Shown here: piece by piece, positions 1-64,000 of the stretch
Layout: the number at the start of each line of letters is the position of its first letter
Numbering within the stretch: the first letter of the stretch is position 1
Assembly: GCA_029168955.1 (NCBI GenBank)
Contig: JAPDOI010000215.1
Coordinates: 376,001 to 440,000, forward strand
Origin: Aplectana chamaeleonis
Lineage: Eukaryota > Nematoda > Chromadorea > Rhabditida > Cosmocercidae
Direction of reading: 5' to 3'
DNA: 64,000 bases
Notes under the pieces: generated by a model
Database searches by the model: none
What the model saw: only the letters and a program-made list of their open reading frames with translations
What the model was told of the DNA's origin: nothing
Made by a program: the position numbers and the translations under genes

Positions 1-80
1 GACACCACTGTGATCAGCGTGTGACTCTCTCCAATATAAGCATGAAATCTTGAAAATTATTTTTTGGGTGTCCTGTGCCT
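1..80. mobile_element. 3' end of an AGGCA-family (TTAA-type) element, cut by window start
   Basis: The first 80 bases nearly match the last 80 bases of the element at 12662-13144 (shared CTGTGATCAGCGTGTGAC and CTCTCTCCAA blocks). They end in the same inverted terminus, CTGTGCCT, followed by TCAA, a one-base variant of TTAA. Confidence 0.7.
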
Positions 81-501
81 TCAAGCGCTAGCTGAACCAA
101 ATTTGCTGAAAGTGTTGCTTTCTTCGTCTCAATGTGAAAAAGTGCAGTCGATCGACATCAGTTGTTGCGTGAAGCATGAGGAGGGGGGATAACATACATC
201 ATCAATAAGAACATGTGAGTACTGGTTATAACATTTGAGAAGTAAGGTTTTTCCAACAACGACAGTGATGGCGATGGGAAGTCAATGAAGTTCAGTAAAG
301 TTAGAAAGCCGATGGTTTGATCAAACTCAAATGATGAGCAGTTCAAGCGCATTAACGCCAAGCTCAAATGACGTTGTTGAAAGCTTGGATGTGACTTAAT
401 AAATGATTTCGAACTGCCTCAATATTTAATTATTGTTTGAAGTCTAAAATTTAGAAAATTATTTTTCCCGTAATATTAGCGCAATTCAAAATAGTTTTTA
501 G

Positions 502-646
502 GTGAATCGACGAGAGATCATCAACGCTTTCAATAGAGAACCGGAGCTCAACGTGCGTCTGAAGGACGCGTTTGTACGCAACGTCAACTTTTTCTCACGA
601 AACTACGGACTTTTCCAGATCTGTTTCCCGGACTCTGTGCCGTCTG
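502..646 (+). CDS. Clc-like gene, exon A (first in window)
   Basis: The acceptor is TTTTTAG at 495-501 and the donor is GTTAGT at 647. The exon holds 48 codons plus one base, starting VNRREIINAFNREPEL and reaching the GLFQIC motif and SVPS. It opens at a codon boundary with no Met, so it is an internal exon and the N-terminus with span 1 must be upstream of the window. Confidence 0.85.
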
Positions 647-3600
647 GTTAGTTCCTGCGCCGTTTGCTCGTTCGTTTGTAAACGTCTTGTTTTTTATCTC
701 TGCCGTTTTTTCTGCTCATTTGCCCTACACTTTCTTCTTGTTTGTACTGTCATCGCGTCGATCAACAGAGCTGTAAATCGTTCGTGAATTGCTTTTTTAG
801 ACATTGGGAGTTTTTCAAAGTATGGATCGCCGTGTATCGATAATACGGACTACTTCCCCGTTGAAGCAGTTCAAGAAAACTATTCTTCACAACAAACCCT
901 GCGTCTCTACGCCATGCGGGCTAACGTGGCCACCTATGTACTTGGTGAGGAATTAAAATGTGTTTCTCGCCGCAATCCGAACAGAGAACTTTCGAGATAT
1001 CAAAAAAATAGAGGAAATCTACTGTTGTTGTCTGAGCCAAATTCCGGTTCGCAATTGCGGACTACGGCTGTTGCATCACGCGTCACGATGACAATCGTGC
1101 TGGGAGAAAGGTGAATCGTGCCGGGACCAGGGGGTACCTGCACGATTATCACCCTATTGCGTGATGAAACAGCCGCTGTCCGCAAATGTGGACCGAAATT
1201 TGGCTCCGAGAACGACAGTAAATTGCTCAATTGTGTTGACAGTTTGTATCAGAATGATCAATGTTACACTGCACATATGCCCCCATTTAAAGGCTAATTT
1301 TTAAATATAGTGACAAAAGCAAAATGTTCGCACGTGACGCTCGAAAAGTACGGGGTCATATCGTCGTCCACAGCGCTTTGTAGTTTTTCTATCAAGGCCG
1401 AATCGGAACCCCCGATTTTGCCGGAAATCTAGGAGGAGTACAAATTCCTTTGAAGAATCTTTGACCACACTTGACCACACAAAGTTTGCCGTCTGAATGT
1501 ATCCAGGCAATGCAGAAAATAGCGAAAAAGTGAGTGCCCTGAAATTGACAGAGCTCACATATGGATTTTGGAGATTTGGTCTCGCGTTCTTTTACTGTAG
1601 GGTCCTAGGAATTCAGCTATGATGAGTTTTCTAGCGGATACCCTCCGCTTCAAAATGACCCCATTGGAGTGGTTCTCTACGTTCACATGCGGGAAGTAGG
1701 AACGATCACCGAAGACGACTACGCGTTGATCTATTTCTTACAATTTAGGGACCCTTCAGACTTTTAGCCTCCGTTTATTTCAAAAACGATATTACGCTCC
1801 GTAATTTGTCACGTACTTAGAAAGAGAGAGGTTCGTAGAAAAGAACAGGCCATAAGAGGATGTCAGGCACGCACATACATTGACGGGATGAGATTCGAAA
1901 CATTGTCACCATATTTAAAAACCACCCTATACATAGACGAATCGAGTGTGAATCTTGCGCGGTATTCCAATGCCGAACCTGTGGTTTATGCTCAGTGGCA
2001 CCCAAATTGGCGAACCCAGTGTGATCGCAACAATTCTTGCTACAGTTGAGCTCAGGATTTCGAAATACGGACCCCAGATTTATTTTCAGCGTTCTAGATT
2101 GCGCGTACATACACTACCGCTCGTAGGATTCGGTCGGAAAGCGAGCGAGGTAGGGTTTCCGCTTCTTTTTTGTGTGACACGCTACAAAGCCAACTTTGAG
2201 CAAGCCTAGGGAGATATTCATGATCCTTCCCAGTGGTTTATCCGTTGTGCTGATTACGTTGAAAAATATACAAGTTTCGAAATCAACCAGCTCTCTATAT
2301 TCGGTAGACACAGGGAAACGCAGACAGACGGGAGCGCCCGATCCGCCAAAGCACCATAATTACATACAAATCTGGCTGATTGCGAAACTTCTACAGTTCT
2401 CAACGTACTCACCACCACGGCTAAACCATAAGGTAGCGGTCTGCACCAGGATCATGAATATCACCCTAGTTTCGTTCAAAGTTGAGTTTAAAGCGGGTTA
2501 TACGAAAAAAGACGAAAAAGTCGCTTAAAGGCAGTGTTTACGATAATCTTCAATTTTGAGATTATTCACTATATTGACTAGGTGGCCCCCGGGTAGAACT
2601 AAAATGACGAAGAAATTGGGAAAAACGCACCGGAAGTATCCGAAATCCTTAAGTATCAGCCCGCCTTTTAAGTATCACAGGGAGTGTTTGTTGTGACGAT
2701 GAAATCTTTTGTGGACCCGTCCTTTGCAATTCTCTGCTCTCTGTTGCTCCCTGCTTTCCTTCGGACCCTAACTAATACTGTTTTGCCTAAAATATTCCTC
2801 CATATCTGATTAGCCCCATTTTATACCGGTGACAACCACCATGAACATGTTCATCCAACCGGACAACTAGTCCATGTTATAGAATAATGTCACTGAAATA
2901 CGACGTTTTAATGCTTTTTTCGCCGTTTCTTCGTAATTTGGGTAACGCTTGGAGGCCAGCTCATTGTTTTATGTGAAAACTCGGGAACGAAAATCATCGT
3001 GAACACTGCCTTTAAAGGCAGCATACACGCTCAAAAATGATACCATTTTTATGGAATGAATCGAAGGTCTGAAGCTGTTAATATTCAGAGATAACGAAAA
3101 AACCGGAAAAAAAATCAACTGAAATGAAGGTATAACGGTTCATTCTATATTGGCCCAGAAGTGAACGAGTTGTACCACATTGGCTAAAATAGCGGAGCTA
3201 GACCTGGGACAACGACGCTAATGTACTCGTACGGCCCTTTCTGGAACGCTTACGACATTAGAAGCGTAAAAAATGAGCCAAAATGACCGTAATCGAGCCT
3301 TGAACATTTGTATTGAGGGGCGGAGCCCGTATCGATGGGCGGAGAAAGGATGATTTTGTGACTCAATACGGCTCAATTACGGTCATTTTGACTCGTTTTC
3401 AACTCTTCCAACTTTGTGAGGGCTCTTCTAAGGTCCGTACGAACCCACTAATGTAGTTATCTGAATAACTTTTGCGAGCGTGTATGCTGCCTTTAAGCCC
3501 AACCTCGGTCCAGTTCTGACCAAATCCTACGAGCGGTTATGTACAACTTCTGAGCAAAATCCGAGTTTTTTTTGAAAACACCCTTAAACATGTCCAATGC

Positions 3601-6600
3601 CTTTTCGCGAGACTGCAAAAACGCCTATATAACTTATTGGAACCATCTGCTCGGGACGGGATACTGCACAGTTTTACTATGAATGCCCGAGAGATGGCAA
3701 TAGAATTCGTTTTCTCAGAGGCAGCCTACGCTTTGTCTACTTCCCTTGTGAGAGAAACTCCTCTCTTCAGTGGCTGCAAGAAAAATCTCATGGTGTGCCA
3801 ACTTTGTCATACCATAACTCGTTTCAGTTTGGTGCGTGATGATTCTCATTCCATCAGTGTAGCACTACCATGAGGACGGGTGGAAACATTAACGCATGTA
3901 TTCCTCGTTCCGAGGTCGGGGGTCACTAAAACATGTTCCTCGCCAAGTGATGAAAGACTGGCGTGTGAATAGGCATGCACATACATACACACTTCAAGCG
4001 TTTGTTATTAGCCAGGGAATTACGAATGCTTTGTTCACGGTTCACAAGGAAAATGCAATTGATCGATATGGAAGTTTGCAACAAAATATATGGCAATATA
4101 TGGCGTAGCTCCCTCGTTTTGAGCCGGTCGAAGTAAGGAATGTCGGACTTATCGTGTCAAAATATCCTTATCACTGATACATATATTTTGCCATGACCGA
4201 CCGCTCCGCTGCTTGCTCCGCCCGGACTCATCCGAGCAAGCTAGGCTTCACCTCTAAAGGCGTCTTTAACCAATTCACTACCACTTCGGTCCGCGAGTCC
4301 CACCGGTGGAACACGCTTTTTGAAAATCGATTTCTCCGCCACAAGGACGACTTTCCTAACTTTCTCTTGTTCAGTGTACTTGCTAATCCGAAATCGATTA
4401 CGGAACTCTTGTCTCGTGGTCCGTCGGCAGCTCCCCTTTAGCACAATGTTCGAACTTTTGTGAAATTAGCTGGGGCTAAATACGAAAAAAAATCGTTGCA
4501 AAAAACAACTTTTTGGGTGAATTATGAACTCTTCTTTTCTCTTACTGCAGTTTCTTAGCTTTGCCAACAAGAAGCCTTTGTTGGAATCACGCTCTGTTCT
4601 CCTGGAAACGTGGCACTACCATGACTGCTCGTACCATGACCCCGAAACATCGGTTTTCTTTAATTTAAACTTTTTTACCTACCATGACCAAACCTAAACG
4701 GTACATCATTTTAAAACAGATAGCAGGATTTATGAATCGAATTCAAAGAAACCTTCTAAAGTGAATATCACTGGAGCAGTGGTGGCAAAATAATATATCC
4801 ACTTGACTCTGCCGTGAATTCAGTCATTTGTTTCTTCTGATAGAACCCTATTGTTAGTGTGTTGACCGCAACCGCACCATGGCTTTTTAACATTGCGGTA
4901 AACTGTTCACAAAAAAAAGTGAAAGTAATTTTTAGCGCGCACAATGCCTTTACTTGTGAGTTTGTAATTGCTGAGGGCATCTTTGAACCGAGTTAGAGAA
5001 GGCTTTTCCCAAGAAAGTCTTTCCTCGATTCACACGCAACGCGCAACTTCCTCTGATCACCGCTCGAAAACTTTTACCGTTTTTATGCGGACATAAAAAA
5101 TCCCCAAAACTTATTTGACGTTTTTCCATGTGAATTCAAATTGTCCTTTATTTCAATGGAAATCATCAACTATTGGGGTAAAACTGGGTGTGGCCGTTAT
5201 TGAGGTTAGTGCGTTCTTGTGTGTAAGCGTGTACCTAATAAGTAATTTTTCGAAGGACCTAAGGTCTCAAATCGTCTACCATGAACTAAGTTGAATTTTG
5301 TCTATAACTGTATGATGAAAATTTTCGTAGGGCTTGGCGTCGTTGTCGTCTGCTTAGCAGTAGCTGGTATTGGATGTGCCCGGCAGTCGCGAAAGGCGTT
5401 CATGTTTACAGGAGTTGGACTTCTCCTAACAGGTAAACTGTGGGGCAACCGTATTGGGCTGGCATAGACCCGCGCCGGCAGTTGCGTGTGGTCGCGCCTC
5501 ATTCTGAATTGCAGTAGGTGGGCTGCGGTGGGTCCAGCTGATTCTAAAAGTTTCACTTTGAATATTCTTGTTTTTCTATTATTTTCTCTTATAGAACACT
5601 CTGATTTCTTGAATGTTTTGTTGATTCTCGTTTTTAAAACAGTTTTTCGTGCTTTGGGAGGCCATCATTTTTATTTTTATTCTGAGGTCAAAACAACTAA
5701 CCAAACAGGTTAGTGCGCAGTATTCTCAGTATAAGGATTAGTTGCGAATGAAAAAAAAACTAAAAGCTCTGAATTCGCTAAGAAACACCCTAAAACTACT
5801 CTCAATCAGGACGAAAATTAACAAAACATTCGTTGTATAATAGAAATCAGAGTTCGCTATTTTTCTAAAGAAGGAAGTTAATTTCATGCATCTAGATTAA
5901 GATATATCAGAGTAGAAAATTGAGAGGACTACTTCCGAAGTCAGCTGTTGGCCGCCGAAACCTACCTAGCATAATTGACCTCGCGGCGCAACCGCACGCA
6001 ACTGTCGGCGTGCGTCTCTCTTGGCTCACTGCGGTTGCCGCAGAAAATATGCGCTGCTGTTTTAATACTCATCCTCTGGGAACCAAACGAAATTCTCACC
6101 TCTCATGCTCACCATTCGTCTGCGCTTCGCTCTCTCGCTGTCTCTTACCTCCGCTTTGCCCTCTCGATGTCTCTTACCTCCGCTTCGCCTGCGCACGCGA
6201 AGGAACTACGGGAATTTCGTTTTTCTATACCTCATGCAATACCGCTCGCAGTATTTGGTCAGAAAGCGCGCGTGGACGCGTTTTCTGCGTTTTTCCCGTT
6301 CGTTTGGGTTATTCGTTTCAGTCTCGTTTCTTAGCAAAGCTAGGGTGATATTGATGACCCTGGAGTTGAGAGTTAACCAATGGTATATCCTTTGTGGGAT
6401 TCCGTTGAGTTTCAGAGGTGCTCGTCAATTTTAAATTAGGGTGCCTGCCTGAGCGAAGGGACAGAGCTCAGATATTTTTAGGGAAGTTAGCCAGGACAAC
6501 TGAGATATTTGTGGGGAAGTTCCCGAGGACAATAGTCTTGAGGGGGGGGGGGAAACAAGGGAGGTTTGCTTCACGGCTGTTCTCTTGGCCTCCCGCTGAG

Positions 6601-9600
6601 CATGATGAACGCGAAAACAAAGCTGTTGAATATACGGTGATGCAAACTGGCTAGCCTCGAGTTGGTCTCGCACTTCGCAAGTTGAGGGGGCAAAATTGCC
6701 ACTCAAGGACTGTGTAAGGTATCTCTGTCCGGATTCCAGGGGAGATAACAAGCTTCTCTGCAATCTACGTCAGAGGTGAATATTTTTGGCCCTATTCTAG
6801 TCTTCCAAGAACTGGAATCTGTTGAAATCAGCGAGTTTTGCAAGCTGATTTTTGATCAATCATTGAACAAGGGGTGTTGGGTTGCGACAGCATGGGGAAG
6901 ACCGGCGATTGGGAGAACAAAGAAGGACACGCTTGTCGGAGGTCCCCTCCGCCTCCCCTCGATTCTGGGGACGTTCCCCAGTTGTTTCGAGGGAATTTCG
7001 GCTTTTGTTCTCGGGAACATCCCCACCAATGTCTGAGGAGGCTGGGAACACGCCTCCTTCACCATGGGACCGTACTTAGCAACCTGGCTGATTGCGGAAA
7101 TTCCTTAGTTCTCAACGAAACCCTTACAGAGACTATACCATTGAGTACACCTCAACGCCTGAATCATGAACATCCCCTTAGTTTCGCTCAAAGTTGAGTT
7201 TGAAGCGAATTGATCACAAAGGACGTAAAAAGCTCGAAAACGCGTTTTCATGCGCTCTCTGACTAAATCCTACAAGCGGCATTGTACGTTATTGCTCGTT
7301 TGGAGTGATAACTTGGGCATTATTTTAGGTTTAGGTTTTCCCATAACTTGTTTTTTTTTGTTTCAGTTCTGTTGTTCGCTGTTTCTATGGCTTGCTGGCA
7401 TTATGTGAACTACCTAGAACGAGCAGTGTTGGAGATGTCGCCTTTTTACAAGTCATGGGAACCGGTAGGGGATGAAATTGTTCTCGAACGTGTTTTTTAT
7501 CGAACGCTGTGCTGATGCAACTATTTCTCGTCACTATGAAGTGCTTGAATGGATTTTAGCGCCGTAGTTGATCTATATATCCTTTGTGAAATCCACTATT
7601 TTTCGAGCTTTTCGAACATGAGTGTTATCTCGATAGAGCATAGAACAGCTTATTGATTTGCCCATTGAGAGGAGTTGTTGTGAGCATAAATGACTGAAAA
7701 GAATCTCAAAAGAGTACGATGCTTCAGAAGCAAGGGTGGTCTATTACGTGGTGGATTCGCGGCATATAGTGTGATGAAGGGTGGAATCCGGTCTGATCCT
7801 CAACATGGTGGAAGCAGGAGTAGGAGGTGGAGGAGGATAGGGCAGGGGAAGCAGCAGCAGCGAACGCTGGGGAGGCTGGCGATCAAGTGCCTGTGCACAC
7901 AAAAACATGCCTTATCGACATATCTTCGAACGCGAAGAAGGATTAAGGGATCCCACGAAATTCTACGGTGATGAGAGATTTATCCTAACAGGGCAAATGT
8001 TTTAGTGGTAAACGCATCTGCGAGAACGGCTAGTATAGTTAGTATCTCCTATGGCTTAATAGTAAAACTGCGCAGTATCCTGTCCGAGCTCCAAGTTCCA
8101 ATTTGTTAGCGTTTCTAAAGTTTGGGCAAAACCTACCTTGGTATTTCGAAAAAAAAAGACTCTAACCAAACTACCGTATATCCACCAGAATCTACCGCAA
8201 TCTGTCAAAAATCGATAAGCGAACCCTAGAACCGTGTTCAGCACTCCGAATAACCCCCAGAGAACTATTTCGAGAAATAAACGCTCAACCGAAAAAAGAC
8301 TCTAACCAAACTACCGTATATCCACCAGAATCTACCGCAATCTGTCAAAAATCGATAAGCGAACCTTAGAACCGTGTTCAGCACTCCGAATAACCCCCAG
8401 AGAACTATTTCGAGAAATAAACGCTCAACCGAAAAAAGACTCTAACCAAACTACCGTATATCCACCAGAATCTACCGCAATCTGTCAAAAATCGATAAGC
8501 GGACCTTAGAACCGTGTTCAGCACTCCGAATAACCCCCAGAGAACTATTTTGAGGAATAAACGCTCAACCGAAAATGCGTACAAGTCTAAAACGCTACTA
8601 TCAGTCTGTACAAAGTTTGGAAAATTTGCCTTCACCCAATTTTGCTCAGGGGTAGTTTTGGGTGCTGTACACAGTTATGAGCTCCGTTTCCGGACTTTCT
8701 GAAAACTAATGCGAGTTTTGGGAGGTACAAAAAGCACACAAAACGACCGTTTCGAGCTTGTTTCTTCTTGGAACCTGCAGTTCGATGCGGGATACTGCGC
8801 AGTTTTACTATGGAGGCTCAAGAGATATTAACAGTACAAGTCGTTTTTGCAGATGCATTTACCGCCATAAATACTTCTCTTGTAAGCTCTGCGAGGCCTT
8901 CTCTATTCGATGGTATTTGCCGTACTTCAGCATCCGGATAATCCGAAATATAGAATGAATAAAAGTTTCCCTACGTCAACGAACCCTATTTGAACTGGTA
9001 TTACTCTAACTGGGCGAATTAGGCATGAGGTGCTCTCTTTTTCACCCCCCCCCCACTCCCGACGAAAAAATAAGCTGTTCAAAGTGCTGGTACCGCCAAA
9101 TAGCTTCCCTTCACCTTTTTTCACGCTCCTTTTAGGTGTTGGCACCTTTGAAAAACTGTCATTCCAGTTATTGTAACAAACATAAAGGGTTTATTCGCCA
9201 AAAGCGAAGGCTGCAATTGCCTAATCGGATTTGCATCAACTCACAAAATGCTTTAGCAGTTGGTGCTCTGAATTACAACCGACATGCTTTGCTCCTGGGT
9301 CTTCAAAAGCTGCAATTTGGTAGGAGTTTATCTGAGGTACATATGTACATGTGTGAGTTACATATGTATATGTGCCCCAAATAAGCTCCCACATAAAACA
9401 AAAAATTGTCTGTCAACACATAGCAAGTGGAATATCTTGTGCGCGAGAAGGGCAGCTAATTCAGGCACGTTGGCCTTCTCTCCTCGCTACTCCCACAATT
9501 CGAACGCCACCCAAGGTCGAAATTCGGGGTAACGAGTTTTCGTAAAAGATTCGTTCTATCATGCAAACACTGGCTGAAATGTAGATCTTTACTTCAAAGT

Positions 9601-12600
9601 AAAGGTGGCGTTCATGGTTTCCGTTTCCAATTCACCGTATAGACCGATGCCTCGAGTGCTATATGTTATCAAAATCATGAAAGAATGGGCGAAAAATGCG
9701 ACGAATAAGTAGTTGTGGTATATCGGAAGTGGTTGGGAATATTACTTCAAAAATGCTGTAGTCGAGCTCGGAAACAGAAAACTGCAGAACAGGAGCTGCA
9801 GAGCTTGGATGATTTGAAAGAACGGGCCAGCAACCACTGACAAAGAAGGGCTGCTCAGAAAGTTCAGCCATTCTTAGTAAATGTGAATTTTTCGAACCGT
9901 TCCCGGACTTAGACTAGACTCTAAAAATGCCTCTAAAAGCTGTCCATATCATCTTTGAAAGAAGTTGCGGCGTTTTTCCCCATTGAAGGCATTTGGTGAG
10001 ATGAAGGCGAGGTTCGCCGATTCTGGACTGATTGGGGTCTCTTCACATTAGGAGCTGTTTGGAGTGTTTAAAGGCAGCATGCAGGCTTAAAAATGATATA
10101 GGTTTTGTGACATAACTCGAAGGTTCGGAGCTGGTAGTGTTGGAAACTGACGCAAATACCGACTAAAACGCGCTGCAGACTACAAATTAACAGGTTGTTC
10201 CTGCACTGAAATGGAAGTGGACGAGTTACACCGCAGCATGTATTCTCGGTTGAAATAGGGAAGCTAGCCCCGAAATGATTGTGATGGCAAAGCTCATAGG
10301 CCTGTATGCAATAGAATTCCTACGTCGCTGAAAGCGTAAAAAACGAGCCTGACTTGTCGTATTCGAGCAGTAGTTTTGAGGGTGTATGTATTGGGGGGGG
10401 GCGGAGACTGTAAAGGAAATAGGTGGAGACTGCAATTTCAGGTGACTCAATATGGCTGGGATACGAAATTTCGTTTTTTTTACGCTTCCAGCGGCGTCTG
10501 ATTTCAAAAATGGTTCTGGAAAGGGTTTCGATTTGAAAAACCAGATTTTTCAAATAACCTTTACTTGTAAAGTGTAGCGGACGTTAAGGTCGAAAGTGGG
10601 TCAGGGACACAGATTGAGCTGGTTCTTTTATTTGTTATCAATTAGGATTATCAAGCGAAATCGAGGAGTGAAAAGTCTCCAAAGAAAGAACCTCTGGTGG
10701 TGAGAAGTGCGAAACAGCTTTCTGGAAATCTTGGACTCCAGCTTTTCGGACTGAATGTCTCACACACCATTGTGAGTTTCAGTGGGTGGGCTGGAAACCT
10801 TACTGAATATCAGTGTAAAACGTTAATTGATACACTATTCACTGGATCTTGGTTCTTTGTTGATACATATTCTTACATTACATTTCTTTTTTATCTACTC
10901 ACGCTTCAGATTCTCAAATCCACTACACGGTTCAACTTCGGATGGTCTCTTGTGATCGCTTGGGTTGGGATTCTTTTCCTTCTCTTCTCTTCAGTGTTTT
11001 TCATCTGTTCGTCAAATCGATTAAAGGTAGGTCTTCATATCATTTTAGGATACTTAAAGGCAGTGGTCAGGAGGAAAAACGTTATTGAAAAAACTACAAA
11101 AATCAGCTAAGATATAAAACAGCTCAAAAACTATGAAGGTAGCGCGGTTGAAAACGGGCTAGAATTAGAGGTATTGAGACCCTAAATTCCCAGTTCGTGC
11201 ACACGTGCACAGAAAGATCACAGTCTCATGCCAAGCATTCAGAAATCGTCGACACTTAGAGGAAGAAATAAATGCAAATTCGCCTAGTAAAACAGTTGAA
11301 CAACGAAAGCAAGCACTTCAACCAATGTTTTTGACTAGATGTGTACATAAATCCGAAAGTTCATTGATTGAAATTCAATTTCAGGCCAGCTGATGTTTTT
11401 ATATAAGAGATCATCGATGCCGATGATGTGGGGTGGACTCGTCCATCATCAAAGGACAAGACAGTTCAGGCTTCGAATTTGGCCCAGAACAGCTATTTTT
11501 TTTCGCGATTTTTTCTTATATGTTCTACTACTCTATACCCAGAAAAGGGTTTAGCGAGGAAAAGAGAAGACGAGCATATTTGAGCGCCACCACTGCCTTC
11601 AAGCAACTGTTACATTTTGCTGACTATGCTTCCCATTCATGTACTCTACATGCGGCTCACTATGATGAATTTGGGGTGTCACTCAAGTCAAAGCTATTTT
11701 AATAATAGAATATCACTACGTAAGCTGCCACTCTTCTATATTGCACCGCCAGATTGTTTAACGTATGATCAGGATTTATTCCCATCGGTCCTGATCCTTC
11801 CCTGAACCCCAGAATTGTGATGCGATGTTATCTTTTGGCGTATGGGTTTTCCTTGACCCTGACCGAGCGGCGGGTGTGAGCCAGGGTCGAGAGCAGGCGG
11901 CCGGATGACTATCTCTTCTTCAACGATGACGATAGTAGTCATGCAATTATGGGCTGTGTTCTGTTAACCAGGGTCAAGCTCACGTTGGTGTGATCTTCAT
12001 CTGCTTGAATGGACGGCGGTATTAGAGAACCTTGGATTGAAAAAAAATGCGCGAAACAATGTCTCATTGTCAATTTCGAACTACTTCAACCCCATGTGGA
12101 TCAGGGGTGTGCATTTGCCGTTAACCGATTAACCGCACTTATTTGTATTTTTCGGTAAATCGGAAATTTTGCAGTACCCCGCCCCGAGGAGCTGGTTCCA
12201 AAAAAGTCATGAGCGTTTTTAAAATTCACGAGAAGGTAAGGATACCTACCCATCAGAATTTTTCCGGGTGTTTTGAAAAAAAAACTAAAATTTCGCTTAA
12301 AATTTGTATGCAAGGCTAATTTAGGTTGCTGAAAACGAATCTGGGGTCTGTTTATCGAAATTCTGAGTTTTCTATAGGTTACAGTGGGTAATATGTCATT
12401 TGGGGGGCAAAACCTACCCAAAGGCAGTGTTCACGATAAAAACCGTATTCTAGGTTTTGCGCTTTTTGAGTAGGTAAGTTCACTAAGTAGAGTTTAGTAG
12501 GAAAAAGTTTTCACTCGATTACCAGAGAGAAACTGTTTAAAGAAATTTCTGAAAAATTCAATTGTGCCTGTTGGTGTTTTGGGAGACTGCGTAAAGCGCA

Positions 12601-15600
12601 TGGAACCTGACGTCGGGGAATTGGTTTCGGGCAACTTTTTTATCGTGAACACTGCATTTAAAGGCACAGTACCCCCTCAGATACGAAATTTGAGATTTTC
12701 ATGTAATTGTGTAGAAGACCCCTCCTGTATAACACGTGCCAAATGCCAGATCTTATTTCCTTCAAAAAAGCGAGATATAAGCGACCACCACAGGCCCGAC
12801 CCCCTTCGCTCATCACCACAGGCCCGACCCCCTAGCAGACTTTCGAACTCGATAGCGGCTCGATGGATGGATGAATTCCAACAAGTCGTCGTTCTTCAGT
12901 CCATTACCAGACTGTCTCCTTATCCTAGCTTTCTCTCAGGCAACGATTGCAAATGAAGAGAAATACAGGCCTGAGACAACTCGTCCACTAATTTTTCACC
13001 CTCAAAATCTAGGCAGTTTTGAACAGCCATAACTCTGTTCAAAGGGGTCTTGGACGATTTCAAAGATACCACTGTGATCAGCGTGTGACTCTCTCCAAGA
13101 TAAGCATAAAATCTGAAAATTAATTTTCTGGGTGTTCTGTGCCTTTAATAGCTCGAAAATCGGCAAATGGACATCGAATTGGTATTCATCACCCCGATTA
13201 ACCCCGTATATCCGCTGTGATATATTAAGTCAAATCTGGAACCTTTTTTGTGAAGCGCTTTCAGAACCCCATATTGATAAAAGCTATCGCTCAACCGAAA
13301 ATCCGTAAAAATCCAAAAGACTCAGTCTGCATAAGGTTTGGAAAATGTGTTTTGACTCAAACTTCGTTCAGAGGGGTTCTTTTGGGCGCTGAACACGATT
13401 ATGAGGCCCGTTCCCAGATTTTCGAAAGTTCACTGAGCGTTTGGGAAGGTACAAAAAGCACAGAAAACGCAGCGGCTCGGAACGGGGTACTGCGTAGTTT
13501 TACTATAAATGCTCAAGATATAGTACTAACAATACAATTTGTTACCGCGGATTCGACCTACGCTTTGTATACTTCCCTCGTCAGACACTCGTGGTTGTGT
13601 TCCGCCAGACCGTTTACGTACATGGTCGAATTCTTCGCCTCGAAACGTCGTCCATTAATCCGTAGACATCGCTCTTCGGCCCTTTCTTTAACGCCTGGTT
13701 TTCTCCGAAACACCCCCTGCTTTACCCGAAACATTTGACGTTTGCCCTGAGACAAGCAGAAACAACAGCGGGCTGAGACCCTTATGGAGCGTTTTGCAGC
13801 ACATTCTCTTTGTTTCAAATCGAGACACTCCGCATCGTTCGATAGAGTTAAATAGCTGTCGCATATCTTCGGGAATTGATTTGACTTTATCTCACGAGTT
13901 TTCTCGTTCTACGTATACCTTTCGACTTGAAAAAGATGGACGTAAAGCATGCGTGAATGAGACTGTTCACCCACGCGGTCGGTGTGCGTGTCTAGCGATC
14001 GTCGCAGAGACGTCTTTCTGGCGAGCCTTCCTGCGGCTGCCGACAGCTGACTGCGATATTACTCCTATCCGTCTAGTATTACTGCGAATCGACTTACACG
14101 TGCAAAAAATCTCTTCATGAGAGCCGCTCGACACGCACTCCAACCCGTAGGCTGACAGTCTCATTCGGACAGACATTAACCCTTTGATCAAGTGAACACT
14201 TTCAATGCTAAAACGTTTTTGAATGGGTCTGTGACTTCCGGAAATCATTGTGTTCAACTTTGTTTTCTTGTTGTTCGGCAATTCATATGTAACATGAACT
14301 TATATTTAACGATTGCTGTTCTGCGATTCCAGAACTCTTTCGATGAGAAACAAGTGCGGTATGTAGGTTTGGAATTTTTACGATTTACGACAAGTCTTTT
14401 GGAATAACGTCAACCTAGATCGCTTTCCGAATTATAAATTTTCTCAGCTTGAAAATTCTGCATTTATGTTTCGTATCTGAATGTACTTCAAGCGCGATTT
14501 GCGATCCACGGCAACATACTCAAGCTGCATCTAGTTTCGCTGAGCCTAGGATCCGCTAAGGGGCCTACATATGTGATATCCTTTTTTGCGATACTGTATT
14601 TCTCTACCTATGAAGCGCTACCCAGCCTTTTGACTTCGTTTTAATGATATTAACACGATCGTTTTTACTACTACGCAACAGTTCCTAATCGCTTGTGTGC
14701 ACTTGAAGAACTGCCCTAAAACTGGTCGCTTATGGAAGCGTCTGTAGATGGCACTAATCCAAAACAGATTGGTTTCCAAGTCTGCTTTCTCCATTTTTTA
14801 TGTTTGGACTCTGTGCGCAATTGTAGGAACGTCTGGTTTATTATAGACGCGAACACGATGATCTTTATCGTGGCGTCACTCGATCTCGCCGTGGCTTCGG
14901 ATCTCAGCAATTCTTTTCCAATGACTGAACTCCAGTTTCAGGGAGAACACGGGCAGCATTTTCTCATCTCTGGAACTCGGAAAGTGGGATGCAGGCTATC
15001 TTTGACGAAGTGATCCAATAATTCCACCCGAAGCACATACATGATTTTCTGATCAAGTGTTGGCGGAAATAGAATTCCAGCCGCCCATGCAACAATTTTA
15101 AAAAGGTTGGGGGGGGGCTGGCAGGTATGATATCATCCAGCTATCACAACCACAAAAAATCTTGCGGGAAGAAGCTGGGAAAATCCTGATTTCATGTTCA
15201 GCTGCATGCATAGCGCACCTGTCTGGAGCTCGGAAAGTGGAATGCAGGTTATCTTTGAAGGCACAGTCCAACCTCGAAATCGTTTTTCTGTTTTTATGCC
15301 TATCTTGAAGACGGTCTCACTCTAATTCCAATGATGTCTCTAGAATCGTACAAGACCCCCTAGGAACGAAGTTATGGCCCCTCAAAAATTGTGCTACGGA
15401 AGCATGGTGGACGAGTTGTCCGAGGCTCGTAACTTCCGTCATTTGCAACCGATGTATGCGAACCGACCTGAATAAAGAAAGAGGCTGGGAATGAAGGGAA
15501 GAACGGGGCTACTGGTCGGAAACCATCGCTCATCTCGCCGCTGTTGAGCTCGAAAGATCGTAAAAGGGGCGTGCCAAAGTGGCTTCCTGGTATGGGCGCC

Positions 15601-18600
15601 CCAGGGTGGCTTCCCCCTATATCTCGCTTATTCGGAGGAATTGAGAGCTCGCATTTGGCAGGGGCTATATAGGGTGGGTCTACTTCACAATTATGTGGAA
15701 ATCTCAGATTTCGTCCCTGAGCTTGGACTGTGCCTTTGATGAACAGCGAAGGTCAGAATTTTCTATTCTGATTTGACTGGCAGGTTTATTTGGAACGCTG
15801 AACATGGGAATTAGTTCTGTTTTCAGTTTTTTTGTGCAGATCACTTAAGACCACGATGACTTTATGGCATTATGCCTAGCATGACAAGCCGTATTCCTTC
15901 GGAAAACTGAAAAAATCCTAGTAATCGCGTCCAGCCCTCATGCAGCGCTCCCTGCGCGGAGTGTGGGCAAAAATATCAACTAGGTATTTCGAAAAGTGGA
16001 GAACGGACTTCTACGCGAAAATTTGCGGTGGCTGGCCGAGGACACGCTTTGGCTTGACGAACGACGGCACCATGGGCTGAGACAAAAAGAAGCCCAACCT
16101 CCACTCCACTACGCCCACTTTCTCAGACACGCGATAGGCAAAGTGCTCGCCCTCCAGACACGATAACGTGCCTATCGCGGATATAAGGGCGGGATGGTGC
16201 CTATGAAGGGCGAAGGGGTCCCATAAAAAAGGCTTGACGCCCGAGACACTAGTTCTCAAGGGAGACATCGACGCGCTTCTGAGCCACGGTTCGGATGACT
16301 GCAATCCCGTCGGTTCAATTACCCAGGTTTGCGATACTTGGCCCCGCCTGGACGCTGAGGCCCCACTCAATCGCTGGCAGCCACAGTTGGTGCTCGGGGC
16401 ACTGGCTGAGATGAGTGTTCACGTGCGGCCGCGTCTTTCTTCTGCTTTTTTGTCAGCTGATCCTCGCACCACAGGAAAGCAGATGCAAGCATGCGTCGTC
16501 CCTTCAGGTTTGAGAATTGCCGGGATGGTTGATTTTGCTGTTGGGTTTTAAGACTTCGGCGTAGTTGTCTGAGTTCTGATCGCGAAAGTTGGAACAAGTT
16601 ATATGTAATAAACCTCCGTGTGTTTGTCTGACCGATGAGGCACACTCAGGGTGGACCTGTAGTTTATCGCATCATAAGCCAGGCGGTAAATTTCACCGAT
16701 GACTTCGTATATGCTCCGCCACTGCATGTACCAGATTTTCAACCGGATGGGCAGTTGGGCCAGCAGCGGACGAGCGTGGGCTTTTTTCGGCCAACCGAGA
16801 ACTTTAGAAGTTGCATGTAACTCCGAATCTGCAAAGACTGATTCAGCAAAAACTAGAGAATGTTCCTTGTCGTTTCCATTCTCATTTGCATCCGATAAAC
16901 CCGATCTGTACTACGTACATCGAGGATGTCAGAAGGAAGGCAGAGACGAGAGGTGGGCTCAACTTGAACGTGCCTCAGCCGTTACGAATGCAAACATGGT
17001 GGCCAGCGTCTTGTTTGCCAACATCTGATTCGGTGTGATGGAAGAATAAACGCATGCGATTGCCTCATTTGGGCCTCACGATCCCATCAAAGACGGGAGA
17101 AGAACGCTATTCTATACAACCCATGCTAGTCTGAGTCCACAGAATTCGTGGAAAGTTTGGGCCAGGAATGAGCAAATTTCCATCCACTGATTTTCCATGG
17201 CTTTAGGCCTTTCGCCTTTTCAGTGGGCGCCTCGATATTCGGAGAAAAATGAGAACACCTGCATGATTGCAATTTTAGGAAGCCAAACAGTGCTCTGTGG
17301 CAAACATCTTGGCATGTTTTGATTAAGGAGGAACACCTGGATCCGAGTCTGAGGTTTTTTTTTCTTCAAGACGAGAATGGGTGATGCAATTGTAGAGAAA
17401 GAGACGTTCTATAAGCATAAGTATGGTTTCCGTTTTCGATTTAGTCTGACGCATAGATCAGGCGGCTGGCCGCGCGCGGTTGGCGGCCGCATTGGAGTAT
17501 GGGGTTCCGATTTGCGCGGGGTGATCTACCGTCGCAGCCCGGTCCATTCATCAGACTAAAATTATTACGCGAACTCTACATCACCGCCCAATACAGCGCA
17601 GTTTATTGTAGGCCACCCTATTTTTAGTTTTACGAGTTTTTAGCGTTGTGATGCGCGTTTCTCATAACATATTCTGCGTGTTTCCGCAGTCTCATTGTAA
17701 GGTCTGCGCGAAAGAGATTGTCTGCCCACGCGGTCGGCGTGCGTGTCGAGCGACCGTCGTGAAGGAATTTTTCTCGAAGCGTAATCGATTCACAAGTTCA
17801 AAAATAGGCCTTCTAGACGGCCGCTTGACATGCACGTCGACCGCGTGGGCGGACAGTCTCATTTGAACCGACTTTACATCTACGTCCACACGGGCCACGG
17901 TAGATTTTACGAGTACATAGATTTAGTCGGAGCGGACTTGCCTTTCCCTAGTGTACATATTATATAATTTCGGGATAAATGCTGGTTTGAACACTGCACT
18001 TCTCTTCTCAATGCCCTAAAGTCAGGCGCGTACCGCGCGGGTGTGCCGTTCGAGTATGAATGACCTGACGCGACTCTCGCTCCGCTATGGCGAGGCCGCT
18101 CCTACTTCTATGAGGGTTTTCTCATCTACATCGTAGCCCCATCATCAATTTCATTGTGTTTCATCTTATTTGAATATTGTACCATTCTGCGCCGCAATGA
18201 GCTGTATCAGCATGCATGGCATAGTTGGGGCCCACTTCACCCCGCTCAACCAGGAGCCGTAATTATGATTGAAACGCCGGGTAAATCTTATCGTACTTAC
18301 ATTTTCCCGGAGGCAATAATTTACTGACCGTTAAACGGCATTCATCAAACACCTTCTTATCTCGATAAGTTCCCGCTACAAATTTGTTCCGTGTGCACTC
18401 ACTGAAACACCTAATAGGCGTCGTTGATTTGGAAATCTTTTGCCAATTCGCTAGTATTTTGGTGTTAGGAGGCATTAGTAGAGGTCATGGGCTTCGTAGT
18501 TAATTACAAACTCCAAGGTACATCAGATGGGTATGTACATCGTAAATAATATATAATTTTACATTATTGACTTTTTCATTTCTTCTAGCACATTTTTCAT

Positions 18601-21600
18601 ATGTCCTTTTTTATGTTCCATTCTATAACAGAACTCACTTCAGAAGTAAAGGTGATGTTACGCCAAACCAGGTGCTCATATCCATTTACATATTCTCAGA
18701 GGACAGATGCATTCAATGGAAGAGTTATCAACAAACAGTTAACTTTTATGATAGATCAGGAAATTTTCTGTAAAACTGTTGTGAGGATCGATGGCTCAAA
18801 GTCATTGGATACAAGAAAATCCGAAATGCCAGAATATTCAGTACTTGAGCCACAAATTAAATTCAAGTGTGGATATCGCATGTTATCGACCTCTATGTAT
18901 AGTGAGCGGCAAAAAATTGTAGATACCAGCCGGCTTTCATGTCAGTGCCTCTATCCATCCACCTACAATATGGTATCAATTCAAGCATCTCGGGAGGATA
19001 TTAGGTTTGGTTGAACTTGGGCGAATATCGAAGCCGACAGTGTACATCAGACAGCAACACTTTCTACCTAAGCGCCGCATGCCTCCAGATAACTTCAGTA
19101 ATGAGATCTAAGTGTTGTAAGTGAGGAGTTTGCAGAAAACCCGGGTGAAATTTACACTTAACCCGTTGGCTTATCTTTGAGGAATCCGACTTTTTATCTC
19201 TAGAGTAACTCTGCCACGAATCGAGGTTTTTTTTCTTTTTTTATTGCCGAATTTCGCCTGTTTCATGAATACCAGAGAATATAAAAATGGTCGAAATGGG
19301 CAGAAAACAGAAAATTCCGCACATCCGTGGTCGCGACACAATGCCCGTTGCATCGTTGATTGTCCACTCGCGACAGTTCGATCTGGTTTCAACAGTTTCG
19401 TGTGGATTGACCTCCTTTTTGTCGATATTAACATCACAAATCGATGCACAATGAGCATATGGTGCCCTCATCCTCACCCCAATGTGGAATCTCACGCTAC
19501 TCAAGTTGGTTGCCATGTTCTCTTGCTACGATTATAGGCGGACGCTTTTGTGGGCTTAGCTTGGTTTTTTCGAGATTGATCTTACGCTGTTATCGCCACG
19601 TTTCATTGCCAACACGGCAGATTGTCCACAAAAATAGGAACTTTTCTTTTCTGCCCAAGCTTTGTTCACGGGGTGCTGTTATCTGGATGCTGAACACGGA
19701 TATAAGGTTCCTTTATTGTTTTTCGAAAGAACAGTAGTTTACGGTATGGGTAAAGAAGTTTTTCTACAGTTGCCTATCGTAGTCGTTCGAAAAATCAGAG
19801 ACGAACGACATTTCCGTGCTCAGCACCCTGAACCAAGTTTGGGCGTTAAAGCAAAATTAATTTTTTTGTGGATCACCTACCGTTTTGATTTTGTAACCTT
19901 TTTGAGTCATACATTTGGGCAGGGAATCTCATAGCATATACTACCTATAGCATGAATATCCTCGCAGTGTGGGTTTTTTTTGCTAAATTCAGACTATGCT
20001 CGAATGGTCTTGCTTGACAATCATAGCCGTTGTGTTGGATATACGTTTCCAAATTTGAGATAGTCTCATCCAGAAGGCTGTCACGCCTGTCTCCATGGCT
20101 GGAATTCACGAAATAATAAGAACGTTTTAGCCATGGTTTGTGGCCAATTGATTTGCCGTTCAACCATGGCTACGCAAACCAAGGCAAAAGCTTTTGTATC
20201 GCTTTGTTAATTCCAGCGCAGGTGGATACAGAACCGCGCATGTTTTTTTTTTGCAAAAACGGTATTTTGCGGCGTTTTTCGAGCTCACAAAGCGCCGCAT
20301 CGCCATAACTCCTTTCAAAATTGACGAAATGAGTTTTTCAGGAAGTTTTCGCGTTCCTCTATGCGAAGCGAATGTAACAGTACGAGTAGAAAGCCCTTGT
20401 AAAGTGTGTATTTCCTTCTAAGATTCACATCGACTACAGGTCAGAACACAACAGATTTCTGCTATCATGACCATCTCATCAGTTCGTATTGAGGGATTTT
20501 GTGGTGCAAATATTCATTTTTCTATAAACTTCTGGAGTTGGATCTATGATTTTGTAACACTATCGTATAGGAATAAATGGAAACAGTCTAAAAATGACTT
20601 CAGAATGGAAATTGGACCACTTTGAAAGAAGTTATGACGTTGCTGCGCTTTGTGAGCGCAAAAAACGTCGCAGAACGCTTTCTTTGCAAGAAACTTGCTC
20701 GGTACTGTATATAATCGTAGGAGTAGCTGTTCCTTGGCTAAGACCCACAACTCCCTACTTCACCTGACCCGCAGACCTCTTTCTGGCCTGTTGTGCTTAG
20801 TGACCTTTCCTCTGCACTTTTTGGCCACAATGCAATAACACAGTGTCAAAGTTGTCGGTCACACATCTTTCAGGAAAAGAAATAAAGTTTTACTCTCACT
20901 CATCAGAGGTGGTATCAGAGGGGGAGATATAACTGAAATAATCCCGTCAAGTTGATTATGTATTGCTGTCGAAAAATCTGGCGATTGGGAGAAGTTTATC
21001 ATGTTTCAGAAAGAGGAAGGAAATGCATTGTCTGCGAAGCATGGCGCATACATGATGAACAACTACTACGATAAAGGAGCCATGGTGCCATATGGTTACA
21101 ATACTTATGCTGGTAAATTCTTATAGTGCTAAGTACTCACATTTGGCTTGAAATTCATTTAATGCTTACTATAATCTAGCACTTACTATAATCAAAAGTG
21201 CTTAGCGTTTGCTCGAATAGTAACTGCCTGGTCAGTTTCGGGATAGTGTTTCTTCTGCGCCTGTGGACAAGGGGCCGGCACTATTTCTGACAAGGGACCA
21301 CTTCGAACATAAAATGGAGTTTTGAAAAACGGTCTTTTGAGGGTTGTAGAGGAGTTAAAAAGAAACGATTTGAGATTTTAAAATTTCACTCAGTCCTCAC
21401 GGGTAGATCAAAAACGATCAAAAAAGGAAAGAAACCAGAACGTTGGATTGGGAGGACGTAGCACAAATGTGAGTTATACAGTGGCCTTGAAATCATCTGA
21501 AAAGGTTCTCCTAAAAGTTTGAAGATGAAATCTAGCTAGGTTCTCGAGTTATGACTTGTTCATTGATCCCCTGAATAATGCTCGTTGCATTCAAACCACC

Positions 21601-24368
21601 GATCACTGCAATGTGATAGTCGGGGTGAGCTAGCAGCACACCGTGGCTCAGTCGGTTAGGCGTTGGATTACGAAGCAATTGAAAGATGGTTCGAATACTG
21701 TGGGCTCATTAATGTATCATGGCTGATAGTAATGACATTTCTATATGTTCACCTTACTTGTTTTGAGTTTTAACAGTGTCCCTTGTTTTTTATACCTCTT
21801 TCCTTATATCGCAGAGGTAACGTGATATAAACGGAGAACGGTTCACATCAATGAATTATACTAATACGTATATAAAGTTCATATGTATAGGAATGTTAGA
21901 AACTATAGAAATTCCGAGGTTTCGACAATTGCTAGAATATCAAGAATACCCTTACCCTTCTTCCCCACATATGCCACAGAAAGAACCGTCCTTAATTCGG
22001 AGAAACACTTTAGGGGACTTACCCTTCTCCCCCACATATGTTACAGGAAAATCGTCCTTAATTCGGAGAAACACTTTAGGGGACTTTTTTTGATATATGA
22101 CGCTGGAAAAAATTTCGGACAAAATGAAACTTCGTGGACTTGTTCCTTGATCAATGATCAATCTTTTCAGAAATAATTGTTGTAAACAGAAGTGGGTTTA
22201 CCTAAACTACAAAATCCATTGAAGCAACCTAATACGTTAGCGCATGGCTCGAAGACTCAAGAAAAGTGTTTCGTTATTAATTCCAAAATTCGGTGTAGAA
22301 CAGAACCACTCTTTTGAAAACGCATCTTACAAGATAACTACTTTTATTCAGCCTGGCCATTCTGGTATAAATGTAGTTTTCTGGTGCCATTTGGACGTAG
22401 AATCCTAGTATTCTCTCCGCAGCTTCTCTGAAAAATAGAGAAGCTTTTATGAAAAGAAGTTATAGTCGTTTTTCCAAGCCTCGCGGCAAGGCAAGGGTAC
22501 CACCCATCAGGGAATTTTTAGGTGGTTTGTAAGAAATTTTCGGACTCGGCTCAAAACTTGTATGTAGGGGTAATCTAGGGTGCTGAACACGAATCTAGAG
22601 ATCTTTCGCCGAAATTCTGAGGTTTACTGTAGTTTACGGTAGTTGTCATGACATAGAGGGCCTAAACCTACCTTAATAATTTGAAAATTGACAAGTGAAC
22701 ATCAAATTCGTATTCAGCACCCCGAATAACCCCCGTTCAGAAATTTTGAGTCAATTCTGAGACTTTGACCCAACTACCGTATACCCACCGTAACCTACCG
22801 TAATCTGTCGAAAATCGATAAACTGACCTCAGATTCGTTATGAGCACTTTAAATAACCTCCGAAAGTGAAGTTTGAGTCCTAGATTTTTTCTCGAACTTT
22901 GGAGCCCCATGAGGTCAGAAGCTCATGGCCATTTTTGAGGGTTCAGAGGTCGAAATTTTTTTGCGCCCTAACTCAGCCCCAGGGGGTAATTTGGGACGCT
23001 GAACACGAATATGGGGTCCGTTTCCTGTTTTTTAGCGGATTTTGTCAGGTTAGGGTGCATTGACTGGCATTTTACCTACCGCAACCCATTGTTTTGGTGG
23101 TTTTTGATCTACCCGTGAGGACTGAGTGAAATTTTAAAATCTTAAATTGTTTATTTTTACGCCCTCTACAACTCTCAAAAAAACGTTTTTCGAAACTCCA
23201 TTTTTTGTTCAAAGTGATCCCTTGTGAGAGTTCTGGCCGGGATATAGCCGCGAAATAGACCACCAGGCTCCGCAGCGGCTCCGGGTGGGTTATTTATTGG
23301 CTATATCGCGGCTATTGCTCGGCTTTTCGCAAAACGGACAAGACATAGCCGAGCCGCCATTCGGGGTCGCCAGCGGATCGGCGGGGCTTCGAGAGGCTGA
23401 GCGAGGTCCAAGTACATCAAACTTGGGCGTGGGACGTTTGGGCCGAAAAGCTAGAGCGCAGGCAGGGAGGATAGAGGGTGGAAAACTAGATACAAATTGA
23501 GAAATAACTATAATGTGTTACCTTTTTTTCAGTTCCAGATGATACTTCTGTGATATCTAAGGCTTTTCACTCCACAAATTTGTGATAATCTTATTTGATA
23601 ACAAACAAAGGAAATAACATCCTGTGCGTCTCTAGCCCGAATGTTTTGGGCCCAAATGTTCGCCACCCATCAAACTTGGGCAATTGGAGGTGTAGACGTC
23701 TGAATCATGCCTCTGGGATGCGTGGTATACTAACCTGGAGAGCATTATTCCTCGGCTATTTTGCGGCGAGCATTATTTAGCGGCTGTCTCTCGGCTATTT
23801 CGCGACTATTTTTCTGCTAAAACTCTCAAAGATCGCGGAGCCGCAGCGTAACTTTTTAATGCCAATTCCGCTCCAGGGTAGTGCTCCTTAGTCGACTGCA
23901 GGAACCGAATAGAATGAAAATAGAATGACTGTGACATCCTATCCGTGCCATTGCATCGAGAAGCCGCGACACTTGTTTGGGGAGCGAAATCAGAGCTCGG
24001 TAGTCCTTCCACTCACGTTCCGACACATGCCGCGTAATTGTGTCAAGGTTTCTACATGGAATGACTCGTACAGCCGGCACAGATACTTTGCGTGTCTTAT
24101 TGTGCGTTGGCGCAGACTCGGTGTACATATTTTATAACATGCGTGCACCGAGTTTGCGCCAACGCCACAATAAGGAGCATAGAGTAGCGGTGCGATCCGT
24201 GCCGACTCTACGATACCTTTGCTGGCCGTGGTTACAACATTGTAATCGTTTGTTTATTCCAATCGCATTTTCTGATTCAAGTCCTTCTCAGGTTATGGCA
24301 ACTATCCATACAGTTATGGTGCACAGTATAACAATGGCTACTATGGCTACATGACATATGGACGCTGA
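502..24368 (+). CDS. Clc-like claudin-superfamily membrane protein gene (5' end outside window)
   Basis: Seven exons join in phase: 502-646, 801-944, 5331-5432, 7367-7464, 10910-11026, 21010-21112 and 24292-24368, giving 261 residues and a TGA stop. Each exon is bounded by AG and GT. The product begins in an extracellular loop (NYGLFQIC, then a second Cys after SKYGSP) that resembles the claudin GLWxxC...C signature, and a sequon NYSS lies later in the loop. Three hydrophobic spans follow: about residues 88-110 (YVLGLGVVVVCLAVAGIGCA), 118-140 (MFTGVGLLLTGVLLFAVSMA) and 171-193 (GWSLVIAWVGILFLLFSSVF). The loop YVNYLERAVLEMSPFYKSWEP lies between spans 3 and 4. The cytoplasmic tail is rich in Tyr, Gly and Asn. 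The order matches a four-span PMP22/claudin/Clc-like protein (nematode family Pfam PF07062, from memory) lacking only its first span. By family it would act at the plasma membrane or cell junctions; that role is inferred. No promoter is visible because the 5' end is cut off. Confidence 0.85.
801..944 (+). CDS. Clc-like gene, exon B
   Basis: The acceptor is CTTTTTTAG ending at 800 and the donor is GTGAGG at 945. The exon is 144 nt, phase 1 in and phase 1 out. It encodes the rest of the extracellular loop (IGSFSKYGSPCIDNT, sequon NYSS) and the start of the second membrane span (RANVATYVL). The intron before it is only 154 bp, unlike all the later ones. Confidence 0.86.
1022..1218. mobile_element. 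TA-flanked MITE, copy 1
   Basis: The ends form an imperfect inverted repeat of about 70 bp: the left side starts CTGTTGTTGTCTGAGCC and continues into AAATTCCGGTTCGC, and the right side is its diverged complement ending GACAG. TA dinucleotides lie immediately outside both ends (1020-1021 and 1219-1220), consistent with a Tc1/mariner-type target duplication. The GCCAAATTCCGG block is shared with the element at 53445-53713, so they are probably one family. There is no room for a transposase. Confidence 0.65.
2529..3011. mobile_element. AGGCA-family element A, TTAA target duplication
   Basis: The left terminus AGGCAGTGTTTACGATA is mirrored at the right by ATCGTGAACACTGCCT. TTAA flanks both sides (2525-2528 and 3012-3015). 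The interior (483 bp) has no coding frame of note. Perfect TTAA duplications are typical of piggyBac-like transposition, although the terminus is not the usual CCY start, so superfamily assignment is inference. Confidence 0.75.
3016..3492. mobile_element. AGGCA-family element B, abuts element A and shares its TTAA
   Basis: The left terminus AGGCAGCATACACGCTC is mirrored by GAGCGTGTATGCTGCCT at the right. TTAA lies at 3012-3015 (shared with element A) and 3493-3496. The same subfamily recurs at 55239-55706 and, truncated, at 10072. It has no transposase frame. Confidence 0.78.
5331..5432 (+). CDS. Clc-like gene, exon C
   Basis: The acceptor is TTTTCGTAG ending at 5330 and the donor is GTAAAC at 5433. 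The 102 nt join phase 1 to phase 1. They complete membrane span 2 (GLGVVVVCLAVAGIGCA), give a short basic turn (RQSRKAF) and begin span 3 (TGVGLLLTG). An ATG at 5313-5315 is in a different frame and is not needed. Confidence 0.86.
5433..7366 (+). other. 1.9-kb intron of the Clc-like gene
   Basis: Phase-1 intron between exons C and D. The visible content is the inverted-repeat element at about 6465-7040. The overlapping open frames at 5920-6434 run through low-complexity CTCTCG/CCTCCGCTTCGC-type sequence in several frames at once and show no family features. I see nothing else in 5433-6460 or 7041-7366. Confidence 0.65.
6465..7040. repeat. Inverted-repeat element with GGGAA/TTCCC arms
   Basis: The left arm near 6505-6537 (CTGAGATATTTGTGGGGAAG, then TTCCCGAGGACA) is the reverse complement, with few mismatches, of 7004-7036. 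A second partial copy of the left arm starts at 6468 (CTCAGATATTTTTAGGGAAG). The arrangement looks like a foldback or MITE insertion with a duplicated left terminus. A run of G lies at 6541-6551. I could not fix a target duplication. Confidence 0.5.
7367..7464 (+). CDS. Clc-like gene, exon D
   Basis: The acceptor is TTTGTTTCAG ending at 7366 and the donor is GTAGGG at 7465. The 98 nt enter at phase 1 and leave at phase 0. They encode the rest of membrane span 3 (VLLFAVSMACW), the extracellular segment HYVNYLERAVLEM, and SPFYKSWEP, which look like the conserved second loop of the family. Confidence 0.86.
8057..8811. mobile_element. Non-autonomous element with TIRs enclosing tandem repeats
   Basis: The left end (ATAGTAAAACTGCGCAGTAT, from about 8059) is the reverse complement of the right end at about 8788-8809 (ATACTGCGCAGTTTTACTAT). 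The interior carries the tandem array at 8158-8577 and motifs shared with other dispersed repeats (CACTCCGAATAACCCCC). The terminal motif also appears singly near 3660 and 13490, so this is a multicopy family. Confidence 0.6.
8158..8577 (+). repeat. Three tandem 140-bp repeats
   Basis: The anchor GACTCTAACCAAACTACCG recurs at 8158, 8298 and 8438, exactly 140 bp apart. The three copies are nearly identical through ATCGATAAGC, the CAGCACTCCGAATAAC block and AACGCTCAACCG. The near-identity points to a recent local duplication. On the minus strand they generate repeated short open frames that should not be read as genes. Confidence 0.85.
10072..10560. mobile_element. AGGCA-family element, right end lost or diverged
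   Basis: TTAA at 10068-10071 is followed by AGGCAGCATGCAGGCTTAAA and an interior resembling element B at 3016. No matching ...GCTGCCT+TTAA right end is present. The similarity fades near 10550, so the copy is either truncated or too diverged to recognise. Confidence 0.5.
10910..11026 (+). CDS. Clc-like gene, exon E (last membrane span)
   Basis: The acceptor is ACGCTTCAG ending at 10909 and the donor is GTAGGT at 11027. The 39 full codons enter and leave at phase 0: ILKSTTRFNFGWSLVIAWVG, then span 4 (ILFLLFSSVFFI), then CSSNRLK. A longer frame from 10697 runs through this exon, but its upstream part is intronic and does not join exon D in phase. Confidence 0.87.
11058..11598. mobile_element. 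AGGCA-family element, TTAA/TCAA flanks
   Basis: TTAA at 11054-11057 precedes AGGCAGTGGTCAGGAGG. The right terminus CACCACTGCCT is followed by TCAA at 11599-11602. It begins only 31 bp downstream of exon E's donor, so the insertion lies hard against the splice site. Confidence 0.6.
12422..12657. mobile_element. Short (236-bp) AGGCA-family element
   Basis: The left terminus AGGCAGTGTTCACGATA is mirrored by TATCGTGAACACTGCAT. The left flank is CCAA and the right flank TTAA (12658-12661), so the left duplication has mutated. It is a shorter deletion derivative of the 2529-3011 type. Confidence 0.65.
12662..13144. mobile_element. AGGCA-family element, abuts the previous one and shares its TTAA
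   Basis: The left terminus AGGCACAGTACC and the right terminus CTGTGCCT are flanked by TTAA at 12658-12661 and 13145-13148. Its right 80 bp match the first 80 bp of the window. This is a second back-to-back pair sharing a single TTAA, as at 2529-3492. Confidence 0.72.
13150..13560. repeat. Dispersed repeat copy (CTGAACACGA type plus TACTGCG terminal motif)
   Basis: This stretch carries TGGGCGCTGAACACGATTAT and GGGTACTGCGTAGTTTTACT, matching segments around 8640-8870 and 22980. It looks like a diverged copy of the 8057-8811 family with one terminus visible near 13486-13506. Confidence 0.5.
13955..14166. mobile_element. GAGACTGT-terminus MITE, copy 1
   Basis: The left arm GAATGAGACTGTTCACCCAC, continuing into GCGGTCGGTGTGCGTGTC, is inverted at 14128-14166 (CGACACGCACTCC ... 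ACAGTCTCATTC). The same termini occur at 17711-17864. There is no coding capacity. A target duplication is not evident. Confidence 0.65.
14333..14362 (+). CDS. Possible 30-nt cassette exon of the Clc-like gene
   Basis: An acceptor GCGATTCCAG ends at 14332 and a strong donor GTAGGT starts at 14363. The ten codons read NSFDEKQVRY and keep phase 0 on both sides, so it could be spliced between exons E and F to give ...NRLK-NSFDEKQVRY-KEEG.... The charged sequence suits a juxtamembrane cytoplasmic helix. Exons E and F also join without it, so it could equally be chance. Confidence 0.4.
14961..15258 (+). repeat. Pair of ~45-bp direct repeats
   Basis: The block GAACTCGGAAAGTGGGATGC plus AGGCTATCTTTGA at 14972-15006 recurs as GAGCTCGGAAAGTGGAATGC plus AGGTTATCTTTGA near 15226-15258, about 255 bp apart. 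The second copy runs directly into the TTGA-flanked element. I see no gene in 14400-15250. Confidence 0.6.
15259..15735. mobile_element. AGGCA-family element with TTGA target duplication
   Basis: The left terminus AGGCACAGTCCAACCTCG is mirrored by GCTTGGACTGTGCCT. The flanking 4-mers are TTGA on both sides (15255-15258 and 15736-15739). An identical non-TTAA duplication shows that the target is 4 bp with TTAA preferred rather than absolute, unless both flanks mutated alike. Confidence 0.7.
17711..17864. mobile_element. GAGACTGT-terminus MITE, copy 2
   Basis: The left arm GAGATTGTCTGCCCACGCGG continues into TCGGCGTGCGTGTCGAG and is inverted near 17824-17864 (GACCGCGTGGGCGGACAGTC). The arms are about 40 bp with few mismatches. 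Its sequence aligns with the copy at 13955-14166. Confidence 0.68.
20248..20695. mobile_element. Inverted-repeat element around CTCACAAAGCGC
   Basis: The segment 20248-20330 (GCTCACAAAGCGCCGCATCG and CATAACTCCTTTCAAAAT) is inverted at about 20612-20695 (AAAGAAGTTATGACGTTGC and GCGCTTTGTGAGCGC). The arms are roughly 80 bp and about 80% matching by eye. The interior has no coding frame. Confidence 0.6.
21010..21112 (+). CDS. Clc-like gene, exon F (cytoplasmic tail)
   Basis: The acceptor is ATGTTTCAG ending at 21009 and the donor is GTAAAT at 21113. Phase 0 in, phase 1 out. It encodes KEEGNALSAKHGAYMMNNYY followed by DKGAMVPYGYNTYA. The compositional shift to Tyr/Gly/Asn continues smoothly into the last exon, which supports the join. 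Confidence 0.84.
21641..21712 (+). pseudogene. tRNA-like sequence (pseudo-tRNA or SINE head)
   Basis: An A-box-like TGGCTCAGTCGG (21644-21655) and a B-box-like GGTTCGAATAC (21688-21698) are spaced as in a tRNA gene. The T stem and acceptor stem do not pair convincingly, so a functional tRNA is unlikely. A tRNA-derived SINE promoter or decayed tRNA fits better. Confidence 0.4.
21961..22090 (+). repeat. Two direct ~60-bp repeats
   Basis: The block CCCCACATATG, then TCCTTAATTCGGAGAAACAC and TTTAGGGGAC, occurs twice, near 21963-22020 and 22029-22085. The spacing is about 66 bp. It produces the two repeated frames on both strands but shows no coding character. Confidence 0.7.
22480..23060. repeat. 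Dispersed nematode repeat (CTGAACACGAATCT / CAGCACCCCGAATAACCCC type)
   Basis: Blocks such as GGGTGCTGAACACGAATCTA, TTTACTGTAGTTTACGGTAG and CAGCACCCCGAATAACCCCC recur in the same order near 26045-26340 and 27770-28060, with weaker traces at 8230-8545 and 60310-60350. The repeated alternation of GCTGAACACGAAT and its complement ATTCGTGTTCAGC suggests an internally inverted structure. No protein is encoded. Confidence 0.65.
23226..23330. repeat. GATATAGCCGCGAAATA palindrome-rich segment
   Basis: GGATATAGCCGCGAAATA at 23239-23256 is mirrored by TATTTATTGGCTATATCGCG at 23290-23309, enclosing CTCCGCAGCGGCTCCGGG. A related CGGCTATTT/CGCGACTATT stretch occurs at 23752-23815. This could be a small foldback element abutting the long inverted arm. 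Confidence 0.5.
24073..24205. mobile_element. Hairpin MITE
   Basis: The left arm CCGGCACAGATACTTTGCG ... TTGTGCGTTGGCGCAGACTC is the near reverse complement of GAGTTTGCGCCAACGCCACA ... GATCCGTGCCG. The loop is about 20 bp (CATATTTTATAACATGC). A related half-palindrome with CTCGGTGCACGTAC lies near 32507-32556. Confidence 0.65.
24292..24368 (+). CDS. Clc-like gene, last exon
   Basis: The acceptor is CCTTCTCAG ending at 24291. Joined to exon F it reads GYGNYPYSYGAQYNNGYYGY then MTYGR and TGA (24366-24368). The Tyr/Gly repeat-like tail matches exon F in composition. No AATAAA lies in the next few hundred bases; the nearest clear AATAAA downstream is near 25605, so the polyadenylation site is uncertain. 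Confidence 0.83.
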
Positions 24369-26460
24369 GGCGGCTGCAGTGATTCACAGTTTAGCACTGC
24401 TGATGCAGCTCACAACGTTGTTAGCTTGAAGCAGATGCTCATGAGCTGTAGTTTGAAACCAACATCAAACTCTTCTTCATCGTCTGATTCTTGTCCGATC
24501 GCCCACCCTCAAAAACGTGTCTCCATTTATCATCGTGTCATGTTACGTTTCATTATTATGAAAGAGTTCGTTTAGAAGAAATATTTATTGAGGATGAATT
24601 TGACATCTGACAATCCTATGGTCAGGATTTAACTTTGTTTGTAGACAAATTATGAGCTGCCTGAGAGACGGTTCATACTTTCCGCAACGCGAAGCGATGT
24701 TTATCATCAATATCAACCGAGGATCGAAAGACTCGCTGTCGCGCTTCGCGGAATTTACGACCCTAGCCTGATTCATGCGCTCGATTGTATTGTGAATTCG
24801 GATTTCAAATTTATCAACGAATCCTTTCTAGTAGGGTCTCGTGTTACCGGGAACTCATGTGACGCGTCCCCATATGCTTCGCCAAGATTCATGCCTCGTT
24901 TACGAATTACAGTTTTGTTGTTTTCATTGTATCGATAAGTGTGTAGATCACAGTTTTATGTCCTTCACATTACGTCCATACTTTCTGGTGGTCCTCTTGC
25001 CTTTCTGTGTCGTAATGCCTTCCAGATGTCTTGACGAAGGCCCCCGTCAGACCCGGTCGATGCGCACCGAAACAGTGACAGACGGGTGCGCAAAATCTAC
25101 CCAAGGGGTCCGTTTGAGACCGTCTGCTTGGGTCCGCAGTTCACCCAGTCGATACTGGTGTTCTACGCGCACACACCGGCAGGGTCAATGCACCCCAGGT
25201 CGGTTTTTCCGCCCCGGACTCACGTCAGTCGGTTTCTCTAACAAGTCTGACGGGGGCCAAATCAGTAATTCCACTGTCTTCCTCATTTAGGATTAATCGA
25301 TACTACTTATAATGGTATGTTTTTGTACAGTTCGTTATGATTTCTTGTCGCTCAATTTGTTCATTCAGCTGGACTTGCATTCATTTATTGTCAGAGAATA
25401 ATTTAATTTTTACTAAATATTGTCTTTTTTGTTCAAGAGATTAGGTAGATAGGGTGTGACCCGTTAATGCTATAAATCTCAAAACATTCTTATGCCTTGC
25501 GTAACCTTTTTGCAATCCTCTAGTATTGACCATGATCCTCCCGTGTCTAATGCCTATATGACCGCTAGTTGGCGCGTATTCTCATCTATCATTTGAGGAG
25601 AAGAATAAAGTTTCACGCAATGTACTCATGAAGTCGTGGAAGGTTGTCTCCGATTACAAATTCACTATATTGAAAACATAGGAAGCATAAATAAAACGAC
25701 ATTGTATATTTTATGGTGCAGGGGCAGATGGGAGTACGGGGCGGAGTTCGTCCCTCTGCCATCGAATCAGCAACGTCTCGGGGTGGAGAGACCTTCGCCG
25801 ATTCGTTGCTGAAGAGATAAACGCGGCGCTGCACTCCAATCACCACCCTTACTATTGGCCCTCTACATCACATTGATTCTCCACGTTGCTCAGCTTGAAT
25901 CTAACTAGGGAAGTGGAATATGCCCTCCTCAGCTGCCTTGAATCACCCTAGTAAAGTTTAGGCGTTTTTCGAAGTCGGCAAGCTAAGATACTCATCAGAC
26001 AATTTGTAGGATGCCCTGAATTTTGTCCCGGATTCTGCTCAAAATCTAGGGTGCTGAACACGAATCTGAGGTCCGCTGGTGAAATTTCTCAGGCTCAAAG
26101 TAGGTTAAGTAGGTACCATGCCACTTCGAGAGCAAAACCTAACTAAGTTTTTTCGAGAATCGACAAGTGGGCTACAAATTCATACTGAGCACCCCGAATA
26201 GGTCGGAAAATTGAGTCAAATTTGAGACTCACCGAACTACATGCCTCATACCCATCATAGTCTACCGTAAGCTGTACCGTAAGCTGTCAAACTTCGATAA
26301 GCTGACCTCTGATTTGGGTTAAGCAGTCCAAGTAATTCTCAGAGAATCAATTCGAGCCAAGTCTATCGCAGTATTCGAAAAATCGTCAAAAATCGCGTTT
26401 TGTCCTCAAATTGTTTCCCCGATGCAGAGTTTTGAACGGATTTAGTGGACTACTTTTGAA
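24369..26460. other. Region downstream of the Clc-like gene
   Basis: It probably starts with the 3'UTR. It contains the TIR element at 25039-25258, a copy of the CTGAACACGA repeat at 26040-26350, and an AATAAA signal near 25605. I see no other gene. The frame at 24841-25290 runs into the MITE and is not credible. Confidence 0.55.
25039..25258. mobile_element. MITE with perfect 14-bp TIRs
   Basis: GGCCCCCGTCAGAC at 25039-25052 is perfectly inverted as GTCTGACGGGGGCC at 25245-25258. The 220-bp element is GC-rich compared with its surroundings and repeats GGGTCCG/GGGTGCG motifs internally. A target duplication cannot be fixed. Confidence 0.68.
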
Positions 26461-26498
26461 AATCTACCATTGAACCTGTTCAGGAACACTCCCACCGC

Positions 26499-26815
26499 GT
26501 CCCGGCCACTTTTACAGGCGCTCTACGCACTCCCATGTTGGGTCCCGGCCACTTTTATCGGCGCTCTGCGCCCTCCCATTTGAGTCCCGGCCATTTTTAC
26601 TGCGCTCTGCGCACTCCCACCGGGTCCCGGCCACTTTTTCAGGCGCTGTGCGCTGTCCCATTTCGGTCCCGGCCACTTTTACGGCTCTCTACGCACTCCC
26701 ATTGGGTCCCGGCCACATTTACCTGTGCTTTGCGCACTCCCATTTTGGGTGCCGTCCACTTTTACCGGCGCTCTGCGCTCTACCACTTGGGTCCCGGTCA
26801 CTTTTACCGGGCTTA
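26499..26815 (+). repeat. 42-bp GC-rich minisatellite, about eight units
   Basis: The anchor GTCCCGGCCACTTTTAC recurs at 26499, 26542, 26584, 26624, 26666, 26706, 26749 (as GTGCCGTCC) and 26791, with spacing 40-43 bp. Each unit also has GGCGCTCTGCGCACTCCCA. Two further units lie at about 28876-28960 in the same orientation. Open frames here are repeat artefacts. Confidence 0.85.
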
Positions 26816-26910
26816 AGCCTCGCAGACACAGTGCACGTGGGACATGGCGTCGAATATATGACCTTGTGTGCACCCACGGACGCGATACACTGAGTTTTAC
26901 GCGCAAATCA
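26811..26910 (+). repeat. 100-bp segment, inverted partner of 28781-28874
   Basis: The sequence from GCTTAAGCCTCGCAGACACA through GCGTCGAATATATGACCT to TTTTACGCGCAAATC reappears in reverse complement at 28781-28874. Each copy directly abuts minisatellite units. In translation both give a related peptide (KPRRHS..GTWRRIYDLV), possibly transposon-derived. Confidence 0.75.
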
Positions 26911-27189
26911 GGATTTTTTTCTGAATCCGTGCTGCTTGAAGATTTTTGGGGTTTTTCGGAGTGTTGACGAATTGCAGAAGAAGTTTCTATGATTTTACCG
27001 CCTTGTGCAGAGAATACTTTGTCTGCGGCGCTAGATTAATTTTTTTTTCGATTTGAGGTAATTTTAATCCGAAACGTCAATTACTATTACTTTAACTTGG
27101 TCTAAAAATGAAAAATCTTGTACAGCATTATCAAATCAAACTTCCTTCTCCTCTCCGCTCAAGTCATGAGCCCTAGCACGGCGTTTTTG

Positions 27190-27570
27190 CCTAAATGAGC
27201 CAGACTTCCAGCGTAATTGAAGCCACTGGTCTTTATAGGTACCCAACGCGTGAAATTCCGCTGCACACTCTCAAGCACCTCCATTGACTTCAACTTAATC
27301 GGGTTGAACACCCGTATCCCAGAAGAGGTCTACTACATGACTCGAATACGTCGACAAGAATACCAGAATTAGTGGTTGAGAGCGCCCTGAACACGCTGTG
27401 CATCATTTTATTGGCCTTTGAAGCCACCAGATTACAGTGATAGTCAAAACTGTGTTCTTCACCTTTAATGAGAAACCCCAGGTCTGGTTGTCGTGGAACT
27501 ATTTCGTTGGAATCCATGCTGGCACTCAGAGGTGATAGAGAACCCCTCTAACTTGGGACCGCTTTACCTA
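27190..27570 (-). pseudogene. LINE reverse transcriptase 3' fragment (frameshifted)
   Basis: On the minus strand 27290-27517 reads DLGFLIKGEEHSFDYHCNLV then ASKANKMMHSVF and SRPLLGYGCST. A frameshift near 27310 continues as FNPIKLKSMEVLESVQRNFT. DLG(V/F), the SKA block, RP.LEYG and LESVQ..FTR are typical of the thumb region after the YADD core of jockey/CR1-like non-LTR elements. The piece is inactive and short, and the YADD core is missing. Its upstream neighbour on the minus strand lies at 28413-28780. Confidence 0.75.
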
Positions 27571-27689
27571 TCCTGTGGAGATTTGGAAAACCCTGTTGTC
27601 GTCGCTGTAGGTTTGTGACAGTACATAAATGACCCGGGATTGAAGTTCCCTATATGGCTGCGGGCATTTAGAAAAACGGTATTTAAATT

Positions 27690-28260
27690 AAAACAACCTC
27701 ATTAGGGAATTTTTGGGGTGTTTAGGAAAATTTTTCGGATTCGGCTTCAAACTTCCAACTGGGGGTTATTTAGAACGCTGCACCCGAATCTAGAGTCTAT
27801 TCTTCGCTAGATTCAGGTTTACTGTAGATTACGGTATGCATAATGCCTTTCAATTGGCGTTACTTACCTTAATATTTCGAAAATCGGAAAATGGACCTCA
27901 AATTTGTGTTGAGCGTCCCAAATAACACCCACAGAGAAATTTGGAGTGGGATCTGAAACTATGACCGAGGTACCGTTTACCAACGGCTACCGTAATTCAA
28001 GGAAAACCGATAAACCGACCACAGATTTGTGTTAAGCAGCCCAAATAACCCCCATGTAGAAGTTTTAAGACGATTTTATCGTGGTATTCTCAAAATCGTC
28101 AAAAGTCGCGTTTTGCCACAAAAATTTCCCCTATTTTGAAGCTTCAGATCAAATCAGACGGAATTTCTCGAATATCGACAAATGGGCCTCAGATTCGTAA
28201 TCAGCGCCCAAAACAACCCCAAGAAATAGTTTTAGGCTCAACTCGAAACAATTTTTTGAG
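27690..28260. repeat. CTGAACACGA-type dispersed repeat inside the broken LINE
   Basis: TAGAACGCTGCACCCGAATC, TTTACTGTAGATTACGGTA and CCCAAATAACCCCC follow the same order as at 22560-22740 and 26045-26340. It occupies the place where the LINE's catalytic core should be, so it either inserted there or joins two LINE deletions. Confidence 0.6.
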
Positions 28261-28412
28261 CACCCTAAAAGTTGCCATTCTTGTATCTTTTTTCTCTTCT
28301 AATAGCCATGGAAATGCCCAGTTTCTGAAATCTCCATGGCATTGATGGGATTAGTAAAACGGGTTATCAATGCAGTGTCCCATGCCTAAAAATATCAAAA
28401 CATGGTTTTATA

Positions 28413-28780
28413 AGAGCCCTCGGGAAGTGCAGGGTATGCACTAGTACGTGATCCATTATTCTTCTCTTCAGCACCTTTTCAAACAACCTAGCAAAAATCG
28501 AGGTGATACGAATGGGTCGAGAATTTTTAGGGTTAGTAGATAGTTTCTTCTTAAGAATGGGAGTTAAAATTGAAGTACGCTAGCGGCTTGGAACATCAGC
28601 TACCATGAACTTAGGTTAAAAACATGAGCGAGCGGGACCACCTTTTCTATGAACTGCACGGGGATATGGTCCGGTGTATCTGATAGTGAGAACGAAGTCG
28701 GCCATTTAATGAAGAGCTTCGATTGTTCCACTGGATACTGTGAAAACTTTAGGTTATCCGTGTTATTGCGGTTAATTAAC
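28413..28780 (-). pseudogene. LINE reverse transcriptase 5' fragment (frameshift and stop)
   Basis: Minus strand: one frame gives TPDHIPVQFIEKVVPLAHVF, and after a frameshift near 28605 the next gives RTSILTPILKKKLSTNPKNS then RPIRITSIFARLFEKVLKRR. NPKNxRPI..TS..ARLFEK is the first conserved RT block of jockey/CR1-like LINEs. A TAG stands just before RTS where Trp is normal in this family. With 27190-27570 it represents one or two decayed copies. Confidence 0.78.
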
Positions 28781-28960
28781 GATTTGCGCGTAAAATTCGG
28801 TGTGTCGTGTCCGTGGTTGCACACCAGGTCATATATTCGACGCCATGTCCCATGTGTGCTGTGTCTGCGAGGCTTAAACCCTTTTACCGGCGCTCTGCGC
28901 CCTCCCATTTGAGTCCCGGCCACTTTTGCGGCGCTCTGCGCACTCCCATTCAGGGTCAGG
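28781..28960 (-). repeat. Inverted partner segment plus minisatellite units
   Basis: 28781-28874 is the reverse complement of 26811-26910. It is followed on the plus strand by GTCCCGGCCACTTTTGC and GGCGCTCTGCGC units in the same orientation as at 26499-26815. The minisatellite is therefore direct while the adjacent unit is inverted. Confidence 0.7.
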
Positions 28961-30107
28961 CGGGCTTTGTCCAGCTTTATAACAGGGTGACGTAAAAAAT
29001 TTTGAAATCTAGATTTTCTAGGGGGGGGGACCTAGAAACTGGGCCAAAACTTTAAAAGTCGTGGGTGTTTTCAGTTGCGTTTCTCTTTCTGTGAAGAAAA
29101 CGTCGTGGAACGAGGGGTTCGGACGTGGTTGTCTCACATATTCTCAGACATTCTGGCGTTTCTAACGCGCACTGAACCGTCCCATTTCGACATGTGTGGG
29201 GCAAACGGCAGAGTTCCTGCATGGCCATTCCGGTCTGCGTTCAGCGCCTGCCAAACCTCGGATTCCGCCGTTTGGCTGGCGATGACGTCACTGCTGCAGA
29301 GAGGCTCGGTGTTGCGTTCGTGCACGATTTGACGGGGCATGAACTCGTTTGATCTGCCAAATCACGTTAACGACGGCTCCACAATTGACCAAGCCCATAT
29401 CAGCAGCAGAGCACGTACATAAGGGGCCTCATCCCAGAGAGAGCGCAGTCGGCCTTTCGGGACGCTCCTTGAAAGTGGCTACGAGTCACTCTCTGAACGA
29501 TTTTTGACCGCTGAGGGGTCTCCCCCACGGTTCTCAGCGAGGGAAGCTCTCTCGCGGTCGACCGTGGCGTGGATGATGTCTCTGTCGCGGACCGCGGGGG
29601 GGGGGGGCGACTCCCTCACGCGGGCCGCTACATGGACCGTGTCCTTGTTGGGGGAGACCCGCTCCAATTGAAATGATGGGACGCCGCCCGCAGCGCCACG
29701 TGCTTCGCCACGGACGATGACCTCCTTTGCCGTTGTAAATCTAATCTAGCATGGTCGAAACCTGCAAACGGCAGTGAATCGCCGGATATCGCGGGCGAAA
29801 CCGAACATGATTGAAACCTGCAAACGGCAGTGAATTGCTGGATATAGCGGGGCAAACGGCGGATATCGAACACCCGCTTTGCCCATTTTTTCCGTTTCTA
29901 ACGGGAGCGGTTCAGATTATGACCCGCGTTTGCTGCGCGTTACAAACCCCACAATGCCTGAGTTGTGATAGCAACAGAAAGATCAAAGAGAACATTAGTG
30001 CAGCTCTACAACAGTAGATGTTAGGAAAGTAGTAGACATATTTGAGGCAGTATTCAAATTTTCAGCACATAAAACAAATTTTTAGACGAGTTACATTCAT
30101 TAATCGG
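28961..30107. other. No supported gene; GC-rich stretch
   Basis: Open frames at 29075-29332 (plus) and 29479-29873 (minus) have no family features I recognise. A G run lies at 29600-29609. A direct repeat of GAAACCTGCAAACGGCAGTG occurs twice near 29757 and 29813, followed each time by a GAT(A/T)TCGC-like block, 56 bp apart. Confidence 0.5.
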
Positions 30108-30367
30108 CAACGATAAAGCATGTTCTGGGCGATTTTCTTCGTGATTGCAAGGTGGTGGGAGGGGTGTTAGGTGTCAGTTTGTGGAAAATTACCGTCTAAT
30201 TCCTTCACTGTAAAAATTGGACTACTACGTCCCCTCATAAAATTTCAGATTATCAAAATTCTGAAAAAAGATTTAGATTCTCCATGAAATTTCCCTCAAA
30301 CTGATACCTAACACCCCTCCTACCTTGAAATCACGAAGAAAATCGCCCAAAACTCGTTTCATCGTTG
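30108..30367. mobile_element. MITE with ~70-bp arms
   Basis: The left arm CAACGATAAAGCATGTTCTG then GGCGATTTTCTTCGTGAT and GGGGTGTTAGGTGTCAGTTT is inverted at about 30298-30367. Matching is high (roughly nine in ten bases by eye). The interior of ~120 bp is AT-rich and non-coding. Confidence 0.7.
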
Positions 30368-30596
30368 TCCAAAACCCTTGTCCAAAACCGCGCCCTAGGC
30401 CGAAATTGGACAGCGCTAATTTTTCTTACAAAAAAGCAATCCCAAGATCCTGAAGGCAAAATGTTCACCCCTGGCTCATCGTCTTCTAACTACCACGATG
30501 TCACTCGTAACCTCCTCAAATTAGATCATTCCGGAGCACGGGGTTCCATTTACCACTGTGGCGAGCCGTCAAGAATTATCGCGCTCCAATGCCAAA

Positions 30597-30674
30597 CCGC
30601 GTCGGCCACCGGCGGTGATTTCGCGGGCACTTTACGCAGTACAGTGCCCGCAAAACCACCGCCGGTGATATCCC
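30597..30674. repeat. GC-rich hairpin (CCACCGGCGGTG)
   Basis: CCGGCGGTGATTTCGCGGGCACT is mirrored by AGTGCCCGCAAAACCACCGC then CGG, with a short loop GTAC-like centre near 30638. It is a small palindromic element and accounts for open frames on both strands here. I see no gene in 30700-31840. Confidence 0.6.
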
Positions 30675-31840
30675 TTCTCCCACCCGCGCTCGCACCCCTT
30701 CTGTTTGAGCAATACTAGTTGGGAATCGAACTTTTCTGAACCTTTGAAGGCTTACGCACCAACAAAAGGGTTCCATCCGCCCGAGGGTCTCGATGGAAAC
30801 CTAGTTGGAGGTTTCTTATCCGTCAAAATGTAGACTTCTGCTGGTATCTGCTATTTGAGAGTGCTATCAGTCATTGTTCTTACAGAAACTCCATCAAAAT
30901 GCTTAGAGTTTTTGAGTGTATGATTCATTCTTCTATCGTATCCTGAGTGACCCCATCCAACTAGGTTTGCACCGAGGTGTCGTGAAGCCTTATGCTTACT
31001 GAGCTGTTTTAGAGAGTCCTAAACGTCTCTGAATAATGATCGGCGTATGCCAGAGTTTTGCCCATTCCGAGGTTGGAATCCATTAAAAGTCAGGAAACGT
31101 TCTACATCCTCACCGTAATTTCCTCCACTACAAAAATATGCTATCAGCTCAGGCTCGCTTAATGCCACATTTTTAATTCATTCCTGACTTTTTGTTAGCT
31201 TACTGCAGGTTCACGATTAGGACAAACTTAATGCAAGCAAGGAACAAGCATCCAGCGTTTTTTTTGATTTCTGCTTTGAATTGTCCACACTTCTTTTCTC
31301 CATCGTTATGCCATCATGAGATTGTGAGGCGATCTGTGTCACAATTTTAATTACTTCTTTCTCAATTCAGATGTGCTCAAGGGCTAGTCAAAACTACACT
31401 CACCGAATCTAATCAGTCGGATAAGAAGTGCAGGATTTTTTTTTAAATTCAGGTTGAAATATACTTTTTTAACTGTTTGACCCCAAAAATTGTTTAAAAA
31501 ATTTTCAGAACCTGAGGGGGGACGTGAAAGTTTTGAACGTTTTTCAAAAGTTTTGATCTCGAAAGAGGAGACGTAGCTTCGTCGAGGTGCTGGACAACGG
31601 TCTGCCTGACCCTGTTTAGCTTGTCGTACCACCCAAGTATGGCCTGACGCATAAGACTTTCTCCAATGTTCTTATTTAAAAAAGTGCGGGGTTTTGCGTA
31701 GGTCGTCAACAATACTTTTTTCGTTCGAGGATCAGTTTATTCTGAACGAGCCTGATGAGTTTAGTGAGCATTGGAATGATCTATGTAAGGATCCACATTT
31801 ATGCTCGAATAGAAACTTCGGAGGAGAAGGCCTTCTGTGT

Positions 31841-33565
31841 CAGGGGTGTGCGTAAATTAAATTTCAAATTTCGTAAATCGTAAAACGTAATTACGACAGA
31901 ACCACCGTTAATCGTAAACCGTAAATCGTAAACCGTAAACAGCAAATAATAACAATAACCACCAAAAATATTATTACTATGGTGGAACAAGAGAAACTAC
32001 CTACCGTCCTACTGTCCACCGTTTGACGTATTAGCACATACATATTAGGTTGCGTTCAGTATTTGACAGCGAACCACGTTTGAAGAGTATGGTATACTTT
32101 GTCGCTGTCATGAGCGACAGGCATGAAATATAGCACAAATTCGCGGCGGGACCGTGTCTCGTGAAAGTATACCATACGTTTAATGGGGCCGTCTTATCCG
32201 CATTTTTCTGCTTTCCCTTATCACTCATTCACACCTTCTTCCCCTGCCTTGAGAAATCCGCCTGTCCGATTCAGGTATCCAAGAATCTGCTGGGTAACAG
32301 GGTCACAATTGAACTCTTAGTTCCCCTCTCGAAACGCTAACGCCGTTGTAAGCTTAAAACAAGCCAAAGTGACCGTAACTGTGCGATTCTCTACGACCGA
32401 ATTTAAGAACTCCAATTTGCTAGCGGAACGGCAACACCGATTATACATTCGGTAAGGCTTGCACTGGTATGTACTTCGAGTTTCCTACTGAAGGTTGGCT
32501 CAAACTCGGTGCACGTACGTCGAAAAATATGGCATCGAGCTTGCGCCAATCTTTGATAGAGATAGCAAAGTATCAGTCCGATCAGTGGCAACTCTGTATT
32601 ATCTAGAGCTCAGTATCGGTCGCCCAGCGCAAGTTATTTTTTCCTATATCTTCTAAATCACTTGCAGATTCATAGCTTTATGGTGACGCCACTGTAGATA
32701 ATTAAAGGCAACGTAAGCACAAAAAACGCTGTCTAATTTTTGTCGCTTTGTGTAGTTTAGTTCCCATAGTTCAGGAATGTAGCCAAGGCGCCCCACCACA
32801 CGTTCGCATTTGTGATAGATAACGGTTTCAGAAAAAGGGCGAAGATGAGCGTTTAAACTAGCGCTCACGCATTTTCCGAGTGTCCGCTTGCTGCGGACGA
32901 AGAGAGGTTAACTGGAGGAAACGATTTTCAGCGTCAAACTTTTTAGGTAAAAAAAACGGACGCTCCTCTTGTTGATTTTTGTAGACTCTGAGTAAACATA
33001 ATCTACTCAAAAGGCGGGCCAGGAGTAGTACTTGAAGCAATTTTTGGATAGCTCAGACTGCTTCGCTCGATGTTTTGACGCTAATCTAGTTGTAGGAATC
33101 AGGACAGTTGATCATCATGAAAAACTCGAAAACAAAGTTACTCGTGAAGAGCGCTTTCAGACTGCATCGCGTCGTAGGCGGCAGCCAAGGAGACGCGCGC
33201 GGCTTGTAACGAGGGTCTGCTGTCCAGCGCCTCCAACTCCGTACGTGTGTCCCGCGTTGAAATGATAGAATCGCGTCAAAGATTGATAATGGAATCGTGT
33301 TATTGATTTTGATCAACAACAATGACTGGTAGCAGTATCAAGCATCTCTTATCAGGTGTGATTCATTCCATTTCTAAATTTACTTGAATGCCCCCCCCCT
33401 TAAGATAGAGCCGAGATATCTTGTGATTTACTTCCATTGCATGTATTTTTATTTACGAAAAATTACGATTTACGGTCCAAAATGTCGTAAATCGTAAACC
33501 GTAATTACGAGTTTAAAAAACACCGTAAATCGTAAAATCGTAAACCGTAATTACGCACAGCCCTG
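31841..33565. mobile_element. Non-autonomous hAT element with perfect 8-bp TSD
   Basis: The termini CAGGGGTGTGCGTAA (31841) and TTACGCACAGCCCTG (33551-33565) are inverted with one mismatch. TTCTGTGT immediately flanks both sides (31833-31840 and 33566-33573). A CAGGG terminus plus an exact 8-bp duplication is the hAT hallmark. Both subterminal regions carry clustered GTAAATCGTAAACC motifs, as expected for transposase binding sites. The 1725 bp contain no transposase-like frame. Minor inverted blocks occur inside, for example near 32080-32180. Confidence 0.88.
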
Positions 33566-34196
33566 TTCTGTGTACATTCGTATTAGAGTGGTATGGCAGA
33601 GTGGACCATATGTGAATTTTCCCAAACCTTGTTAGACTTCTTTTTTTGTCTATAGGACAATTAAGACTGGGTTTCAGGACTATCATGTCACATTGTTGAA
33701 TGGCCTGCCTGCTTGCCGGCAGATTGATTGAAATGTTGTGAGTATTTTCCAGACATCGAGCCTATGTTCAAGGCAAAGAATTCAAGAACGTGGCTCAATC
33801 AAACCATCCGTTCTGAGCAGATGGGGTCAGACGGAGGGCGTCGTTATCAGAAAGTTGGTTCGCAACATGCTAAATGGAGCTTCTGATGTGAACCGACGCC
33901 TACACAATTTTGAAGGGTCTGGGTTGAAGGTTCTGGCGGTTTCTTCTATGAAAGAGCTAAAGCAGTGGCTATAGAACTATGGATCTGGCAAAGGTTAGCT
34001 GTAGCACATGAATTTGCAATGATCCTTTTCCGAGATTTTCAATGTTAGCTTCCTGGAACTTGATCCAATCACCGCTTCTCGGCTAAATCTGGATGCAGCT
34101 CAGAACCAGGGATATGGAGGTATGCATTAATTATCTCGCAAAGCACTGTACTCAACGTTGAGATTTGGCACTACAAAGTGAGAAATTCCCTTTTAG

Positions 34197-34529
34197 GATC
34201 GACAAGCACCTCAGCGACACCGTCGAGTGGGACCAAATCAAGAGCGAACTAAATGAACAGCTGAATGCGAACAAAGCTGACATCTCAGCCTCAGGACGAG
34301 AAGTGCTCCGTTTTAAATATGATCTCGCTAGTGCATTGCAGGTGAGTTTCGTCTTCTTCTAGCACTTCATCCACTAGAGCTGTTATTGTCAATTCAGGAA
34401 AACCAGAGGCTCGAGGATGAATGCTCCAGTTTGAAGCAACTAGTAGATGAAATGAAACAGGATCTGAAAACGCACAGCGATCATTATCACGCATCTGTCC
34501 ATGGTATTAAAAGACGGTACGAAGAAGAG
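34197..34529 (+). CDS. Two exon-like segments encoding a coiled coil (gene incomplete)
   Basis: Segment 34197-34341 (acceptor CCCTTTTAG, donor GTGAGT) and segment 34398-34529 (acceptor CAATTCAG, donor GTCGGT) join at phase 0 across a 56-bp intron. Together they encode about 92 residues: IDKHLSDTVEWDQIKSELNE ... FKYDLASALQ, then ENQRLEDECSSLKQLVDEMK ... GIKRRYEEE. Heptad-like spacing of Leu/Val/Ile among charged residues predicts a coiled coil, reminiscent of intermediate-filament or other rod proteins, but I cannot name the family. The first segment needs an upstream exon ending with two bases of a codon. The nearest open candidate (34036-34119, LELDPITASRLNLDAAQNQG) ends in the wrong phase, and no clear downstream exon is seen. 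It may be a real partial gene or a decayed one. Confidence 0.5.
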
Positions 34530-34676
34530 GTCGGTGGTTCTATACATTAGGCTGTACGATGTCCTGGGGATTATCCACGAAGAACGAGTCGAAGTTTTGG
34601 AAGGGTCAAAGAAGTTTCTCTGACGTGAACGAGTGCGACGCCGCGAACGGCGACGGAGAAACAAGGTTCGGCGTGA

Positions 34677-35297
34677 GGGGTCGTTTATACTTCCGCCGCG
34701 GAGCGGCGCGGCAATAAGTAGAGCGGTTCGGCGCGCCGCGCCGCTCGAAAAATCGCGCCACCAGGATATATAATCGGGCTGCGTCGAATTTACGCGGCGA
34801 AGTCGCAGAATGACGTTAAACACAGCCTGAACTAGCTCTGACATAACACAAGGCCAATTGTATTGAGTGATTTCTTGTGCAAAAAGAACATCTATATTTT
34901 TCTGTACCATAACACAGCACCCGAAGGCGGATAGAGTCTTCGAAAACGATTTCTCTTTAGAAAAACGATTTCAAAAGCTAAAAAAATGAACTTTTCACAA
35001 CCCAGCCTACTCTAAACAACGCCCAGGACCTTGGAAGGAATTTTAGAGATGAGTCAGAAGAACAAGATTGAGAATGTGTATGGAATAACAGCAAAAGAAG
35101 CATACTATGTCATTGCGGATCGCACGCGGCCGCCGCGCCGCCTGCTTTCCTCGGGAGGCGCGGCAGCACCTAGGCGGCGGCCGCGTGCGGCACCGTTGGA
35201 AGATTTCGAGCAGAAAAACTCTAAACGCTTCGCGGCCGCTTGATCGATATGGCTGTATTGCATCTCGCCGCGCCGCGGCGGAAGTATAAACGACCCC
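34677..35297. mobile_element. GC-rich TIR element with 3-bp TGA duplication
   Basis: GGGGTCGTTTATACTTCC continuing to GCCGCGG at 34677-34701 is perfectly inverted at 35273-35297. TGA flanks both ends (34674-34676 and 35298-35300). A 3-bp duplication with a GGG start resembles PIF/Harbinger-type MITEs (inferred). The interior contains a second, nested perfect inverted repeat (CGCACGCGGCCGCCGC near 35119-35134 and its complement near 35175-35190). It sits 150 bp after the coiled-coil exon. Confidence 0.75.
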
Positions 35298-35300
35298 TGA

Positions 35301-36718
35301 GGTGTAATGTATCTAACAATAAGAGGAGGGGAGGTCATACCCGTTGACGTCCGGCTGTGGGGGGGGGGGTTCGGACCTTCGACCAACCAAGAACAAAGAT
35401 GAGCTTCTATCAGGGGTGGGGGAGAGATTGAGAGATACACCATTAGTATAAAAATGACTGCAAGCTGAGACAAAATGAGATCCCAATAAAAAGTCAAAAT
35501 ATAACTAGAGATCAAACGGAGAGGGCGAATTCAGACACGAGATCAAAAAAGTAACTGAATAGTGAACGCTCGCCCTCTCACTTCAGCGCTGCTCAGTGCT
35601 CCTCAATGCTGATAGGTGCCCGTACAGGCAGAAAGACACTGGCAAATACATCCTGCCTCGTGTTGATTCGATTGAAAACGCTTGACCTGGTGATCACTCA
35701 CACGAATCGACTCGCTTGCTGCTTATTCATCACGGTTTGGGATGGTCTTGGTAGGCTTATTAGGCACGAGGACATTGGTTTTGAGGTAGGTTTGGCTTTA
35801 ATCGCTTGCGGGATAAAACATATGGCTTGAAAGTGGCTGCATCTCTCCCGAATCGAGCGTGAGCGGGCGAGGGGGGGGGTAAGCGGTGGATGCTGCCGAA
35901 CATTATCGTCGCCGCGTCGGTTGCTGCTCGCTGACAGTGACGAAGGGTCTTCGCAGCGTCAAAACACTCTGCAGTGCCCCTCGTCGCCCTTCACGCCGCG
36001 TCGGTCGCCCTCGCAGCCGAATGTAATCGATATTGCATCATCCACCGCTGTTCGTAGCTGCGAGCAACGCCGCGACTTCAACTCTGCAGACCTCTTTAGC
36101 GCGCACGAGCGGCTAGCAAATCATGTGCCCTCGATGAACATCAATTTTGCGCGCGCCCTCGCAGCTTATGGACGCTGCCTGACATGCAGGCGGAGTCGTG
36201 GCTAGGTAAAGTGTGTCGCCAAAGCTGTCCTGGATATGACAGCAGCAGTGTTGTTAAGTATTCACTGTCGTCGAAGTCATCACAAGCTGAATATCATGTC
36301 AACAAAATGAAAGAGATGTTCTAGAAATTAGTAATGTAAAACCTATTTCGAAGCCGATTTTTCACAGCCGCGACGCGGCTGGAGAGGTTTGGTTTTGCCT
36401 AGGCCTTGTGATCACTTACAATTTTATAAAGTAGTTTATAAAACCATTAAAACAAATTGTCTGCAGATTTCCTTCTGGACATAAGTTAAGGGGTCCAAAA
36501 GACATCAGCTATCAAAATTTGAGCCAAATCGGTTCACAAATCACAAAGTTGTGAGCCCGAAAGCTTAGGAAAAATTCATGGTGTGCGCCGAGGCCGTGAG
36601 CCGTGGGACGTAGGCCGTAGGCCGTCACGCTTTTCATTCCTCACTGCTAGTATCCACTGCCAATGGTCACAGGCGGTCAATTTCAGGCAGGTAAGTTGGT
36701 AGGGGGGACGCAGGCTGG
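35301..36718. other. No supported gene; left approach to the satellite
   Basis: There are runs of G at 35359-35368 and 35869-35877, and GC-rich sequence at 35870-36190 with partial inverted motifs (AGCGGTGGATG / CATCCACCGCT, about 160 bp apart). AGGCCGTGAGCCGTGG and AGGCCGTAGGCCGT form a small repeat at 36588-36624. No recognisable exon is present. Confidence 0.5.
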
Positions 36719-37626
36719 TGAAAGGTGCATCTGGCTTCTGATGACGTCACGGGGACGTCGTGAAAGGTGCATCTGGCTTCTGATGACGTCACGGGGACGT
36801 CGTGAAAGGTGCATCTGGCTTCTGATGACGTCACGGGGACGTCGTGAAAGATGCATCTGGCTTCTGATGACGTCACGGCGACGTCGTGAAAGGTGCATCT
36901 GGCTTCTGATGACGTCATGGGGACGTCGTTTAAAGTGCATCTGGCTTCTGATGACGTCATCGGGACGTCGTGAAAAGTGCATCTGGCTTCTGATGACGTC
37001 ATGGGGACGTCGTGAAAGGTGCATCTGGCTTCTGATGACGTCATCGGACGTCGTGAAAAGTGCATCTGGCTTCTGATGACGTCATGGGGACGTCGTGAAA
37101 AGTGCATCTGGCTTCTGATGACGTCACGGGACGTCGTGAAAGGTGCATCTGGCTTCTAATGACGTCATGGGGACGTCGTTAAAAGTGCATCTGGCTTCTG
37201 ATGACGTCATGGGGACGTCGTGAAAGGTGCATCTCGTTTCTGATGACGTCATCGGGACGTCGTTAAAAGTGCATCTGGCTTCTGATGACGTCACGGGGAC
37301 GTCGTGAAAGGTGCATCTGGCTTCTGATGACGTCATGGGGACGTCGTTAAAAGTGCATCTGGCTTCTGATGACGTCATCGGGACGTCGTGAAAAGTGCAT
37401 CTGGCTTCTGATGACGTCATCGGGACGTCGTGAAAAGTGCATCTGGCTTCTGATGACGTCATGGGGACGTCGTGAAAGGTGCATCTGGCTTCTGATGACG
37501 TCATGGGGACGTCGGTAAAAGTGCATCTGGCTTCTGATGACGTCATCGGGACGTCGTGAAAAGTGCATCTGGCTTCTGATGACGTCATGGGGACGTCGCG
37601 AAAGGTGCATCTGGTTTCTGATGACG

Positions 37627-39351
37627 TCATCGGGACGTCGCTAAAAGTGCATCTGGCTTCTGATCACGCATGGGGACGTCGTGAAAAGTGCATCTGGCTT
37701 CTGATGACGTCATGGGGACGTCGTGAAAGGTGCATCTGGCTTCTGATGACGTCATCGGGACGTCGTTAAAAGTGCATCTGGCTTTTGATGACGTCATCGG
37801 GACGTCGTGAAAAGTGCATCTGGCTTCTGATGACGTCATGGGGACGTCGTGAAAGGTGCATCTGGCTTCTGATGACGTCATCGGGACGTCGTTAAAAGTG
37901 CATCTGGCTTCTGATGACGTCATCGGGACGTCGTGAAAAGTGCATCTGGTTTCTGATGACGTCATGGGGACGTCGCACAGGGTGCATCTGGCTTCTGATG
38001 ACGTCATCGGGACCTCGTTAAAAGTGCATCTGGCTTCTGATGACATCATCGGGACGTCGTGAAAAGTCCATCTGGTTTCTGATGAAGTCATGGAGACGTC
38101 GTGAAAGGTGCATCTGGCTTCTGATGACGTCACCTGGACGTCGTTAAAAGTGCATCTGGCTTCTGATGACGTCATGGGGACGTCGTGAAAGATGCATCTG
38201 GCTCCTGATGACGTCATGGGGACGTCCTGAAAAGTGCGCCTGGCTTCTGATGACGTCATGGGGACGTCGTGAAAAGTGCATCTGGCTTCTGATGACGTCA
38301 TCGGGACGTCGTGAAAAGTGCACCTGGCTTCTGATTACGTCATCGGGACGTCGTGAAAAGTGCATCTGGCTTCTGATGACGTCATCGGGACGTCGTGAAA
38401 AGTGCATCTGGCTTCTGATGACGTCATGGGGACGTCGTGAAAGGTGCATCTGGCTTCTGATGACGTCATGGGGACGTTGGTAAAAGTGCATCTGGCTTCT
38501 GATGACGTCATCGGGACGTCGTGAAAAGTGCATCTGGCTTCTGATGACGTCATGGGGACGTCGCGAAAGGTGCATCTGGTTTCTGATGACGTCATCGGGA
38601 CGTCGCTAAAAGTGCATCTGGCTTCTGATCACGCCATCGGGACGTCGTGAAAAGTGCATCTGGCTTCTGATGACGTCATGGGGACGTCGTGAAAAGTGCA
38701 TCTGGCTTCTGATGACGTCATGGGGACGTCGTGAAAGGTGCATCTGGCTTCTGATGACGTCATCGGGACGTCGTTAAAAGTGCATCTGGCTTTTGATGAC
38801 GTCATCGGGACGTCGTGAAAAGTGCATCTGGCTTCTGATGACGTCATGGGGACGTCGTGAAAGGTGCATCTGGCTTCTGATGACGTCATCGGGACGTCGT
38901 TAAAAGTGCATCTGGCTTCTGATGACGTCATCGGGACGTCGTGAAAAGTGCATCTGGTTTCTGATGACGTCATGGGGACGTCGTACAAGGTGCATCTGGC
39001 TTCTGATGACGTCATCGGGACCTCGTTAAAAGTGCATCTGGCTTCTGATGACATCATCGGGACGTCGTGAAAAGTCCATCTGGTTTCTGATGAAGTCATG
39101 AAGACGTCGTGAAAGGTGCATCTGGCTTCTGATGACGTCACCTGGACGTCGTTAAAAGTGCACCCGGCTTCTGATGACGTCATCGGGACGTCGTGAAAAG
39201 TGCATCTGGCTTCTGATGACGTCATCGCGACGTCGTGAAAAGTGCACCTGGCTTCTGATGACGTCATCGGGACGTCGTGAAAAGTGCACCTGGCTTCTGA
39301 TGACGTCATCGGGACGTCGTGAAAAGTGCATCTGGCTTCTGATGACGTCAT
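37627..39351 (+). repeat. Higher-order duplication of 1008 bp (24 units)
   Basis: The rare variant block GTCCATCTGGTTTCTGATGA followed by AGTCATG occurs at 38066, 39074 and 39608. The first two are exactly 1008 bp apart (24 x 42), with matching rare neighbours on the left (an ACCTCGTTAAAA unit, a TGACATCA unit and a TACAAGG/CACAGGG unit). The third is 534 bp further on (12 units plus two 15-bp partials). Confidence 0.85.
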
Positions 39352-39461
39352 CGGGACGTCGTGAAAAGTGCACCTGGCTTCTGATTACGTCATCGGGACG
39401 TCGTGAAAAGTGCATCTGGCTTCTGATGACGTCATGGGGACGTCGTTAAAAGTGCATCTGG

Positions 39462-42400
39462 CTTCTGATCATCTGGCTTCTGATGACGTCATGGGGACGT
39501 CGTTAAAAGTGCATCTGGCTTCTGATCATCTGGCTTCTGATGACGTCATCGGGACGTCGTGAAAAGTGCATCAGGCTTCTGATGACGTCATCGCGACGTC
39601 GTGAAAAGTCCATCTGGTTTCTGATGAAGTCATGAAGACGTCGTGAAAGGTGCATCTGGCTTCTGATGACGTCACCTGGACGTCGTTAAAAGTGCACCTG
39701 GCTTCTGATGACGTCATCGGGACGTCGTGAAAAGTGCATCTGGCTTCTGATGACGTCATCGCGACGTCGTGAAAAGTGCACCTGGCTTCTGATGACGTCA
39801 TCGGGACGTCGTGAAAAGTGCACCTGGCTTCTGATGACGTCATCGGGACGTCGTGAAAAGTGCATCTGGCTTCTGATGACGTCATCGGGACGTCGTGAAA
39901 AGTGCACCTGGCTTCTGATTACGTCATCGGGACGTCGTGAAAAGTGCATCTGGCTTCTGATGACGTCATGGGGACGTCGTTAAAAGTGCATCTGGCTTCT
40001 GATCATCTGGCTTCTGATGACGTCATGGGGACGTCGTGAAAGTGCCTCTGGCTTCTGATGACGTCATCGCGACGTCGTGAAAAGTGCATCCGGCTTCTGA
40101 TGACGTCATCGGGACGTCGTGACAAGTGCCTCTGGCTTCTGATGACGTCATCGCGACGTCGTGAAAAGTGCATCTGGCTTCTGATGACGTCATCGGGACG
40201 TCGTGAAAAGTGCATCTGGCTTCTGATGACGTCATCGGGACGTCGTGAAAAGTGCATCTGACTTCTGATGACGTCATCGGGACGTCGTGAAAAGTGCATC
40301 TGGCTTCTGATGACGTCATCGGGACGTCGTGAAAAGTGCATCTGGCTTCTGATGACGTCATCGGGACGTCGTGAAAAGTGCATCTGGCTTCTGATGACGT
40401 CATCGGGACGTCGTGAAAAGTGCATCTGGCTTCTGATGACGTCATCGGGACATCGTTAAAAGTGCATCTGGCTTCTGATCATCTGGCTTCTGTTGACGTC
40501 ATCGGGACGTCGTGAAAAGTGCCTCTGGCTTCTGATGACGTCATCGCGACGTCGTGAAAAGTGCATCTGGCTTCTGATGACGTCATCGGGACGTCGTGAA
40601 AAGTGCATCTGGCTTCTGATGACGTCATCGGGACGTCGTGAAAAGTGCATCTGGCTTCTGATGACGTCATCGGGACGTCGTTAAAAGTGCATCTGGCTTC
40701 TGATTACGCCATCGGGACGTCGTGAAAAGTGCATCTGGCTTCTGATGACGTCATCGGGACGTCGTGAAAAGTGCATCTGGCTTCTGATGACGTCATCGGG
40801 ACGTCGTTAAAAGTGCATCTGGCCTCCGATCATCTGGCTTCTGATGACGTCATCGGGACGTCGTGAAAAGTGCATCTGGCTTCTGATGACGTCATCGCGA
40901 CGTCGTGAAAAGTGCATCTGGCTTCTGATGACGTCATGGGGACGTCGCGAAAGGTGCATCTGGCTTTTGATGACGTCACCTGGACGTCGTTAAAAGTGCA
41001 TCTGGCTTCTGATGACGTCATCGGGACGTCGTGAAAAGTGCATCTGGCTTCTGATGACGTCATCGCGACGTCGTGAAAAGTGCACCTGGCTTCTGATGAC
41101 GTCATCGGGACGTCGTGAAAAGTGCACCTGGCTTCTGATGACGTCATCGGGACGTCGTGAAAAGTGCATCTGGCTTCTGATGACGTCATCGGGACGTCGT
41201 GAAAAGTGCACCTGGCTTCTGATTACGTCATCGGGACGTCGTGAAAAGTGCATCTGGCTTCTGATGACGTCATGGGGACGTCGTTAAAAGTGCATCTGGC
41301 TTCTGATCATCTGGCTTCTGATGACGTCATGGGGACGTCGTTAAAAGTGCATCTGGCTTCTGATGACGTCATCGGGACGTCGTGAAAAGTGCATCTGGCT
41401 TCTGATGACGTCATCGGGACGTCGTGAAAAGTGCATCTGGCTTCTGATGACGTCATCGCGACGTCGTGAAAAGTGCATCTGGCTTCTGATGACGTCATCG
41501 GGACGTCGTGAAAAGTGCACCTGGCTTCTGATGACGTCATCGGGACGTCGTGAAAAGTGCATCTGGCTTCTGATGACGTCATCGGGACGTCGTGAAAAGT
41601 GCACCTGGCTTCTGATTACGTCATCGGGACGTCGTGAAAAGTGCATCTGGCTTCTGATGACGTCATGGGGACGTCGTTAAAAGTGCATCTGGCTTCTGAT
41701 CATCTGGCTTCTGATGACGTCATCGGGACGTCGTGAAAAGTGCATCTGGCTTCTGATGACGTCATCGGGACGTCGTTAAAAGTGCATCTGGCTTCTGATC
41801 ATCTGGCTTCTGATGACGTCATCGGGACGTCGTGAAAAGTGCATCTGGCTTCTGATGACGTCATCGCGACGTCGTGAAAAGTGCATCTGGCTTCTGATGA
41901 CGTCATCGGGACGTCGTGAAAAGTGCATCTGGCTTCTGATGACGTCACCGGGACGTCGTGAAAAGTGCATCAGGCTTCTGATGACGTCATCGGGACGTCA
42001 TTAAAAGTGCATCTGGCTTCTGATGACGTCATCGGGCCGTCGTGAAAGGTGCATCTGGCTTCTGATGACGTCATCGGGACGTCGTGAAAAGTGCATCTGG
42101 CTTCTGATGACGTCATCGGGACGTCGTGAAAAGTGCATCTGGCTTCTGATGACGTCATCGGAACGTCGTGAAAAGTGCATCTGGCTTCTGATGACGTCAT
42201 CGGAACGTCGTGAAAAGTGCATCTGGCTTCTGATGACGTCATCGGGACGTCGTTGAAAAGTGCATCTGGCTTCTGATGACGTCATCGGGACGTCGTGAAA
42301 AGTGCATCTGGCTTCTGATGACGTCATCGGGACGTCGTGAAAGGTGCATCTGGCTTCTGATGACGTCATCGGGACGTCGTGAAAAGTGCGTCTGGCTTCT

Positions 42401-45400
42401 GATGACGTCATCAGGACGTCGTGAAAAGTGCATCTGGCTTCTGATGACGTCATCGGGACGTCGTGAAAAGTGCATCTGGCTTCTGATGACGTCATATGGA
42501 CGTCGTTAAAAGTGCATCTGGCTTCTGATGACGTCAACGGGACGTCGTGAAAAGTGCTTCGGGCTTCTGATGACGTCATCGGGACGTCGTGAAAAGTGCA
42601 TTTGGCTTCTGATGACGTCATCGGGACGTCGTGAAAAGTGCATCTGGCTTCTGATGACGTCATCGGGACGTCGTGAAAAGTGCATCTGGCTTCTGATGAC
42701 GTCATCGGGACGTCGTGAAAAGTGCATCTGGCTTCTGATGACGTCATCGGGACGTCGTGAAAAGTGCATCTGGCTTCTGATGACGTCATCGGGACGTCGT
42801 GAAAAGTGCATCTGGCTTCTGATGACGTCATCGGGACGTCGTGAAAAGTGCACCTGGCTTCTGATGACGTCATCGGGACGTCGTGAAAAGTGCATCTGGC
42901 TTCTGATGACGTCATCGGGACGTCGTGAAAAGTGCATCTGGCTTCTGATGACGTCATCGGGACGTCGTGAAAAGTGCATCTGGCTTCTGATGACGTCATC
43001 GGGACGTCGTTAAAAGTGCATCTGGCTTCTGATGACGTCATCGGGACGTCGTGAAAAGTGCATCTGGCTTCTGATGACGTCATCGGGACGTCGTGAAAAG
43101 TGCATCTGGCTTCTGATGACGTCATCGGGACGTCGTGAAAAGTGCATCTGGCTTCTGATGACGTCATCGGGACGTCGTGAAAAGTGCATCTGGCTTCTGA
43201 TGACGTCATCGGGACGTCGTTAAAAGTGCATCTGGCTTCTGATGACGTCATCGGGACGTCGTGAAAAGTGCATCTGGCTTCTGATGACGTCATCGCGACG
43301 TCGTGAAAAGTGCCTCTGGCTTCTGATGACGTCATCGGGACGTCGTGAAAAGTGCATCTGGCTTCTGATGACGTCATCGGGACGTCGTGAAAAGTGCATC
43401 TGGCTTCTGATGACGTCATCGGGACGTCGTGAAAAGTGCATCTGGCTTCTGATGACGTCATCGGGACGTCGTTAAAAGTGCATCTGGCTTCTGATGACGT
43501 CATCGGGACGTCGTGAAAAGTGCATCTGGCTTCTGATGACGTCATGGGGACGTCGTGAAAAGTGCATCTGGCTTCTGATGACGTCATCGGGACGTCGTGA
43601 AAAGTGCATCTGGCTTCTGATGACGTCATCGGGACGTCGTGAAAAGTGCATCTGGCTTCTGATGACGTCATCGGGACGTCGTGAAAAGTGCATCTGGCTT
43701 CTGATGACGTCATCGGGACGTCGTGAAAAGTGCACCTGGCTTCTGATGACGTCATCGGGACGTCGTGAAAAGTGCATCTGGCTTCTGATGACGTCATCGG
43801 GACGTCGTGAAAAGTGCACCTGGCTTCTGATTACGTCATCGGGACGTCGTGAAAAGTGCATCTGGCTTCTGATGACGTCATGGGGACGTCGTTAAAAGTG
43901 CATCTGGCTTCTGATCATCTGGCTTCTGATGACGTCATCGGGACGTCATGAAAAGTGCACCTGGCTTCTGATGACGTCTTGGGGACGTCGTTAAAAGTGC
44001 ATCTGGCTTCTGATCATCTGGCTTCTGATGACGTCATCGGGACGTCGTGAAAAGTGCATCTGGCTTCTGATGACGTCATCGCGACGTCGTGAAAAGTGCA
44101 TCTGGCTTCTGATGACGTCATCGGGACGTCGTGAAAAGTGCACCTGGCTTCTGATGACTTCATCGGGACGTCGTGAAAAGTGCATCTGGCTTCTGATGAC
44201 GTCATCGGGACGTCGTGAAAAGTGCACCTGGCTTCTGATTACGTCATCGGGACGTCGTGAAAAGTGCATCTGGCTTCTGATGACGTCATGGGGACGTCGT
44301 GAAAGGTGCATCTGGCTTCTGATTACGTCATGGGGACGTCGTTAAAAGTGCATCTGGCCTCCGATCATCTGGCTTCTGATGACGTCATCGGGACGTCGTG
44401 AAAAGTGCATCTGGCTTCTGATGACGTCATCGCGACGTCGTGAAAAGTGCATCTGGCTTCTGATGACGTCATGGGGACGTCGTGAAGGTGCATCTGGCTT
44501 CTGATGACGTCATCGGGACGTCGTGAAAAGTGCATCTGGCTTCTGATGACGTCATCGGGACGTCGTGAAAAGTGCATCTGGCTTCTGATGACGTCATCGG
44601 GACGTCGTGAAAAGTGCATCTGGCTTCTGATGACGTCATCGGGACGTCGTGACAAGTGCCTCTGGCTTCTGATGACGTCATCGGAACGTCGTGAATAGTG
44701 CATCTGGCTTCTGATGACGTCGTCGGGACGTCGTTAAAGGTGCACCTGGCTTCTGATTACGCCATCGGGACGTCGTGAAAAGTTCATCTGGCTTCTGATG
44801 ACGTCATCGGGACGTCGTTAAAAGTGCATCTGGCTTCTGATGACGTCATCGGGACGTGGTGAAAAGTGCATCTGGCTTTTGATGACGTCATCGGGACGTC
44901 GTTAAAAGTGCATCTGGCTTCTGATTACGCCATCGGGACGTCGTGAAAAGTGCATCTGGCTTCTGATGACGTCATCGGGACGTCGTGAAAAGTGCATCTG
45001 GCTTCTGATGACGTCATCGGGACGTCGTGAAAAGTGCATCTGGCTTCTGATGACGTCATCGGGACGTCGTGAAAAGTGCATCTGGCTTCTGATGACGTCA
45101 TCGGGACGTCGTGAAAAGTGCATCTGGCTTCTGATGACGTCATCGGGACGTCGTGAAAAGTGCACCTGGCTTCTGATGACGTCATCGGGACGTCGTGAAA
45201 AGTGCATCTGGCTTCTGATGACGTCATCGGGACGTCGTGAAAAGTGCATCTGGCTTCTGATGACGTCATCGGGACGTCGTGAAAAGTGCATCTGGCTTCT
45301 GATGACGTCATCGGGACGTCGTGAAAAGTGCATCTGGCTTCTGATGACGTCATCGGGACGTCGTGAAAAGTGCATCTGGCTTCTGATGACGTCATCGGGA

Positions 45401-48378
45401 CGTCGTGAAAAGTGCCTCTGGCTTCTGATGACGTCATCGCGACGTCGTGAAAAGTGCATCTGGCTTCTGATGACGTCATCGGGACGTCGTGACAAGTGCC
45501 CCTGGCTTCTGATGACGTCATCGCGACGTCGTGAAAAGTGCATCTGGCTTCTGATGACGTCATCGGGACGTCGTGAAAAGTGCATCTGGCTTCTGATTAC
45601 GTCATCGGGACGTCGTGAAAAGTGCATCTGGCTTCTGATGACGTCATGGGGACGTCGTGAAAGGTGCATCTGGCTTCTGATTACGTCATGGGGACGTCGT
45701 TAAAAGTGCATTTGGCCTCCGATCATCTGGCTTCTGGTGACGTCATCGGGACGTCGTGAAAAGTGCATCTGGCTTCTGATGACGTCATCGCGACGTCGTG
45801 AAAAGTGCATCTGGCTTCTGATGACGTCATGGGGACGTCGCGAAAGGTGCATCTGGCTTTTGATGACGTCACCTGAACGTCGTGAAAAGTGCATCTGGCT
45901 TCTGATGACCTCATCGCGACGTCGTGAAAAGTGCATCTGGCTTCTGATGACCTCATCGCGACGTCGTGAAAAGTGCATCTGGCTTCTGATGACGTCATCG
46001 GGACGTCGTGAAAAGTGCACCTGGCTTCTGATGACGTCATCGGGACGTCGTGAAAAGTGCATCTGGCTTCTGATGACGTCATCGGGACGTCGTGAAAAGT
46101 GCACCTGGCTTCTGACTACGTCATCGGGACGTCGTGAAAAGTGCATCTGGCTTCTGATGACGTCATGGGGACGTCGTGAAAGATGCATCTGGCTTCTGAT
46201 GACGTCATGGGGACGTCGTGAAAAGTGCGCCTGGCTTCTGATGACGTCATCGGGACGTCGTGAAAAGTGCATCTGGCTTCTGATGACGTCATCGGGACGT
46301 CGCGAAAAGTGCACCTGGCTTCTGATTACGTCATCGGGACGTCGTGAAAAGTGCGTCTGGCTTCTGATGACGTCATGGGGACGTCGTGAAAAGTGCATCT
46401 GGCTTCTGATGACGTCATGGGGACGTCGTTAAAAGTGCATCTGGCTTCTGATCATCTGGCTTCTGATGACGTCATCGGGACGTTGTGAAAAGTGCATCTG
46501 GCTTCTGATGACGTCATCGCGACGTCGTGAAAAGTGCATCTGGCTTCTGATGACGTCATGGGGACGTCGTGAAAAATGCATCTGGCTCCTGGTGCATCTG
46601 GCTTCTGATGACGTCATGGGGACGTCGTGAAAAGTGCATCTGGCTTCTGATGACGTCATCGCGACGTCGTGAAAAGTGCATCTGGCTTCTGATGACGTCA
46701 TCGGGACGTCGTGAAAAGTGCACCTGGCTTCTGATGACGTCATCGGGACGTCGTGAAAAGTGCATCTGGCTTCTGATGACGTCATCGAGACGTCGTGAAA
46801 AGTGCACCTGGCTTCTGATTACGTCATCGGGACGTCGTGAAAAGTGCATCTGGCTTCTGATGACGTCATGGGGACGTCGTGAAAGATGCATCTGGCTTCT
46901 GATGACGTCATGGGGACGTCGTTAAAAGTGCATCTGGCTTCTGATCATCTGGCTTCTGATGACGTCATCGGGACGTCGTGAAAAGTGCATCTGGCTTCTG
47001 GTGACGTCATCGCGACGTCGTGCAAAGTGCATCTGGCTTCTGATGACGTCATCGGGACGTCGTGAAAAGTGCGCCTAGCTTCTGATGACGTCATCGGGAC
47101 GTCGTGAAAAGTGCATCTGGCTTCTGATGACGTCATCGGGACGTCGTGAAAAGTGCACCTGGCTTCTGATTACGTCATCGGGACGTCGTGAAAAGTGCAT
47201 CTGGCTTCTGATGACGTCATGGGGACGTCGTGAAAGATGCATCTGGCTTTTGATGACGTCATGAAAGATGCATCTGGCTTCTGATGACGTCATGGGGACG
47301 TCGTTAAAAGTGCATCTGGCTTCTGATCATCTGGCTTCTGATGACGTCATCGGGACGTCGTGAAAAGTGCATCAGGCTTCTGATGACGTCATCGCGACGT
47401 CGTGAAAAGTGCATCTGGCTTCTGATGACGTCATCGGGACGCCGTGAAAAGTGCATCTGGCTTCTGATGACGTCATGGGGACGTCGTGAAAGGCGCATCT
47501 GGCTTCTGATGACGTCATCGGGACGTCGTGAAAAGTGCATCTGGCTTCTGATGACGTCATCGGGACGTCGTGAAAAGTGCATCTGGCTTCTGATGACGTC
47601 ATGGGGACGTCGTGAAAGATGCATCTGGCTTCTGATGACGTCATGGGGACGTCGTTAAAAGTGCATCTGGCTTCTGATCATCTGGCTTCTGATGACGTCA
47701 TCGGGACGTCGTGAAAAGTGCATCAGGCTTCTGATGACGTCATCGCGACGTCGTGAAAAGTGCATCTGGCTTCTGATGACGTCATCGGGACGTCGTGAAA
47801 AGTGCATCTGGCTTCTGATGACGTCATGGGGACGTCGTGAAAGGTGCATCTGGCTTCTGATGACGTCATCGGGACGTCGTGAAAAGTGCATCTGGCTTCT
47901 GATGACGTCATCGGGACGTCGTAAAAAGTGCATCTGGCTTCTGATGACGTCATGGGGACGTCGTGAAAAATGCACCTGGCTCCTGGTGCATCTGGCTTCT
48001 GATGACGTCATCGCGACGTCGTGAAAAGTGCATCTGGCTTCTGATGACGTCATCGGGACGTCGTGAAAAGTGCATCTGGCTTCTGATGACGTCATGGGGA
48101 CGTCGTGAAAGGTGCATCTGGCTTCTGATGACGTCATCGGGACGTCGTGAAAAGTGCATCTGGCTTCTGATGACGTCATCGGGACGTCGTGAAAAGTGCA
48201 TCTGGCTTCTGATGACGTCATGGGGACGTCGTGAAAAATGCATCTGGCTCCTGGTGCATCTGGCTTCTGATGACGTCATGGGGACGTCGTGAAAGATGCA
48301 TCTGGCTTCTGATGACGTCATGGGGACGTCGTTGAAAGTGCATCTGGCTTCTGATCATCTGGCTTCTGATGACGTCAT
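39462..48378 (+). repeat. Truncated-unit markers within the satellite (15-bp and 18-bp partial units)
   Basis: At many points the unit is cut short as GGCTTCTGATCATCTGGCTT, a 15-bp partial unit: near 39470, 39527, 40007, 40479, 41307, 41700, 41800, 43914, 44018, 46450, 46944, 47327, 47680 and 48354. Variants with GGCCTCCGATCATCTGG occur near 40824, 44360 and 45717. A second type, ATGCATCTGGCTCCTGGT (18 bp), occurs near 46577, 47980, 48238 and 51168. These junctions recur with similar neighbours, so they mark higher-order duplications. Confidence 0.85.
47304..48006 (+). repeat. Higher-order repeat of ~351 bp (8 units + 15 bp)
   Basis: The block from one 15-bp partial unit at 47327 to the next at 47680 (about 351 bp = 8 x 42 + 15) is repeated almost base for base in the following 330 bp: the same order of GCATCAGG, ATCGCG, ATCGGG and ATGGGG variants and GAAAGGYGCATC units. 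This is the clearest higher-order unit in the array. Confidence 0.8.
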
Positions 48379-51300
48379 CGGGACGTCGTGAAAAGTGCAT
48401 CTGGCTTCTGATGACGTCATCGCGACGTCGTGAAAAGTGCATCTGGCTTCTGATGACGTCATCGGGACGTCGTGAAAAGTGCGCCTAGCTTCTGATGACG
48501 TCATCGGGACGTCGTGAAAAGTGCATCTGGCTTCTGATGACGTCATCGGGACGTCGTGAAAAGTGCACCTGGCTTCTGATGACGTCATCGGGACGTCGTG
48601 AAAAGTGCATCTGGCTTCTGATGACGTCATCGGGACGTCGTGAAAAGTGCATCTGGCTTCTGATGACGTCATCGGGACGTCGTGAAAAGTGCATCTGGCT
48701 TCTGATGACGTCCTCGGGACGTCGTGAAAAGTGCATCTGGCTTCTGATGACATCAACGGGACTTTCTGAAAAGTGCATCTGGCTTCTGATGACGTCATCG
48801 GGACGTCGTGAAAAGTGCATCTGGCTTCTGATGACGTCATCGGTACGTCGTGAAAAGTGCATCTGGCTTCTGATGACGTCATCGGGACGTCGTGAAAAGT
48901 GCATCTCGCTTCTGATGACGTCATCGGGACGTCGTGAAAAGTGCATCTGGCTTCTGATGACGTCATCGGGACGTCGTGAAAAGTGCATCTGGCTTCTGAT
49001 GACGTCATCGGGACGTCGTGAAAAGTGCATCTGGCTTCTGATGACGTCATCGGGACGTCGTGAAAAGTGCATCTGGCTTCTGATGACGTCATCGGGACGT
49101 CGTGAAAAGTGCATCTGGCTTCTGATGACGTCATCGGGACGTCGTGAAAAGTGCATCTGGCTTCTGATGACGTCATCGGGACGTCGTGAAAAGTGCATCT
49201 GGCTTCTGATGACGTCATCGGGACGTCGTGAAAAGTGCATCTGGCTTCTGATGACGTCATCGGGACGTCGTGAAAAGTGCATCTGGCTTCTGATGACGTC
49301 ATCAAGACGTCGTGAAAAGTGCATCTGGCTTCTGATGACGTCATCGGGACGTCGTGAAAAGTGCATCTGGCTTCTGATGACGTCATCGGGACGTCGTGAA
49401 AAGTGCATCTGGCTTCTGATGACGTCATGGGGACGTCGTGAAAGATGCATCTGGCTTCTGATGACGTCATGGGGACGTCGTTAAAAGTGCATCTGGCTTC
49501 TGATGACGTCATCGGGACGTCGTGAAAAGTGCATCTGGCTTCTGAGGACGTCATCGGGACGTCGTGAAAAGTGCATCTGGCTTCTGATGACGTCATCGGG
49601 ACGTCGTGAAAAGTGCATCTGGCTTCTGATGACGTCATCGGGACGTCGTGAAAAGTGCATCAGGCTTCTGATGACGTCATCGCGACGTCGTGAAAAGTGC
49701 ATCTGGCTTCTGATGACGTCATGGGGACGTCGTGAAAAGTGCATCTGGCTTCTGATGACGTCATCGGGACGTCGTGAAAAGTGCACCTGGCTTCTGATTA
49801 CGTCATCGGGACGTCGTGAAAAGTGCATCTGGCTTCTGATGACGTCATCGGGATGTCGTGAAAAGTGCATCTGGCTTCTGATGACGTCATCGGGACGTCG
49901 TTAAAAAAGCATCTGGCTTTTGATGACGTCACCTGGACGTCGTTAAAAGTGCATCTGGCTTCTGATGACGTCATCGGGACGTCGTGAAAAGTGCATCTGG
50001 CTTCTTATGACGTCATCGCGACGTCGTGAAAAGTGCATCTGGCTTCTGATGACGTCATCGGGACGTCGTGAAAAGTGCATCTGGCTTCTGATGACGTCAT
50101 GGGGACGTCGTGAAAGATGCATCTGGCTTCTGATTACGTCATCGGGACGTCGTGAAAAGTGCATCTGGCTTCTGATGACGTCATCGGGACGTCGTGAAAA
50201 GTGCATCTGGCTTCTGATGACGTCATGGGGACGTCGTGAAAGATGCATCTGGCTTCTGAAGACGTCATGGGGACGCCGTGAAAGGTGCATCTGGCTTCTG
50301 ATGACGTCATCGGGACGTCGTTGAAAAAGCATCTGGCTTTTGATGACGTCACCTGGACGTCGTTAAAAGTGCATCTGGCTTCTGATGACGTCATCGGGAC
50401 GTCGTGAAAAGTGCATCTGGCTTCTGATGACGTCATCGCGACGTCGTGAAAAGTGCATCTGGCTTCTGATGACGTCATCGGGACGTCGTGAAAAGTGCAC
50501 CTGGCTTCTGATTACGTCATCGGGACGTCGTGAACAGTGCATCTGGCTTCTGATGACGTCATCGCGACGTCGTGAAAAGTGCATCTGGCTTCTGATGACG
50601 TCATGGGGACGTCGCGAAAGGTGCATCTGGCTTCCGATGACGTCATCAGGACGTCGTGAAAAGTGCATCTGGCTTCTGATGACGTCATGGGGACGTCGTG
50701 AAAGTTGAATCTGGCTTCTGATGACGTCATCGGGACGTCGTTAAAAGTGCATCTGGCTTCTGATGACGTCGTCGGGACGTCGTGAAAAGTTCATCTTGTT
50801 TCTGAAGACGTCATGGGAACGCCGTGAAAGGTGCATCTGGCTTCTGATGACGTCATCGGGACGTCGTAAAAGTGCATCTGGCTTTTTATGACGTCACCTG
50901 GACGTCGTTAAAAGTGCATCTGGCTTCTGATGACGTCATCGGGACGTCGTGAAAAGCGCATCTGGCTTCTGATGACGTCATCGCGACGTCGTGAAAAGTG
51001 CATCTGGCTTCTGATGACGTCATCGGGACGTCGTAAAAAGTGCACCTGGCTTCTGATTACGTCATCGGGACGTCGTGAAAAGTGCATCTGGCTTCTGATG
51101 ACGTCATGGGGACGTCGTGAAAGATGCATCTGGCTTCTGATGACGTCATGGGGACGTCGTGAAAAATGCATCTGGCTCCTGGTGCATCTGGCTTCTGATG
51201 ACGTCATGGGGACGTCGTTAAAAGTGCATCTGGCTTTTGATGACGTCACCTGGACGTCGTTAAAAGTGCATCTGGCTTCTGATGACGTCATCGGGATGTC

Positions 51301-51638
51301 GTGAAAAGTGCATCTGGCTTCTGATGACGTCATCGCGACGTCGTGAAAAGTGCATCTGGCTTCTGATGACGTCATCGGGACGTCGTAAAAAGTGCACCTG
51401 GCTTCTGATTACGTCATCACGACGTCGTGAAAAGTGCATCTGGCTTCTGATGACGTCATGGGGACGTCGTGAAAGATGCATCTGGCTTCTGATGACGTCA
51501 TCGGGACGTCGTGAAAAGTGCATCTGGCTTCTGATGACGTCATCGGGACGTCGTGAAAAGTGCATCTGGATTCTGATGACGTCATCGAGACGTCATGAAA
51601 AGTGCATCTGGCTTCTGATGACGTCATCGAGACGTCGT

Positions 51639-51944
51639 CTTAACTTCTACTGGGCTTTATGAACCTTTCGCACACATATTGACAATAAGAATAGTCTTTG
51701 CGTTCACTGCAGTTTCAGAACGATCGACGATAATGGACCAAGAATCGAACTATTCAGTTGTTCCAGAGGCGATTTCGCCTAATGTAATTTTTGTATAATT
51801 ATAACTCTCTCACAAGGCGAGAAGTCGGTGTATTCTAGCAGCCTATGTATGCACCGAATAAGTGAGCGTAATGAAGTGTGCTAGTTTAGCATGAATTACA
51901 TATGTACATGGGATATTACTGCGTAATATCGATAAAAACTGAAC
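51639..51944. other. Right flank of the satellite, nothing recognised
   Basis: The array stops abruptly at GAGACGTCGT and is followed by AT-rich unique-looking sequence. No exon, TIR or tandem repeat is visible. Confidence 0.5.
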
Positions 51945-52567
51945 GATTCTTTCGAAAAGGGGTCTTCCAAGCTAAAGAGGTTCGGTTCGCGTCAGAAACG
52001 TTGCAACAAAAAGGGAACAATAGGAAAGTGAAATAAGTAGAGTGCAGAAAAAGTGAACAATATAATTTCGAAGCGATATTCCCGTTGAACCCTTCTAAAC
52101 AGCGAAAACAAACCGTTGTGGTTTTTTACGAGGAAGAGTTTTGTGTTTTCTAGAAAACGGCTTCTATTCGTTCCATGAGATTTTATGAGAATATTTTTGT
52201 TTGATGCTGTTCTTCTATATCTATAATTTCGCTTCTTCTTACATCTGGAGCTAACCATGTGTGTAAGTCTTTTCGAAATCATCTTCTGTTTTAATGGTAA
52301 GTATTAGGTTTACATGCATATACATTTTAATGGTTCTTACGTAGTCATAACCATTTTCGGGACCACAAAGTGCTTCCGTGTAGAACATCGCAACGACTTG
52401 TTTTCGCTGTTTAGAAGGGTCCACCATGAATATCGCTTTGAAATTATATTGTTCACTTTTCCTACACTCTACTTATTTCACTTTCCTATTGTTCCCTTTT
52501 TGTTGCAACGTTTCTGACGCGAACCAATCCTCTTTAGCTTGGAAGACCCCTTTTTGAAAGAATCCCA
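51945..52567. mobile_element. Long inverted-repeat element (~175-bp arms)
   Basis: The left arm 51945-52122 (GATTCTTTCGAAAAGG ... CTTCTAAACAGCGAAAACAA) is nearly the exact reverse complement of 52388-52567 (TTGTTTTCGCTGTTTAGAAG ... CCCCTTTTTGAAAGAATC). The interior loop is about 265 bp. Repeated frames in the arms are artefacts. A transcript through it would make a long double-stranded hairpin. Confidence 0.8.
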
Positions 52568-53442
52568 ATTAGGGATCTTCGCATTGCTACAACGTGCGGG
52601 AAACCTTGTCTTGGAACCAAGTAACTAATTAAGTTTTTTTGACCTTTTCAAAACGGTCTTTCATTACACATTTTAGTTGTGATACAATAGATTGTACCGC
52701 ACCTAAAAATGGGTCTTCGAAGACCGTTTTGAACTGTCGAATATAGTCAACGAACGAAACTTGAAATTCACGACTACAAGAGATTCAAGAAGAAAAGGGT
52801 TGTATTTGCTGATGGTATTCACCTCTTCACCTATTTCTACGTGAAACATTATATACGTATCCTCACGAGCCTTTTTCGTCAGCCGTTACTGTATTTTGTT
52901 CATCCCACTCTTTGGCTGTTTACAGTGGTAAACAGGCAATGCAAACACTGTCCACTCATCTTCCGTTCCCTAGTCTATCCTTCACGTCTCAGCCTTTTCC
53001 TCTCGACTACGATCACTTTAACAAATCGAAACGGATAAGTGCCTACCAACGCTGACAGAGATAAGAAAACAGTTGCACTCTGATGGAGGAAAAATGACTT
53101 GGAGCTCAAATGTGGCTGCAACAGTGAAGTTCAGGTTTTGTGAACTGTATGCTCCAGCGTTTGAACACCATTCACTTGTGACGAACTCATTGGAGGCTGA
53201 GCAATTACACTTGCATTCTTCAACCAAGTGGGCTGTCCTGAAATTCAATCACACTGATGAGTAGAAACGATAACGTAGAATAGAGCAGCTGCACGTAAAA
53301 TCACCGCAACGCTACCGCTCGCTGAAGTGGACTCTATGAATTACGTCGGCAACGGAACGCATTTGCGAAGCTGCTGAAAAAGCAATACGCTGCTATAGAA
53401 CTGCCACTGATAATTATGTGAGTGGGTTGGGGTATTGTATTC
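52568..53442. other. No supported gene
   Basis: A short inverted pair CAAAACGGTCTTTC / GAAGACCGTTTTGAAC lies at 52650-52735. Opposite-strand open frames at 53018-53264 overlap one another and have no recognisable domain. Confidence 0.45.
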
Positions 53443-53444
53443 TA

Positions 53445-53713
53445 CTGTGCTTATCTGGGCCAAATTCCGGTCCGCAATTGCGTCTCGACACGCTTTGCGG
53501 CCGCACGCGCCCGAGTCAGAAGAGCTTCCAGTGCCGCAGCCGCCAATCTGCTGACTCTAGGTGGGTTTTGGAGACTGGAAACTAAGAAAAATTGCATAAA
53601 AAAGCCACATTGAGTCGGCTTTGGCGCTGGAAACACGACTGACTCGAGCGCGTGCGGCCGCAAAGCGTGTCGAGACGCAATTGCGGACCGGAATGTGACC
53701 CAGATAAGCACAT
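53445..53713. mobile_element. TA-flanked MITE, copy 2 (long, near-perfect arms)
   Basis: The left arm from CTGTGCTTATCTGGGCC through AATTGCGTCTCGACACGC and GGCCGCACGCGCCCGAGTCA is inverted almost perfectly at about 53640-53713. TA stands outside both ends (53443-53444 and 53714-53715). It shares the AAATTCCGG(T)CGCAATTGCG core with the element at 1022-1218. The high arm identity indicates a younger copy. Confidence 0.75.
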
Positions 53714-53715
53714 TA

Positions 53716-55234
53716 TATGCACCACTTGGCTCCGAAAATTAATTTAACCTCAATTTTCCGAACTTTTTGAGTAGAATACTACTGAATCGAAGCCGAAAAC
53801 GGCAGTCTGGGGATACAAATGCACCATACATTAGCCTTATACATATGCTTTTTTGATTTTCAATCACAAGACGCATACAAGGATCATTAGATCACCTCAG
53901 AGAAATCTCTCTCGTCCAACGATTGTCTGTGATTATTTAATTTTGGCTGTCGTGTCCGAGAACGATAACCTGGCTACAGGCAGCGCGAGCGTTCGCGTCG
54001 CGCTACGGTTGCAGTAATTTTTCTGTAGAAGGAAGTGCGTTTGAGTAGTTGCCCACGACTCTGTCAAGGTAATTAGAACACGGGTGCCGCAACGCGACCG
54101 CCCGCGCAGCCCGCAGCCAGGCTGTCACTCTCGAACACGACTATTACGGTCGGCAAGGAACGCAAGAAAAATCCTATCAACATGAAACCGCATTTTGCGT
54201 TGTTGCTTCAGCGCTGGGGTGCGTTTTCATCCCGTCCGTTATAGATCAGCGCACGTTTTGCTGGTCCAGCCACCATCTACTCGTACAATGAAAGTGTGTA
54301 CAGGGAATTGCAAGTCCTTAGATCGCCACGTCAAAATTTCCCCCAGCTGAAAGCTTAAAGTTATGCGTAGGTGCAGCTGAAAACTTAAAGTTAAAAGAAA
54401 CCAAAAACGTCTTGTATCCAAATCAACCTAAAATCGGCGATGTCTGCGAATAACGTGCGGTATTCTAAAGAGCTGTTTTCATCACAAGAATTACGCGATG
54501 CGACGACTAGGAATATCGTGGCATCGTTTTGTGGACCATACCTAAAAACTTGAAAATGTTATTGTAATATTCAGTTCGACATATATGCAACTTGAACCTA
54601 GGGAAATTTCGAATATAACGAAAATCTTTCAAATGAACACAGTGATAACTTCGAGAGATGTCATGCGCAATCAACTAAAGAGTTAGAAGGATTTTAGCCG
54701 TCCGTGTAGAGTCAACAGAAGACTGTTTGCTTCCGCGCACCGTAGCAGACACTGCTCGTACCTGAATCGATTCCGCCTCTCCTAGTCCTCTCACCTGACC
54801 ACTCGGAGCCAACAGACCCGAGCTTCTCCCGTCTTTCTCAGGTTAAACACCATTAGTTAAAATCAGGTTACTTCCTGTATATGTATGCGACGGAGCTCTC
54901 TCTCTCTTGTATTCACTACAGTTTTTCAATTCTGCTATAACAAAATGTTGCCACTCACCTAGAATCAGCGTTCACGATATTTTTCAATCATTTGCTTCAA
55001 AAAACACTTGGTTCCTCACTGAAGATAAAATAAGGATGCAAATGTTCGAGCACATGAAATCGAGTGCTCACACTTCATCTCCCAGCCACCAAAATAACTG
55101 TTTGTAGGAACGGCGAAATCGTTTGTAAACCGGTCCTCTATGTATAAGTTTCAAATTCTTCTGGACAGTTTTCCCTGCTTCCGAAGTGAATCGATGCTGT
55201 TTTTCATAATATATATTATCTATGTTGTTTCGAT
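53716..55234. other. No supported gene
   Basis: A local direct repeat of CAGCTGAAA(G/A)(C)TTAAAGTTA occurs at 54346-54362 and 54377-54393. Otherwise there are only short frames. No exon or transposon end is recognised. Confidence 0.45.
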
Positions 55235-55238
55235 TTAA

Positions 55239-55706
55239 AGGCAGCATACACGCTCGCGAAAGTTGTTGAGATAAGTACGTTACAGGGATCGTACGGGCTC
55301 TAGTAGAACTCTCACGAAGTTGCAAGCGTCAAAGATGAGCTAGAATAACAGTATTTTGGCCGTAGTCACCAAATCATCCTTTCTCCGCCCACCGATACGG
55401 ACTTCGGCCATTAACACGTATATTCAATCCCCGATTACTGTCATTTTGGCTCATTTTTTACATTTGTGAATGCGTATGCGTTCCAGTAAAGACCGTACGA
55501 ATGTATTGCCGTTGTTATCCCAACCCATTTGTCGCTGGCTTCGCTATTTTAGCCAATGCGGTGTAACTCGTCTACTTCTGGACCTATTCACCTTTATTTT
55601 AATCGATTCTTTTTCGACTTTTATCGCCATTTCTCAATACTAACAACTTCAGACCTTCGATTCATTCCGAAAAAAATGATATCATTTTTGAGCGTGTATG
55701 CTGCCT
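55239..55706. mobile_element. AGGCA-family element, same subfamily as 3016-3492
   Basis: TTAA at 55235-55238 precedes AGGCAGCATACACGCTC, and the right end GAGCGTGTATGCTGCCT is followed by TTAC (a decayed TTAA). Interior blocks such as CCGCCCACCGATACGG match 3336-3347 in inverted orientation. Confidence 0.75.
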
Positions 55707-56065
55707 TTACCCTTATTCTTCACCGACCGCGACTTCCAAATTTTCATTCATCGTCGAGGATAACTAGATCGCGCAAATTCAAAGGCAAGTTGCACGGTTA
55801 AAACGGCTGTTGTGTCGTCCTCATGAGAAGATGGATCATCTGGCCACCACAAAAGTTAAATTCAAATGAAATGTCATAAAAAGCGAGCGGAAACGAGTTA
55901 GAGAGGCTGATTACTGTTTGTGCGCTCACCGCCCGCCCAACTATTTAGATTTTGAAGAATGTTGGTTTTGTCGTTTTTTATTCTGCTCTTGAAATAGTTG
56001 CTAATCATTGTAAAAACGCTGCGAACTATTAATTGATTCGGAACTACTACTATACCCTTTCCCAA

Positions 56066-56670
56066 ACGAGATGGCAAGGGACAGAGACTCCCTACACACC
56101 GAGGGAGGAGTTGTCCCGCCTTTTACTGCTCTAATTCCGCTCGGGACCACTTTGCTTGCGTTGAGTGGCGTGACGTTGCAAACTGCAAAAACGGGACAAC
56201 TCCCTCGGTGTGTAGACAGCCCCCGCCCCGATATGGCAAGCGGAGAGTCCAAAGAAGCAGCGCCCTCTCCGCGTCTCTGACATTTTTGGATTACGGTAAG
56301 ACGTCGCGTACGCAAATACGTAGCGTGTCTTAACTCAATCCAAAAACAGATGACTTCGTGCCCTCCGAGCCGTTATCCATATCCTGAAACACTTTCCCTG
56401 CCACGTAAAAAAGAATATCTGTATCGAGAGTGAGTATTACGAGCATTTCGAGCGAAAATTATGCAAAAGAGTATTGAAGCATGTGAAAAAAGAAGTGAGA
56501 ACGTGAAAACTCGTCAAATCCTGTTCTTGGATTACGGTTAGATATGCCACGTATTTGCTTACGCGACTTCTTACCGTAATCCAAAAATTTCAGACGCAGA
56601 GCGAGCGCTGCTTCTTTGGACTCTTTGCTTGCCATCTCGTCTGGGACAGGGTACAGCAGCAACGTACGAG
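56066..56670. mobile_element. Nested inverted-repeat elements (GAGATGGCAAG family)
   Basis: The outer arms (GAGATGGCAAGC ... TCCAAAGAAGCAGCGC ... TTTTTGGATTACGGTAAG) lie at 56205-56350 and, inverted, 56523-56640. A smaller hairpin with CTACACACCGAGGGAG at 56091-56210 interrupts the left arm. Each arm also ends in a self-complementary ~65-bp unit bounded by TTTTTGGATTACGGT (56284-56349 and 56525-56590). Confidence 0.65.
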
Positions 56671-57405
56671 ACGGCAAAGCAAGCAATCACAAAAATCTCG
56701 TTAGTTTGGGGGGGAGGGCTGGCAGACACCCGGTAATTTACCATGGTACTTGTTCTGCCAGATTTTTCTTTAATTTTCTCTTACTTTCATTTTTGTGATA
56801 GCCAGATCTACCTTCTCATGAGGATTACGTAACAATCTTCCTATAGCGAGCCCTACTTTGAAAAGCATCGTACGCGATGAAAACCACTTACCGCTTTTCG
56901 TGTTTGATTATTTGGTTCGGTTCGTCTGAGAACGTTGGAAGACTTTGTTGGGTCAACACTGCACCATTTTGAAAATATTGGAGGTCGGCTGTCTTAAATC
57001 TCGTCGGAAGAAGCCGGCCCTCCTTCGTCATCAGGCACAATTTATCCGCTGTTACGGAGTTAGATTTATTTCCAGTAATCGCGTGTGTCTGCGCGCTTGT
57101 GCTGCGTCTCCTTCTCACGACACTTTCTCGCTGTCTCTATCCTCGCTCTGCACAAGTGCGCGAAGGAACAGAGAAAATTTGGCTCCGAACCAGAGGAAAC
57201 TGCCGGCCACAACTGTTCGAAAAATCGATATGTCAATTTTCAATCATATTATATGCGGTGCACATTAAAAAACAAAGTTACGATAAGAAGAGAATAAAAA
57301 AATATAGTAGAAGCGCACTGAAAACAACGATGGAATCTTGATAGAATAAATAAATAAATAGACTATATAAAAACCTAATAGCCATGGAAAACGAATGAAC
57401 AACCC
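56671..57405. other. No supported gene
   Basis: Overlapping plus-strand frames at 56945-57341 run through all three frames without domain character. An ATAAATAAATAAATAG microsatellite lies at 57346-57361. No repeat boundary is evident. Confidence 0.45.
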
Positions 57406-57406
57406 T

Positions 57407-59051
57407 GAGGCCGGATTCATCATTGAAAAACGGGTTAGCGCCGGCCCTGGGTTAGCCAGACCTGGGTTAGGAAATTGGGTTTGGGTTGGACAACCCAGCA
57501 CCTTCGATTCATCAACGAAAATCTAGGGTTGGTTCCCCGAACCCATTTTTTGTCCGCACGAGAGGCGTCTGCGAATGCACAACGTATTTTCGCGACATTT
57601 CCAATTTGACGTCCAATCAATACTCAATTTTCTTAATGGCCAACCCCTCGTATAACATTTTTTGCTCTTGTCGTGTATCTAGTGTTCGTTTCTCATCCAA
57701 GTAGTCACTGTTTTCACACAATTCGTCTGCTTTTATCGCGGTTTCCATTTTCATGTTCCTCTGCCTATTCGTTTTTTTTCAGGACTCCACAAAGATAGGC
57801 AAGGATACTCACCTCAGCACAAATCGGAAAGGAGGCACTGCAACTTCTGGTGCTGTCTGAAGCCAGACGTAATCCATATTTCGAAAACTTGGTTCAAATA
57901 TGTTCCGTTTTGTTCGAATTCAAGCTGCATCCGAGCAAATTGCGCCATGTAGTTTATCCTTTGTGCTTCAATAACAACCCCTTAAATTCTGAAGTGATTT
58001 TCTGGAAGGAGGGGGGGTCTCAAATTCATCATTATCAAGATTTGCATAGCGCATTAAAAAGTACTTTGTTTTTCTTCTCGATCAAACTAACAGAGAATCA
58101 TGGTTTACACTATGGATGAATTGAGTGCCCTTTTTCAATTTTAGAAAAAGTACTGGCGTGTTGAAATAGGTTGTAGACCAAGTCACTGTACGTAACATCT
58201 GTAGTAACACACTGCAGTGAGAATGTACTCAAATAGGAAAAATAGAACATAATCAATGTTGCAAAACAGAACGGTCCGTGCCTGAGAAAGCCTTTCAATG
58301 GATGCAGTTTGTTTTGAAAATTTACTAGAACATATTCTGATGAAGTTTTCCTTTATATCGATCGCATCTGGCTCCCCACAGCTCCAGAGGGAATAACTTC
58401 CTTCCTCTACGATTTAAAATGAAAACTTAGGGGGACAGAAGAGTAAAAAGAAATTGAAACTCAAAGGAAGGGAGGAACGATAGAACTTCGAAGAAAATCA
58501 AAAGTCGGATGAGAAATGAACACTAGCTAAATCAGAATAGCGCGGAAGAATGCTATGAGAGGCTGGCGGTAGCTTAAATTCGAGTATTCAAAGAAGGGAA
58601 ACAATGAAAGAGGATGACGGAATTATGAGAGGGAAGGCGTGAAGCTTTATTGGAAGTCTCTAGATTCTAAAAGGCTCGAAGATGTATAAAAACTTCCCAG
58701 TCAGTGTTTGAGTCAATAATTTTTAGGTAGCCCATCAAATACGAAGTCGAAAACAGATTCTGACGATCTGTCTTATCACGTATATAAGTAGTAAGAGCAC
58801 TAATAATAAGTGATTGTTAGAAATCACAGCACATTATTTCTGAAATTGGCGCTGGAGCGCGTTATTTAGCTGCTAATTTTGGGTTAGGTTGGGTGTACCC
58901 AGGCTCCCGCATCGGGTTCTCTGAACCCAAACTCAAACCCATTTTCCAAAGGGTTATTAAATTGATGAATGCCGAAAAATTGAGTTGTGACGGCGCTGAA
59001 CCCAACCAAAATCGGCAAACACAGGGTCTGCGCAATGATGAATCCGGCCTC
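57407..59051. mobile_element. 1.6-kb element with 19-bp perfect TIRs
   Basis: GAGGCCGGATTCATCATTG at 57407-57425 is inverted as CAATGATGAATCCGGCCTC at 59033-59051. Subterminal regions on both sides are full of GGGTT(A/T)GG and CAACCC/GAACCC motifs in inverted orientation (57435-57545 and 58874-58998). The interior has no transposase-like frame; the frame at 57850-58119 is unrecognised. The flanks show no clear duplication. Confidence 0.7.
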
Positions 59052-60938
59052 TGGTTTCAACACTAATTCTTCACGAGTTGAGGTTCCCGAAGAACTCTTT
59101 TGCCGTCTCCGTTAACTACACAGATACACACACTCAAGATATGAAAAATAAAAGATGACTTGTTGAGCGTGCCATGTCTTTAGGTTTTTCGCCCACGTCA
59201 AAAGCATTGTCTGCCCAGGGTGAAAACGTTGACAAGTAGCTGTGTCTAAGCCACTTCTCTGAACCATATCGGTGGAAACTGGCATTTTGGCCGCTTCTCC
59301 GCGAATTAGTAACAAATGGTGGAGCTGAAGAACCAAAGTAATTGTAAACAGTGTCTTCGAAGTGTTTTCCGTAACTACTAAATACGTTGTTTGAAAAGCT
59401 TCCCACCACCCGTCTTTGTCTAGTTTCATACTTTTGACGTGCAACAGTTCTTCTTGTTTGTCTAGGTGCAAGTGACTCTAAATATGCTTATTCTTTGCTT
59501 TTTGGGACCTCTGTGTCTGAACATGCTGCGACCCAATGACGCAGCCTAAGGCCCCTTTCAAGGTGCGACGTGATTAAATCGATGTGGGAGGTCTCTTGTC
59601 GATAGAACCACAGTGCGGTCGAACACTTGAGCTCCGTCCATAGCACACGACCAGCGGCAAAGCGTCAGTGCAAACCCCCAGCGTCACTTGACGCTAGGAA
59701 GTTTGCTATAGACGGAACCTTAAAGAGGTCTATTGAACAGGTTCCCACTCAAATCGTTGTATAAAGAAGCAAAACTGTTAAAAATAAATACTAACGATGA
59801 GAAAGAGAACAATGTTTGAGCATCAGTTCATGTAGGAATCGAAAGCTCAAAACAGGGATCTTCTTAGGACAACAGCTAGCGTTCTAGTGTGCCTCCAAAT
59901 GCATTGAGGTTGCCAAATACAACGCCGCTTAAGGTAATTTTTTCAAATTCAGCGTCCGCCCTATGAGCGAAAAAGTGCCATCTCATAGCTTTACTAGACC
60001 TTGAAACCTCTACTTTTCTAGAACCACTCGGGTGACTGACTCTCTACATCTGAGGAAAATATTGGGCTTGTGTCGAGTTTAACCGTACGGAATTTTACAC
60101 AGTATGACTGATATGGAAATGACTAGACCTGGTTGCCAGAACTACCCATGTGACCATGTCGTTTCTGATTGACTACATTCCGGGTACTCGTAAAACACTA
60201 TTCCAGCTGTCCGAATAAGGGTAAAAGAAAAAGTTGTATCTGAAAAGCTGCGAGCTCTCTAGGTTTTATAACATTTATCTGCCGTAAAACGCCTTGAACG
60301 CCCTAATTTCTGGAAATGGGCCTCATAATCGTATTCGATGAATAACGCCATTGAGAGAAGATTGGACGGATTTTTCTGAACTTTCTCAACAAAAAAATTT
60401 AGCTCTCTGAAAACTACTACTTGAGTAGCTATAATAGTGTTTTTAGGAGTAGCCATAAGGTTTTCGATAAAAAAAAACATGGCTACATTGCTAGTTCTTG
60501 CAACCAGGTTTGGTCATTCCCTGGTGAGTCGAATTTCCTTCGTCTGCTTGTAAGAGATTTAAAGTGGATGATAACATTGTGAGTCAGACTACATGGAAAG
60601 TTATCATACATGAAACCGATTGATGTTGTCAACACTTCCGTATGAAGTTGTTCTTCACGCTTCCTAGAATATACTTGGAGTTTAAAATGCGTGTGTTTAA
60701 AACAACAGTTCCATATTCTAGGAATCGCCCAACACATGTTTTGTACGCATCAAGTGCGACATGAGAGGATACCCAGTTGAGAGAGCGCGAAATATGTTAT
60801 ATGTGATCCGCGTGGCTTTATTAGGAACGTTTTCGGAGTACACATCAAATTTCAAATCGTTAGAAGCGAGAAATTCGTGGTCACTTCATTCCCGGACTCA
60901 ATTGGTTTACCTATGTGCAAGATTTTTGTTTTTTTTTC
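59052..60938. other. No supported gene
   Basis: Minus-strand frames at 59112-59471 overlap in two phases with no domain I know. A palindrome CCTAGAATATGG ... GTATATTCTAGG brackets 60664-60722. A short CTGAACACGA-type trace lies near 60310-60350. Confidence 0.45.
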
Positions 60939-60990
60939 TTTATAGGTGATCACTCGAATGGTAGCTTCCATTCGAGTGATCACCTATAAA
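60939..60990. repeat. Perfect 23-bp hairpin with 6-nt loop
   Basis: TTTATAGGTGATCACTCG continuing to AATGG (60939-60961) is exactly inverted at 60968-60990 around the loop TAGCTT. No mismatch is present. It is preceded by a run of T. It may be a transcription-related hairpin, a foldback remnant or an assembly-related inversion. Confidence 0.85.
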
Positions 60991-61422
60991 CATCCTCAAT
61001 TGCCTGTAATACTTTACCTATAAATTCCGTAGCTGAGTTGTCCGATAAGGAGGGAAAGCTTGCAGTGAAAAGCTCACAAAACTCGCTAGATACCAGAATC
61101 ACGCTTCATCGAGAATCCTCGCGAGTGGTCTCGTCTACAGACAAATGGAGACGTCGACACATTTGGTGTGATGTTAGAACGATATTAGAAACCTTTCGAC
61201 ATGCCCAAATCTAAAAGTTTTCGCAAGCCGTCAATATGCTATTTGGAAACCACCGGGCTCTGCTGGTAGTTGAAAGGAGCCTGAGGTTGAGAGTGATTCA
61301 TGCTTCCCAGCGGTAGAGCAAAATTCACCATAAGGAAAAAGCTGATATTATTCAGCACGGGCGAATGGTGAGAAGCTCTTTCGAAAACCTGATATTTTCA
61401 ACTACCAATACTCTGGTAGGGA

Positions 61423-61486
61423 ATGAAGAATCTGTTCTATGAAGAATGCTCAGATTCTATGAAGAATCTGTTCTGTGAAGAATCTG
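61423..61486 (+). repeat. Short tandem repeat of GAAGAATCTGTTCT
   Basis: Three to four imperfect copies of TATGAAGAATCTGTTC lie at 61423-61486 with ~20-40-bp spacing. The open frame here reads MKNLF(Y/C)EE repeats and is not convincing as a gene. Confidence 0.6.
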
Positions 61487-61562
61487 ACGCAAATCCGGCG
61501 AGACTGAAGTGCCAGACTGAAGCCAAAGTGACAGATTCCCGGCAGATTAGCGGTAGAGATAA

Positions 61563-62026
61563 AGGCAGTGTTCACGAAGAAAACGTTGCACGTTTTTTTG
61601 GCCGAAACGTGAGCTTTGGGTCCCTCTAAGACGATTAAGAACGGAAGTGCTACGAAAAACGGCCGGTAAGTGGGTGAAAATCTCGTGGGCCAGCCAACCC
61701 ATTGGGCCACTCCGCCCACGTCCTATAACCGTTGCCCTGAATTCGTGGTTAGATGAGCGATGGTTTCCGATCAAAAGCCGCGTTCTTCCTTTCATTCTCA
61801 ACGTCTCTCTTTACTCAGGTCAGCTCGCACACATCGGCTGCAAAAAACGGGAGTTACCATCCTCAGACAACTCGTCCACAATGCTTCCCTTGCTAAATTC
61901 CGAGGGGCCATAACTCCGCTTCCAGGTGGTCTTGTACGATTCCAGGGACATCATTGAAATTAGCATGGGGCCGTTTCCAAGATAGGCGTAAAAACAGAAA
62001 AACGACTTTTATCGTGGACACTGCCT
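61563..62026. mobile_element. AGGCA-family element, ATAA/TTAA flanks
   Basis: The left terminus AGGCAGTGTTCACGA and right terminus TCGTGGACACTGCCT are flanked by ATAA (61559-61562) and TTAA (62027-62030). Its interior contains segments resembling the 15259-15735 copy (AACTCCGCTTCCAGGTGGTC and GATAGGCGTAAAAACAG versus its complement), linking the GCAGTG and GCACAG subfamilies. Confidence 0.68.
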
Positions 62027-62279
62027 TTAAGGCACTGCCTGGATTCTGCCGAGATCTCAACGCCTCGACCAGGCAAAAGTGCGACAATGCCGAGAATCTA
62101 CCGCGACACTGTTTTGAGTTTTATTTTGCCACGTCGTATCAAGATTCAAACCATCTAGACTTATCAATACATAGCTTCGCAGTCCGCCGCGTTATCGACT
62201 GAACCATTCCCGCTGCTGCGCTAGGGAGCTATCAATGCAATGATGGCTGTGTTGGCTTTCTCGGTGAATATGCGCCAGT

Positions 62280-62450
62280 GTTGGGGTGATTTCCCGGTAT
62301 TTTCGCGGTAAACTAACGACAGCTATTTCTCGGTAGTTTCAAGGACAAATCGTATCATTTTGGCGGTAGTTTCTCGGATCGCGGAGTTTTAGCGTCATAT
62401 TCTCGGTAAATTTGGGTTCGAGTGAATTCTCGGTAGATTCCTCGCATTTT
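62280..62450 (+). repeat. Interspersed TTCTCGGTA motifs
   Basis: TTTCTCGGTAGTTTC-like words occur at least six times with irregular spacing (TATTTCTCGGTAGTTTC, GGCGGTAGTTTCTCGG, ATTCTCGGTAAATT, TTCTCGGTAGATTC). They form a degenerate short-motif cluster rather than a strict tandem repeat. Confidence 0.6.
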
Positions 62451-62639
62451 CTTCCAGAGCAGAACGAGCCAAGTATATCTAGGATTGAATACTTTCCGGT
62501 CTCTCACCACAGCTTTGCCCGCCATTGTTCTGACAATTTCAGATTACTCTCACTTTAATCGGTTACCAACGTTTTTTTCTCTCAAGTTGGTTTTTGTTTG
62601 TTCGGTTTTTGCTCCACATAAAAAGAAAGATAGTTTTTT

Positions 62640-63175
62640 TTGCTAGATAGAACCCAAGAGAATTTCATACACAAATTATTTGCAAGGGCTTTCCAGTTGC
62701 CTTACAGCAGCATACCCAGTTCAACGCACCTGAACAGGGAGTTGTTGCTACAGACATCAGAATCTCGGCGGAAGGTTTGTGATGTCGTCACTGTCGCTAA
62801 ATTATTAACAGATATTATGAGAGTAGATGTTTCTGAATTTTACCGTACAGTGCATTCTAGAACCAGAGGTGGTACAGAGAAAATTTCATATGCAGTCCCA
62901 AAAAGTACACTAAGGTTCTGCTTGTTTACGTGCAGGGCTGGGTCGCTCTTTGTTTCATATAGAAAAGGGATATCTGGCGTTCGTTCCGGAGTGAGATCAT
63001 TCAAACGTATTGCGCGAAGGAAGTTACTGTGTTTTTAGCGGGAAGTTCGGTGATGGGATGGAGATCACTATGTATCAACGAATCATATCTGCGCTCAATC
63101 TATGTATTACTGACTTACTATGTTTCTGTGTTTCTCACGTGGGCCTTATGCATCGTACTCAATAAATAAATGAAT
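62640..63175 (+). pseudogene. LINE reverse transcriptase C-terminus and 3' tail
   Basis: The frame at 62640-63038 reads TQENFIHKLFARAFQLPYSS, SRRKVCDVVTVAKLLTDIMR, VDVSEFYRTVHSRTRGG and FKRIARRKLL. This order (Q.NFT.KLF.R...LPY; RR...D...KLL; SRTRG; final SFK) is the C-terminal end of jockey/CR1-like LINE ORF2. It starts after the RT core, so the copy is 5'-truncated. After the stop come ~120 bp and AATAAATAAATG at 63161-63172, a plausible retrotransposon 3' tail. It picks up where the minus-strand fragment at 27190-27570 ends. Confidence 0.78.
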
Positions 63176-63915
63176 TGGAACATATCTCAGAGGCTAACAA
63201 TGACTTCCAATAATACGTTTTTTTCAGGCCTTTGTTCAACCCTCTCCATATTTTCAAATCTGTTCGCTCGTGAAAATATTTATGATGAAGATGACTAAGG
63301 CGCTAACACTTGAATGTTATTCAGAATAGAGGAGTCCAGATAACCCGCACAGGTGCAGAGCGGAGGTGACATGTCTGTTTCCATACAGGACCCACGTTCA
63401 ACACCTCGTCATATCGCTGAACAACTGAGACGATTCGTACTCCTTGCTGACGCTCCTCAAAACAGTATGCTTCTTGAACGCAGAAAAAACAGTATTCTAT
63501 TTTTCATGCGTTTGCGCAGGTAGGCCCACGAATATGTAGAAGAACTAGAAGAACACAGCTGAAGGACCTCATAAAGTCCTAATCACCTAGGAAAAGACTC
63601 TTTAGAAATTTTCTGCGAAGTATCGATGGTTTCTGGTCCTTGCCTAATTAAGGAAGTTCGGTGTAATAGAATTTTCAGAGCCCGATATGCCTTTCAAAGG
63701 GAGGGTTCACGAGCCTTTGAGTTTCCACCGAGAATCGAAAGGTACAAGATTCACTGCAACAACAGTTCTGAAAAAAACGGGTGGCAACGAGCCATAATTA
63801 GCTCAAATACGGACTCAAAACTTTATGTCACATGGTCACCCCGTCCACCTCCTCGGTGATCTTTCGGTGTGGCTGGCACGCCATACTCAAGTTTAGAGCC
63901 GTATCGGATCAGCAA
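63176..63915. other. No supported gene
   Basis: The region is made of unremarkable AT-rich sequence with a short frame at 63626-63859. No exon signal or repeat end was seen until the AGGCA terminus at 63916. Confidence 0.45.
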
Positions 63916-64000
63916 AGGCAGTGTTCACGATAAAATATGTCGAGTTTCCCTTAGTCAAGTCTTTTTTAGGTTCGCTGTAATGCGATCTATACGAAAAAAA
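63916..64000. mobile_element. AGGCA-family element, left end, cut by window end
   Basis: AGGCAGTGTTCACGATAAAA begins at 63916 after GCAA (a TTAA variant). The remainder lies beyond the window. Confidence 0.6.

Follow-up and report, generated by a model that had tools for sequence, protein, structure and literature searches.

The 64,000-nucleotide stretch analysed here (the window) contains a tandem array with a period of 42 bp, which extends from 36718 to 51638 on the plus strand and was counted as 348 copies by TRF and as 350 units by wrap-around alignment, hence about 350 units. In this alignment, 319 of the 349 unit-to-unit steps measure 42 bp, while 15 measure 57 bp, six 41 bp, four 58 bp and five have other lengths. 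The unit carries TGACGTCA, the palindromic CRE-type site of CREB/ATF-type bZIP factors. This site occurs 308 times inside the array and once more in the window, at 29283, whereas 100 shuffles of the window gave 1.47 occurrences on average and never more than 4. A second GACGTC box is present in the unit consensus, 11 bp beyond TGACGTCA. The 15-kb array with a 42-bp period described in an earlier note on this DNA is thus confirmed, together with its CRE-type site; the accompanying statement that almost every one of about 355 units holds the site is true of most units, with 308 sites per 350 units (88%).

Within the array, the units are diversified by substitutions such as a G to T change at unit position 26 (22 of the 350 units), and exact block copies reach up to 392 bp. 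A simple higher-order repeat was rejected, as a strong period is absent and exact blocks are found instead. Since 42 is divisible by three and a minus-strand frame remains open for up to 609 codons, the array was also considered as coding sequence. This reading was rejected, because unit steps of 35, 38, 41, 43 and 58 bp disrupt the frame and a Pfam scan of 10 of the 12 flank frames revealed no coding match. No RNA gene was found at the gathering score, nor any tRNA by ARAGORN, and the exact 22-mer of the unit is absent from the prokaryote or viral contigs searched.

The array is embedded in a longer interspersed element. In blastn comparisons of the window with five other copies, the homology starts sharply at 36365 in all five and reaches 52563–52564 in four, while the fifth (L009) ends at 52447. 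The element thus spans 36365–52564 on the minus strand, with its 5′ end at 52564 and its 3′ end at 36365, and the window copy is missing final 3′ bases that are present in other copies. To the left of the array, an alignment of six copies delineated a GGCCGTA-type minisatellite (36592–36625), the repeat number of which varies among the copies, and an exact search recovered 165 genome copies of a conserved 37-base part of the left module (36655–36691). To the right, comparison of the copies defined a type A right module (51639–52564); among 26 copies, 12 bear type A and 12 type B, and in the remaining two this module lies beyond the fetched stretch.

The same left module accompanies the array in all six cases found by the unit (the window and five others). 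Conversely, all 20 copies picked by means of the left module hold an array; as these later copies were selected by their left flank, the flank that they have in common is not evidence. The copies lie on many contigs with widely varying unit numbers. In each of the 26 arrays, the consensus departs from that of the window array at only 0–3 of the 42 positions, which points to a recent spread. The earlier note had recommended a genome search for the 42-bp unit, and the unit proved not to be unique: its 22-mer has 23,818 exact matches in the genome, as compared to none for the reversed control. Together with the 165 copies of the left-module part, these matches rule out a lone block. The hundreds of palindromic CRE-type sites previously ascribed to one block do form a long array, but one that lies inside a dispersed element as its internal repeat. 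The roles that the earlier note offered for the array (a sink for a bZIP factor, a super-cluster enhancer, or a chromatin or centromere-like satellite) were all correctly put forward as inference. Most probably, the 15-kb block represents the expanded interior of a non-coding mobile element that is present in many dispersed copies.

The ends of the element are informative about its class. At the 3′ end (36365–36381, minus strand), the window copy carries CAGCCGCGACGCGGCTG as its terminal hairpin, which differs by one base from that of the family and has a shorter stem; the folding energy of this end is −8.8 kcal/mol in the window copy and −13.3 kcal/mol in the family. The hairpin, which was not a selection criterion, is found within four mismatches in 26 of 26 copies. 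Next to it lies a 12-bp subterminal inverted repeat (36383–36394, minus strand; AGAGGTTTGGTT on the plus strand), so that the palindrome follows the subterminal repeat, as in HINE or non-autonomous Helentron elements. Its partner, with one mismatch, is located at 52522–52533 on the plus strand, roughly 30 bp in from the 5′ terminus. In the other copies this partner is exact (L010 and L012), has one mismatch (L011 and L013) or is absent (L009). Overall, AGAGGTTTGGTT was detected at the left end of all six copies first examined and inverted at the right end of five of them, and the right-end repeat is present within two mismatches in 19 of the 26 copies of the wider set.

Canonical Helitrons begin with TC and end with CTRR. 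The CTRR terminus is absent from this family, the 3′ ends of which read CGA followed by T in 25 of 26 copies and GAGCGA-T in 24 of 26. Of the 19 alignable 5′ ends, 17 begin with TTCT and two with TCT, in every case preceded by an A that possibly belongs to the element itself. The alignable ends thus lie at A^T rather than at the TT preferred by HINE or non-autonomous Helentron elements. Among 19 joined flanks, one gave a clean empty site: copy L011 is inserted in a small transposon, the uninserted copies of which span the junction with the host AT present once. The joined flanks of L022 are compatible but ambiguous, owing to an AT repeat, and those of L028 are uninterpretable. At the clean site, the element is thus inserted between A and T (A^T), and no target duplication accompanies it. 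Taken together, the anatomy of the element is Helitron-like, though the canonical CTRR end is absent and the 5′ subterminal repeat is set back from its terminus, two points that weigh against this reading.

The right end also bears a feature that would suit a different class. A 201-bp inverted repeat pair is located there, with an inner arm at 51945–52145 (plus strand) and an outer arm at 52364–52564 (minus strand), 90% complementary and separated by 218 bp; blastn and end comparison place the end of the outer arm at the 5′ end of the element. This pair raises the possibility of a cut-and-paste DNA transposon, of the foldback type or another, that contains internal repeats as Tetris does. The subterminal repeat is absent from the single 3-kb stretch examined next to a Helitron gene, in line with such an origin. 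However, both inverted arms lie at the same end, the opposite end is formed by a short hairpin next to the 12-bp subterminal repeat, and the clean empty site lacks a target duplication, so that we regard this origin as unlikely. The arms of Tetris, from Drosophila virilis, are reportedly placed differently from this both-at-one-end layout. The likeness to Tetris (PMC4079207) is that of a DNA transposon with internal repeats that supply a satellite.

The genome (1.04 Gb, with the nematode SL1 gene) encodes a possible source of mobility. Helitron_like_N has 42 matches in it, with a best E value of 1.6e-62 and several matches in long open frames, and no matches in 14 control genomes. The reading that we favor, and consider probable, is a Helitron-like element of this nematode genome, non-coding and of the rolling-circle type, with the array as its internal minisatellite. 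The protein of an autonomous Helitron would copy the element and so carry the array to new sites. Slippage and unequal exchange would change the length of the array in either direction, and the window copy would be a strongly expanded one.

As far as the excerpts of the respective reports describe them, Cg_HINE of the Pacific oyster (PMC7492417) and DINE-1/HINE (PMC4067079) resemble this element in having subterminal inverted repeats of 11–15 bp, a palindrome at the 3′ end, a short microsatellite and a central array of satellite type, and in causing no target duplication. They differ in inserting at TT instead of A^T. The present element is further set apart by the position of its 5′ subterminal repeat, roughly 30 bp from the terminus, and by the two inverted arms of 200 bp at this end. 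The placement of the short repeat also differs: here it is next to the 3′ end, whereas in the excerpt on the oyster elements it belongs to the left (5′) module (PMC7492417).

The CRE-type site extends beyond the window family. Pairs of TGACGTCA exactly 42 bp apart number 218,174 genome-wide, as compared to 24 for the reversed control, and multiplied by 42 bp they amount to about 9.2 Mb, roughly 0.9% of the genome. Related but diverged units appear among the first 100 of these pairs listed, and TGACGTCA is kept in families that are unlike the window unit at 9–13 of the other 34 positions, although these families (F2 and F3) were picked up through TGACGTCA itself and are a biased sample in this respect. 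The genome thus holds related 42-bp repeats with TGACGTCA in otherwise altered units. Such an abundance, with a motif and period common to diverged families, could also be expected of a chromatin or kinetochore satellite used by the host, in which a bZIP-like protein would occupy the box as CENP-B does its own and the mobile element would be a mere vehicle. The window-family arrays are nevertheless dispersed, the first 100 of the 165 flank matches lying on 81 contigs, and a second, unrelated satellite of the genome also has a 42-bp period but a consensus without TGACGTCA. We consider a host satellite of this kind improbable. A requirement for helical phasing (42 = 4 × 10.5; boxes 11 and 31 bp apart) is attractive but unsupported: in array L031 the unit measures 40 bp, yet all 218 units counted have an intact TGACGTCA, and the site-less satellite shares the 42-bp period.

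Whether the bases of the site change among units as fast as the others, as the earlier note had asked, received different answers at two scales. Within the window array, TGACGTCA is unremarkable, ranking eighth of the 42 8-mers for intactness and tenth by mean variation. In the 20 elements chosen by their flank (1,781 units), by contrast, it is the least variable of the 42 8-mers by both measures, with 8.0 as compared to 13.3 variants per position (p 0.005, an optimistic value because positions and arrays are not independent). In the 25 arrays other than that of the window, the two GACGTC boxes jointly rank first of 42 circular shifts, with a tie in variant count with the next shift. Three sampled arrays contain TGACGTCA in only 60–72% of their units.

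These data bear on two explanations of the boxes. The palindrome may be a neutral passenger, accidental in the founder unit, with recent spread and homogenization accounting for its uniformity, and with the mutation pattern or shared ancestry accounting for the low variation of ACGTC. The near-identity of the 26 consensus sequences, which indicates recent spread, the ordinary rank of TGACGTCA within the window array and the other satellite of identical period without the site are all consistent with this explanation, whereas the lowest variant count of TGACGTCA in the flank-chosen set, that of both GACGTC boxes in the 25 arrays, and the retention of the site in the diverged families, albeit found through it, argue against it. 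We judge the case for a neutral passenger to be evenly balanced. Alternatively, the ACGTC boxes may be kept because a CREB/ATF-type bZIP protein binds them, a tentative proposal to which we give somewhat less credence. The low variation in the flank-chosen set, the joint rank of the GACGTC boxes and the 218,174 pairs favor it, whereas the rank of TGACGTCA within the window array, the three arrays with 60–72% and the recovery of F2 and F3 through the site count against it. Such binding could aid the element by providing open chromatin or transcription in the germline or under stress, and the host would, as a side effect, be left with decoy or enhancer sites dispersed in their thousands.

Palindromic transcription-factor sites have a parallel in Caenorhabditis. 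The sequence AGAANNTTCT is an HSF-1 site. Among the reports considered here, the closest precedent for the present element is the Caenorhabditis Helitrons with tandem heat-shock elements, namely HelitronY4_CE and its relatives (PMC6927752, PMC4595182). Eight copies of HelitronY4_CE hold more than 100 sites, binding in that system was shown by ChIP-seq, and the repeats of Cele_Fam_7_40 are based on palindromic AGAANNTTCT (PMC4595182). Within C. elegans, no Helitron-related family other than the palindrome-based one is reported to have relatives in other Caenorhabditis (PMC6927752, PMC4595182). To judge from these reports, each system consists of a rolling-circle element of a nematode (a probable one in the present case), the internal satellite of which, about 40 bp in C. 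elegans, is built around the palindromic site of a transcription factor; they differ in the site, which is that of HSF-1 there and a CREB/ATF-type palindrome here, as well as in the unit and the ends. In scale, the present case comprises about 350 units in one copy and more than 200,000 pairs of putative bZIP sites genome-wide. Among the matches listed, literature titles and abstract openings contained no description of the element or of a CRE satellite.

On a broader and more doubtful view, the 42-bp repeats, about 0.9% of the genome, would form a superfamily that retains the period and the palindromic CREB/ATF box but diverges in the remainder of the unit, and rolling-circle elements would broadcast more than 200,000 putative bZIP sites as a genome-wide binding platform. 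This platform might act as an element-borne stress or germline promoter, as a sink that sets the free bZIP level, or as a chromatin mark resembling the CENP-B box. The number of sites is high enough that the amount of free bZIP protein per cell might change. According to the excerpted report, Helitrons rich in HSF-1 sites may be restricted to Caenorhabditis (PMC6927752); another nematode element bearing the palindrome of a different factor would suggest a general strategy, in which rolling-circle elements multiply host transcription-factor sites as internal satellites.

Tandem-repeat analysis with TRF reported a single array of 42-bp period in the window (36718–51638, 348 copies), which wrap-around alignment resolves into 350 units, 316 of them without an indel relative to the consensus. 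The palindromic CREB/ATF-type site TGACGTCA occurs 308 times in the array and once elsewhere in the window, as compared to a mean of 1.47 in shuffled sequence. The large array of CRE-type sites described in the earlier note is thus real, and its statement that almost every unit contains the site is tempered by the exact count, with the site intact in 87.7% of the units. In the unit consensus, a second GACGTC box starts 11 bp past the first. Nineteen of the 349 unit steps measure 57 or 58 bp, accompanied by 15- or 16-bp partial duplications inside the unit, and blocks as long as 392 bp recur without any difference at separate positions in the array, a sign of block duplication.

The array is far from unique, which bears on the question of its distribution raised in the same note. 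A 22-mer of the unit has 23,818 exact matches in the genome (1,036,593,504 bases, 2,087 contigs), and the first 100 listed represent five arrays (L009–L013). All six arrays found by the unit, including that of the window, have a common left module, on the 36365 side of the array. A 37-base piece of this module has 165 exact copies, the first 100 listed being spread over 81 contigs. From these matches 20 loci (L017–L036) were taken by flank alone, so that their shared left flank is by choice; the array is present in all 20. Pairs of TGACGTCA at exactly 42-bp spacing number 218,174 in the genome, against 24 for a reversed-pattern control, which by simple arithmetic, with no masking, corresponds to ~9.2 Mb or ~0.9% of the genome.

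The most likely reading is that the array is an internal satellite, carried by a dispersed Helitron-like element that occupies 36365–52564 on the minus strand. The block common to the first six copies has an abrupt start close to a hairpin, CAGCCGCGAAGCGGCTGGAGAGG, and the DNA before this block is unrelated. This hairpin played no part in choosing the copies, and is found in 26 of 26, 277–345 bp before the flank, with at most four mismatches. At the opposite end, four of five copies match the window as far as 52563–52564, where a 201-bp inverted repeat has its outer end, and the fifth matches it as far as 52447. The right module (51639–52564 in the window), sought with at most five mismatches, is of type A in 12 of the 26 copies and of type B in another 12; in L031 and L035 the array reaches the end of the examined 8–9 kb before any right module, and their unit counts are lower bounds. 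Transposon insertions interrupt several of the arrays. The best uninterrupted stretch per copy ranges from 7 to 348 units; of the arrays measured, that of the window is the longest, with L031 and L035 taken as lower bounds. A small inverted-repeat transposon with the ends GGGACTATC...GATAGTCCC is inserted within the arrays of L009, L011, L012, L013 and others, with up to four right ends per CRE element; in a reverse nesting, the CRE element of L011 is itself inserted in a transposon of this type.

On the minus strand, T(T)CT opens the element; its 3' end consists, in this order, of AACCAAACCTCT, the hairpin and GAGCGA, followed by a host T. Canonical Helitrons end in CTRR, which is absent from this 3' terminus. 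The sequence AGAGGTTTGGTT lies at the left end in six of six copies, and five of the six also carry it in opposite orientation at the right end. For 19 copies, the two flanks were joined and matched against all the collected DNA, and three gave spanning matches (L011, L022 and L028). L011 provides a clean empty site: the uninserted copies of its host transposon align across the junction, and the host AT is single in these alignments, indicating the absence of a target duplication. The L022 match is compatible with insertion without a target duplication, but is ambiguous, as it lies inside an AT repeat, and L028 merely matches itself, its own locus being recovered in reverse orientation. The ends, hairpin, subterminal repeat and empty site fit a non-autonomous Helitron-like element. 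The genome has 42 matches to Helitron_like_N (examples are C61:2187527, C1733:136847, C1345:290058 and C65:354807), showing that Helitron machinery is present; several lie in long open frames, some exceeding 2,000 codons, and these genes are probable autonomous Helitrons. One of the encoded proteins may move the element. The subterminal repeat was not found in a 3-kb stretch beside one Helitron_like_N gene. HINE elements, as described in PMC7492417 and PMC4067079, likewise have subterminal repeats and a 3' palindrome, together with a microsatellite and an array in the centre, whereas the present element differs in its A^T target and 200-bp arms.

The stretch scanned around the array (22001–36700 and 51640–64000) looks gene-poor, with no Pfam match in 10 of 12 flank frames; searches for Rfam families and tRNAs gave no match in 1–64000. 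Elsewhere in the window, a 140-bp unit forms three tandem copies, 98% alike (8152–8575), and further inverted-repeat structures at 53443–53715 and 56047–56659 are probably small transposons. An SL1 covariance match in the genome, which at 50 bits (E 3.7e-5) falls short of the gathering threshold of 75, contains the 22-base SL1 exon and has a probable 5S rRNA gene nearby; the organism is accordingly taken as a nematode.

This genome seems to favour repeat periods of ~42 bp. A second satellite (GGGTCCC...CACTTT...ACGGCG...), unrelated to the CRE unit, repeats every 42 bp or nearly so and has a consensus without TGACGTCA; it occupies 26487–26807 of the window, 525–6216 of L018, 5005–5503 and 9128–9876 of L022, and 8–162 of L033. 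In L031, the unit has lost two bases and measures 40 bp, and each of the 218 units counted there has an intact TGACGTCA. Together, these two cases argue against the 42-bp period as such having a role. The 100 listed places of the paired sites, all on a single contig, mostly belong to a further family, F2, and two belong to another, F3. Outside the site, F2 shares 25 and F3 21 of 34 positions with the window family, a similarity matched by none of 20,000 shuffles. Since both were found via TGACGTCA, they cannot alone show that the site is conserved.

Within the window array, TGACGTCA ranks only 8th among the 42 overlapping 8-mers by intactness, the best kept being GCTTCTGA (91.4%), and 10th by mean variation, or 7th over distinct units; judged by the criterion set in the earlier note, the array thus lends no support to the notion that the site bases vary less than the others. 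Across 26 arrays (2,372 units), the CRE 8-mer ranks 1st of 42 by mean rate and 2nd by array-by-base variants. With the array of the window left out, in the remaining 25 arrays, the two GACGTC boxes jointly rank 1st of 42 circular shifts, tying with a neighbouring shift in variant count, and vary at a rate of 0.011, as compared to 0.051 elsewhere in the unit. In the flank-chosen set (20 elements, 1,781 units, 1,629 intact sites), the CRE 8-mer is 1st by both measures, with 8.0 against 13.3 variants per position; the p-values of 0.005, and 0.010 without the four most variable positions, are optimistic, since the arrays are related by descent and their positions do not vary independently of one another. 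In L025, L022 and L034, only 60–72% of the units have the site.

Helitron-linked satellites are described in Caenorhabditis. In PMC4595182, six such families are reported in C. elegans, of which only the palindromic AGAANNTTCT-based family has relatives in other Caenorhabditis. PMC6927752 describes heat-shock elements in Helitrons bound by HSF-1, with more than 100 in each of eight HelitronY4_CE copies. The present element seems to follow this strategy too, a CREB/ATF palindrome taking the place of the heat-shock elements. Fission-yeast Atf1 is reported to participate in the assembly of heterochromatin, showing that a bZIP protein can act on chromatin as well. A functional bZIP role of the array is unproven, yet plausible and partly supported by the conservation of the site across elements.
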